Assembly: GCA_949317995.1 (NCBI GenBank)
Contig: OX439049.1
Span: forward strand, 11,594,395-11,658,394
Origin: Acholoe squamosa
Taxonomy: Eukaryota; Annelida; Polychaeta; Phyllodocida; Polynoidae
Length of the DNA: 64,000 nt
Direction: 5' to 3'
A program made the position numbers and the translations under genes. Below, one piece after another: positions 1 through 64,000 of this stretch. Numbering within the stretch: position 1 is the first letter of the stretch; every line of letters starts with the position of its first letter. A model generated the notes under the pieces. It worked only from the letters and a program-made list of their open reading frames with translations, searched no databases and was not told the DNA's origin.

Positions 1-201
1 CTAAGAGAGCTTAATGACCAGTTCGTGAATAACAGTCGCCAACTTATGTACCACAAGCTAACAATTGAGAAGATCAAGAGCTCAGACAAGAGCCTCCATT
101 CTGTGCCAAGTAAGCTTATTATAACCATTCTCAGCTGAATCCCTGAACCTAGATTCAGCGATTCAATAACTGTAACAGCTGCCTATTTTTGCTAACCTTT
201 A

Positions 202-376
202 AGGGCCGTTTTCCACCACCCGATATGCTCACTCTAACGGCCAACAGGGGCACCACACGCCCACACCGGCCGACGGAGCGCCCATAGAGGTCAGTGGTGA
301 GGCATGTCCCTCTCTCGGCCGAGAGCAGTGCCTATCGGCAGATATACCTACTCAATCGGATGGTGGAAAATGGCCC
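202..376. mobile_element. MITE-like inverted-repeat element (ttttccacc family)
   Basis: The ends are inverted repeats: AGGGCCGTTTTCCACC on the left and GGTGGAAAATGGCCC on the right, about 175 bp apart. TA lies just outside each end. The TIR resembles those of the TA-flanked elements at 13875 and 33785, so this is probably a diverged member of that family. It has no coding capacity. Confidence 0.6.
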
Positions 377-935
377 TAAGTGCCACTTCTTCCAATGGTC
401 ATTGTGATACATGATTGCAGCATGGGCGGATCTCCTCACCAGTGCTTCATTTATGTACCATGACAGCTTGAGGCACCCCCAGAGGGTTGACATAATGCAT
501 GGTTGCAGGCTGCATTCTTGCATCATGACGACCAATGGCCTTGATATATCAAAGCATTAATAGCTCTTATTGGGGTAGCTAAGCTAAAGAGCAGCGACAG
601 ATTCCTTTCTATTTGTTATCACGATGCAGCTGCATGTAAGTAAGGCAGGATATATCTGAATTTACATATCGTGATAGCAAAAGGCATATTATATCGAAGG
701 CCCAAAGCACTATGTGTTTCTTAAAGGACCAAAAGTTGAGGCCCTTCTTGGTAAATACCTATAATCATAGCTTCCCTTACTTTCACAAAGCATATTTGCA
801 CTTTATCTTGCCACTAATAGACTGAATGACTACCTGTGTCACAGTGTAAGAGACAGATATCTGTTCATCTCCTCTTATACCGTAATAAAAGTTGTCTTTG
901 AGGGGAAATTATAAGTGTAATGAAGGCTTACTTTT

Positions 936-941
936 TTTATT
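936..941 (-). terminator. Polyadenylation signal AATAAA
   Basis: AATAAA read on the minus strand, about 245 nt past the stop codon at 1186. It is the first such signal downstream and fits the end of the Ser/Arg-rich gene. Confidence 0.4.
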
Positions 942-1185
942 ATTATGAAACACTGCTATTAGCAAGCCATTGGATGGGGAACTTTAAATCTTTCACACCC
1001 AAATTTCAATGCCACAATTTCCGGCAATTACAGAAGATTGAAAAGACTTTTTGTGTAAATTACAATTCAAAAATTACATTAGCCCCGAAGCCACCATGGT
1101 ATAACTGAACCAATTCTCTAACTAAATAACAGAGTACAGCTTTATGTATTGTGAATGATAATGATTTTCAAGGGATATTTAACAT

Positions 1186-4100
1186 TTATAGCACAGTTTC
1201 GTCGCCACACCTACCCGCTAAGGTTGCTGAAGTGCCCGGTCTCTTACCCTGACCTTCCTCTAACCTTAACCTTGGCATTCTGTCTGCTCCCGCTGTTTTC
1301 GCACGACTCTCCTGATTTTGGCCAGAATTCTTCTCGGCTTTATCAGCCATTTTAAATGTCACACCGGACTTTATTCCTTTTGAGCCTCCATTTTTATCTC
1401 CTCCCACAGGTTCCTGGTCATCCATATCTGAATCCTTTGAGGGTTTCTTTCTTCGATCCACTTTGTCATTTTGCACTCTGGGAGACTTGAGATTTGGAGT
1501 CTTTTCTCTTATTATTGCTTCAACTATAGCTTCTTTCTTCTTTTTTGTCCTTTTTGGCTTTTTCTCAGGAGCTTTCTCTTCAGGCCTTCCTTCTTTATTC
1601 CCCCACTTACTCCTCTCCTCAGAAGGCTCTCTCTCCTCCTTTTTCTCCTTTTTTATCTTCAATTCCTTATTTTCCTTTTTCTCTTTATTTTCCGTCTCCT
1701 CCCTATTTTCCTTCTTCTCCTTATTTCCCTTCTTCTCCTTCTGCTCTTTCTTCTGGTCTTTTTGCTCTTTGTCTGATTTCCCTGATTGTACCCTTGGTGA
1801 CCTTGGTGACAGTGGTGAAGTTGGTGAGGAGCTGCTTGACCTTGAAGGTGACCTTGAGTATGGAGAGTCACTTAACTTCCGTAACCCCGCAGACATTCTA
1901 CCTGACCTTGCAGACCTTGGGGTCCGAGGAGGTGACTCGTTGCTTCTGCTTGGAGGTCTTGGAGACACAGGCGATCTTGACTTTCTCGAGCTAGCAGATT
2001 TTGCTGATCTAGCAGACCTTGTTGACTTAGCTGACCTTGGTAACCTTGGTGATTTTTCTGTTGGTGATCTTGGAGGACTTGGAGAAGTCTCAGGTGACCT
2101 TGGGGATGTGGGAGATTTTGCAGATGACCTATTTGACCTTGCTGACCTTGCTGACCTTGCTGACCGTGCTGACCTTGGAGACTTGGCAGATGACCTTGGG
2201 GAGGTTGGTGACATGCTTTCTTCCCTACCAGAAGCTGGTGAAGGTGTCCTTGACCTTGTAGCAGCATTATTGTTGGTGTTGATTGGGTCACTATAGTTAT
2301 CATCCTCAAAGTCCGGCCGAATCACAATTGTACCTGTGTCTCGCTTATCCTCTGGTTGCATAATCACAGTAAATGTATTCATTCTCCTGGCAGCCATTTT
2401 TGATGAATATGACCAGTTATCTTGAGGAAAGATAATATCAAAATAATTTCCTTAAAAGAATGCCTTCCTTAACTGCTTCAGTAATGTCTGGATGTGGGAG
2501 AAAAGGTTGAGGAGGCTTTTGAGGATCTTGTTCTTTAATCCAAACATGTTGGGAGATTTATCAAATTTATCAGCTGTAGTCAATATATATATATAATGGA
2601 TATCCTATTACCAATGGTAATGTGTGAAAAGGGTACAACGATGTTCTATTCAAGTCCTCTGTAAAGTATTCCTCTTGGTTCACTTAGAAGGGGAACTTAT
2701 CCTAGGGAAATCTCTTCACTCTTTGATGTTTCCTAAGCCTATCACAAACATATGAAATCGCTCTGCATCCAAAGTGTTCCTATTCTTTTTCTTTCTCTTC
2801 AAATTTCACTGAGTCTATTGCACATATCCTTCCTTGAGTTCTATAAATGATATCCTTATGTTATGGAGATATATCAATCTAGATGTTTTTATGGCTAGTT
2901 AGTTATGAGTTGTAGAGTTGTGTGTTGTGGTCTCCGTGCACTTCCTGTACTGTTCTGAAGTCTGCATACACTGCCTCAGCCAGACAGCTGTATGCCTCTG
3001 TGAGTAACCATTAGAGGACTGCATGGCGCTTTATTGTACTATACGCATGAATGCAGCCAATGTGAGCGACTCGTTAGTAGCAGATCCAATATTTTGAAAA
3101 GAAGGGGCACAACCCTTTTCTTAGCAAAATATCAGGTTTAACAGAAATAAACACAAATTTGTTACAGGCAAGTTATGGGGTAATGTGTGCCCCCTGCGTC
3201 CCACGTCTTAATCTGCCATCGCTCGCCAGGGCTGCATCCATGTATCAAGCCGTTCATATGGAGCCCAAACACTCTGAAAGAGTCAGCCTGATGCACCAAT
3301 GAATTGCTGGTTGATTGCCTACCAGCACTGCAGTGGTACATCATGACACCAAAGGAACATGACCATACACATCCTGTGGCCTTTAAAGGGTTCAGAAGAG
3401 TTCTATATGATCCCAGTGTTGGCCTGCACCCACGGTTGCCTGGTTAAAGGTTGGGCAATATTAATGTGCGGTTGGTTCGGGTGCTAATCTGCTTTGGCCC
3501 AGGTTAACTCTGTGTCAATTGGCACGTGGAAGGGTGTGTCATACCTCAAGTGTATATGTGTATAGGATAAATTGTGGGGTGTGTATGAGTAAATGGGTTT
3601 GGGGGTGTGGGAGGTATTGGCTCTATGGGTAGAAAACAAAAATAATGATTTAAGATATGATTCTACAAAAAATGAATTGGACTTGTTGTAAAGCTAAATG
3701 TAAAGGGCTTCGTGGGGTGATACTAGATGTACCTTTGAATGCAATCAAGAATGAGTTAATTTCAGGGTAGAAATGAGGCTGATGGAATCTCTCTGTTTTT
3801 CCTCTTTTTTTTTCTTTTTTTCAAATCAGACCTACATTGCCTAAAATGTTTTGGCCAAAACACCTCTTTGTTTTAAGCCTAATATCTATTGCCATGATTG
3901 AATAACATGTGCATTTTGCTTTTGTAAAGGCTTAACTTTACCAGACAAATATTACACTGCCCCCCTGCCTGTATGGTACTGTGTATAATGTTTCATACTA
4001 AGAGTATGGAGTAGAGTCTCCTAATTCCGGACAGGTTCTTTTTAGGGACACCCTGATTTCCTCTATGTGATATAGCCTGGATCCTCGCATGTAAGATACA

Positions 4101-7100
4101 TTGTACACCCAAGGGTAACTCTAGACACACATTATATGATGTTTCTGAACTGATGATATCTTATGCATGACGTTTATGCTACTATAGAACTGTCCTAAAA
4201 CGGCTAGAACTTCAAGAGTCATGCCTCGGGTGTGCCACAAACTTGTGGGGGGAAGTGTTTCAGAGGCGAAATGTGCCTTATACACAATGATTTATTGTTA
4301 AGTACTAACTCAAGTTATGCATTAGTATTAGTTAAATCACTTATCAATCATATATGTTATTCGCCCTAGATCACGCCCTATGCAAATATAGGTGCTGTCC
4401 AGAATAAGGGGACCTTGCCCCATGCTCTAGGTGACCCTGTAGTATGTCATAGGGAGCACTTTACACCTGGGTGTTGTCTATGAATGTCAAGTACACATAG
4501 GGTAACGGTATTTTTTTCACCATTAGAACAAAGTCTCTATTGACTTCATATGCTGCAGGGTTTTCTTTTGTCGCTTAATTGTTAATGACCGTAGTAACCT
4601 GCATATAAGGCAGGGCTTGTGTGCAAGGATGAACTGTCCAACACGGGTCATGTAGTTTTGGCAACAACTTTAGAGGTATGAATTTCAAGGGGGAATTAAA
4701 CATTAAATTGGCGAAAAGGAGGGTGAAGCATTGATGTACTGGCCCCCAATAGAATTCACATTTCCTTTGAAATTTCCCTTTCAACCAAGATATTTACAGA
4801 TCTTTTACACGTTGATATTTTTTCTATATCTGTAGACATTTTTTTCTTAAAACTGGCCTTCAAATATATTATATACAAACTTGTATGCACTTGATCGTAA
4901 GTGTTTCAGTATTGGTATGTACATGTTCCAGTGTTTACTTTGTAAGAAAGTAAACCTATCAAACCTATGACTTGCTAAAGTAAACATACAAATTGATTCG
5001 ATACCTTAGGCGTTTGACTTGTAAATGGCAAACGTGTATCAATATAATGTTGACTCACAGGGAACAGGCAAAATGTGTATGGAGGCCATGGGGACACATG
5101 AATAAGGGCAAATAAAGTTTAAATCTGTTTAAAAATAAAGTCTGATATATACACCTCCTGAGTTGAAAGAAATGTTGTAATATAGGTACAGCTAGCTAGT
5201 TCTTAATATTCAACACTTCAGACTAATATATTTCCCTAGTAAAATATCTTCGGCCACAGGGTACATCTTTCAAGTTGGCTGATTGTATTAAGCTGGTCTG
5301 TGTTTTAGGGGAACTAGAAGCTTATATGTAAATAGTCCGATTTTCTTCATTTTTCAAATTCTGTTCAAATGATTTCTATACCATGTAATAACACCATATT
5401 TAGGCATTTGTGGACAATTTATTGCTATCTTAAGCTCATAGACACCACGACACCCAGTGTATTTTCAATGGATGGAGTTTTGGCGTACACTCCAAAACTA
5501 GGAAATAGGGTATAAATCTGACAATTCTTTCAAATATCAGCCTGATTATATGGAAGAAGAGCAAATAAATTAGTCACAATAGGAAGTATGACCTATATGA
5601 TCAACCTGGTTCATTTTGGAGAAGATTGATATTTTGGCTCCAACTATTGGACTATGCCACTTTAAGTCCAAAGTGTCGTAAGTCCGAACTGCCTAATTAT
5701 CAATCATGTGGTAGAATCACTCAGCAAATACTATATGTCCACCCATCTCTTAAAACATACAGATAAATCCAAGAGGTAACTTTTAGTTGAAGTCCTTTAT
5801 TTGATGCTCAGTACACATACAATATCCAAACAGTAATAGACATCCAATGATCTTCTACATAGGGTTTAAAGACTAAGCTCTGCACTCTAAGGTGACGTTC
5901 TCTCACCTTTCACCTGGGTGTGGCACCATCTGGTTGACCACTCCCTTACATGTTTTTCCAGAAAGTATCATATGTAATTCATATGGTCTTTCAAGTGCAT
6001 GACTGAGAAAGGTCCCATTAATGCTGATGACACATTTCCCAGAATCCATTAGTCATGACCGATTTCTCAAAACATTTTTATGACTTTGCTTCTAGTGCAT
6101 GTCCATTAGGCTCACAATGTGATGACCCTCTGTCACCATGGCAAGAGCCATTAAGTTTACACTCTTTGCTACCATCAGTTCCAATGATGTGGAAAGACAG
6201 TGTTATACAATACTGAAGCATATTCATATATATGTGGATCAACACGGTAAAAGGTACGCCCACGAGGGGGTGCGCAGGCATACCTTTTACCGTGTTGATC
6301 CACATATTATTCTAGTATGTTCTTTTATATAAACTTATATGATAAACCGTTCATATACACTACCCTTTTACCAATACACATTTCTATACATAAACCAACC
6401 ATGTGTCTGCGATACATCAACACCACTAGATTCTGGCATGCCATCTTTCTGACCTATTGTTACCACATCCTTTTGTCTGGAGAATACAGGCAATAAAATG
6501 TAGGTGCTTTTATGGCCTTAGAACAATCGAATTCTCGATACCAACATCTGGGCTGTAAGACTACAGCCACACCATGGCCTTTACTCCATTAGACAATTTA
6601 TATGATTTCTAAACACCAAGTACAAGTTTCATGTGTCTTCCTTTCTAGTTCCTCGCTTTTCAGCACAATACGATAATAAAATTTCACTTAATGCAGTGTT
6701 GGTTAATACCGCTCTGTCCACGATATAAATGTCAGATGCCCTATAGGTCGAATCCCACATGGCGATTTTGGGCTCAAACATCTCTGCGCTTTTTGTCCTT
6801 TGCATTATTTGGGCCTTTCTGACCCTAAAGATTGCAAGGATTTTTCAACTTATACTGAATCCCAGAGTGAGTTAAGGCCTAAAGGGCAGCTATCCTTGCG
6901 ATTTAGGGGCTCAGGAATGCCCCCAGAATGCAAAGGACAAAATCGCAGAGATATTTGAGCCTTAAATCGCCATGTGGGATTCGACCTTATGGCTGTGCAG
7001 TATTCAGACACAGCTGACATGGAACTGCCATGTCACAATCTTCGCCGGTGGAACAAGCCAACACCCGGCTCCTCCTTTGTGATATCGGAGATGAAAGATG

Positions 7101-10100
7101 GGAAGGAGATATACACTGGTGATTGGATAGGTACTGCACAAAGTGGGATGAGACAGACCATTCCTCCACCGAGTGTTCCGATGTCCCCCGCACCCAGCAC
7201 AAATGGAGCCACTACCGCTTTAGTGGAGCTTGGAGTCGTTCATGCCACACAGGATTCATGCAGTGTGAGTGACAAATAGGGTATTCCCCTATATCCCCCA
7301 CCCCATCAAGTCCCTCTAACTGAACCAGGCCACCTGAGCCAAGCGGCAAGTCTGATGCTGCGGTGGACCCGGTGGTAAGAACAATACCAAATTGAACTAA
7401 TTGCTGAAATGACAAAAGCCACACTAGGACTCATACGGAAAGGAGGTATGATCACAGATACAGGCAGAAACATTTGCAAATGTACAATATAGAGGATGTT
7501 ATCACCTAAACCGCTTACAATTAGGTATGTGCCTACGGGAAGGTATTGTTTCTCGGTTTATCATATAAGTTTATATCAAAGCACATACTAGAATAATATA
7601 TATGAATATGCTTCAGTATTGTATAACACTGTCTTTCCACATCATTGAAACTGAAGGTAGCAAAGAGTGTAAACTTAATGGCTCTTGCCATGGTGACAGA
7701 TGGTCGTCACAGTGTGAGCCTAATGGACATGCACTAGAAGCAAAGTCATAAACATGTTTTGATAAATCTGTCATGACTAATGGATTCCGGGAAATGCATC
7801 ATAAGCATCAATGGGACCTTTCTCAGTCATGCACTCAAAAGACCTTATAAAATAACAAAGGGTACTTTCTAGAAAAACATGTAAGGGAGTGGTCAGCCCG
7901 ATGGTGCCACACCCAGGTGAAAGGTAAGAAAATGTCACCTTAGAGTGCTGAGCTTAGTATTTAAACCCGAGGTAGAAGATCATTATAGGGGTCTATTACT
8001 GTTTGGATATTGTATGTGTGCTGAGCATCAAATAAAGGACTTCAACTAAAAGTTACCTCTTGGATTTATCTGTATTTTTTAAGAGATGGATGGACATATA
8101 GTATTTGCTGAGTGATTCTACCACATGATTGATTATTAGGCAGTTTGGACTTTAGACTTAATATATTTACATATAAGCTTCTAGTTCCCCTAAAACACAG
8201 ACCCGCTTACATGCAGATTGGCATGCTTATGTTCCATTTGTATTTCTGGAGGGTGTTGTTCCTATAGTAAAAGGAAGAGCTGGCTCAAAATGCCCTTGTT
8301 TCCAGTCCTTTCTTTTCATGTAGCTATAACTTGTCCCTTTTGTTGCTCACAAGGGGTCATTCAAGTATGGTGATAAAAAGGCAGATTTGAGTAGGTACCT
8401 AGTTGGGAGGATTCAATCAGTATAGTATAGTATAGAGTGTGTGACATGAGTAGGTACCTGATAGTGCAGCTCTCTCTATTTTAAACAAGGCAGGTGACCT
8501 TTCAGACTAATGTGGTGAGTGCAAGTTGAACGGTGAAGCAGAGCATGACTTATGTTGAAAAGAGGGCACATACTGACAGCTCTATTTATCATAGAAGCAA
8601 CATTCTCCTGACCTAGCTTTGGGTGACCGCTCAAAATATTGGTTTTCATAAGGTGTCACTACATTAAAATCACTTGTACGAGAATAATTGTTCTCAAATC
8701 CGATTCAATCAAGAGACGGTATAAAAGATAAAGAAGCCACACACATGAGGGCACTTTGTATGAATTCAAGGTAAGACCATAAACATTTATAAAGGAATTA
8801 TAGCTGATCCAAGCCAATCTAAATGCATACATCTAGCATCTACCTCCTCTGGGTGTATTCAAACATCCAGGGTACCTTTCCTGGAGTGCAAATCCTTCCT
8901 CATTTGACTACCTAACTCTTAAATTCAATGTAAGTCATGTATTTGTATTTAAGGGCGTATTCCTAGTGTAGTATTGTAAATCTGGGTGAAGAAATGCAGT
9001 TAGAAACCCAGAAGTATCACACATAACAATTGTAGTTGGAGGTAAATACCATGTATTTTTGTAGGAAGGGCACTCTGTGGGAGCAGTGATTGGTCAAAAG
9101 TCAAGTTGAAAAAATGCTAATAACTATGAAGATAGTTCACATGCATAATATCCTTCAAGATCTGGCAAACTTTAGAATGATTTGATATGCCATGCACTAC
9201 CAATAGCAGGCATCTATATGGAGGTAGCGGTATGCATTAACAACCGTTGAGAATATTCCCTTCGTTCACCGCACACCTCTAAGGGGGCATTACATAGCAA
9301 CTGGTCCCCGTCATGCTGACTGTTACCAGTGCTTATATTGCAAAATATGATATCAAGCAATGGCGTCTCCACTGGGTAACCTGTATACGCAAGTACATGC
9401 TAGACAGGCATTGGTGTGGTGCTGCCCTCTTTCAATGTAGAGAGAGACTTGCTGTGCTCTATGTCTCATGTTAATGTCTTTGGAAGCTGTAATAACAGTT
9501 TATATGGGGATGGTGACCCCGAAAACGCTATACCCTACTCAATGTAGCATTGAGGGAATAAAGTATTGACTGTTATACAGGGGACTATGGAGCATTTCGG
9601 TGGAGCATTCAAGTTCCAATTTGACCAGTAGACACATATACCCCTTTGACACACTCAGGCCAAGAAAAATAAAAGGTGAGTTTCCAGTAACAAAGCTCAA
9701 AAGCTAGGGTCGGTAGGTCGGAATTTTTTATTTTTTTATTTTTTTTAAAACATTTATATAGGAAATATTAGGGCACATATCAATGGATGTATCAAATTCT
9801 TTGATTTCATTGTAAAATAATGATGCGAAAATGACAACTGTGAGAGAGGGGAAAAACACGAAAAGGATACAGGAAAAATCCTCAAAAAGTAATGAAATAT
9901 TTCTTTCAAAATATGAAAAGAAAATGAGACAGAATTCTTCAAAATCACAAAAAAAAGAAGTTTTTTGCCCCTGTTTTGCTAGGGACAGTCGGGTTACTGG
10001 AAACAAACCTTTTTTTATTTGGCCTCAGCATTATTATATACGCACCTCAGAGAATCAACGTACGTTGGGATGCACCTTGTACATGAAGATTTTGAACCTT

Positions 10101-12413
10101 AGAGCAGTAGTGAATTACAAACGTATGTACTATAGGTATATGACTGATAGCATTGCTTTCAACTCGGGGCACCTCATGTGCAGGATCTGCCTTAAAAAAA
10201 AGGATAAAAAAGAGGACTTAACAAAATGAAAACTTGCTAGGGAATGTTTTGCTTTTGCTTACTGATCCTAGGGTCCAGCCACCAACTTCTCCTTTAGATC
10301 TTTAAGAATTGGAAGAGGCTATTCTTGGTGGGTCGTTATGATATGTCAGGCAAAACAGGCAACTTCTTAAAGTGGTTCATCATGCTGCAAATGTCACCTT
10401 AAGCCAACATGCTTATGTACCGGTAACTAAAGGACTTAGATACTAATCTTTTGCTATATGACTCACGTGATTGCTTCATTGCTGATTTAGACGCTGATTT
10501 CTTTACCACTGGCCTGACTGGTGCTGCCACCTCTAGATCAAGACAGGAACCATAATGGATGAAACCCTCAGACTTGTAACATTAACACATTATGTAGACT
10601 GCTTTCCTACATATACATAGGCAACATTTGGGATCGTTTGGAAAAGGTTTGGGGAACTCCTTTTCCATTGATTTTATATATTGATTTTACCAAATGCCCC
10701 CCCCCGAAAGAAAAACAAACAAAAACAACAAACAACAACGGATATGCGTGTGGAATGACGTGTCACAATGAGTATTTCAATTGCTCATATTCAGTTTTTA
10801 CCCCACCCAGTGTGAAGGTTGATTGGGTTTTGCCCCCCCCCACCAAGGGCTAATTTTCAAAATGACCCCCACCTATATTGCCTATATCTAACAAGCCCCA
10901 ACCTCGCAATAAATGACTTGGCCCTTATAAAAGTGCTCCTACACACTCTTTAATAGATTGAGTAAATTCTTATATCTATGATTAATATAATAAGTGGATA
11001 TTGAAGTAGACCTCCTCACACGATGATAAGATAAGGTGCACTCATTGACACACATCTTAACAGGGCTAAGGTACAGAAGAGATAAACCATTGTGACAGAT
11101 ATTGACAGAGAAGTAAGGGTGTGTATTGACACTGTGACACCTTTTGACAGTGTGATAGAAATGTGTCTTACCTTTGCTTTCTGATCTGCATGACTCTGTG
11201 ACAATGGAGTTGTTCTTGCTGTCCTCATGTTTCTCTTGTTTTTCTTGTTTATCTGATTTTTCTCGCCGCTCCATCCTTGGAGAGTTGATGCTCTATAGCG
11301 ACAAAGAAAAGCCACAAAGTTAACTTCATAATCAAAACCTGCTTGATTAGTTCTCTATCTTTTCAATTTTATTTTTCACTCGTTTATCAATTCACTTTTT
11401 TTTTTCTTTTGCTTTCAAATATATTCGACAGTGGTCAAGTCTGCTTTATCTATTTGTTTACTTATCTAATTTGTTCATGAATCAATTAATTTAATCATCT
11501 ATCTATTAATCTGTCTCTACCTATCAGTTTGACCGTTTATTTATTTGTTTGCCTTTCTAATTTCTATGTGTCTTACATTAAATGCCAACAGCCATGAAGA
11601 AAAATCTCATTACAAAAAGAAACATTTAAAAGATAATCAAGGATATAAAATGAAAGTTGAAGGTATATATTTACAAGACCAAGGAAGGAAATGCAGCAGC
11701 AACAGAAAAAAATAACCTATACCATGAAATATAGGGGTTACCCAGTAGTTGTGTAAAGTGTACCATGGTATACATGGTAAACACTTCAACACCTTCCCAG
11801 GGGGTGGTTTCACCATGAGTGGGACCCAGGCTGACTTTATAATTGGTACTACAGCGTGGGAAAGCACTGAACGGCTCACTGAAAGCCCCAAGGTCGTCAG
11901 ACTGACGATACCCAAATCTACAACCTAGGGTCATCAGATTGAGCACCCAGGGTAGTCAACCTGATGGGTTTAGGTCAACACACTCATCCAAGGTAGTCAA
12001 ACTGATTACATAATGTTGTTAGAGTGGCAACCTTGGTGCTGACTACCTTGGGTCCTCAATCTGACTACCCAAAGCTGTAGATTTGGGTATCGTCAACTTG
12101 AGCACCTAAAGTCCTCAGCGGTGAAGACCTTCAGTTGAAAACTGAAGGCCTAATCATCAAACATGAGTGGCACATACCTGCCACCTTGTGTATTTGTTAC
12201 ATATTGTCAACAGAATGCCATAGACTCATACTGGGGAGATGTAGACTAAGGGATTTCACTCCCTGTAAGGTGCTGCCCTCTCTCTGTACCTCTTCTGATG
12301 ACCATAGGTCCTCAATCTGACGAGTTTAAAGATCTGGAGGGTTTTCAGTGCTGAAACCTGTATAAAACTCAAACATTTTGAAGGGAGGGAGTGTTCATCA
12401 CTAATCAACAGAT

Positions 12414-12457
<44 letters not shown>

Positions 12458-15400
12458 AATAAACATCCCAAAGAAACAACACTTCGTCGCTACTCTGGAA
12501 CGGGACTAAAATTCTCCTCCTCCTACCTTATCTAGATTCTTAATGTAAGGTCCTGTGTAATGAAATGAGCTATTACTGACTAATCTTTAACCCTTCAAGG
12601 GCCATTGGTGCAATATGCTTATTGGTCAGCATGGTTGTAGCTCTAGCATTATCAATACTTCTACATTTCTGCATTATGTCAATACTGCGGGAGCATCTAC
12701 ATCAGCCCTGTAGCCTAGGGTCAGCAGGGTGCATGACTGTAACCAGAGACATACAGATATGTGTACCTTTATATCTCAGCTGTAACCTTGTGAGTTACTC
12801 GCTAGGGCTGTATTCATGCATTACACATAGCAATGGGCAAAATGCATTGTTATATTGACAAACCCTTGTGAGTCAACTCTGTCTCTAAAATATTGCTCAA
12901 AATTGCTCTGTCTATTCTTGAAGCGTGTTGGGGAATGTATATAACTTTGAAATTTAAAACAAAATCTTGATTTTATTTGCTTAATAGATTTAGGATTTTC
13001 AATGGTATCAATTTAACCTCATATGCCTTTTGGTTTCCTACACCATTGTCACTGTACTCTCACATTACCATTACATATCACAAGAGTGCATGAAGTGCCA
13101 GCAATTTGCCCTTTGGTGCTCATTTGTATAGACCTTATATAATGTTAAATTGGAAAGGTTTGGGCTAGGCCACATTTTGCATTAGACTTTTACACTAGAA
13201 GCTAGAATTTCTAGTTTAATTCCACAGAAACAAAATAATAGGGAAACGGAACGATATTGAACGAGAGAGTCCAGAGCCTTGGATCTACAGCCACTCTAGC
13301 AATTTGCTGTGGTGATAAGGGCTGTAATTTCTCAACGTAACTGCTGCATCTCGTCTATATACTAGTGTAATAATCTTAGTTGTTTTTTTTTTCTTGTATT
13401 TTTTGGCCAACTGGGTCACCGTTTCTAGGTAATTCTATCTGTTGAAGAAACGAGCAGTCGTCCTTTATCACAAACCAACCAACCAAAATAGGACCAATGT
13501 TAGGTAGATAACTATCTATAGGGTAAAACATTCAGCTTGAACATCCTGCTTAATCTGATATGTGTATATTAGTTTACATGTGTCGATATGTTATTGGGTA
13601 TGGTATTAGGCTAGTCACTATCCAGTCTCGACTGCACGACACTGAACTACAGAACAGTCTGGGGTAGAGCTATGGAGGTGCTGCAATGTTATTGTTTGGG
13701 GAGGGGAGTTTATATTGTCCAAGCTGACTACTGCTTAAAGCATAAGGAACACTCAATAAATTGGGTCTTATTTCATGCTTCTACTTTAGTTTTACACAGC
13801 TAACCATCCCGGCCTAGCTTTAGTGTAGGGCCTGTAATCCTACCTACCTACCCATATGTATGATAATTGTTTTAAAGTGTTAGTTCCACCGCCGTGGGTG
13901 GGGCGAATATTTTGCTAATTCGACTGATTTTTTTCCATACTTTTGCAACATCACTTATCGTAGGATTAGGGCTTTTCTGACTAATAGTACGCCTGTGGAC
14001 CCAGTGCTTTAACCAAACCCCTACTGCATTCATGATTGATCCCGTATCCTGTATCCTGGATCATTTGAAATGAGGTCTACAGTGATTTACTAAGGATTGG
14101 TCCAGTCCCTTCCCTTGTGGTGGAACTGGAAACTGGGCGATCGAGGCTGTATGTATGTCAATATGGGGGCCCCCAAGGGGACCCCCCCCCCCCTGATGTC
14201 ATGATGTCACCAGAATTCAAGGCTTCAGGGCACATATCACTTTTGTAGGGAAAATAGTATGTCTAGAAATTAAGCCATGGCTCAAACTTCAAGGATTCAG
14301 GTCACATATCATTTTTTTAGGGAATGGACATGTCGCATGTCACTTTTAAAAGGGTGCAATGTCAGAATGTCACCCCAAAATGGCCAAATGTCGCCATGTC
14401 GTTTTTGACCCCTTGGGGCCACAATACGGGGTAAGCTACATAGATAGATCTACAGGAAAGGACAACAAAAGAAAGGACAACAAAATGTCAATAAAATCTT
14501 TTCATTTTCCATGCCACGTCTACGGAACTTAACCCCATTTCATTGGTAACAAATTATTTGATCATCTATTTTTTTCTTCTGTTTAATAGTATATGGAGAC
14601 ACTAAAGTTTAATATTGTTATGGCTAGTATACATTTACATATAAATGTATGTATCAATCATGTGTCCTTCTCAAGAGCACACACATAGAACCTCGATGTA
14701 GGTTGTTTGGATTGTTGACACTACTGTTCATACTTTTATAACTGGATATGTTAATATCCACAGGACTGCCTACAGCTATCCAGTCTACATATCAACATTA
14801 ATAAAGCTATCAATCAACAATAAAGCTGAGAATTTAGCCACAATATGTTGCAGAAGAATTGGCACTGTTCAAGTTAACCCTCAAGAAGCGCATAGAAATA
14901 TATCACAAAAAAGTGGATCAACATGGTAAAAGGTACCCCCGCGCAACCCCTACCGGGCATACCTTTTACCGTGTTGATCCACAAATGCTCATTTGTCAGA
15001 GTGAGGCATAAATTTATCTGGCCGTTGTAATAGCAATTTACCGGTGCTGCATTTAAGCATCATGAAGACCAGACAGGGTTGATACACCCATGTAGGGTCA
15101 GCATGATACACTAATGCTTGGTTGTCATGATGCACCAGTATGACAACGGTGCATCATGACAACCAAGGAAGGCACCATGCTACCATTAAAACACTAAGGG
15201 AGTGATCATTTTTTTAACAACAGGGGGGGGTGGTGGGTTTGAGGGGGGTCAGAACTTTTTCAACCCCTTGACAGGGGGTGTCAAAATATTTTCAACCCGT
15301 CTGATGGGGGGGTCAAAAGAATTTCACCTGTTTTCAGTGGAAACCCCTGCATGTTACTATAGGTTAAAAGGGCATATTCGCGCGCAATTTTCGGCCCTTA

Positions 15401-16637
15401 CGGGGGGTCAAAAACCCACCAGCCCCCCTTTTGTTAAAAAAATGATCACTCCCTAGAGTGCTCAGTATGTTTATGAGTGTATTATAGTAAATAGTGGTGT
15501 GCGACCTAATCCTGGTTGAGATATCAGTCAATGTTACATATATACCTGTGTTTAAGACCTTAGTCCTTCTCAGATATTTGGCCACCACACAGGCAGGCCT
15601 AGCTTTGTGGTCTATAAGTTCTGTATTAGAGCTGCCTTCAGACGCATTATGACAATTGGTATGTAATACTCAGGAACATGATGCAAAAATTAATAAAAAA
15701 GTGACAAGTGGGGATAAAACAAATGTTATTAAAATATGATTAACAAATACATTTACTAACGTTTCTGAACGGTTTCTATGTGAATGTTGAAAAGAAAGGC
15801 GCGTTGAAAAACGTTTCTAAAGTCCAGAAGGTGGTTTTCTTTTGCCCACTAGGTAAACGGGTAGAAGTTCATTTAATACATTCGTTCAAGAGTGGTTATA
15901 TACCTTGATGTTTTTGTCCACAATAAATCCTCCATTATTCTACCTTTAGGATGCCCTAAAATTATGGGGGGGGGGGCGGCCAGCAACTTTCCTGTCCCTT
16001 ATTGGGGCTGTAAAAATCATGTAGCTTTGAAGGGGCTATCAAATGCCAAGAATTGGACTAAAGATTCCTAATTAGAACCTATCAGTCAGTGACCCCAATG
16101 TGTCTAATATAGTTTAGCTATCAGAATGACAGCAAAGAGCCATTGCTTACTCACCCAATTCTACTCACAACAGTTTTTTAAGTAGCCTAGATACTTAGCC
16201 ATATAAGCCTGGCTTCCTGAACGTTCTCTATATAGGTTAATGCTCTAGACGTGTGAGAAGTGTTAGAGGATCTTTGTCAGACCCTTAGGCCGATCAAATA
16301 AAAATGTTTATTACATGGACATTTAAAATGTGAGTACTTTGTCATAACATCGATTCTTTTAAGTCTGTTCCTGTTTATCATGCATCTTTCGTCTAGCCTT
16401 TCCCTTATCAAAAATAAAATATAAAATGTGGTCATTGGGGTGTTCAGATGTAGCTGGCTAGGCACGATAGCCCTCACTTTCACAAACAAATTTTAGATGT
16501 CATTGAAATTGGGATAGACAGGGCAAAATGACCATTGGTTACACAGAGAATGCCCTCTCTCCTAATTCAGACGATGAGAGGAAAAAATAAACTATTCAAC
16601 AAATGGCTTGCCTGGAATTCATGAGAATATTACTTGG

Positions 16638-16701
<64 letters not shown>

Positions 16702-18121
16702 AGACTAAGTAATTCTTTTTAGATTGAGCGGTTTCATATTGGTTCTTGATTTGGTCTTCTCATATAAAGGCCATTTGAGGTTAAGATTATAAATTGAAAA
16801 ATACTTCCTTCACCTTGTCAAAATAAAAACTCAAACCCTACAGCTAGAGGCCTACTCTGTATGTACTTGAGGTGAGTATAGAGAGGTGTTGGCCTATTAT
16901 ATATGCTCAGCATTTGGCACCGTCCTTGTACCTTAACTCTTAGCTTATTTTGCCTTCAGAGCTTTTTGGGCCAAGAAAAATATTTCCGAGTACATTTCTA
17001 TTTTTCTTTATGCCACAAGCCCATTTTTAACTTATATTTTGTCATGTTACATTACGATGCAACAGCTATGAAGCTTTTATGACTCTCGATGATATCTTCT
17101 TGCTAATACCCTGTTTATCACATAGAATATTCCCAGTTGAATTGAGGACCAAGGATCTCAACACTGCTAACGTACACAAATCACTGACAGCACAAAATAC
17201 ACACTGAGACGTCCACTTGTAATGTAATGTAATTTGAGAACCTAGACTAGTCTTTAAGGAAACCTAGCTCATTTCCACTTCATTGACTGTCCTCAATTGA
17301 ATAAACCACCAGGAAACATGATAATAAGTAGTCCTAACCTTTTATTAACAGTCCAATGACGAGGCTTTAGCTTATATAGAAGGAAAAGATATATATCTAT
17401 CCTACTAATACGATGCAGAATATACGAGCAGAGACGATAGTCCATGCTGAGCCCATGGACCATCTTTACAGCTTGCCTGGGACATATATATGTTCCTACT
17501 ATATACAGGATTTCATGCTGTGGATCCCACATACAGTAGCCTTCACTCTCCTTCACAGGATTAAGCCTTTAAGAACCACATGATGCCATGTTCACGATGG
17601 TCACGATGCATGGATGCAGTCTTTGAGAGCAGAAGAGCGACATTCCTGCATCGTGACAGTGCTATAATCTAAATGCACTCATGAAAGGGTTGTTATTATG
17701 CGCTGAGAGTAGAGGTATCAGAACTACATCGATGCATCATGACTTCCAATGGACATGAGTCTGCATGGAGGCATCATGTGGTCTTTAAGGGATAACAGAG
17801 GGTTTAGAGGCCTGTGACTGGCTTTGCCTTAAGGGTGAGTGAGGGGTAAGCAGCTAGTTACAGGATCAATCATTAACATAGACTTAGTGGTAACCCCTTA
17901 AAGGGCCCCATATACCTCTTAAGGTTTGCGTGTGGTCATGATGCACAAATGTAGTGCTAGTGAGTTACTCATCAGGACTGCATGTTTGCATCATGCCATA
18001 ACCCTTTAGGAGTGCAAAACCCCCAGAGAGTCTCCATCATGACTAAACAGATCCCTGGTGAGTTACTCGCCAAGCATGGTTAACATCCTGTGCCATTTTA
18101 GCAGAAATACATGGATACAAT

Positions 18122-18179
<58 letters not shown>

Positions 18180-21100
18180 TATGTCTAACCCTTCAACCCT
18201 TGAGGGCCATTTCGGTCCTCAAGTTGATGATACCTAAAACTACAACTTTAGGTAGTCAAAATGACGACTTTAGGTCATTGTCCTGACGACCTGAGTCATC
18301 AGGATGACAATACTGACAGTACAGAGTCATCATATTGATGACTCAGGTCGTCAGGATGACGACCTAAAGTCATCATTTTGACTACCTAAAGTTGTAGTTT
18401 TAGGTATCGTCAACTTGAGAACCTAAAGTGGTCACCGCTGACTAGTTTTGGATCTTCCATGTTTTCAGTGCAGGGCTGCATCCATGTATTACACTAATCC
18501 TACAGGGTTGATACACTCTCAACAATTTTGAAATGATGCTTCATTGCACTGCTGGGGAGAACCAGCACTGGTTTTATACATCGTAGCGACCTATAAGGGT
18601 AAGAGCCTGGAGGCATCATGCGGCCCTGTACAGGTTTAACAAAACCTTAGATTCAAGGCAATGTAAGAACAGCCTGTCAATCACTGAGTCACAATCTGAT
18701 ATATGTTCAACATGAGGAATTCCCTACATTATATTAAGTTATTTAGTAACTTAGAATAGCCTTCAATTCGAATAATGACACTATGATATTGTAACAGAAA
18801 ATTGCCATGTGCAGTTACAATAAATGTCTATTTTATAGGACATTAAAAAATAATTTGCTGGACTATTTGTATTCAAATGACCATTTTGCTTTTATATCTG
18901 GCCAGGTACCAACCCCTACTCTATACCTCACACTCCTAATTGGGATCAGGCGACGTTGGCATAAAGTGGTCATTTTATATACATTCAAAAACAGATTTGA
19001 TGACTATCACTTCTACGGACTTTCTTTGGTTTCATGACTCCTGGGAATATGACTGTTGCAAAGAAAGAGAGAACTAACAGAGGTCTTGCTTTTATTTTCT
19101 TTCTGATACTGAAGGTTCCTTTGGTATATATTCACATACACGTAGCTCCTAGTACCACAGAGTTGATCTGAAAAGCTCTTATCCATACATAAGAGCATTG
19201 ATATAAGATGATCCATATTGACTTTGGTACTATGTCTCATACATGTATACAGCTATCTTGAATCATACTTTAATGTTGACTTCATGTGTTTATCTAAGAA
19301 CAGTGATATTACTACCCATTCGTATGATCGTCGGTGCTTTATCAGCTTGTCCTATCAGACATACTGTACCTCTGCCCTTTCTATAATAAAGCTATTCTAC
19401 CTAGCCTGTAATACACAAATAATACTAGTCTAATACAGATAATGACAATGGTGCTGGGATAGATATCGACTAGGTTAAAAAAAGAAGAAAGAACTTCAAA
19501 TGCACTCTCAATATTGTTCCTCCATGTTGCACGTGATTTCAAACTTCACAGGTCTTTGATCAGTGGAGATTCCAGGATTTGACTAGTGCTTTTAATTTTC
19601 CTGTGACCTATTGCATTTTTTACATCTGATGGCCTAATATTATTGCACTAATAATGTAAGCATATTTAAGCTGTGTCCTACTTATATGTGGTTTGTGGAC
19701 TATAGACTGTATATAGGACTTTAGTGTTAGAAGTAGGGGCTCTTGATCTACGGGACATTAGAACAACTAAATATATTGCTATATCATTAGAGATCTTTGA
19801 TAAATCATCCAATCACATGATAAATAAACAGCTCCAAATCTAGGTCATCCAACAAAAGAACTCATAATTGCCATAACCAATAATGCTTCCTAATCACTCA
19901 CTTTCTCAAAGGCAAAAAGGTCAAATGGAAAATAAACTATAACAATAGGTATAGAAAGTCCCTTCCACTGTGGTCTTTTCAGATGTTAAATAGAGGTGTA
20001 CCATATGTTTACTTTGTGGGTGCCTTATGTTGGTCTGACTCATGTATAATTAATGCCGACTTGTATGGGATTAATGAAAGCCTATACAATAGGACTGGGC
20101 GATAATACAAGCTCCTTACATCACAGGGTGGGTCTATAGGGCTTTGTGTGTGTGGGACTGGTTACAGATGTCAGAACTGGTTCTGTTGTGTTTTGCCTTC
20201 AGCCCTGTTTTTTTTTGTAACTACTATGGTTAGGACTACCCTAAATCCTCGCATATAAGCCGCGGCCTATGCGCAGGGATAGCTTCAGCGTGCCTTATTG
20301 ATTAGCATGATGAACCCAGGGTGAGTCTTATAGGGGAGGTTTTTCATAAATACACTGTCAGACCGGGCAAGCTTTTTGCAGTAGATTGCTTCTATTTTTG
20401 GAAAACAGTGGAAATTGCTGTCAACACAAATCCAATGACCTAACAGTGGGTTGCCCTGTACCCACTACAGTGGTCTTTATAGCCCATTTACAATTGGGGC
20501 TGAGACTTTACTATAAGACAGTACTAAACTGTGCCCCAGCTGTGTCTTATGCCATTCCCTTTAATCCAAGGTACGTCTTATACTCGGGGATTTACGGTAT
20601 GGGATACAAACTGAAATAGCATAGGCCATATGTTACTAGATCATATTTGCGCTTAACATCACCCTCTCTGGAATTGCAATGTATACCTAATTATATGCAC
20701 TTTCATAATACCTTAATGGTTTGTATAAGCAGTCGGATGTTTAAACAGGGACTGAATAAGCCCCCCCCCCCCACCCTCCAGTGCCGAAGGGCAACAGTTT
20801 ACTGTGGACAAAGACCCCAGTTTGCCATGGAAATAGACGACAGTTTGCCATAGAACAGGGCAACAATTTTTGCTTTGCAGATTGACAACAGTTTGCCACA
20901 ATTTTTTTTAGTATAATTTCCTGTTATATTGATTGAGTAAACAGCGTGTCCAACGTGACCTATGATACAGACTTAGAATACCCTAATAATTAAAGAGTTA
21001 TCAGTTGGTGGTCAGTCGGGAGTAGTTTTGAGAAGATCGGAGATAAGAGATAAGATAAGGGTCGAATTGAGGCCTTCTACTCCTGGCCCCTGGTTTACAA

Positions 21101-23465
21101 ATCTCTCTGTTTTTCTTAGAGGGGTAATTTCTATTACTAAATAGGCAGATTTTTTTTTCTATATTTCATCAAGTCATTTTCTGATTTGTTTTAGATTTTC
21201 TGTAAATTTTTCTTATAACTTATCAATGATTTTGTGACTTTGTGTAATAGAAAATGGGAGAGAATTTTCTCAGAGGTTTAGAGCCCCACTGCCTTTGCCC
21301 ACATCACCCTCCCGGCTGGAGAGGTTTCAGATACGACTGACCTAGGCCTGTTATGGGTGGTAGGGGAAGAGGAATCCAATGTTCAATGTCTTCATTTATA
21401 TAAAACATGAGAACCTGAGGTACAAGGTCACTGCAAGGCTAAAATATGTTGCCAAAGTGACGACCTTAGGTCGTCACTGAGGACCTAAAGTTGTAGTTTT
21501 AGGTATTGTAAGCCTGAGGACCTAAAGTCGTCACTGCTGACGAGTTTCCTACCTCGTAGGTTTTCAGTGTGATACATATGTATATATGGGAAAGGGGTTA
21601 CATTGCAAAACATGCGCAAAACCACAGGCTGAAACAACACAGAATTTTAGGCTGCTAGTATATGGTTATGTATATTATATATAAAGGTAAGACACTCTGT
21701 GTTGTTTCAGCCTGTGTCCAAAACTGATTCAATGACTACACAGCTAAAAATATTTTTCTTGATTTAAGAAAATGAGATAAATTATCTTACGTGGCAGACA
21801 AAACTACTAGTCAAAAAAAAACAAAAAACCTTAAAACTGGTAGTTTTGTCCATCAGGTAAGATTATTTAAGATTACAAGAAAATTATTTTTAGCTGTGTA
21901 ACAACACTCGGCGTGTTGCGTAAAACAGTAAAGACCTGCAATATTGACATGTTTGTTTATCAAACAATGTTAAACTGTTAAGGGTCGCATGGAGCATCAG
22001 GGTTCGTGCTCTTTAGTCGTCATGATGCACCAACGCAGTGTTGGGAAGTGCACTCACCACCTTTGTACTGATACATCCTGCCCACCCCTGGACAGAGAAT
22101 CAACCCATAAGGTCGACATGATATATATACACTCTAAAAAATAGCTGTTAAATTTGTAAGGGATCTCTGTAAAATAATGACGGATCTCTGGCAAATTTGG
22201 GACAAGGATTTTTTTTCTTACAGTGTAGACAGTGTTTCCAAAAGGAAAGGGGGTTAAATCAATTGCTGCATAATCGGTGATGCATCATGCATATTTTGTC
22301 AGCATGATACATGGATATGACCGTAGCGAGTAACTCAAGACGACTACATTTATATTTGTTCAAGTATCATTATAATTCTACAGGGGCGTAGGAAGCAAAT
22401 CTATTGGGGGGCCCAGGGGTCTCGGTTGGGGGGGCTGCTATATTTTATATAGGCTTATATAGGGAACCTCCTCATTATTGGGGGGGCCCAGGCCCCCCTG
22501 CCCCCCCCCCTTTTCATATGCCCCTGATTCTACAGGGTTAATGCAGTTCTGAAGGGGTCATCATGATGCATGACTGCTGCTATTCTGACTCATACAGATA
22601 CATGAAAATGTGATCCATTGAAGCTCATAAGGGGTGCATCCACTCGACGGATGGACCATCCGTCTCCCTTCATCCGTCATTTTCTCCATAGAAATCAATG
22701 AAAAATGATACGGATGAAACCGACGGATAGTCCATCCGTCGGCAGTGGATGCACCCCTATAGGGATTCCATAGACAATTGGGAGATTTAGCAGAGCAGTT
22801 GAAGCACTGAACTCACTGATGCTGGTGAGCAGACCTACCAGCATTTCATTTGTGCATCATGATGACCCTCTGGGATAAAATGTACACATCCACCTGGTAG
22901 GGTAAGGCCAAAAAAAATTTTTTGCCAATTTTTTCAATTTTCTTTTTTTCAAAATTTTCTAAGTTTTTGTGACAAGACTTTTATTTGGAAGATTTACATG
23001 TATTTTCCCAACACTTTCTCATAATTCATACAGGAAACGATCCTTTGTTATTATAACCACTTAAACTCTGGCAAAATATGAGGCCTTGGTTGCAAAAAAA
23101 AAAAAAAAACTAAAAAAAAAAAAAGAAAAAGAAAATCCGACCTACCTACATCAACATTTTGGACAGTGTTACCGGAAACACAGCTTCTTTTTTTTTTTGC
23201 CTAAGCACGATGCTTGGACGCAGCTCTGGTGAGTTACCCTGCATTCATGTCTCATAACGACCAGTGCATTAGTGCATGAACGGCCCTTAAAGTCTTAGAA
23301 CACTGAGCAGAAGGAGACCTTTAAAGGACTTTGCGATCCTTAAAGGGTTAAACCACACAGGAACCAAAACTACAAAACACCATGTCCCTACCAAGCAAAG
23401 AGTCAGACACAAATAAAGCCATAACTTAAAGATAAGACACCTACCTCTCCTCCCTTGTCTGTCAT
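1186..23465 (-). CDS. Ser/Pro/Arg- and Lys/Glu-rich, probably disordered protein (three exons)
   Basis: The proposed coding exons, in order, are 23465-23445, 11292-11172 and 2420-1186. Each junction has consensus signals: donor gtaggt, acceptor tatag, donor gtaaga, acceptor ctcaag. The phases agree (0, then 1), giving 1,377 nt and 458 residues. Exon 2 encodes a charged stretch beginning SINSPRMERREK. Exon 3 opens with a less biased segment (residues 48-100, including DTGTIVIRPDFEDD). A region rich in SPR/ARS/SPT repeats follows (about 100-260), then a Lys/Glu tract (about 262-355). The tail contains another SPRVQ motif. There is no signal peptide or membrane segment. The composition suggests a nuclear, cytoskeletal or scaffold protein phosphorylated at many SP sites, but I do not recognise the family. 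Exon 3 is well supported. The join to exons 1 and 2 is inference from splice sites, phase and the shared SPR/Lys style. Exon 3 might also be spliced before 1186. Confidence 0.55.
6234..6303. mobile_element. 70-bp hairpin MITE (GTGGATCAAC family), copy 1
   Basis: A nearly perfect hairpin with ends GTGGATCAACACGGTAAAAG and its complement. It is flanked on both sides by ATAT. The other arm of the surrounding inverted repeat (near 7590-7600) has the uninterrupted site catatatattattc, which shows this unit is an insertion with a 4-bp target duplication. It is far too short to code. Copies 2 and 3 lie at 14913 and 49748. Confidence 0.8.
6745..6987. mobile_element. MITE with about 24-bp terminal inverted repeats
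   Basis: The ends are AGGTCGAATCCCACATGG and its inverted copy. The match continues inward through the stretch tttgtcctttgcatt, so arms of 60 bp can pair. TAT flanks both sides. The element lies in the spacer of the large inverted repeat and has no coding capacity. Confidence 0.75.
9657..10025. mobile_element. MITE with AGGCCAA ends, copy 1
   Basis: The left end (AGGCCAAGAAAAATAAAAGG, then tttccagtaac) is repeated inverted at the right end (gttactggaaac, then tttatttggcct). A second copy with the same ends lies at 22915-23202. Open frames that cross this region are chance products of its A/T-rich body. Confidence 0.65.
11889..12110. repeat. Foldback repeat of the acctaaagt/gtcgtca family, copy 1
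   Basis: The left arm gacgatacccaaatctacaa pairs with the right-arm segment gtagatttgggtatcgtca. The centre carries several short gtcatca/ggtagtca inverted pieces. The copy at 18214 has the same plan and similar sequence. Confidence 0.65.
12415..12453. repeat. AT dinucleotide microsatellite
   Basis: An uninterrupted (AT)n tract of about 38 bp. The small frames across it on the minus strand (YIYIY repeats) are not genes. Confidence 0.95.
13875..14009. mobile_element. TA-flanked MITE (gttccac family)
   Basis: The left end AAGTGTTAGTTCCAC pairs with the right end GTGGACCCAGTGCTT. TA sits exactly outside each end. The body contains the paired halves of a longer imperfect hairpin (cgactgattttttt and relatives). 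The TA target site suggests mobilisation by a Tc1/mariner-type transposase. Related copies are at 33785 and 33915. Confidence 0.7.
14913..14982. mobile_element. 70-bp hairpin MITE (GTGGATCAAC family), copy 2
   Basis: Same length and same 22-bp arms as the unit at 6234, with one change near the left end. The loop differs (gcgcaacccctaccggg). It is flanked by A-runs, so its target duplication cannot be resolved beyond AAA. Confidence 0.8.
15120..15164. repeat. CATGATGCA-type palindrome
   Basis: The arms GGTTGTCATGATGCACC and GGTGCATCATGACAACC pair perfectly over 17 bp around an 11-bp loop. This is one of the cleanest members of a dispersed family seen dozens of times in the window, with the theme tgcatcatgacgaccaatg and its complement. 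Confidence 0.75.
15197..15454. mobile_element. MITE with AGGGAGTGATCATTT ends
   Basis: The left end AGGGAGTGATCATTTTTTT pairs with an identical inverted right end over about 24 bp, 258 bp apart. The interior is G-runs and C-runs with repeated gtcaaaa motifs. A damaged relative lies near 28,740-28,880, ending in the same actccct. It has no coding capacity. Confidence 0.75.
16639..16699. repeat. AT dinucleotide microsatellite
   Basis: An uninterrupted (AT)n tract of about 61 bp in intron 1 of the Ser/Arg-rich gene. Confidence 0.95.
18126..18177. repeat. AT dinucleotide microsatellite
   Basis: An (AT)n tract of about 52 bp, directly before the foldback repeat at 18214. Confidence 0.95.
18214..18424. 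repeat. Foldback repeat of the acctaaagt/gtcgtca family, copy 2
   Basis: The arms pair over about 60 bp: gatacctaaaactacaactt on the left against aagttgtagttttaggtatc on the right, continuing through gtcaaaatga. The loop is a nest of shorter inverted pieces built from gactcaggtcgtcaggatga. The same words recur at 11889 and 21461, so this is a family and not a single accident. Confidence 0.8.
21002..21350. mobile_element. About 350-bp MITE with 4-bp target duplications, copy 1
   Basis: It begins CAGTTGGTGGTCAGTCG and ends CGACTGACCTAGGCCTG. TTAT is duplicated directly on both sides. It is nearly identical to the copy at 26452, and a diverged third copy sits at 37353. All three have different 4-bp flanking duplications, which is good evidence for transposition. 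It has no coding capacity. Confidence 0.85.
21461..21550. repeat. Fragment of the acctaaagt/gtcgtca foldback family
   Basis: It starts with a near-perfect palindrome, gtgacgacct-t-aggtcgtcac, and continues with gacctaaagttgtagtttta, as in the unit at 18214. Only one arm is present. Confidence 0.6.
21623..21716. mobile_element. 94-bp hairpin element
   Basis: The ends CACAGGCTGAAACAACAC and their exact inverted copy pair over about 21 bp. The interior is AT-rich. No clear target duplication is visible. Confidence 0.65.
21739..21898. mobile_element. 160-bp MITE with CACAGCTAAAAAT ends, copy 1
   Basis: The inverted ends CACAGCTAAAAAT and AGCTGTG enclose a body whose halves also pair (ttatcttacgtgg... 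and gtccatcaggtaaga). TA flanks both sides. A nearly identical copy lies at 56535-56695. Confidence 0.75.
22381..22526. repeat. CAGGGGCGTAGGAA repeat with G/C runs
   Basis: It begins caggggcgtaggaagc and ends tatgcccctg, with long G-runs and C-runs between. A shorter relative sits at about 30,179-30,240, starting caggggcgtaggaaaag. Probably a MITE or SINE family. I cannot assign a superfamily. Confidence 0.5.
22630..22758. mobile_element. 129-bp MITE with AGGGGTGCATCCACT ends
   Basis: The ends AGGGGTGCATCCACT and AGTGGATGCACCCCT pair. The arms then run through further copies of gacggatgg and ccatccgtc, so the whole unit can fold. ATA lies outside both ends. Confidence 0.75.
22915..23202. mobile_element. 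MITE with AGGCCAA ends, copy 2
   Basis: The left end AGGCCAAAAAAAA and the right end (gttaccggaaac, then a T-run and tgcct) match the ends of the unit at 9657. The body is T-rich and lacks open frames. Confidence 0.55.
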
Positions 23466-24987
23466 AGTGATATCTCTATATCAGTAAATCCAAACAGCAG
23501 AAAATAATATCTCCTTATTGTATATATCTAGAAGTAGTCCTCCTCGTGAAGGGGGCAGTGTGCCTGCAGTATATACCAAACAATGTGTGCAGGACTAGGT
23601 GTAAAATGGTGTGTGTAGTGTAAGGGTGGAGGTGGTTTAAGGCCTGTTTGACTGTGTCTGTAACTCTCACAGTGTGGTCTCCACCCGCCAGGTGGTGCTT
23701 GGGGGTCACCTACTGGAGGAGATCTGGGGGGGGGGGGAGTGTGCGGGGTGGGGGTCCTCCTACACTATTACATGTATTGCCTTATGGCGCCTCCAGTTGA
23801 AGGCCCACACTGCGTCCCTTGGCAACCAGGAGCAGCTACGATGTACTACTACTAGGGGCCTATCGGTGGTGTTATAGGAATGCTGGCAGTTCTAGTGGTG
23901 TTTGGGTAGTATCACCATGTCTCCACAACTCTAGGTTGCTGGTCCTCTTCGCAAAAGTAAATAAATTAAAAGAAAAAGAAACAACAACAAAACAAGCAAA
24001 ATAAAAACAACAACAAAAAACAACAACTGTACACTGCTGGGAACGTCTGAAATAGGTTCGGGTAGAAAAGGCCCATGGGAAATAGTCTATAAGTAACCAC
24101 ATTATCAATCAGTAATTAGCCTTGACATAAGCTGTCATTCACCTTATGGTCGAGTTATTGATAGACTACCTAAATTGATGTGGCTGTGGTGGTGGCAGCA
24201 GGGGCTAAAAGTACATGTACATGTATTTCTTATCAGTAATAGGTAGCATAAACCTCTCACATAAGCTGACCAAATTTTAAGATTTTTAGCCTCATTTTGC
24301 TTTTAGATTATTCCCAAAATAAGAGAGATTTTAGTCACATTCTACTTGAAGATTATTCCTAAAGAGAGAAGTCGGCTCATGAGAGAGTTTTTTTAACCAA
24401 GTATATGTTACGTGTACAGTTTAAATGACTTAAATTGTACAAAGATTCGGTCTCTATTCGACCTGGTACGTACGCAATGGAGGAAGCTTGAAATGCTGAA
24501 TAGCAAACTCACCATTATTTCATTAATGCATCATGATGCCATGTGCATGATACAAAGAGTACTACATTAGTAAAGAATTCATTGGTTCTCTAAAGGGTTG
24601 AAGGCTTGGAGTCCAATGGTAGAACATTAATGGTGTTAGGTGGACTGATATAGCACTGTGGGGGTCTAACAGGATAACCCTGTGGAAATCTTGGGATCAG
24701 AGCTTTTATCATGTCCCTAGTAGATAGGACTAAAGGCCAGAGATAAATATGTATACAGTCAATCCATGACAGTGAGGGAGCCATTATCAACCAAACAGAG
24801 TTCTGACTTGGCGGATCATTTATTTATCTATTCATTTATTTATTCTTTTACATGATAAAGGTCTTTTCCAAAACTGTCTTTTTAAGGGAAAGTTTTTTTC
24901 CTGCCATCTTCTGTGAATGCAGTCGCAGTTGCACAGCCTGAGTTAAGACCAGATGCAGAGCCATTGCCTCAAGTTGACATTTCTAGT

Positions 24988-25580
24988 CTACCTCAGGTAG
25001 ATAAAAGAAAACTGTCCAATCAGAGGCCAGCACCTGCCAGCAATTATAAGTCATTATGGCAAAGGTCTCACTTGTAGTTTGAGGGTGTATTTGTTTATAT
25101 TAACTTGTAAAGACACACTGATATCTCAGTATTTGGGTGGAGTTATCCTATGCTACCTCAGGTAGATACGCGATGCCTGAGGTAGACAGAGGCTCTCTAC
25201 CTCAGGTACACAAAGTATGTCTTCTCTACCTGAGATAAGGGATCTCTACCTCAGGTAGACTAGCAACCACTTGTCTACCTCATGTAGACTAGCAACTGCA
25301 TATCTACCTCAGGTAGACTAGCAGAGCCTGCTCTACTTGTCTACCTCAGTTAGACAGCTGCTCATCTACCTCAGGTAGACTAACGACCACTTATCTACCT
25401 CAGTTAGGCAGCTGCTTGTCTACCTGAAGTAGACTTTGACCTGCTTTGTCTACCTCAGGTGGATTAGCAACTACTTATCTACCTCAGGTACTCTATGAGC
25501 TGCTTGTCTCCCTCAGGTAGACTGCAAACTCACTTGTTTACATGTCCTGAGGTACACAACTGCTTATTTACCTCCGGTAT
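24988..25580. repeat. Array of about 17 TCTACCTCAGGTAGA palindromes
   Basis: The odd palindrome CTACCT-S-AGGTAG recurs about 17 times in under 600 bp, mostly 25-40 bp apart. In the centre the copies are joined by a conserved linker like actagcaaccacttgt, so part of it is a degenerate tandem repeat of about 30 bp. Palindrome cores are better kept than linkers. Good copies lie near 24988, 25153, 25240, 25301, 25363 and 25447. There is no open frame across it. I found no terminal inverted repeats or target duplications. Confidence 0.85.
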
Positions 25581-26451
25581 ACTGCGTCCTCTCCTGGGCT
25601 ATAAATTAGAAAGCAATCCCAGCCTTGGCTGAACTGTGATTGGTTGATTGGAATAACACTATGTAATCCTACCAAAATGGACCTTATACGTCAATGAGGA
25701 ATATCTAAGAAATATGCCTGCCCCCCCCCCCCACATTGTCTTTTGGTATTTCGAAAAAAAAAATATACCGTTTAGGAAGTATGGCGAAAATTTAAAATCT
25801 ATGGAAATTCCAACCACGTTATCTATCCCCGCCATTCACCTTAAATGGTTGAGTTGGTGCTTGTGTCTCCACCTGGTGTTTTTACTCCACGCCCTTCAGG
25901 TTGAACACCGTTCTGGATGGCGTTATTAATCTTGATTGGTAACAGTTTGACCAGATATACATATGACAGCATAGCTTTCAGCAAAATGTAAAGAGATAAG
26001 ACCAATATGTCTCAGTCAAATTAATGGTATTGAAGTATTTAAGGTTAGCCCATGATTGACTCAAAACAGAAGGTGTTGATTAAGTCCAAAATCCACTCTA
26101 GAATCCCCCCCCCCCGGCCCGCCATAAAAACACCCCCCACCCCGAATATAAATTATTTCGAATGCTTATGGAAAAGAAAGAAAGATAATGTTAGAATGGG
26201 TTATGTTTTGCTAGCTAGGACTGGGTAACGCAAACATATCTTTGAGATTATAACATTTCAACTCGTACATCAGTATATCAGGTTTTTAATTGACATGATC
26301 TATAAACCCGGGGTAGATTCATACATAAGAAAGGCTTCTTCACTTGGCATCTTAAAGGGTTCAGCTGGTTCAATAGTTTCTTACCATAGTGATTCATATA
26401 CAAATAGAAACTCCTCAAAAATGGCTTCAAATCTGTAATGTCTTCAAAATA

Positions 26452-26796
26452 CAATTGGTGGTCAGTCGGGAGTAGTTTTGAGATCGGAGATAAGAGATAA
26501 GGTAAGGGTCGAATTGAGGCCTTCTACTCCTAGCCCCTGGTATACAAATCTCTCTGTTTTTCTTAGAGGGGTAATTTCTATTACTAAATAGGCAGATTTT
26601 TTTTCTATATTTCATCAAGTCATTTTCTGATTTGTTTTAGATTTTCTGTAAATTTTTCTTATAACTTATCAATGATTTTGTGACTTTGTGTAATAGAAAA
26701 TGGGAGAGAATTTTCTCAGAGGTTTAGAGCTCCACTGCCTCTGCCCATATCACCCTCCCGGCTGGAGAGGTTTCAGATACGACTGACCTAGGCCTG
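26452..26796. mobile_element. About 350-bp MITE with 4-bp target duplications, copy 2
   Basis: Almost identical to the copy at 21002 along its full length. AATA is duplicated on both sides. The high identity between copies 5 kb apart suggests recent transposition or gene conversion. Confidence 0.85.
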
Positions 26797-27652
26797 AATA
26801 AGTGAGTTTACGAAGTATAACTCCGGGTAGAACTGATGTGAGCAGATCTATGTGTGGAATGGATCCAGGCCCTCTAGTGTCAGTCTGCTGTATTCTGTGT
26901 CCTCTTATCTCACTAGTGCCCTCTAGGTGAGAACGCCAGAACTACTCCACCATGTCAAAGACAGGCATACAGCCGATAGGTATACAAATAGAAAGATAGA
27001 GGAGATACTACTAGGTTAGATGGTCTGAGAGCAAGGAGGCAACCTTACAATGATGAAGGGTCGAAAGTGGACATACTACAATATACCCAGCATTTGTGGA
27101 TGTAGTAGAGAAATTGAAGATTACATTACCTCTATCCTAATTAACACATTTTCAAAATTCATGAAACCTATGGGGGCCCCTGAGCTCTCAAACTCCTTTT
27201 ACCACAATGCGGGGATAGGAGCGTCTTTCTGAAGTTTTAGAGAAACTCCTCCTCCTCCTACCAATAAGCGGCAACTTATCTCTGCAAATGCCCCTGATGC
27301 AAGAACGCATCATGCCCACTGGCGGTCATGATGCGTTCGCCAGCACTTCATTGGTGCATCATGACGACCGATTGGCATGATGCCTCTAAAGGATTAAAAG
27401 ATTATGCGCGGTGTATCATGGTAGATAGGGAGGGTCAGGGACAACATTACCATTGGGACTAATAAAGAGAAGTATATGGGTCAGGTCGTCAGAAAGTGTA
27501 AGATTCTGCCCTTGAAGGGCCTTTAAAATTAATTTTCTAATTCCTTTATATAACCTTAACACAACTGTGAAGGGACTTCCGCTCAACTCAGAAAACCAAA
27601 AAATACCGATCTAGCCCATCCGGTTCCATTTTTATTGCTTGTTTTGTGTCAT

Positions 27653-28051
27653 GTAACGTCCGGTACCAAAATAATGAAATATAGAGTTAATTGAAGTTGC
27701 TCTCAGTAATTTAAGAATGTCCCATTATGCATAACAAACACATTAATTAACAAGGCCAATATGTCTATTATTGACTTCAATTACAGAATGGAACAGAATT
27801 TGAGTTATGCATGTACAGTAGACTGCCTCCTACATGATGATAAAAGTACCGGACGTTACGTAACGTCCGGTACTTTTATCAGAATTATTTCACATAAGCT
27901 GCTCTCACATGGAGACAAATGCTGCTGGACACACAATTTTTTCGCCAAAGTAGGGGATAATAAAGCCCTTCATATGGGTAATAACAAAGATTATGAAGAT
28001 TAATTTTTTCCATGTTTTATAACTGATTTAGATTTTGGTATCGGACGTTAC
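27653..28051. mobile_element. Head-to-tail pair of MITEs with GTAACGTCCGGTAC ends
   Basis: The outer ends are GTAACGTCCGGTACC and its inverted copy with one change. In the middle (27839-27880) is a perfect 42-bp palindrome. It consists of the right end of one unit meeting the left end of the next: ...GTACCGGACGTTAC, then GTAACGTCCGGTAC.... The simplest reading is two units of about 200 bp abutting at their termini. The small open frame across the junction is not a gene. Confidence 0.75.
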
Positions 28052-31000
28052 AAATTACAGATTTCCATTTTCAAAGACACACAATGAAAAATCCTCACTC
28101 AGTAACATGTTCAAACCTGATGGAAATGATACCTATGATCATATACAATACAAAAAATAACTTTGGGTTACTCCAGATGTTCTTTATTCAATACAGAACA
28201 TTTGTAAAAAGTACAAAAAAACAAAAAAGAACAAATTTGACTGTTTTTCTCACTTCGGCAAGCTATAAGTCTGAGAGTTTTTGATGGATGGCCACAAATT
28301 AACATCTTTCTGATAGCCCTAAGTGTTATCTATCAAATGAGTCTATGTAAAACAAGATTGATTTGCAACTTCTTTCTCTAGAGCCATAACAGTGCAAAAT
28401 GACCAAAAACACAAAATCTACTGCTTTCTGGCGACCTGACCCATATATACAAATAGAAACATGAACAATATATGGTATTAACACACTGAGTAAACGTGGG
28501 GTAAGGGACTCCCGGAGTGATCAATTTGTATAGCTCTAGCTGCAGTGTGCAGCATTTTGGCCAATTAGTGGCATATCTTTTTCACCAGGTCCTCCTTTGA
28601 GAATGAATAACATATGGTCACCCCTTATGATATTAAAGGATAGTCATCATTCAACACAAGGGGGCTGTGATTAAAAAAAAATCACAAAAAAAAACCACAA
28701 AAAACAACAACAGAAGGGGCCTTTTTAACCCCGCCCTCCCTTGCTCCCCTTTGAAGAGCACTAAGGGATCTTTAGTAGCGCGCTGGCTTTTTTGCTAACC
28801 CCTCGGGAGGGGTTTGAAAATGTTATGCCCCCCCTCAAACCCACCACCCCCCTATTGATAAATAACGACCACTCCCTAACCAATGGCATTTTGTTTTACT
28901 AAAGAGAGGGCAATGCCTTTTTTATCACCTCCCCAACCCACCTTTGTTGACCAATAGTGAATGACCAATGCCTAGGGGGGCATTCTTTAATTATTGTTCC
29001 ATGGATCCACCTCACCTTTACATTGCCCTATGGCCAAGCTACCGTAAATCATGGCTTGTGTGCCTATATCTGGGTAAAAAGTGACCGATATGACCGTGTC
29101 ACAAAGGGGTTTTAAAAATTTACCATGGTGAGACAAAGGTTTTACGAGTTTTACGAGTTCTTGCATTGATAAAAAGTGACAGAGCGACACTCTTTCCTTT
29201 TAAAAGGTGAATTTTGAACACCCATGTATCACATAGGCAAACTTATACACAAGGTTTACGGTATAAGATGGATTAAGTCTTGACCTGGCACTTATATAAC
29301 CCGTTACTGTTAGCTTAACGTTATAAGCCTCTTACACAGCCCGCTGGTACCCACACCACGCATAGAGACAACACGCACAGGCATACAGCAGGTAACCAGC
29401 GAAATCAACCAAAGGAAATACCAGTAGACTATCCCAGAGTTCCTTGGGTAAGAAGTCACGTGGGGTAGTTGAGAAAGCTGGCTCTACTAGTCTGTGTACA
29501 AGCTGCTGTTGGACTTTTTTTTATGTGTATACTCAGGTAGATACTGAGGACCAGTGTTTTGTATATACAGGTGGATTACTATACAGATATAATATCTCAG
29601 AGGACTAGGCTGGATTGATTGATAAGCCTAAGGTAAGATATCTTGATAGCTTATAAATATTGTATGTATACATGTATGGGCTGTGTTTTGGACATGATTA
29701 TTGGCATCCTCTCATGGTCTACTCAGTTGTATTCTGTGTGAGGTATAAAGTATTGGAGATTATCCATTGATCTATCCAGAGTCTTTAAATTCTGCAAAGT
29801 ATATGTATAAGGACATTGCTATCATAAGTACTCGGACTATGGAATCTTTGGTATGAAAGTTTAGGTGGCCAACAGTGAAACAAATACATATAGAAAGAAA
29901 AATGTCATCCACCCACAGGCTACCCCCTCTTACATACAGCCAATATATCCGAGCGACCAGAAAAAAGCGAAATAATACCGCCCCTAGAAATTCCCCACCA
30001 GCAAAAGGGATAATGCTGGGACTTTAATGTACCCTCCCTCCTCCTCAAAAAGTATTTGAGATAAAAAGAAAATGCATTATAGTGCATTATGCTGAATGAT
30101 ACCAATGTGTTGGCACGATTCATGTATGGATGCTCCCTACAGAGACAAATATGATGAAGCAAGGAGGTTGTACACTGTCAGGGGCGTAGGAAAAGGGGGG
30201 GGGGGACCAGGGGGGCCTGCCCCCCCCCCCCCAATCATAAAGGATATGTGGTCTGAGTATGTCTGGGCTCCCACGAAATTTGTCAAGAATTCATAAAGAA
30301 TTGAGCAAGAAGCTTTGCATCTCAAATTAGAATGATATAGTAATTGGATAGGGGAAATGGGGGTCTGGGCCTCAATTCAGATAGATCTAAAGTTCATCAA
30401 AAATTACTTTTCTATACAAATTTTTATATAGGTATGTATAGGCACAATTGCGCATGAGCCCACAATTCAAGGAATTCGAAGTGGGCCCCCAATGGGCCTC
30501 CCCCCAATGAAAATATGCTTCCTGCCCCTCTGACTGAACACTGCATCTCTCTTTATCATATGTTCAGATTCATACATTTTAATGTGTTACACTGGTTGGG
30601 TCAGTGGCAACATCAGTGTGACCCATCAAGGGAGAACACCCCTCTACGGGGGATTTTTAATTCCCCAATTGGCCACCAGGGGGCATTGGAGGGGCAAAAT
30701 TACTCTAAAATCATTATAAAAATACATTAAGCTAATTTTTGATGCAGAATTCAATGGTCTCATTTAAAATGCGCAATTTTCACTAGAAATGGTCCGTATT
30801 TTGATGGTAAAATGAACATTTTTTCTCATGAGAAATCAACCTATATGCCTGTTCCTGGTTGCCATGGCAACCATTCCAATAATCAAAAGTTGCAGATTTC
30901 TATGCCAATTTTCGGGGATATTTGGCAAAAATCCAAAACTGAAAACAGAAATGGAAAATTCCTTCTAGATCAAAATGTATGATACAGATCACCATATTGT

Positions 31001-31764
31001 TATGTATTTTTTATGGAAAAGGCTGATTTATTGTGTTTTTAGACATTGTTATGGTTTATAATTTATTTAGAGCTTGATCATCGATTTCAGATATGAATAA
31101 CGACCTAATTTCAAGGAGGGGTTCTGACATAACTACTAGGAATATTTAAGCCAATGATATCTCATTTTAAAGATCTTGGGATAAACTTTGATAATGCATT
31201 TCCCTGCAGAGGGTTGTTTTTGCTTGCCTGGTCATTATATTGGCACGATTCTTGTATCAATATTATCATGGATGAAATGATCAATCAGGTGTTAATGTTT
31301 TATTGATCATCATATCGATTAGCCAATCAATAAACCAACAGATCAATCGATTAAGCAATCAATGAACACTCTAAACGCTCTGATATGATTAACATACACA
31401 TGCATTTTATGTCATTTCTTTCATTCATCTATTCATTAATTTGCCTACTAGCTTATCAATTCTTGTAATTCTTATGTCAAAAGGGGACTGGGGATTCTTG
31501 TTATAGATTTAAGACAGTTAATAAGGCCTTGGCGAATATTATTATAACTATATCACATATGTCTCAATACTAGTGCCATGTCACAATGAAACCATATTGA
31601 GTTTGGAGAGCTGTAGCACCTACAGCTACTATACCGTGGTCAATATAATGTTCAAATACCATATGTACATACATAGGCATAGGGCTATACTTAATGTGTT
31701 GTACTATAGGCCGCTATTAAGGGCCTCTAGCAGCATGCTTTTAGGTTACAAAGCTTTCACAACG

Positions 31765-32013
31765 CCTGTGGGGTGTTTCAGAAGCAGGTAACGTTTACAA
31801 CCGGTCATAAGGAGATATGATAGCAGTTTTAATAGTGATTGTAGGCTTATAACTGCATGTGTTTCTAAAGCATTACCATTACCTTACTGTGTCTATAACT
31901 ATATGACTGGTGAGAGATGATAATGGTTGCAGTTGTAAGTTTAGAATCTAACAGTTTTAGAAACAGATATTTAATGTTCATTATCATGTCCGGCTTCTGA
32001 AACACCCCACAGG
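31765..32013. mobile_element. MITE with CCTGTGGGGTGTTTCAG ends
   Basis: The ends CCTGTGGGGTGTTTCAGAAG and their exact complement lie 249 bp apart. The interior is AT-rich and non-coding. No target duplication is clear. Confidence 0.65.
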
Positions 32014-32356
32014 AGTCCCGAGGCAAAGAAGTGATGTCCATAACATGTTATTAAAATGGATTTTTAGAGCATGTAATGATGTCTCACATTGTACAATACT
32101 GACCTATTCGTAACTTGCAATGCCTTATTAATTTTATTAAGTGCAAGACACACTAGGGGGCCAAAGAATCAATGCCAACTGTAAATATCATTTTCCACTA
32201 GACGTGGCATAGGGCCTACCTTAATGTTCGTGCCCAGAGATTGTCATTTTAACCCTTTAGGTTCTAATTATGCATGAATGCATCATGTCTTCTTCATGTA
32301 TCATGCTGACTCAATGGGGTTGATAGTCTACTGTTGATGCATTCCCAGAGTCGTGG

Positions 32357-32416
32357 CATGATGCTCCAATGAAGTGCTGGCAAGCAGCCTCGTAAGCACC
32401 TCATTGGTGCATCATG
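32357..32416. repeat. CATGATGC foldback unit
   Basis: The left part catgatgctccaatgaagtg pairs with the right part cacctcattggtgcatcatg around a short loop. This is the standard complete form of the dispersed CATGATGCA family. Confidence 0.7.
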
Positions 32417-33384
32417 ATAATCAATGTTCACGATGCACTCCTGCTATAATAGTATTAAAACCCCTTACAGGGTTAATGCCCAGAGTTCTGTGCAGTGGAT
32501 TGTACGGTATTAGCTTCATAGAGAACAGGTATATAAATACAGGTGTTCTATTGGTATAGTACCCAGTACACTCTCTCTGATAAGTGTACCACTAGGCTAG
32601 ATCTCAGTTGGCAGAAGTTATAGCATCTCCTTGAATCCAGGGTGCGTCTTATACACAGGTCCGTGATATATGTGAGCTATTATGGTATATCTCATGCACC
32701 TGGTATAATGATTGGAAGATGCATTGGTGAGTTAGTTGCTATTCCGACCTAGCGGGATAGGGGTGGCGCCATAGTGTCTAGCTGAAGCTGGTCACCAGCA
32801 TGTGCTTTACACTGGTTTCAGGGTACAGTTTTGTAATACCTGGTGGGAATCCACTCTGTCCTAACCTACATACTAAATTATTATTAAGACTCATTAATTA
32901 GCACATAGTTGGCTTAATAATATCAATACAAGTACAAGGGTATGGTTAGTGTGGACTACCACTCATCACACCTCCAGGTGTGGAGTTTTCACACATACAG
33001 GTGTTAAGACTCACCCATGTATAGAGTGTCTTCTGACCCCTGCAAGCTCCAAATCTCATGAGAATGCATGTTAATTAGGCCTTAGCTGGTGGCCGCAGTG
33101 CAGGCACACCTGTAAGCCCTACCAGCATGGTACTAGCATCCACTGATAAACATGCAAAGTCGGTATAGTGTTGTCATCACGCAGTATACATTCGTCGAAT
33201 TAATTGATTTAATACACTCCTGTGGACTTCTAAGAATGATTAGCCACAACAGAATCAATGGAGAGGTATAATTGTGAATCATAAACATAAATTTGCATGC
33301 ATCATGCTACACATAATGGGATAGGGTTATACTATGAAATATGGTGTCAAAGGTCTGTTAATATTAGCCCTAGAATCCTTGAAA

Positions 33385-33405
33385 CAGAGAGAGTGAGAGA
33401 GAGAT

Positions 33406-33471
<66 letters not shown>

Positions 33472-33472
33472 T
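33385..33472. repeat. GA dinucleotide microsatellite
   Basis: A (GA)n tract of about 85 bp with a few interruptions. The Ser/Leu-rich frame on the other strand is a composition artefact. Confidence 0.95.
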
Positions 33473-33643
33473 AAGCGCCCAAAGACATGTGCCAATAAGC
33501 CAGGCACGGGGATGCAGCAGAAAACTAATATAATCTGACTGCCCTGTGTGAGAGGGTAATCGTGAGTCCTGGGTTCGCCTTAATCCCACTATGAAGTCTA
33601 CATTCCAATCCAGTCTACAGGAGTACCTCATACACAATAGTTA

Positions 33644-33708
33644 ACATGATGCACCAATGAAAGGCTGCTGGGTCAGTCTCCTCACCAGTACTTCATTGGG
33701 GCATCATG
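33644..33708. repeat. CATGATGC foldback unit
   Basis: The left part catgatgcaccaatgaaagg pairs with the right part gtacttcattggggcatcatg. It has the same plan as the unit at 32357 and a similar spacing between arms. Confidence 0.7.
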
Positions 33709-33784
33709 TCGACTATCACCAACCCTCTTGGGGTGCATCAACTCCATTCGGTCGACATGAAGTATAAATGTAGCCCTGGCTATA

Positions 33785-34028
33785 GTGGGTATTCCACTGC
33801 CGTCGGTCGGCCGAGATTTTACTAATCCAACCGATTTTTTTTATACTTTTGTATAATCAAAAATAATCGGATTAGCGAAATTTCAGCCGACCGACGGCAG
33901 TTGAATACCCGCTAAAGCGCTGGTTCCACAGATCTAAATCGGTCGGATTTTTTCTATACTTTTGATATATTATAAATCGTCAGATTAGGGCTATTCCGAC
34001 CGATTGTATGGCTGTGGAACCGACGCTT
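33785..34028. mobile_element. Two adjacent TA-flanked MITEs
   Basis: Unit 1 (33785-33912) has ends GTGGGTATTCCACTGCCG and its inverted near-copy. Unit 2 (33915-34028) has ends AAGCGCTGGTTCCACAG and its inverted near-copy. TA lies left of unit 1, between the two units and right of unit 2. The units share inner words (cggtcgg, ttttatactttt) with each other and with the element at 13875. No coding capacity. Confidence 0.75.
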
Positions 34029-35599
34029 TATAGTTACTCGCTGGGGCTGTATTCATGCATCATGACGACCAATGGGCATGATTCACCAATGAGCTGTAGG
34101 CATTAAAAGGTTTAAACAAGTGTGTATGATACCTCCAGGTTCATGCTCCTCATTTATCATGATGCACTGAGGCCTTGCTGACGAGTCTACTTGGCAGTTG
34201 CATTGGTGCATCATGACAACCTTCTAGGGTCACCACGATGCATGGATGCAGCACTGCTGAAACAATTCACCAAGGCTGCATTTTATGCATCATCATAACC
34301 AATAGTTATAGTACATGTACTTCAATACCTTCAAGTGCTAGTAAAGTATCAACACAATGAGCCACTAACCAGATAGGATCGTCCATACACCTCAGCACGG
34401 ATGCACCTTTCTGCTCACCCGAACACCTAAATTATGAGGTCAACAAAGACCCCACAGGGTGCTCACAGAACTGCTAAAACACCACCATGGTGATTTATAT
34501 AGGTATAAACTCTAACTGGTCAACTTGCGAGGGCTGCCATCTTTTCCACCCTAGAAAACTAGTACCATACACTTAAAAAAAAAAAGTTGCAATAACGTCA
34601 CCATCCTCATCCCAAAGTTGGCAAGATCCATCGTTATTTCGACAGAGATTCCTTGTACATTTTCTGTACCACTGTACTGCCACCTGAGGCTTCTTGTAAA
34701 AACTACACTAGGATCCCTAGTAGTTCAACAGTTTTTTTTACACTGTTTGTGCATAGATCTATGGGCAGCTATCCTGTCCCCCTATATACCACTGTAATAT
34801 GTTAGCCTGTATAAGCCGCCATTTTTCAATTTTTGCTTTAACCTGATGTGTGGGCTTCCAGGACTGAAATATATACAGCCCTGCAGGGTTTTAGACAGTC
34901 CTGATTGGCATGATACCTGTACAAATAGACTGGGTGGTTATGCTTACTTCAATTACAACAACCCTTCAAGGTGACTACAATTACAGTGTTAGCTAGGAGG
35001 GAGGGATTTCCTACCAGTTAAGTTATAATATTTTTGCTGTTTCGACGGGAGCAGGTAGCCCTGGAGAGCAACTTTTCAGGGCTAAATACATGCATCATAG
35101 GGGGCTGATGCGCAGCTGAGAGGTCGGCATGATGCTCCATTTAAATGCTGGCGGTTTTCCTCACCACCCTTTTGGTGCATCACCAGTACTTCTTGGTACA
35201 CTTTTGACGCTCCAATAAAGAGCTAGTGGGCAGAATCGCCAGCACTTCTTTTGTGCACCATGCTGACCAGTTGACATGATGCCCTCCTACATGAGCTGTC
35301 CTTTAAGGTTTTGAAGATTTACTGTTGTGTTAAGAGCCTATACCTGTAGTGCCTAAGGTAATGGGTGCTACTGTATGTGGGCATATGCTTCTCTACATAG
35401 TAATGACCACTACAGTATGGAAGGCTGCCAATCTTGTGTCAACGCAAAGTAAATGGCCAAATATGTGTTTGAGTACGCTTTATCAACCCTTTGTATTGAA
35501 TGTGTATAAGGCACACCTCCTACTTAGGAGAGTCCTATCGGGTTCACGTTCCCTAGTCTGTGTCTTACTCTGGAAGATTGGGATAGAAGAAACGTATGT

Positions 35600-35880
35600 G
35601 AGAGACAGAGACAGAGAGAGACAGAGACAGAGACAGACAGAGACAGAGACAGAGAGACAGAGACAGACAGAGACAGAGAGACAGAGAGACAGAGACAGAC
35701 AGACAGAGAGACAAAGACAGGGGGAAACAGAGACAGAGAGACAGAGACGAGTCAGAGACAGAGAGGGAGGGAGAGACAGACAAAGAGAGGGAGAGAGGGA
35801 CAGAGAGAGAGGCAGAGACAGAGAGAGAGAGAGAGGGGCGGAGCAGACAGAGGCACAACAGAGAGACAGATAGACAGATA
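35600..35880. repeat. GA/CAGAGA-rich low-complexity tract
   Basis: About 280 bp of agacag and agagac repeats with no uniform period. It keeps frames open on both strands (Arg/Asp/Gln/Glu on one, Ser/Leu/Cys on the other), which are not genes. Confidence 0.95.
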
Positions 35881-36892
35881 GTGATGAATTGAGGAAGCCA
35901 GATTTCCTTGCACATCAGAAGCATACTGTAGTATCATTGGACTGCTTAAGCCTCTATATTCCAAATGCCTGACTGGATCAAACTTAATTGGTGCAGGCCC
36001 AGAACTAGCAGCTACACAAGTAGTCTAATGACATAATATTGTACAACCTATGGCCCAAGTGCCTACCTAAGTCAATGATCTGGAAACTCTTCAGAAAACA
36101 AGCTGACAATTTTTACTGGCAGCAGGGACAACTATTACAACTTTAAATATCCTTTGAGGGTTGCATTGTATAGTAAGGTCAATTTATCATTATGGTGCAG
36201 ATAAGTGCTGGTTAATAGACTCATCATCATTACATTCATTCATCATAACGGCCAAGGAACATGAACTTTGAGGCCATTATTTGGCACATAGATAGTCAAT
36301 ACAACCTGAACCTCGGGCTAACCAAATCCTAGCATATATACCGAGGTTGCACAATGTATTATGGGCACAGCCATTGCTGAAGCTCGTTACCAGCGGTTTT
36401 CACTGATAACTGTAATCAGATGGGTACCATCCATCCCCCCAATAAGTCCGCAGTGAATAGTGGGGATTATTTCATTGGCCGATAATTAATCCCACTAAGT
36501 CAGTATAAACTATGCCTTATACAATGTACATGGGGTACTACAAATTCAATAGTCTCTCTATTCACCTGATTAGATGGCTATATTAGTGAATTAAGAAGAA
36601 AGGCATCGGAATGCAGTATTATGAATATATCAATAGACTGACCAGGGGTGCATTCACAGAGCATCATAAACAATGGCCATAATACATCAAATCAGCAACA
36701 TTGACCTATGGTTAATTATTTAAGGAATACTAATGCATCATGCACATCGGTCGACATTGGAGCATCATGCTGACCCTCTGGGGCAGTATCAACCCAAAAT
36801 GGTCAGCATGATGCATGAATGTAGCCTTGGTGAGGTACTTTCCACACGTGGTTGGGATACCAATGTAACCGTCAGCATTGGAAAAGTCCATA

Positions 36893-36962
36893 TCCCAACC
36901 GGGAATTTAACCAGGGACCCACAGATCTCGAGACCGCTGCTCTACCGTTGAGCTATCAGGAC
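36893..36962 (-). pseudogene. tRNA-like block in unit 1 of the tandem repeat
   Basis: On the minus strand it has an A box (TAGCTCAACGGTAGAGCA) and a degenerate B box (GGTTAAATTCC). The ends pair only weakly as an acceptor stem. It is best read as a SINE head, not a working tRNA. Confidence 0.5.
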
Positions 36963-37352
36963 AGTGCTTTACCCAATGTGAGGTATATGTGTGGATCATG
37001 ACGGGGTAGGAGAGAATCAGACTTCAGTGGCTCCACCTGTTTCCAGACGAACCTAGCCCGTTACACTCCCCCCCACCAGCTTCAATCACACTCTCTAGTA
37101 CTGAGTCACACACAGTGAACCGGTTTCTGAACCGGTGTCCTGTTCCCAGGAAACACTGTGGGTGCCACCTGTTTCCAAGTCTCCCTGCACTAGTAGGTTT
37201 GAGGCGTTCCCAAACCTGATCCACACATTTTGACTGGGTTCCTACAGGAACAGGCGGTTGGGATACCAATGTAACCATCAGCATTGGAAAAGTCCATATC
37301 TCAACCGGGAATTGAACCAGGAACTCACAGATCTCAAGACTACTGCTCTACC

Positions 37353-37704
37353 CAGTCAGTGGTCAGTCGGGAGAAGTTTTAAGAAGATCAGGGATAAGAG
37401 ATAAGATAAGGGTCCAATTGAGGCCTCCTACTTCTGACCCCTGGTTTACAAATTTCTCTATTTTTCATAAAGGAGTTATTTCTTTTACTCAATTGGCTGT
37501 ATTTTTTCTACATGTCCTAAGGTTTAAAAATTCCTGATTTATTTTTGATTTTTCTGTTCATTTTCAATCTAATCTTTCAATGATTTTGTGATTTTGAGAA
37601 ATTCCTCTCTTATTTTCTATGACCCATATGTTTAGAGCCCCACTGCCCATGCCCACATCACCCTCCTGGCTGGGGAGGTTTCAGAAACGACTGGCGACTG
37701 ACTG
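37353..37704. mobile_element. About 350-bp MITE with 4-bp target duplications, copy 3
   Basis: The ends are CAGTCAGTGGTCAGTCG and CGACTGGCGACTGACTG. TACC is duplicated on both sides. It interrupts the tRNA-like block of repeat unit 2 between ctctacc and gctgagc. The uninterrupted version, ctctaccgctgagc, is visible in unit 3, so this is a clean insertion. It is more diverged than copies 1 and 2 and may be older. Confidence 0.9.
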
Positions 37705-38017
37705 TACCGCTGAGCTATCGGGACAATGCTTTACCCAATGTGAGGTATACGTGTTGATCATGACGGGGTAGGAGAGAATCAGACTACAGTGGCTTCACCT
37801 GTTTCCAGACGAACCTAGCCCGTTACACTCCCCCCCCCACCAGCTTTAATCTAGAACTCCTCTTCCCAGGAAACACTGTGGGTGCCACCTGTTTGCAAGT
37901 CTCCCCACACTAGCAGGTTTGAAGCGTTCCCAAACCTGATCCACACACATTTACCAGGTTCCTACACGACACGTGGTTGGGTTACCAATGTAACCGTCAG
38001 CAATGGAAAAGTCCATA

Positions 38018-38086
38018 TCCCAACCGGGAATTGAACCAGGAACCCACAGATCTCAAGACTGCTGCTCTACCGCTGAGCTATCGGGA
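38018..38086 (-). pseudogene. tRNA-like block in unit 3 of the tandem repeat
   Basis: This is the best preserved block. The A box TAGCTCAGCGG and the B box GGTTCAATTCC both match the RNA polymerase III consensus. Seven terminal bases can pair if G-U pairs are allowed. The anticodon stem is poor. Since it repeats inside a larger unit, a tRNA-derived SINE is more likely than a functional tRNA. Confidence 0.5.
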
Positions 38087-38440
38087 TGGTGCGTTACCCA
38101 ATGTGAGGTATACGTGTGGATCATGATTTGGTAGGAGAGAATCAATCAGACTACAGTGGCTTCACCTGTTTCCAAACGAACCTAGCCGGTTACACATGCA
38201 ACATGACGACCAATGGGCATGATGCATTAGCGGCCATTACGGGGTTAATGGCAGACCTATATAGCATTCTTGTATATATAGCCCATGCCATAACATACTG
38301 GGTGCATGAGCTGTGTGGGACATAAGTGGTAGGACTGTGGAAGGATTAGCCCCAAGTTGTAAAGGTTAGCACTCTCTAATATCAAAACATTCTGTAGAGA
38401 GCTCTCATGTAGTCATAGGGTATGAGGCCTTGTCCGTGTT

Positions 38441-38541
38441 AGAGAGAGTGAAAGAGATAGAGATGGACAGAGACAAACAGACAGGTAGACAGACAGAGAG
38501 GGAGAACGAGTGCGGAGAGAGACAGCAATAAAAGAGAGAGG

Positions 38542-38593
<52 letters not shown>

Positions 38594-38600
38594 GAGACAG
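38441..38600. repeat. GA-rich microsatellite
   Basis: An agag/agac tract with a pure (GA)n core at about 38540-38590. Frames across it on both strands are artefacts. Confidence 0.9.
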
Positions 38601-39070
38601 ATAGAAAGATGGGCATGCAGGCAGACGGACAGGCAGAGACAGAACTAAGAGAGGGGAGAGAGGGAGGGTGTATACACAGAGAAGAGAATACATTTGTAGA
38701 GAGGAGAAAATGTGATTGGCAGAAAGGGAGAAGAAGGTATACATATAGTACAAGGGAATTCCTCCCTCCCCCTCTGATTCAAATCGGGTTGGCCTGTGTC
38801 TAGATCTATCCTGATGGATACAGAAGTATGTTGAAATATCCGTTATGAATCAGTACTTTAGGAAGTGAGGCTAAGACCTGAAAATGATTATTAAAGCAAT
38901 TTCTGCCATTAAAAGTCTCACATGTTACATAGAATCAGCTATTTCATCACTAAGAAAAGTCAATAATTACAAAAGAAACTTTTCCAAGTTATTTCCCTTC
39001 TTTCAAAGCTTGATTCTTTTCTGAATGCAATTTGTTGTCTAACATCTTTTCTTGACTTTTTTTTTCAGCC

Positions 39071-40756
39071 ATGGACGACACGACATGCGTCTCTGCGGAG
39101 GTGAAGTTGGTAATACTGGGGGACAGTAAGGTGGGGAAGACGTCCATCCTGTCCCAGCTCGCCATGTTAGGCTACAACCCTACATACACCCCCACCATGG
39201 GGGTGGACTATGAGTGTACCTTATTACAGGTAAGAGGCAGTTTTTAACTACCTGGTGGGGGGCACTATTCTGCTTAAGCTTAAACCTTTTTGGTCGGAGG
39301 GGGCACATCTACTTTTGAATTAAACCCCTCTTTCACAAATCCTGGGTCACCCACCACGTTTGTGCTATACATGGACATGATTTGGAACAAGTAATAAAAG
39401 ATTAAGTAATAAAACTACATGTACATATATATCTCCCTATTGCATCATGAACAGAGCGGATTTTACTGTACCAACAAATTGGTTTCTCTGGAGAAGAGAT
39501 GCTATACACTAGTACTCCATTAGTATGGTGAAAAGAATTCAAGGTATCTTGAACTTATAGTCTATGGTTTAATCTGGAACTTCTTCTTGTACATGTATAT
39601 TGTTTTTTTTTTCTCAAAAAAACCTTGAATGAATCTCAATCGTGCTATAGGCTATGAGCTTTCCTGTATTCCAGCATCAACCACAAATACATCACCCTGA
39701 AACTATTTCATTGTTATCTTACAGGTGGATGGCAAGATGATCCGGCTGCACCTTTATGACACATCAGGGTTACCCAGCTTCCTCTGGATGGCCAAGAACC
39801 CGGTAGAAGAGGCTGATGGCTTCGTCTTTGTCTATGATGTGAGCGAGGAGAAATCTTTCCGCAACCTCCACCAATGGCACCATCATACTCAGCGCTTTTC
39901 CAAAGATCGCTCCCTACCCAAGCTCCTATTGGGCAACAAGAGCGATTTACGACATAAGCAGATGGTGGGGACTGCTCAAGCGAGGGAGTACTGTATACCC
40001 GAGGGGATGCTGCAGGTTGAGACGAGTGCTCGTCTTGGGCGATGCATTCATATGGCTTTTAGCCTGTTGGTGTCTGAGATCCTCAAGCATCGACAACTGG
40101 GAACTGTCAGAGTACTGGGTGCTCCTTCGGACATGGCTATCTTCAGCACTGAAATGTTTGAGGAACAGCCAGCTATTGATGATGACATGAGTGTTGTGAA
40201 GCGAGACTTGGAAGATTACACTCACTTGTTTAAGATCATGGTTTTGGGGGCACCACGAGTCGGAAAGACTGCATTGAGATTCCGGTTTTGCAAAGATCAT
40301 TACACTTCAGAGTATATTGCAACAGCTGGGTTTGATTATGCAGTCCGATCACTTCTTGTGGATAATGAGCGAGTAAAGGTTCAGATCTGGGATGTATCGG
40401 GTGATTCAGTTTATGACCAAACCCGGGATAGCTACATGAAGGGTGCTAATGGCTTTATTATTATGTACGATGTAACCAACAAAGAATCCTTCGTCAAAGC
40501 TGAAATGATGCTCAAGTATCTCAGTCTGATTGGCTTGGACTCTGCACCTAAAATGTTGGTGGGAAATAAATGTGACTCCACCAAAAAGAGAAAGGTGGAC
40601 TTCTCGACTGGCAAAGACTTTGCTGATGGCTGGAGGTTGCCTTTTGTTGAAGCGAGTGCGAAGAATTCGACTAACATAGATGCAGCTGTGATGAGGATAG
40701 TGTTAGCTTTAAAGAGGCAGATGGCACCATGGAAGAAACTATATACCTGGTCATAA
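39071..40756 (+). CDS. Tandem Rab/Ras-like double GTPase
   Basis: The coding exons are 39071-39229 and 39725-40756, phase 0, with acceptor ttttcag before the ATG, donor gtaaga and acceptor cttacag. They encode 396 residues. Domain 1 has the P-loop GDSKVGKTS (17-25), switch I TPTMGVDY, G3 DTSG (65-68), G4 NKSD (124-127) and G5 ETSA (152-155). Domain 2 has GAPRVGKT (228-235), TAGFDY, G3 DVSG (276-279), G4 NKCD (334-337) and EASAK (362-366). So both should bind guanine nucleotide. The catalytic Gln after G3 is Leu in domain 1 and Asp in domain 2, which in Ras/Rab proteins weakens GTP hydrolysis. The C-terminus (LYTWS) lacks prenylation cysteines, so the protein is probably not lipid-anchored that way. 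It differs from Miro by lacking EF hands. A 5' non-coding exon is expected because an acceptor lies just before the ATG. The role is unknown. Confidence 0.9.
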
Positions 40757-41165
40757 TATAAGAGGAATGTATAAATATGTATCATAATATGTATGTATCT
40801 TCTGTGTAGTATTGATAAGGCAGTCATGCCTTGGAACTTTATCTGTGATATAGAACTTGAGCCCTTTAAAAGAAAATGGCAAACAATTCAGACGAACCAA
40901 AGGGAGCAAGAATATCCATTGCTGAGAAGCCTTTTCCCAAGGCACCAGGAAAACACGGTTATCTCAATTTGTTATTTCTCAAGTCAGGTTTGAAGGGTTG
41001 AAATCATATGAGACTTGGTATAGCACCTAACATAAAGTGAGAGACAGGAAATCCTATCAATATCTACTGGATATCAGATGACAGTTGGCTATGTATGGGT
41101 TAATTGCCATTGAAATTAGCAATGGTAAAATATTCAAATTTTAGAACCAGCCCTGTGAACAGAAA

Positions 41166-41252
41166 TCACGTGCCTGTAGCTAGCGGTACTAATCCCATTG
41201 GGGCCGTAACGCTATGGGAATAAGATCAGTGGGTAGTGCTAGAGGCAGGTGA
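41166..41252. repeat. 87-bp hairpin repeat, copy 1
   Basis: The ends tcacgtgcct and aggcaggtga pair, and the centre atcccattggggccgtaac is shared with copy 2 at 41533. Located in the likely 3' UTR of the GTPase gene. Confidence 0.6.
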
Positions 41253-41532
41253 TCTCCGTGAGCCTCATTTTGAGTACTAAGTAGGTCAAGAGGTCATGAC
41301 GTCACATGCAGTGATGGCGGCCGGCTGGCGGCTGGAGTCCGCCGCACGTGTGCTGTTATAGTGGAATAATAATGATTTGGGATGAATAGTTAACCAAATA
41401 ATCATACTCCAAGCTCTAATAGAACTAGAAACAATTGAAGGGCTAATGATACTGTCCCTATACCATCCATCAGTGACTGATGGCCGTCAGTTGGCCGTGA
41501 ACCGGCGTTTTGTTGTGTTTATATCCCTCAGA

Positions 41533-41622
41533 TCATGTGCCTCTAGCATGGTGACACTGATCCCATTGGGGCCGTAACACTATGGGAAACAGGATCAGTG
41601 TCGTCATGCTAGAGGCGGGTGA
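41533..41622. repeat. 90-bp hairpin repeat, copy 2
   Basis: The arms tgcctctagcatggtgacac and gtgtcgtcatgctagaggc pair. It has the same centre as copy 1. Two related hairpins 280 bp apart in one 3' UTR could fold in RNA, but they are probably just small transposons. Confidence 0.65.
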
Positions 41623-41674
41623 CAATCTGTTCAGAGGGGTTTTAGAACCATTGTAAGCTGCAAGTATGCATCCG

Positions 41675-41799
41675 AAGGGCTGGTTACACTGCCATCCGTC
41701 AGGTGAATTTCTGCATATTCGACGATCTTTTTTTTACGTTCACTATATGAAAAGGTAATCTGATTAGCAAAAATTTGCAGAACAGTGGAAACCGCCCTT
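41675..41799. mobile_element. MITE-like element with AAGGGC ends
   Basis: The left end AAGGGCTGGTTACACTG pairs imperfectly with the right end CAGTGGAAACCGCCCTT. The ends resemble those of the elements at 202 and 33915. No target duplication is clear. Confidence 0.55.
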
Positions 41800-41920
41800 G
41801 ATGTAGGAAACATATCATATTGCTTGTATATCATAATATGTAATGTCTTGTCTGTGGATAGTACACTAATATGTCAGATGTTGTTATCGATTGCAATATA
41901 GAGCTCCTGTGATATTACTG

Positions 41921-41926
41921 AATAAA
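41921..41926 (+). terminator. Polyadenylation signal AATAAA of the GTPase gene
   Basis: AATAAA in ctgaataaaaattg, about 1,165 nt after the stop at 40756. No closer consensus signal was seen on the plus strand. Confidence 0.45.
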
Positions 41927-42333
41927 AATTGTTACAAATGAATGCCTTTCCGCGGCCCACAAACTGAATAAGAGCCACTATTAGATTTCCTATCAAACAA
42001 CCTTCTACAATTCAGAATCCAGACATAGATGAATGAGGAAGTGCTGGAGGTAGTTTCACCCCGTTTGACTGAAAAAAATAACTGTTGAATCTACTAGCGA
42101 TCCTGGTAAAACTGAACAGTGAACTACTCATGGAGCCAGTGTAGTTTTTACAAGAAGCCCCAGGTGGCAGTACAGTGGCACAAGGAATGTCTGTGAAAAT
42201 AATGACATCTCTGAAAATAATGAAGGATCTCTGGAAACTTTGGGACAAGGGTTCCGTCATTATTTTGAAGGAATTTTTTACAGTGTAAATATAAAAAGAA
42301 GTACACCATTTTCTTGAATCCAGCGGGAGACTG

Positions 42334-42335
<2 letters not shown>

Positions 42336-42417
<82 letters not shown>
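42336..42417. repeat. AT dinucleotide microsatellite
   Basis: An uninterrupted (AT)n tract of about 80 bp between the convergent GTPase and fibrinogen genes. Confidence 0.95.
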
Positions 42418-42419
<2 letters not shown>

Positions 42420-42845
42420 CTCTGGGTTTAAGTATGGACGTCAGTATTTGAAAACTACCTGACCAGGTCCATAATTGAATACTACCTGCCCGATAGCCGC
42501 GTCCTTCTGCATTTGAAGTATGCACCCTAAACATGAAAAATGGACGTCCTTAATACAAGTTTTGGGTGATATTTTGAATACAGGAAGGGTCTAGGGCAGA
42601 CGGAATTCTCCTATGTGAATATAAGTTACTTATCTGAATCCTTCATTTGTTATGAATTATTTAACAAAGGTACGTTGTCATTTTATATAATATTTGAGTT
42701 GATCAATTCGTTTATTAAACAATTATTATGGATTCCACTCATCTCAGCTAGTCATTTCTAGAATAGATTTTTATATACAACCAAATAATACATAACATGG
42801 GGCAGTTTTCTTTGATGAGCAAGTCCAACTATATTTTTTCATCTT

Positions 42846-42851
42846 TTTATT
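42846..42851 (-). terminator. Polyadenylation signal AATAAA of fibrinogen-related gene 1
   Basis: AATAAA on the minus strand, about 85 nt past the stop at 42932. The paralogue has its signal at almost the same distance (86 nt), which supports both calls. Confidence 0.75.
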
Positions 42852-42931
42852 TCTGAAAACATGGTGCTCAAGATCCATGGACCAAATATCATTTTTTGGT
42901 TTGGTATAGGATAATGGAGAATTGCACCAAT

Positions 42932-45900
42932 TCATGGCCTTTTCTTCATCATCATCCTTGTTCCTTTCAACGATTCACCCTTCTTCCATTTAGCCCAGAC
43001 CAGACCTTTCCAGTTTATACCATCATACTGACCATTCAGATTGGCCAGATGGCAGCCCCGGTACCACCATCCACCTCGGTTTTGTCTCGTGCAGGATCCT
43101 TGGATCGCGTCCCGGTCCACATCTTTTGTGCTGAACTGAACACCATTGTGATACGACAAGCAGTTTCCTGTCATAGGGGGAAGAGGATATTAAGTTAGTC
43201 ATTTTTGGGGGTAATTGGGATGAGATAGTGTCAGTTGAGTTATTTTTTAAGGTAAATAAAAAGAGATCATTTTTGAGGTAATAAGACATAGGATACCAAT
43301 GAGAGAAAAATGAATTTCTAACGTTTGCAAATGTTTGGAATAGGTTTGGGAAAAACATTTGTTAGTTATGTTTGTTTTACATCAAAATTCTGTGTTTCAC
43401 CCTAGAAATATAAATGCTTTATAGAATGTTAAAAATATTTTTGTGGTTGCATGTTTTGACGTTATTTTCACGTTCAAAATAAAATTAATGTTCGGAAAAC
43501 GTACAAACCTAAAAAAGAAATACATTTTTGATGTGTTTTTGCCTAGTGGGTAGTTGTTTTTAATGATCATGCTAGATATTCATAAAAAAAACTTTAACAA
43601 TCATGCTAGATATTCATCCAAACTTCGTTATTATGTAAAAAAAAAAAAAAAAAAGAAGAAATTGCATTGATCAATTGTTGGATAGAATCAATCAAATCAA
43701 CCGACCAATCAAAACACGATACAACACACTATATAATATATGAGTTTAACTACTAAATTATGTTAGCCTATACAGGGGTAAGATACTGTAAAAAAGTGTT
43801 TCAGCAGATGCGGGACTCGAATCCGCGCTACCTTCATCCAGAGTTCAGTGTGCTAACCTCATCCTCTTTCTATACTTGGGAATCTTGTACAGATCAGTCA
43901 CTAGGAGGTGCAGGGCAACTGTACTGCCCCTATACACTGCCCTGCCTGGAGATCCAAGCACTGGGGTGCCTCACACTACCCCCAGCGCCACTGCACTGAG
44001 GTACCAGATACTACCCCCAGTAGATCCGTGAATGAGCTGCTGGTTACCAAGAACTCAGTGCTTGCAACTCAACACCAACAGACATCCGAGGGACTGATCA
44101 ACCATTTTTCTTAGAAGTGCTATCCTGGGGTTCAGGTACGCACAGATCTGGTACCAATGTAAAGGTACCAATTGAAAAGTGTTTCACCAGATGCGGGACA
44201 CGAACCCGCGCTTCCTTCATCCAGAGTCCAGTGTGCTAAACACTACACTAATCTGGCTCATCCACTTTCTATACTTGGAAACCTTGTACAGATCAGTCAG
44301 TAGGAGGTGCAGGGCAACCGTTCTGCCCCCCTACAATACATAATCTGCTTTGAAAAGCGAACTTACCAGGGGGGTGTTCTCCAGTGTAGTTTTTGGCAGT
44401 AAGTTGGTAGTACATTCCCTCATCTGCAATTGAGAAGAGGGCATAGCTGGCGTATTTCACCTCTCCTTCCGCACTCGTCAGTTCTATCTTAAGCTGCTGA
44501 TCACCGAGTCTTGAAAGCAGGTAAATGTTGGTGTTTCCGAGCCAGAATTCACCCGTCAACTCCCCGAATCCCATTTTGTAGGCATTCCAGTCCTTGTAAA
44601 AGTCAACGGATCCATCTTCACGCTTTTGGAAGACCTGCAATCAATTATTTAGGATATCTTAGATTATCTTTGGAAAATCAGAGATATTTATTGCACTTAT
44701 CTTTATTGGGACTTCTCTTTTCATTATCATAATTTAAACCTTATTTTATTTCAAAATCAAAAAACATGTTTCCCCTTTCGAAATTGTCAATAATCTCGAA
44801 AAAGAAGAGAAATAGTTTTAGATATTGATATAGAGACTAGGTCGTACATTAGAAACACTTTATAAATCTTCGCAGTCACATTAAAGCCTGGTTCTTTGAT
44901 TAAACACACACCATGATGTCAGATGTACAAGGTGTGGCTTATATGTGAGGAAGGATGCCTGGTACACTTTGTAGACATAGGCAGAGTTGTACATGTGCAT
45001 TTTCCACTATAGAACCTGTGAAAACAATACTAGAATGACCAAAAGATGAATCAATGTGTACCCTATACAATGCCCCTGATGTCAGGGTGCATCTTATACA
45101 CAGGGTGCACCTTGTATTGGAGGTATCACAGTTACTCCCTTCAAAGTATGTAGTTATCGATTTTATTTCAAGCCTTCCATTAGTATGAATTTCAATAAAA
45201 AAAAAACAGTAATATGTATACATACCAACCAGCCGCCCCCGTCCAGCTCTTGCTCACAGTACACGTCAATGGTAGTGTTTGGTTCTGTGGCTGGGGTGAT
45301 TGTGTAGACTCCTGATGTTGTGTGGCCCATTGTGTAGACCTCCTGACAGTCTTTGGGCACTTTTTGAAATAAAACAGAATGATGTTTCTCAGTATACTAA
45401 ACTCACTGTGTGAATTTCTCTGATTGACTAGTCCATTTATACCCAAATCAATATAATCACTTCATCTATGTGTTTCGTCACATCTCTTAATAATACGGTG
45501 CTTCAAATCGGCCCTTGGTATGGTGGTTGGTTGACCATTAAACACTAGAGATGTTCCTATTGCCAAAATGCTGCTTAACAAAATGCTGCTAAACAACCAT
45601 TGAAGTATGATACTGGGAAATTGATATTCATTATAAAACGGCTGGCAGTGCTCTGCTGCATGATATAAGGGACCTTGAGTGCATTATAGGAGTACAGTGC
45701 ATGGCTGAGCAAGGTCACCATAGCTGTAAACCAGTCATGTACCCTTAATTGGTCTAGATATACCGTGATTGGGTACTTGATTGATTGGAATGAAATGTAC
45801 AACATTTTATAAAGACAATAGACAACTCCTTCTTCACATCGAGACTGTCTGTTGTCCTATAATGCACTCAGATGCATTCGTGCATTATAGGACAACAGAC

Positions 45901-48115
45901 AGTCTCGATGTGAAAAAGATCATTGTCTATTCTCTAAATATCATAGCGTAGCCCATTAGGGCCTCTGATGCATCCATTCATCACTGCTCCTTGGTCTGCA
46001 TGATGCATGAATGCATATAGCCCTGGGCTACATTAATGCATCATGCCGACCTTTGTGAATATTTATAGCAACCCTGTATATAGTGCCGTTCCGATGTATG
46101 AATGCAGCCCTGGCAGGTTGCTCACTTGGGCTGCATTCTATGGATAGCACTCATGCATCATAATGGCTAATGGCCACATTGCAAATGGATGGTTCTAAGT
46201 AGCAGGGTACTAGCTACTCACTTTCAGTACTCCTGGTCGGTTGGTCGTTCCCCTAGCAATTAAAAGGAAGATTATATTTTATCAAAGTCTTTGTGTCTTT
46301 TTCATAATGTGTTATTGCCCAGTATTTCTCTTCCTAAATAATGATGACAGTAGATAATGTCAATATAATCTCTCATCTGCCACTTTTTAAATGAAAGATA
46401 TGCCAAAAGCCTGATCCAATTATATCTTGTACTTAAAACTTTAACTTAATTACCTCTCCCTCATCTCCCTTTTCTTTCCTGCTTGCCAATGCTGCTTTGA
46501 TAGCATCAAACCTTTGGTGAAGGACCTCTTTCATGTCCTGAGAAAGCAAAATTTAATTGATAAAGAATTTACCATTGAAAGTAAGATTGATACAGTTTAT
46601 AAACCCAGATATGCGACACAATGACAAGAATTCTACCCGGGTCTTTAATGCTACCAGTTATGCCTTTCATTTGCTTCAAATACTGGGATATGCAGGTTTT
46701 ATTAAAGTGGCGGCGCTGTTAGCTGGCAGGTATAGTAAAAATATCAGTTTGTACTAGAAAATCCCTGATATGTTCTCTGGGTATGTATTGGTGGTGTGCA
46801 CATGTACATAAATCAACCTTACATTAATAAGAAATATCCTTTATCCTATAAAAAGCCTAGTCCTGCTAAAATAATTCTGTAAGATAAAGAATTCGTGAAA
46901 CAAGGGATTCATGGTGATAGAGTTTTGGGTATATATTAAACAATGGTGTAGAATAAAAGATTTTGTTGGAAAAAAAATTCTGTGGGATAAGGGATTTTGT
47001 TGGGTTAAAGGTTTTGTGCTTTTAGCCACCTTTGTAGGATAAATGCATTTTTTTTAGGATAAAAGCCCCACATCCCTCTCGTTTCATACCATTGAGAGGG
47101 CACACATCCTCGTGTTCCACACATCCTGGGTCTACCTCTGGTGATGAGGGATGTGGTAAATACGAGTCATCCTATAGATGGTAATATGTACAAATTATAC
47201 GCTAGGATAAAGGGTCACAATCTAACTCATCAAATATCATCAGTATGGATCCTTATTTGACATCTTTGTTCTAGATAGTTTTCTTTCTGTTTCCTTTCAA
47301 AATAGAATCATATTCACTGTTTGTTAATTCTTTTTAGATTACAAGAACGACTACCTGGAGTGCCTACATCCATATGTCATGCCCACAATATGAGGAAAGT
47401 AAACCTCTTTTTTTACGGCATGATGGCTCTCTTGGCAGCATTTATAGATATAGCTGACAGCTCTAAGTCCAGCCTCAGGCTTGCTCCTGTTTTGTTGATA
47501 ATATCTTAATCATTTTTTAAACAGTTTAGAGTTTAGTTTAGATGAGTACTTCCATGCAATGCATCGGTTATTGATGCGAAGAGTTTTGAAGGGCATCAAT
47601 GCCAGATGGCCAGTAGGGCCTTTGGTTTAACAATGAAGTGCCTACCATGTCATTCTACATTCAGGCGTGATGATATCCCACGAGCATAAAGCATAATTTT
47701 AACATCAACATTTGATAGCTTAAAGTTCAAACAGCAAGTTTATACTACAGAACGGTATAGCTATACTTACCGATATCTTCTTCTCTAGATCATAAAAGTA
47801 ACTGTCCAACCGGTTCAGCCGAGCGTCCACTCCATTCAGTCGTGTGTTCAGCTGAGTGTCGGCTTCGCTTAGTGCATTCAGTCGTGTGTTCAGATCATCA
47901 GTATCAGTTTGGGAGTGCCGTCTGTCTATTTCAGCCTTCAGCTTGTCCAGGAGGGCCTGTCTCCTCTGTAGAGCTTTGTCATCTTTGCCCAGGTCAATTG
48001 TGGAATCCACAGCACGGACACTGCTACCCTTGGCCTGGACCATAGCGGTGTTTGGCAGGGTAGAAAAGACAGCGAGTACTACAACTAGAACGGAGCTTAC
48101 TTTGGGAGAACCCAT
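42932..48115 (-). CDS. Secreted fibrinogen-related protein 1 (coiled coil plus fibrinogen C-terminal domain)
   Basis: Exons: 48115-47771, 46537-46454, 46252-46222, 45359-45226, 44634-44367 and 43167-42932. The phases are 0, 0, 1, 0, 1 and the total is 1,098 nt, 365 residues. All introns are GT/AG. Residues 1-28 are a signal peptide (hydrophobic VLVVVLAVF core). Residues 70-115 hold LNTRLN heptad repeats, a coiled coil likely to oligomerise the chain. The fibrinogen domain is 155-365, a usual length, with PKDC, VYCEQELDGGGW, FGELTGEFWLGN and a terminal WWYRGCHLANLNG. The calcium-type DVDRD (303-307), the second cysteine pair (C313, C326) and the Cys-His of the ligand pocket are present. C290 replaces the usual Ser and may be unpaired. 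There is an NYT glycosylation site. The family (ficolins, tachylectins, FREPs) binds acetylated sugars on microbes outside the cell. That role here is inferred. Confidence 0.9.
43805..43872 (-). pseudogene. tRNA-derived SINE fragment in the last intron, copy 1
   Basis: On the minus strand, a B-box region (GCGGATTCGAGTCCCGC) and tRNA-Gln-like text are followed on the plus-strand side by tctatacttgg and gtacagatcagtca. The same context follows copy 2, so a unit of about 150 bp is duplicated. The 5' tRNA end is missing here. Confidence 0.55.
44187..44257 (-). pseudogene. tRNA-Gln-like SINE head in the last intron, copy 2
   Basis: This 71-nt block on the minus strand has an A box (TAGTGTAGTGTTTAGCA), a loop with GGACTCTGG as in tRNA-Gln(CTG), and a B box (GGGTTCGTGTCCC). 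Six terminal bases pair (CCAGAT with ATCTGG). It could be a tRNA pseudogene. Duplication with its flank points to a SINE. Confidence 0.55.
45810..45940. repeat. Long perfect hairpin in intron 3 of fibrinogen gene 1
   Basis: The inner arms (45834-45867 and 45880-45913) are exact complements over about 34 bp, from tcacatcgagactgtctg through cctataatgcac. Outside them, the pairing continues imperfectly (caatagacaa against ttgtctatt) for another 25 bp. The loop is 12 bp. The lack of mismatches in the inner arms suggests a young element or selection on pairing. Confidence 0.8.
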
Positions 48116-48162
48116 GATGAAGTGATGGTCCCATTATGTGTAGAATATTCTGAGTGTACTCA

Positions 48163-48168
48163 CTTATA
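48163..48168 (-). promoter_or_regulatory. Possible TATA box of fibrinogen-related gene 1
   Basis: TATAAG on the minus strand lies about 50 bp upstream of the start codon at 48115. That would imply a 5' UTR of only about 20 nt. This is a sequence match only. Confidence 0.3.
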
Positions 48169-48247
48169 CAGGATATAAAAGATCCCCAGGGAGCTGTCTT
48201 AGATTTCTTCTACCCGGAGGTGTAGTCAAGAGCCTGAAAAACATGAC

Positions 48248-48249
<2 letters not shown>

Positions 48250-48283
<34 letters not shown>
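48250..48283. repeat. AT dinucleotide microsatellite
   Basis: An (AT)n tract of about 34 bp upstream of fibrinogen gene 1. Confidence 0.95.
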
Positions 48284-48285
<2 letters not shown>

Positions 48286-48466
48286 TATATTATGATTGTG
48301 GATGCACAAGTTGATTTAAGGGCCAGATAAAAGCATGAGGTGAAGCCGAGTGCTTTTATAACAATACTATCACGTATATTCAAGTGTCAACTCAGTGCCT
48401 CTATCCTGTAATAAAGGCTCAGATTATCTAGTTTGGGCACCCAAAATCGTTCTGAAATGTGATAAC

Positions 48467-48621
48467 CGTGGTATAATGAACAAGTAATCAATGGATAATT
48501 CATGACGAGTGTGTGTTAGTGAAGGATAATTACATGAGGGCGTAGCCCGAGTGTAATTAGCCTTTGCTAACACACACAAGTCATGAATTATCCATTGACT
48601 ACTTATTTTATTCCACGAAAC
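48467..48621. mobile_element. Foldback element of about 155 bp
   Basis: The left-arm segment aatggataattcatgac pairs with the right-arm segment gtcatgaattatccatt. The match continues outward (gtggtataatgaacaagta) and inward (gtgtgtgttag). Without coding capacity or a clear target duplication, it is best called a MITE-like foldback. Confidence 0.65.
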
Positions 48622-48714
48622 CAATAAATAATCAATAGAATATCAATAAATTCAAGTTGAAAACAAAAATTATTCCCCCTCCCCGGGACTCGAAGCCAGC
48701 CATAATGTGTACAG

Positions 48715-49003
48715 GTACATACACCTCATCGCCCGGCAGCGGACAGCGACAGCGCCCGTCTCGGCTTGGCTTTGTTTGAATGCGTCTCGCGGTTATGGCA
48801 GCAGCACATGGCGAAAAATAGTGTTTGTACACGATTGGTACATACACCTCTTCGCCCGGCAGCAGACAGCGACAGCGCCCGTCTCGGCTTGGCTTTGTTT
48901 GAATGCATCTCGCGGTTATGGCAGTGGCACACGGCGAAAAATAGTGTTTGTACACGATTGGTACATACACCTCGTCGCCCGGCAGCCGACAGCTACAGCG
49001 CAC
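48715..49003. repeat. 123-bp tandem repeat, about 2.4 units
   Basis: Units start at 48715, 48838 and 48961 (gtacatacacct...). Because 123 is a multiple of three, a minus-strand frame stays open with a 41-residue repeat (PGDEVYVPIVYKHYFSPC and onward). It has no start context, no splice signals and a tRNA-like neighbour, so I treat it as a minisatellite or a SINE body, not a gene. Confidence 0.75.
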
Positions 49004-49016
49004 ACGGCGAAAAAAA

Positions 49017-49093
49017 GACGCGCCCCGACCGGGAATCGATCTGCCTACCTTCGACGGCTGAGCGCAATGCGCTTACCACTAGACCACCGCGTC
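49017..49093 (-). pseudogene. tRNA-like block
   Basis: On the minus strand the ends GACGCG and CGCGTC pair perfectly. The A-box-like TGGTCTAGTGGTA and B-box-like GATCGATTCCC are present, the latter with one mismatch. The block adjoins the 123-bp repeat, suggesting a SINE. A genuine but unusual tRNA is possible, but the arm between the boxes does not fold well by eye. Confidence 0.45.
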
Positions 49094-49220
49094 TCCTCCT
49101 TCAGCGCCCTTCTCGGCTTGGCTATGTTTGAATGCGTCCCGCGGTTATGGTACGGGACAGCCCACAGTCATTGCCTCCCCGGGCTTTGCAAGACATGGTT
49201 CTAACCAAGCTTCTCTCGTC

Positions 49221-49289
49221 AGTCCCTGTGGCGCAATGCATAGGGAGTTAGACTAGGGATCTGAGACTGCAGGTTCGAGCCCTGCCCTG
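49221..49289 (+). pseudogene. tRNA-like block, SINE head
   Basis: On the plus strand it has TGGCGCAATGCATAGG as an A-box-like part and a consensus B box, GGTTCGAGCCC. The acceptor ends do not pair. It is probably the head of a tRNA-derived SINE. Confidence 0.45.
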
Positions 49290-49346
49290 GCCTTGAAAAT
49301 TTCGTGGGTTTTAACATGTAACATATGACATGTAAGGACATGAGAG

Positions 49347-49409
49347 GCGTGCAGGTTATCCATGGATAACTGCACGGCGTGCAGGTTATCCATGGATAAC
49401 CGCACGCCT
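49347..49409. repeat. Two tandem GTTATCCATGGATAAC palindromes
   Basis: Two 30-bp units, each ggcgtgcag followed by the perfect 16-bp palindrome GTTATCCATGGATAAC and then a GC-rich complement of the unit's start. Each unit can form its own hairpin. Confidence 0.7.
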
Positions 49410-49747
49410 TGCAAAAGTGATGTTACAGCCTTCAGGGTGTGCAATATCGACAGGTATGTGCATGGGAATATCCAGAAAAAGCACTCAGAATCCCAGAAAT
49501 CATGGAACAAAGGTGTAGATTGACCGCTTAATAAATTACCCTTACTGGTTTACAGCTTCTGTATCCAGTCAATGGAAAATGAACCTCGAGGTATCATAAG
49601 GTCGGTCAGATTTAGTCAACTGGATTCAAATGCTGCAAGCATGACATGTATGTATTCACCCCCTCCCCTACCAACTCTATGATTTATTCTGTAGGCACAA
49701 ATAAAGCACACAAACACAAAGGGTAGGGGTAAGGACATTTGAACATA

Positions 49748-49815
49748 GTATCAACAGGGTAAAAGGTACGCCCACGCTCCCCCTCGCGGGTGTACCTTTT
49801 ACCGTGTTGATCCAC
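49748..49815. mobile_element. 68-bp hairpin MITE (GTGGATCAAC family), copy 3
   Basis: Same arms as at 6234 and 14913, with a small deletion in the left end (gtatcaac). The loop is cccacgctccccctcgcggg. It lies between the two fibrinogen genes. Confidence 0.75.
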
Positions 49816-50645
49816 TATTATTTTCTGAGACGGCCATCATAGTTGGCAAAAACAACTTTGCAGAATATTTCTCACTAAGTTTTATAGATGATTTGTAAAT
49901 CTGCACCAAAATTTGTTTTAATGCTAGTAGTAGTACCATATTCATGCTATTGATCCTTTTACAAATCTGCTGAGAAAATATTTTACATAAAACTGTTTAA
50001 CAAAGAAGAAAAGTTTTGCGAAAAGGCACTTCATAATGTTGCACATATCTTAGTCACAATTTTCAGTCAAGTAGAAAATGGTAGCATTTCCAAATCAAGG
50101 GGTTTGGTTTTGCCTCGTGGAAATTGTGCCTTTTATACACATCTAGACCTCCAGGAAACAGGATGCATAAGGATGCCTTATGCATATGTCTCTTCACATG
50201 ACATTGTTATTATTAGTATCACAATCCAATTGTTATTATTATCATAACCCAGATGTCACCTCCTTCTTATCATACAACCATGCATAGTTCAGCCGACATA
50301 TTATGCTTAACTACCCGCAATTCCTTGAATTACGAGATATAATTTGGTCACTAAGTACTGTTCTAGAGTACTTTAGAACATGATAGATTGAACTGAACAA
50401 TGAGAACACAGTATTTGAGGTCGTCTATATGCTATAAAACCCTGTGCAATAAAAATATCATGTTCTAAGTTGGATAGAAACTTTTATGGGATTCCTACAG
50501 GCTATAGACCCCCTCCTGCGTCGGGAGTCTATAGCCTGTAGAAACCACATACAAGTCTCTATCCTATACAAATTCTCACACAGAAGGTGCACCTGTGACA
50601 ATCCTCACTTGTAAGCAGGATATTATGGTAGTATTTGGACTCTAT

Positions 50646-50647
<2 letters not shown>

Positions 50648-50711
<64 letters not shown>
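50648..50711. repeat. AT dinucleotide microsatellite
   Basis: An (AT)n tract of about 64 bp. The Tyr/Ile frames across it are artefacts. Confidence 0.95.
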
Positions 50712-50715
<4 letters not shown>

Positions 50716-51030
50716 CAGGTAGCAAGGATACATTGGGCCAATGTCGGCATATATTGGGCCAACGTCGGCTTATGTAAGTTAGTCCAAGCATGGCCCAATG
50801 CTCCATAGCTCAATTTGCTGATTGGGATGTTTTCAAAATGAGCTGTTGTATTATGTACTGCAATTGTCCATATAATGACAATTACCCTTATATATTACAT
50901 ATCCCTAAGAGGCATCTGAAATCATTAATTTTGGGCCCGCGTATTTATACTATCATAAATCAAGTGAGAATACAGACGAAATCATTAGAACGTGTGAAAT
51001 TGATAGGACAAAAAGACCAGTATCACCTCT

Positions 51031-52012
51031 GGAGCTTAATTCAAAACATCTTGGGATCCCAGCCCCAGCAATCTTAGTGTAGGCACATATCATAAGACCT
51101 GGCTGGTCTACCCTATGTAATGCAGTGGTTGCAGGCCTGTCCAGAATAGCTAGTCCTGGGATCACTTCACTATTCCATTTCCACCACTAAGATCACTGCG
51201 ATCTTAGTGAAAGAAATGCATAGTGGTTTCACCTGAGTACAAGAGCACTTACAGGGAACACTCCTGATCGAAAGAATGAATAGCCTGCTGCATACATAAA
51301 GAGGGGAGGGAGGACGTTTGATGAGTGTCCTTGAGGGCTCTTAGGGCTACTCATGCGTTAAGTGCACTGTAAGGTAATTCTTCCCTTCTCTATCTTTATC
51401 CTGGGGGGAGGGCACAATGCTTCTAAGGCAAGCATAAATCATACATTCATGGGAACAACTATTGAATACTGTACAAGGTGCACTTACAGGGAACAACCCT
51501 GATCGAAAGAGTGAATAGCCTGCTGCATACATAAAGAGGGGAGGGAGGACGTTTGATGAGTGTCCTTGAGGGCTCTTAGGGCTACTCATGCGTTAAGTGC
51601 ACTGTAAGGTAATTCTTCCCTTCTTTCTCTTTATCCTGGGGGGAGGGCACAATGCTTCTAATAGGCAAGCATAAATCATACATTCATGGGAACAACTCTT
51701 GAATACTGTACGAGGGTCAACTGCACCCTGTGCTCTTTTGTTAGCCCATATGGGGACGGGGAATGATGGTATAAGCACTTTTGTGAAGAAGAGTGACTCC
51801 ACAGCTATTCCTTTATTTTGGGACTCTTACCCCTGTGCCTAGTCAGTTCTTCTTGGAATAGTGTAGGATTGCTGAGGCTAAGATCGACGCAATCTTAGTG
51901 CTGGCTAGGATATGTGAACCCAGTCAACTCTTAAGATCACTTAATAGGATAAGCCTGATTTATTCCTAAGATCGCTGGGGTCGTGATCCCAGGATGTTTT
52001 GAATTAAGCTCC
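51031..52012. mobile_element. 982-bp non-autonomous element with 47-bp inverted ends
   Basis: The left end GGAGCTTAATTCAAAACATC and the following 27 bp are repeated inverted at the right end with four changes, through cagc-atcttag. Just inside each end are palindromes built from ctaagatc/gatcttag. The centre is a 235-bp tandem duplication. No open frame of a transposase is present. I found no target duplication. Confidence 0.75.
51246..51717. repeat. 235-bp direct tandem duplication
   Basis: Copies 51246-51480 and 51481-51717 differ at only a few bases (for example actcctgat against accctgat, and a 2-3 bp indel in aaggcaagc). The duplication must be recent. It lies inside the 982-bp element. 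Confidence 0.9.
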
Positions 52013-52168
52013 TGTGGAGAGACACAATCAATAAACTTGACTAGATTTAGAGCAATGTGTATTTGGAGGTTTACAAGCTTCTGGATAAGCTAATCCATGT
52101 GTATCAAAAATAATCTAGTATTAAGCAGTTGTCACTAAAGACAGTTAAAGGAATCCTCTGCGTCCACC

Positions 52169-52255
52169 AGTGTCTTTTTGTCTGTTTGTCTCTCTGTCCC
52201 TCTCTGTCTATTTTTGTCTGTCTGTCTGTCTCTCCCTGTCTCTACCTCTCTAATA
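52169..52255. repeat. TCTG/TCTC-rich low-complexity tract
   Basis: About 85 bp of tctgtctg- and tctctg-type repeats. The Ser/Val/Cys/Leu frame across it is an artefact. Confidence 0.9.
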
Positions 52256-52769
52256 TTTTGTATATACTTCTTTTGGGGCCAAGTTGAACTTAGGAACTTT
52301 TGGCAAGGTGATGGGAGATATTCTAGCTATATTTTACCAGTGAAAAATCATGCAAACTTGTAGGAGGATCGAACCCCGGCCTCACTGGTAGAAGGCTAGA
52401 ACACAGTAGTCAACCCAACCACATTAGTTCACTGATATATTTATTGTTTTTTTCTCTTTGTTTTGGTCTTTTTAAACGAAAATGTCACATTTTCCTGTCT
52501 TATTATATAAAAGGTTCCTGTACAAAGAGTAAACTGACTTGCATTATGCACAATATTCTTCAACCTGGTAGGCCTATATTCATTCATATCATCTAATGTC
52601 TAACGCTTTGAGTTTCATATCTAATTGATCAGAGAAATCTAAAACTTAGATGGTCCACGTGACGAGTTCTTCCTAACTTTGCAGTAAAATCAATACTACT
52701 TAATGCGTGTTAATCAAAGCAACATAAGTAGGCAATGACAAGGAAGAGCACTGGCAGTATTGAATTTGT

Positions 52770-52775
52770 TTTATT
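52770..52775 (-). terminator. Polyadenylation signal AATAAA of fibrinogen-related gene 2
   Basis: AATAAA on the minus strand, 86 nt past the stop at 52861, matching the 85-nt distance in gene 1. Confidence 0.75.
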
Positions 52776-52860
52776 CAGATTACTGTTAAATCCCTTTTTA
52801 TCTTCCTTCACAATTGATAAATTACATTTTGCATTTTTGTATCGCTACTGGGACTTGGTG

Positions 52861-55629
52861 TTAAGGTATTTTCTTCAACATCATCCTTGTGCTCATCATA
52901 GACACATCACTTTTCCACCGCAACCACATCATGCCACTATATTCAGTAGACCCATACTTGCCATTTAGATTTGAGGTGTAACTGCTTTTGTACCACCATG
53001 CTCCGTGATAGGTGGTGGCTACAGACGCTGCGGAAGAGTCATTATCAACATCCATTGTACTAAAGCTGGCACCATTATGGTAGGTCAGGCTGTCCCCTGA
53101 AAAGGGACAACTTTATTAGTTTACTTACAGTTAGTAAATCAATAATGGATGACTAGTTGCTTACAAATTTCCTTCTTCTGGCATTGGTTTGGCAATTTAG
53201 AGCATAGTATGATTATATAGTATAGAGGATCCTTGAGATACTTGATAGTGAGAATTTTAACTCACTTAAATAGTCATAAAAAAGACATAGTGCAGGGATG
53301 ATCAATTGATATGCTTAACATTATACATCAAAAGGTAATGAGTGAAACATTTAAGATCTGTGGTGGATGTGAACTCACCAGGGGGTATCTCTCCAGAGTA
53401 GCCTCCCACAGTCAGCCTGTACTTCTGAGTCTCATCTGCTATAGAAAACCTGGCGTAGTCTGCGTATTTCACCTCCCCTTCAGGACTTGTCAGCTCAACC
53501 TTAAGCTTCTGGTCATGGTGTTTAGTCAGGAGGTGAATGTTGGTATTTCCAAGCCAGAATTCACCAGTCAGCTCCCCAAATCCTGAATTATATGAATTCC
53601 AGTCTTTGTAAAAGTCGACAGACCCATCTTTGCGCTGCTGGAAGACCTGCAGTTGTAATGGAAAGATTAGAAGAAGATGCAGGGATGATAATTCACAAGG
53701 GGTTATCCAAGTCTCTGAGATCCACAGTGCAGAAATTAGGACCAGCCAAGGGCATTTCACTCCCTATATTGAAGAAGCAAGGAAAATGGCTCCACTAGAC
53801 CATTACTGGTTTGAGATATGAAATCCCAGTCATAAGTTTAAAGTTTTTTTCTACCCAATGGTACTAAAATGGAACCAGTGAACATTTTCATTAAACAGGC
53901 CACTATATATGATGAACCTAGTAATTTATTGAATTGAACGTCAAGTATCTGCTTATTTCAATTTAAATACAGAGAGGAAGTGATACATACAACCCAACCA
54001 CCTCCATCCAGTTCTTGCTCACAGTACACTTCGATTGTTGTGTTTGGTTCTGGGTTGATTGTGTAGACTCCTGATGATGTGTGTCCCATATTGTAGGCCT
54101 TCTGACAGTCTTTAGGCACTTTGTATGGAGGAAAACAATAGTATTTGTTGTTTGATGTGTCAAAAACAATTGAGTCCATGTTGAACCCCTCAGTCATTTC
54201 ATTTATAATGTTAAATTCTTTGATCTTATCGGCTGTCATTTTGGATAACCAAACCTATCTCAAGAAATACCAACTAATTGAAAATCAATAATGACAGGGT
54301 ATACAGCATGCACAGGGAGACATTGTTACATGCAATTTGCATGCATTCACCTTCTGTTGTACCCAGCTTCATTTATCATAAATTTGCATTTTGATTATTT
54401 AAGTTACTCACAATCAGGTGTCATGGATGGCTGGATTTCAGGACAGACCACCTGCAATTTTAAAGAAGCTCAGTTTTGTTATTCAAGTTTATATTGTGTC
54501 ATTTACATTTCCTTCACCTGTCTTTACACATTTTGCACACTTACCTTGTTGAGTGTGAAAATGGACATGCAAAAAGAATATATGGAATTCATAAATCTAT
54601 TTATACAATAATCAATCATATTGAGGAAATTCAGTTTAAAACTTGTTCAGTTGCCATGGCCACCTCAACCAATGTGACATAGTTAAGATGGCACTGGAGA
54701 CCGATTAATATACTGACATATTCTTTTTGTTTTGTGCCTGCCACCCTAAGTTCCTCCTTAGGTTCCATTGTATCCAAGCATTGCTTAAGGTACTCCTCCA
54801 TGTCCTATGAAAAAGGGCATGGATCATTATTGAAATAAAGACAATTTCAAAACATTGCAATTCTCCATCAAGTTTAATGTTTTCTACCTTTAAAACTCAT
54901 TAAATGTTGTTTTAAACGCAAATATAACATTAAAACATAGACTCCAAAAATCTTGTCTCAACGTTTGTGACATTGAAAATATATCTAACAACATACATTT
55001 GTGACACGATCTGCGAAAAGGGGTCTTAGTGCAGGGGGCAATAAGACCCCCTTTCCCAGTACATGTCACATTTTTAAAAAATTGAGAAATGTTGCAAAAT
55101 AAATCTTGGAAATTCATTGAAAACGCTTTTTGAAAATTAGAAAATTTCCAAATGTTCCAAATGTGAAATGAAAAAAAGGGTTTCCAGGTGGCCCTCACCT
55201 CCGAGATAGGTGGGTGAACAAAATGAGTGAGGATATTGATTTACTTACAGACATCATGGTCTCTAAAGCATCAAACAGGCTGTCTATCCTGTTCAGACGA
55301 GCATCTACTACAGTGAAACGTGCATCTACCGCAGTTAGTCGTGTGTTTAGTTGAGTGCCAGCATCAGTGAGATGTACATTAAGATGAGAGTCGGCTTCGC
55401 TCAGTCCATTTAGACTTGTGTTAAGGTCTGTGTCTCGTTCAGTCATCCACTTGTCCAGGAGGTCCTGTCTTGTTTGTAGAGGTGAACATTGATTGCCTTG
55501 TAGTGTTATGTTCATGTTGGCTTCAGCAGATCCACCAGTACCCTCAGACTGGACCACAGTAGGCCTCGGTAGGGTAGCAGTCAGACCTAGTACCACAACT
55601 AAAAGCATGCTTACAGTAGGACGTACCAT
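52861..55629 (-). CDS. Secreted fibrinogen-related protein 2, paralogue with altered ligand site
   Basis: Exons: 55629-55249, 54804-54718, 54451-54412, 54118-53991, 53646-53379 and 53096-52861. The phases are 0, 0, 1, 0, 1 and the total is 1,140 nt, 379 residues. I start at 55629 because the signal peptide (MLLVVVLGL core) begins there, as in gene 1. An upstream in-frame Met would place polar residues ahead of it. Coiled-coil heptads (LNTRL, VDARLNRIDSLFDALE) fill about 85-127. The fibrinogen domain is 171-379, with PKDC, VYCEQELDGGGW, FGELTGEFWLGN and DVDND (317-321). The second conserved disulfide is gone: V327 and S340 stand where cysteines belong, and Tyr341 replaces the pocket His. Exons 5 and 6 (268 and 236 nt) match gene 1 exactly in length. 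The donor of exon 2 (gtcagt) is the weakest signal. The family role is recognition of sugars outside the cell; ligand preference here is probably changed. Confidence 0.88.
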
Positions 55630-58600
55630 GGTTAAATAAACCAATCTTCTGCTTCTTGGCCAATTGTACACGGAAGAATGCCGCTTTAAGGGCGATTGTT
55701 CAAATAAACATAATCTGATCTAATCTAAAGATCTGCTGCTAGTGTGTGTTCTCTGTGTGTTATCTTCCTCCTGCCTAGTAGACAGGATAGAGTGACCCAG
55801 TTAACTTGCTATAAAAAGCAGTCATATGTCACCACCACAAGGCTCAAGGAACCACTTCTGCATACTCCCAAATCTGTTATTATTTTGTGATATCTGTTAA
55901 TTCAATCAAAGTTAGGCCTTACTAATTGATCCTCTTACATTGAATAAGTGGCTTGTCATAATTCATGCAACAGGGTCACATTTTGAAGTTTCAAAATTAT
56001 AGATTATATAAACAAATGCACCCCTTTCTGTCATTTTACTCACATAAGACAACTGACTTTTATGGAACTTGGCATGTACTTTCGACTGATTTTGTTGGAG
56101 CATGTCACACATCTGTAGAACAGGATGAGTCACATATGTACACTGGCAACTTAAAATACATCCTACGTCATGGGCATTGATACTGTTGTGTCAGTAACAG
56201 TAGGGGTCTGTATCCTGGTGGGGAGGGGGCTTAGTAACTGTTTGAGGATAGGTAGGCATACAAACAGCAAAACAATAGCACCCATTCTATTTTAAATAAA
56301 TGTTATTATGGCATTTGACACACCCCTAAAATAAGGATATTTGATGAAAATGCTAAGGGAATGTGTCATGTAGACGAAGATTCCTCTCTTCATTTATCAA
56401 TCAATACAGAATTGGCAATGGTGTGATTTCAAATAAAAGCAAGACCAGAGCCAAAATGGGACCCTGATTGTACTCAGTTCTAAAAGCGACTGCCCTTCGA
56501 TTTCCCTCTTTTTGCATTGAATTGTGATTTCCCACACAGCTAAAAATATTTTTCTTGATTTAAGAAAATAAGATAAATTATCTTACGTGGCGGACAAAAC
56601 TACTATTTAAAAAAAAATTAAAAAATCTTAAAACTGGTAGTTTTATCCATCAGGTAAGATTATTTAAGATTCCAAGAAAATTATTTTTAGCTGTGCACCA
56701 TTTATGAGCCCTCTAAACCTGGTGTGTTGTCAAAACCTACCATTACTACACTGAAACTGATTGTCAAACCCCTACCTATATATTGCAAACAGTTTAGGAT
56801 GTCTCTTCTTAGAATTCCTTTTATCTAAAAAAAAAAAAACAAAAAAAAAACTGAAAACTGAAAGTTAAACTTTTAAGAAATGCCTCAATGGTTCATGTTC
56901 CTTATTCATCATTATGGGCAAATGCAGTGCTGGTGAATATGTATGTGGTTAATGGGCACGATTCGTTGGGATTTGAGCTGGCAGGGGCCTCAGAATTATT
57001 ATAGTAGCATATGCAAAAGCTTTTTTTTTAGGTGTATACTACAGGTATTTGGCCATAACATCCACATATAGGGGTAGGTTAAATATGAAAACTGAACTTA
57101 CACAGCCGCGGCAAAGATGGCATGTCTTAGACTGCATAGAAACGGGGTGATTCGTCTAACGCCCTAACCTTGTGCAAAGTGGGATACTTTAATACCATTC
57201 AATATTATATATCTAACTTTAATTTTGTGGATGATTATCAAAATAGAGACCGTACCTTGTAATATGGACCATAGAACATTTACATTGGCTCTGATTTCAA
57301 CCATTTTCTAGTACGAGAGAAAATGTGGTGATTTTGTGCAGTAGAATGAGAACCCTGCATTTCCTACACCCCTTCTTATTATATAGCATAGCTGCTTGAG
57401 AAATTGGCTTATCTGATCTACTTATACATGAATAGGTAGCGCATAAGCATAGGTTCAACGTGGCACATCGATATAAGGGCCACCTTCAAGCATCAGCCCA
57501 CTTCAGCCCCTGGGAAGGGTGTTAGATGAATTGCCACGATAGGTGATTCGTCTTACGCCCTAATCCTCCCATAGCCTATGGTCGATAGGGTATCTTTACG
57601 CCATCCATTCTCATTTCCAACCTTAATTTTGTCGTTGTTCTTCAAAATATAGACCTTGCCTCTTGTTTAAGCATGGGGACTATGTGGCAGAAAGGGATAT
57701 GGGGCCAACTTTTCCAAAAAATTTCAGATTTTTGGGAAAAAAAATCAATTTAAAGATAATGTTCTAGTGTTGGTCGGTAATTGGGTGTACAACATTGGGG
57801 CACTATCATTCCTTCCATATATATTCAGTTTTTAGGTGTAATGGTATCCTTGTTTAACATAGAAGGTCCAAAAACAGGGCATTAGACGAATTGTCATGGT
57901 ATAGCTTATATACATAGTTAAAGCTACATAGGAGGGTTAAGACCAAAGAAATGACTAAACACGGGCGTGAGATGATTCTCTCCATATATTCCATTATGAG
58001 AAGAAGACTTTTGAGCAATAGTTGATTTATCAACTGGGAAACTGTTTTATGAACGACATACAAAGGGTGTGACACCTTCACTCCTCTTAATAATTAATAT
58101 TATCATTGTTGACTTCATCGTTGTCATAATTTCATTAACATTATTCTTATTATAATTATCTTTGTTGTTATAATTGTACAATGGGTGTGTGACACCGATA
58201 CTCTTCTTAATAACTAATTACATGCAGTATGACTCCCCCTTCCCCACCCAGCTTCTTCTATGTACAATGGGTGTGTGATACCTTCACTCCTCTTAATAAC
58301 TAATGTTATCATTATGACTTCATCATTCTTATCATTCCATTCTTATCATTATTATTATAATTATGATTATTGTTATTCCATTATTATTCATTATTACTCT
58401 TCTGAATAACTTGCTCTGCAGAATTTTCTTAAAAACTAACATTCCAATGTTAATATAGTTGGGCGTTAGATCATTCTCTTTCCGCTGTACAAAAATTCTA
58501 AGGGTAATCGGATGGTTCTAACAGGTCTTAAGGACCTTTCGGGCATTAGACAATTCTCCCTATATGGAACCTTTAGTCTTCTACAGCTAGTTAGCTAAGT

Positions 58601-58699
58601 TTCATACATTTTACAGGAGTACATATATGAAATCTTGACAGATCAATCACACACAAGGGGTGTGTTACACTGATACTCCTGTTAATATAAGTATGCTAA
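55630..58699. other. Upstream of fibrinogen gene 2, no coding exon seen
   Basis: This is where the promoter of gene 2 should be. I see no good TATA box on the minus strand. It holds MITE copy 2 (56535-56695) and, from 57.1 kb, six or seven copies of the GGGCRTTAGAYGAAT motif described separately. Otherwise it is AT-rich DNA. Confidence 0.5.
56535..56695. mobile_element. 161-bp MITE with CACAGCTAAAAAT ends, copy 2
   Basis: Nearly identical to the copy at 21739 along its length. Its flanks are CA on the two sides, not TA as in copy 1. The high identity suggests recent activity. Confidence 0.75.
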
Positions 58700-59188
58700 C
58701 AAATTTATACAAAGTTTTCATCCATCCTCAGTGTTCCTTCATAAGTCTCCACCAGTCCCCTGGCTGCCTCACAAACATGGGGAAGCCAGACCCACCTGTT
58801 TACCAGGGAATACCAGTGGAGGCTCATGGAGAAACGCTCAGGGTGGATGAGAGTATTGATGACAGCCTTTACTTATTGCTGGATGACCTGCGGAGAGGGA
58901 TTGCTTGGTAGCTTGCGCAGTAGACTTCTTGGAGGTGGACGACATCCCCCTCCCTCAATAGCTGAGGGAAGGGGATGTAGTCCATGTCATCATCGCTGTC
59001 GGAATTAAGCCCAGCCTTGACTTCTGACGGGGATGTCATCGTCCAAGTCCTTCCTCAGGGTGGCCAGAGGGGTGTTGGAGGGATGGAGATGGGTGGGAGG
59101 GAGCTCGTCCTCAGTGTCATATCCAGAGTCAAACTCACTGTCAAACTCAGCATTAGAGTCCTCACACACTTCCTCCTTTTCAATCTTA

Positions 59189-59313
59189 CCCAGTCAACAA
59201 AAAATGTTACAAAACATTTCAGAATGTTTCCCTATGACTCTTTAACATGGCAAAACGTTGCAAAATGTTAAAAACGGTTTTTTGACATTAAATAATGTTT
59301 TTTGTTGACTGGG
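59189..59313. mobile_element. 125-bp TA-flanked MITE
   Basis: The ends CCCAGTCAACAAAAAA and its inverted copy lie between TA dinucleotides. The centre repeats aaaatgtt-type words. The TA target suggests Tc1/mariner-type mobilisation. It lies within the decayed coding region. Confidence 0.75.
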
Positions 59314-60702
59314 TAGCTACCTTTGTTTTGTACCATTCGGCACACCCCGGCCCAAGCTGGCCCATGCTCATGCAGCACTGCTTGTAGCACGAGGTGCGAC
59401 AGACGTAGATGTGTCCCGGTAGTAGCAGGCCTGGTGCATCTCCATGAGACCTGCTACTCCCAGACTATTCCATCCCTCTACCTTCTTGGTAGCTTAAACC
59501 ACCTCCTTAGATGTAACCTTGAGAAAATCAACCTGAGTGGCTGGGGCTACTTTGTGACAAAAGTTATCCGCAGACTGGATCACCTCATTGGTCTTGACAA
59601 TCCGATGTCTTCCATCAGGTGTTTCATGAAGGCAAATGTAGTTGGGAAGCTATGCAAGGTCACGGATGTGATCCCAACATACATGCGAGTAACAAGGACA
59701 CCCTCCGGCATGCAAACTTTAACCACCATAGGGTGAATAGTAATCTGGAGAGATGTTAGTTTGACATTTGGCGAAACTCTGAAAATTATTTTTGGGCACT
59801 TCAAAAGTGGGGTTATACCCTAATCAGAGTGACAAATACTTTCAAAATTAATCACTTAGGGTTTGGTGTATCTTTAAGGATTATCAGAATTATAAAATAT
59901 TCATTTTAATTTTTTTTTCTTATTATTTCTGTAGTAAAATATCACCTTTGAAACTCTGAAATCAGAGAAAATCTGAAACTCTGACATCTCTGAATCTGGT
60001 CCTTGGAATAATAAGCACTCATGATTTCCCTGAGGTACTTGCAATTCCAATTAGGCACGATCCCGGGGGTCTCATTGGGCATCTTATCTAGCATCTTATG
60101 AGTGCTGTTGTTCCTTTTGGTAGACTTGGCACAGTATCTAACGTTAGCCACATGTTAGCATGTGGCTTACAGAGACACACACTTCTCTTTAGGAAATGGT
60201 TCAGTTTGATGTACCAGGGTTGTGCTCTGCAGAAGGTCGCGTAATCACGGCTCATGCACTCGAATTCACTACAATTCTTTCTGTGCAAGTTCACCAGGGT
60301 ATCACCAAGTGCATACCGCTGTTGGTTTTTGGTCTGGTGTTTCTTATCGGGTAGGGTATAGGAATTATCTTCCCTGATCATAAACTCAATAATAGATTCT
60401 TTTGTTGCACCTGCCCTGTCAATCCTGATTGTACTTTGTTCTTTCTCTTTCCAGATATAGTCTGGCAAGATTCCCAGTCTCCGACAACCCCAATGTCCAA
60501 TGATAATTCTTTCCAGCTACAGGATCTTTGAACAGTCCCTTCTTGACATCAAACGTGCTGGCCTTTATCTGGCTTGCTGTGATTTGTAGCGTAAGGAGGG
60601 ACTTGACCCTATCTGGTTCGGTGTAATGTTCAGGTTTTCCATGTTATTTAATGTTGTAGTCAATGGGGAGTCAGGATCTCGTGCTTCAGGTGGTGGTTGT
60701 GC

Positions 60703-60860
60703 TGGTGGTGCTGCCACAGGCTCAACTTGAGCAATCTCCTGAACAGGTGGTTGTTCCGGTGTTGCTGGTACCGGATCAACTTGAGCAATTTCCTGAACAG
60801 GTGGTTGCTCCGGTGGTGCTGGTACCGGCTCAACGTGAACAATTTCCTGTGGTGGATCAT
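60703..60860. repeat. 54-bp coding minisatellite, three units
   Basis: Three 54-bp units encode, on the minus strand, an 18-residue repeat of the form QEIAQVEPVPAPPEQPPV. Units differ by few changes, mostly third positions and A/V or E/D swaps, as expected of a once-translated repeat. Confidence 0.65.
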
Positions 60861-61291
60861 CAAATCCAGGAGGTGTAGTGGCTCCTTGCAGTGCATGGAA
60901 GAAACACACCACAGGGCGAGAAGGTTTTTCTCAATGCAGGAGTACTTGCGGCACTGGCTGTAGAAGGCCGCGGAGTACTGGCGGAGGTTGACTGCCACGG
61001 AGTACTGGCAGCATGAGGAGAAGAAAGGTGAGGTGTACTGGCAGAGCAAGTTATACCAGCTGAGCGAGGTGTACTGGCTATTATATAGGAGGGTAAGCCC
61101 GAAAGAAATGACCAAGCACGGGAGTGACATGAATCTCCTGCAGCAGTACATAGTATCTATAAGGGCAATGATAATAGAAAGACATAGAAACATCAGTCTT
61201 TCTTACATGTTCTACATGATAATTTACAGAAGCACTCCTTCCTGCTTTAGATATAAACTAATACATGAAGCACCTGGATGTCTTTAAATAG

Positions 61292-61841
61292 TTATAATAT
61301 TAAGTTAGCACATGTATAGAATTGTTTTTTTTTCAATTTCAGTAGACTGGCAAATTGGGTCCTGGGGCTCTTTTCGGGGAACCGATGCTTCCTCTTCTCC
61401 TTCTTGCCGTGTGCATGGTAGCTACTGGGTGGGGATAGGAGGGCAGAACAGGGGTACTGGAACGGGTTCCGGAACGGGTACTGGAATGGGTGCTGGAAGA
61501 AAAGGCAAATTAGTTTGAAACAAAACACAAAAGAACATGTTCATGTTTAATCTAATTAGAATAATTATTATGGAATAAAGATAACAGGTAAATTGCACTT
61601 TTTGGTCAATATATATGTTCTATAACAAGTTGTGTACATTATTCCTTGAAATTTTTCACTTATAAGAGGGTAAAAACATATTATTTCATCGATTTCTTAC
61701 CTTTGCTGCAGCTTCTCCGGCCGGCGAAGTCACTGTCCAGCGTCTCTCTCCATTGAGTTCATAAATATAACACCAGACGGCGCACGGAATAGGTAGTACA
61801 CTTTCAAACCACCAGGCGTCACACGCTTCACTGGGCGTCAC
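61292..61841 (-). CDS. Candidate two-exon coding fragment, unidentified
   Basis: Exon A (61841-61701) is open on the minus strand with DAWWFESVLPIPC, AVWCYIYELNGERRW and SPAGEAAAK, ending at a strong donor (AAG|gtaagaa). Exon B (61492-61292) follows a strong acceptor (ccttttcttccag) and reads HPFQYPFRNPFQYPC, then a Lys-rich part. The phases agree (0). Exon A runs directly into the foldback element at 61842. On the far side the frame continues for about nine codons to a stop, so the element split an open stretch. It may belong to the decayed transposon-like unit downstream. I do not recognise a domain. Confidence 0.3.
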
Positions 61842-62867
61842 GCAGGATACAACTTGTTACATCGGTCTATGCCCTGGGGGCATTCAGTGCCGCCCCCTGT
61901 GGTGACGCGTATATTTTCGGGACTGCCGCGCGGAATTATGCATGCCCTGAGGGCATATTGCTGGCCCTCTAGAAATCAGCAATTTACCAATGCTAGTCTA
62001 TGCCCTCAGGGCATTGTGTATCGGCCCTCAGGGCATATGCATACACAGGACCATTCCTGACCTCTGGATCTAGACGTTCTGGCATTGACCAGAAAAACAT
62101 GCACATGCCCTGAGGGCAACATACCCTCAGGGCATATTTCTTGCTTCTTTAAAGCATGATTGACCAAAGCATGTCCTCCAGGCATGTAGTACAATTCCAC
62201 AAGTTGTACTTGTAGGCTAGCTACAAGAAGGGCCTAAGTATGCATACCCCCCAGGGCATATCTTCCTTCTCCAGGGTTCCTTCTACAGTCTACAAATGTT
62301 ACTCCTCAGGGCATAAAGTTGATGATAAATGAAGTGATATTAAATAAGGGTATGCCCTTGGGACATCCATGCATGCCCTCAGGGAATATTGGACTTTAAG
62401 CTAATCAGGGGGGAATTAGGAGCCTACTAGGCTGGGGCACTCTCCAAACTTCGACTCATATGACTATCAGTGCATTTCCTGGCGCCATTCCCTGGGGGCA
62501 TCATCACACATCATCCATATTATGGATGCCCCAGGGGCATAGTACAGAGAACAATGGGGGACAATGCCCTCAGGGCATTCATAGTAAGGATAATCGTACA
62601 TGCATAAAAAAAATTGACGATGCCCTGGGGGCATCCATGTACTAAACGATGCCCCCGGGGCATAGTCCAATACCCTATATAGGCCTACATGTCCTGGGAG
62701 CATCATCCTTACCATGGATGCCCTGGGGGCATTTTCCCAGACTTGCCATGGGGAGTGTGGGAAAGGGCACGCCTCAGCCACTGCTGTCCGCGTAATTTTC
62801 GCATCACTCCCACGCGGCAGTCTGTAGGCCCCCAGGGCATAGTCCGATGTAACAAGTTGTATCCTGC
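61842..62867. mobile_element. 1,026-bp foldback element with 9-bp target duplications and palindrome array
   Basis: The ends GCAGGATACAACTTGTTAC (continuing atcgg) are inverted copies, identical for 24 bp and then matching to about 40 bp with one change. GGGCGTCAC is duplicated exactly at 61833-61841 and 62868-62876. Inside are about 19 copies of the odd palindrome ATGCCCT-S-AGGGCAT, perfect or degenerate, roughly 50 bp apart. Good examples are near 61944, 61998, 62103, 62563, 62618 and 62647. One copy is built into each terminal repeat. Subterminal cgcgta-attttcg blocks occur near both ends. There is no transposase frame. A 9-bp duplication with long inverted ends fits Mutator-like or Merlin-like mobilisation, which is inference. 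Confidence 0.9.
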
Positions 62868-62876
62868 GGGCGTCAC

Positions 62877-64000
62877 ACAATTCGCCCCGGCTAGTAATAT
62901 CTATGGCTGTACTGGTAACAGGTAAATGCCCTCTACAGGTCTTATACCTTTAATATGTAGGTACTTATTGATAATGATAATAATAAGGATAGTTAAATAT
63001 AAAAACCCTAGCAGTGATACAGGTATATATATATGAACAGGGCTTTAGACAAATCGCCCATTGACATAGGCCTAAGACTACCCCAGCGTGCTTGCAGTCA
63101 TATGTACTGCTCTATGTTAGATCGAGGCTCCCAATTTTTTTATGCATATACATGTATAAGTTATGCTTTTACTTGACATATTCCATTAGTCCATGTAGCA
63201 TAATTATATTAGAGCTATACCCCCATCTTTGGGCGTTAGACGAATCGCCTCGGAAATTAACCAAACACGTTTTGGCTTGCAGCATAATAATAAATCAGTC
63301 TATACATGGCCAAATGGTCTTAAAAAATTCTTTAAATAATTCTAAACATATCTAGAAATATATATCTGCCCTCCTGCCTTTTAATTTTTTTTGTCTGTAT
63401 ATGTTGAAGTTTTGATTTTATCAATAAAAAACGAGTATTTCTGGGTAGTTTTAGGCCCTCACTCCCAAAATATGCCTCCGATATATAGAAAACCAGGGTT
63501 CCCCATGTAGCTCTAACCCAGGGCTATCAGAATAAAATATAATAACACATATAGGTTCCATTTTGAATGATTTATTAAGCACATAAGGCAAAATAGCCAA
63601 ATCCCGACGAGTCGTGCCCATTGACCATACAGGTACTCACTAGCAGTGCATTGGTGCATCATACTGGTGCTTTGTGATTACTGTATCAAAAAAATCTATG
63701 AATAAGCATGACACATGAATGCATTAAAACTGATTTTCCAATGCTACATTTATACATTTATGATCACTTATATGTGCACAATGTATTAAAAGCACTATGC
63801 ACCCCTTAGAGGGTGGACATAGGGAAGCATAGCAGGGTTTCACAGTTCTACATGAGCCTACTTTCAATATTTCTAACACACATAATGGTGTATCTGTCCT
63901 GGGGTCAAAGGTCATATGGATTCCATGAAAGACTCATATGAGTATGCTCCAAGACGGGTTGCAAATTTTAAGTTTTATCCTCATAATACATCGAGATTGA
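62877..64000. other. Right end of the window, no coding exon seen
   Basis: AT-rich DNA with two copies of the GGGCRTTAGAYGAAT motif (63040 and 63231) and a CATGATGCA fragment near 63,640-63,720. The small open frames look random. Confidence 0.55.

Follow-up and report, generated by a model that had tools for sequence, protein, structure and literature searches.

The window (the whole 64-kb stretch of DNA analysed here) holds a non-autonomous element of 1,026 bp with no recognised coding capacity (61842..62867, plus strand). The element is bounded by two copies of the 9-bp target-site duplication GGGCGTCAC (61833..61841 on the left and 62868..62876 on the right), which are identical at 9/9 positions, as the original prediction had claimed. 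The left terminal inverted repeat (61842..61887, plus strand) reads GCAGGATACAACTTGTTACATCGGTCT, then palindrome unit 1 at base 28, and the right one (62822..62867, minus strand) has a palindrome unit from base 28 counted from the end. The claim that the terminal repeats are identical for 24 bp was also borne out (61842-61865 and 62844-62867). Aligned ungapped, the inverted arms of the element reach 47 nt at 94% identity, one base beyond each end included, and the likeness of the inverted ends spans about 47–55 bp of the 1,026. FB/TU foldback elements share inverted ends and repeated motifs with this element, but their long inverted arms make up most of the element; with arms of only 47–55 bp, the element falls outside the FB/TU class and the 'foldback' label it had been given does not hold in that sense. 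The longest stop-to-stop frame (62467-62949, minus strand), which extends beyond the right end, had no Pfam match. Elsewhere in the window, an open frame at 39701-40753 has two stretches that match the Ras family, an exon with a fibrinogen-type domain lies at 53302-53763, and the frame at 55195-55719 resembles that at 47720-48133. The Ras-type and fibrinogen-type domains, together with an AP-2 domain found elsewhere in the genome, suggest animal DNA.

Nineteen units of the 15-bp palindrome ATGCCCYNRGGGCAT are arrayed along the element (61869..62840), with one unit inside each terminal repeat. The units start at 61869, 61942, 62000, 62022, 62105, 62121, 62171, 62245, 62300, 62352, 62373, 62487, 62526, 62564, 62620, 62649, 62689, 62718 and 62826; allowing up to four mismatches gave 20 units, and one overlapping four-mismatch unit at 62474 was dropped. 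About 19 copies had been predicted, one in each terminal repeat, and shuffled controls exclude chance as their origin. Palindromes with an arm of 6 and a loop of 0–3 number 18 in the element, against a mean of 1.4 and a maximum of 8 in 500 first-order shuffles. Sites matching ATGCCCTSAGGGCAT with at most two mismatches occur 13 times in the 64-kb window, 13/13 within the element, against a mean of 0.14 and a maximum of 2 in 100 shuffles. When the whole window was scanned for palindromes having similar copies within 1.5 kb, the top two matches were this array (18) and a second array, here spanning 24988-25568 (16), and 10 shuffled windows gave at most 5. Four more matches exceeded the shuffled maximum (11, 9, 8 and 6); these are AT-rich or of the ACATGT type, and two fall within AT microsatellites or adjoin them.

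Within the element, similarity among units is 77% in a single orientation and 81% in the best orientation. The 15 bp flanking them are 26% alike (33–35% in the best orientation), near the in-element random control of 25% (32%). Because these flanks are so close to chance similarity, the role in replication slippage that had been proposed for the palindromes is unlikely. A neutrally decaying tandem array would spare neither units nor spacers. Mutations in the window units lie mainly in the left arm, a bias that probably reflects shared descent, and helical phasing of the units in this array was not significant for three periods (p 0.11–0.81).

Copies, duplications and longer relatives

Using the element as a query against its own genome (1.48 Gb), we obtained 823 first-look candidates and scored 40. 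All 40, the best of the 823, were near full length and 96–100% identical, 39 of them from base 1 and one from base 35. Thirty of the scored copies were taken as loci with flanks, and the other 10 served for element structure. Comparison of flanks for 8–10-bp duplications, a check that had been suggested, revealed exact 9-bp duplications at 16/30 copies, all 16 sequences being different, and one-mismatch duplications at three more. The 11 copies without a 9-bp duplication comprise six inside a longer related element, one with a shortened match and four others with at least two duplication mismatches (L008, L017, L019 and L021). The exact and different duplications support the predicted non-autonomous DNA transposon. 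The 23 short copies differ by 0.5–1.9% from their majority, a figure biased low because these are best-scoring copies; this small divergence indicates that the burst is recent, as had also been foreseen. It is close to certain that the element belongs to a mobile, recent, non-autonomous family that makes 9-bp duplications.

Ends occurring only here, or long flanks shared between copies, had been named in advance as evidence against transposition. A degenerate end pattern that includes the first palindrome half has 1,019 exact matches in the genome, against 0 for its reversed control, so the ends are not unique. One long flank is indeed common to six copies, as segmental duplication would have it, and at least 15 of the 32 flank matches between loci concern these six among the matches listed; but the common flank is the longer related transposon that hosts them, with its own ends and its own duplications. 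Given also the exact and different duplications at 16/30 copies and the shuffled controls that exclude chance, we rejected segmental duplication and regard an origin by either process as vanishingly improbable. Two loci show nesting or clustering of insertions: one copy (L004) is inserted amid further units of the same motif, and another (L015) has a second element start, 84% identical, 14 bases beyond.

Mutator/MULE elements make target duplications of about 9 bp and, together with Rehavkus and Merlin, form the superfamilies with 8–9-bp duplications; hAT duplications are of 8 bp and those of CACTA of 2–3 bp. We rejected a hAT assignment because 9 bp, not 8, matched in 16/30 copies. The duplication of about 9 bp agrees with Mutator/MULE, without being specific to that superfamily, and its length is like that of Rehavkus and Merlin as well, but no transposase was seen in this family. 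The family resembles MITE-like non-autonomous transposons in its high copy number, terminal inverted repeats, target duplications and lack of a recognised transposase gene; it differs from them in size (0.9 to about 3 kb, once 6 kb) and in the 15 to 40 binding-site-like units of its elements read whole. Viral and prokaryote sequence collections contained no exact counterpart of the end's first 19 bases, and the viral collection no match to a two-unit pattern. Titles and abstracts of openly licensed literature held no description of this element, and the wider literature may hold one.

Six loci led to longer related elements. Two of these, of 2,101 bp (L034) and 2,102 bp (L032), have exact duplications. 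Among eight loci inspected, the duplication was exact at three (L032, L036 and L037) and not exact at four (L033, L035, L043 and L045), and at L038 the right end was not found. The longer elements differ in their tips, keep GCAGGA..CAACTT........GG.CT and then have the palindrome; the longer element also has repeated blocks with paired units. The end-pattern matches listed all lie on contig C1, where ten end pairs include 7/10 with exact 9-bp duplications, across four tip kinds. Four end pairs were taken whole and 3/4 have exact duplications, the 739-bp pair being the exception. Related elements of 0.9–6.0 kb likewise make 9-bp duplications. A 16.6-kb pair on C1 was rejected as a single element, its 9 flanking bases differing at 5 places.

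One member (L047, G000:C1:43525500-43531580) measures 6,028 bp and has the exact duplication TGATGATCG. Its 20 units (at most three mismatches) are confined to bases 28-876 and 5526-6001, with none between. The two coding pieces of this member had no Pfam match. One piece (about bases 4729-5550) is a broken part of a separate multicopy gene family, which it matches to residue about 125, the element's own sequence following thereafter. This gene family has open frames of 408–451 aa at several other places, and at the 7 other family loci that were examined, about 1.5 kb to each side is free of such ends and units. These loci lend no support to a transposase role for the piece, for which capture or insertion is the best reading. 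The search for an autonomous partner sharing the ends, a check that had been suggested, was negative: the window element and the relatives read yielded neither a transposase nor any autonomous element with such ends.

The palindromic site

We pooled 94 units from six elements, some of which are related over stretches, and excluded the portion of the long element in which the short one recurs. These units were chosen by the 12 arm positions only, with at most one mismatch, and all of them read ATGCCC-Y-N-R-GGGCAT: position 7 is C or T in 94/94, position 9 is A or G in 94/94, and position 8 is any base. Were positions 7 and 9 as free as position 8, the probability of this outcome would be ~1e-57, a value that units related by descent make far too small. 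A looser set of 116 units (at most three mismatches, scored with Y-N-R) contains one G at position 7 and one C at position 9. In the window copy, Y-N-R fits 18/19 units, and 13/32 changes fall at positions 7 and 9 (p 0.0002). The Y and R are non-complementary in 37/94 units, and the choice of T or C is nearly independent of that of A or G (p 0.08), which argues that the constraint is not base pairing across the centre; a hairpin or cruciform requirement was rejected on this ground. The unit looks like a dimer site that reads ATGCCCY twice, on either side of one free base. Judged by their sequence, alike amid unrelated spacers and with a strict Y-N-R centre, the palindromes are very likely sites for a dimeric protein, in line with the original suggestion of binding sites. 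Sites of the p53 type were rejected, their half-sites being, as we take it, oriented the wrong way. EBF sites were rejected as well, because the EBF1 and EBF2 motifs are given as CCC-NN-GGG with a two-base spacer (PMC7887226), whereas the spacer here has three bases and the arm is TGCCC.

Two further features of the site are its variation between copies and its position. Across 24 short copies, variation is lower at palindrome bases than at spacer bases (56/6829 versus 203/16533, p 0.006, counts raw as to base composition). Palindrome variation is not lower in all 30 copies (95/8539 versus 246/20665) or in the 6 long copies (5/1710 versus 13/4132), and evidence for constraint on the palindromes within the recent burst is mixed. 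The sequence GCAGGnnnCAACTT alone marks 35 distinct ends, from loci that were collected with unit-containing queries and are not a blind sample, and 32 of these ends have a unit (at most three mismatches) that starts at base 28 in 32/32. The others are two ends with a four-mismatch unit and one that is unrelated.

Could the palindromes have dispersed themselves, by templated copying, gene conversion or hairpin-mediated insertion, and have no binding role? We consider this unlikely. Units alike amid unrelated spacers would fit such a process, as would the common flanks of some segments (family D5) and the longer element's repeated blocks with units in pairs. However, a hairpin mechanism predicts complementary centres, which 37/94 units lack, sites matching ATGCCCTSAGGGCAT (at most two mismatches) are absent outside the element in the 64-kb window, and the end units stay at base 28.

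Possible readers of the array

What protein reads the sites? Each end of the element opens with a 27-bp tip, the 15-bp palindromic site ATGCCCYNRGGGCAT begins at base 28, and the interior is mostly more copies. A dimeric DNA-binding protein would contact the half-site ATGCCCY on each side of the free base. We infer that the main reader may be a transposition protein of the family itself, provided in trans, and that this protein would dock on the end site and the array and gather both ends into one complex; short copies would survive by keeping the docking region. Host AP-2 probably binds the array too, since the motif fits TFAP2 sites. We would give an even chance to this reading, a recent non-autonomous transposon whose array mainly docks its own transposition protein. 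Several observations favour docking: (i) the unit stays at base 28 even in ends whose tips have diverged; (ii) the units of the 6-kb member sit at both ends, as docking arrays would; (iii) the units are alike amid near-chance flanks, with Y-N-R in 94/94; and (iv) palindromes vary less than spacers in the 24 short copies. The docking reading is weakened by the absence of this lower variation in all 30 and in the 6 long copies, by the failure to find a transposase or an autonomous element with these ends, and by the units running through entire short elements, not just subterminally. Docking arrays in other transposons are usually subterminal, and CACTA and hAT elements have subterminal arrays of transposase sites. 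Like them, this family repeats one short motif many times close to each end; it differs in that the motif is a 15-bp dimer palindrome found throughout the whole short element.

Alternatively, the palindromes may be TFAP2 sites that capture a host factor: AP-2 would make the element accessible or active in germ-line cells, and the element would parasitise it. We hold this view tentatively. TFAP2 ChIP-seq motifs include ATGCCCTGAGGC and SCCTSAGGSCAW (PMC7887226), functional TFAP2 forms include GCCN3/4GGG (PMC2890567), and the form GCCN3GGC is also given for AP-2 (PMC9461128). Listed TFAP2A sites, GCCCTGGGG, GCCCCAGGG, GCCCCCAGG and GCCCCCGGG (PMC2890567), have cores equal to cores in the element. 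A listed TFAP2 form is present in 16/19 window units, and the strict Y-N-R centre also speaks for capture. The motif SCCTSAGGSCAW has 11 exact strand matches in the element and 0 in the rest of the window, and with one mismatch 23 against 2. The AP-2alpha motif ATGCCCTGAGGC, by contrast with what capture would suggest, has an exact match in neither the element nor the rest of the window; with one mismatch it has 7 strand matches in the element against 1 elsewhere. The element lacks the textbook AP-2 forms GCCN3GGC and GCCN4GGC. A 13-bp SELEX form of the TFAP2 site, TGCCCYNRGGGCA, would presumably fit the unit fully.

The genome has a single AP-2 locus, which is a further point for capture: the AP-2 domain gave 5 matches from 11 candidates, all above the cut-off and all at C2:41557197-41583565, and a multicopy AP-2 domain was not seen. 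Three of the five matches run over a stop, as exon ends may. TFAP2 is described as opening chromatin (PMC9159589), and TFAP2C is placed in mammalian germ-cell precursors (PMC12066098) and on the transposon LTR5_Hs in germ-cell-like cells (PMC9128956). The likeness to LTR5_Hs lies in the possible use of a host TFAP2 protein, the sites there being in a retroviral LTR and here, by the tens, in a DNA element. Against capture, the place of the unit within the ends is fixed at base 28, as expected of a transposase site, and the AP-2 match was spotted post hoc, not predicted. Because the palindrome of the second array family is unmatched by AP-2 motifs, which also counts against capture, we rank docking of the family's own protein slightly above capture of AP-2. 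If docking on that protein is correct, the AP-2 fit would be a coincidence. In its fullest form, possible if somewhat doubtful, the capture reading would make the family a mobile AP-2-site array with one site built into each end, in which AP-2 opens or marks the element where transposition counts, insertions plant AP-2 platforms, and the second family does likewise with another 15-bp dimer site.

High-copy elements with 15–40 near-consensus dimer sites each would provide regulatory platforms ready for use, and sinks for protein. With AP-2 as the reader, the family would be a clear natural case in which to test whether a DNA transposon exploits a conserved developmental factor of its host, and how genes are rewired by such elements. 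Should the reader be a transposase, competition among short copies for that enzyme may be explained by the array. In either case the question of the reader can be put to a direct test, given the strict motif, its fixed place at base 28 and the recent burst.

A second array family and other repeats

The second, separate array (24987..25581) consists of 16 units of the 15-bp palindrome TCTACCTSAGGTAGA and belongs to another, older repeat family. A query spanning window 24786-25648 gave 260 genome candidates, of which 40 were scored. Besides the query itself, the matches listed are 65–89% identical and most start near query base 186–210 or later, suggesting that this family is older and has one end near window 24978. 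Three relatives of 631, 711 and 731 bases (L079, L080 and L081) have 17, 21 and 17 units, and L079 has inverted ends with two units each. The centre CCTSAGG is common to both palindrome motifs. The motif SCCTSAGGSCAW has 0 matches in the second array with at most one mismatch and 1 with at most two. Helical phasing of this array gave p 0.02–0.18. That two families have differing array motifs makes element-specific readers likelier than AP-2 alone.

Other repeats also lie in the window. The stretch 5675-8157 is element-like, with inverted arms in three aligned blocks (134–259 nt, 90–96%) and a possible 6-bp duplication, ACTTTA. Short hairpin repeats, ATCAACACGGTAAAAGGTAC...CCTTTTACCGTGTTGATCCAC, occur at 6238-6303, 14917-14982 and 49750-49815. 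Sequences of the GCATCATGACGACC type, dispersed and often paired and inverted between about 500 and 46000 (for example at 27337, 32348-32436 and 33636-33728), are probably another small hairpin repeat.
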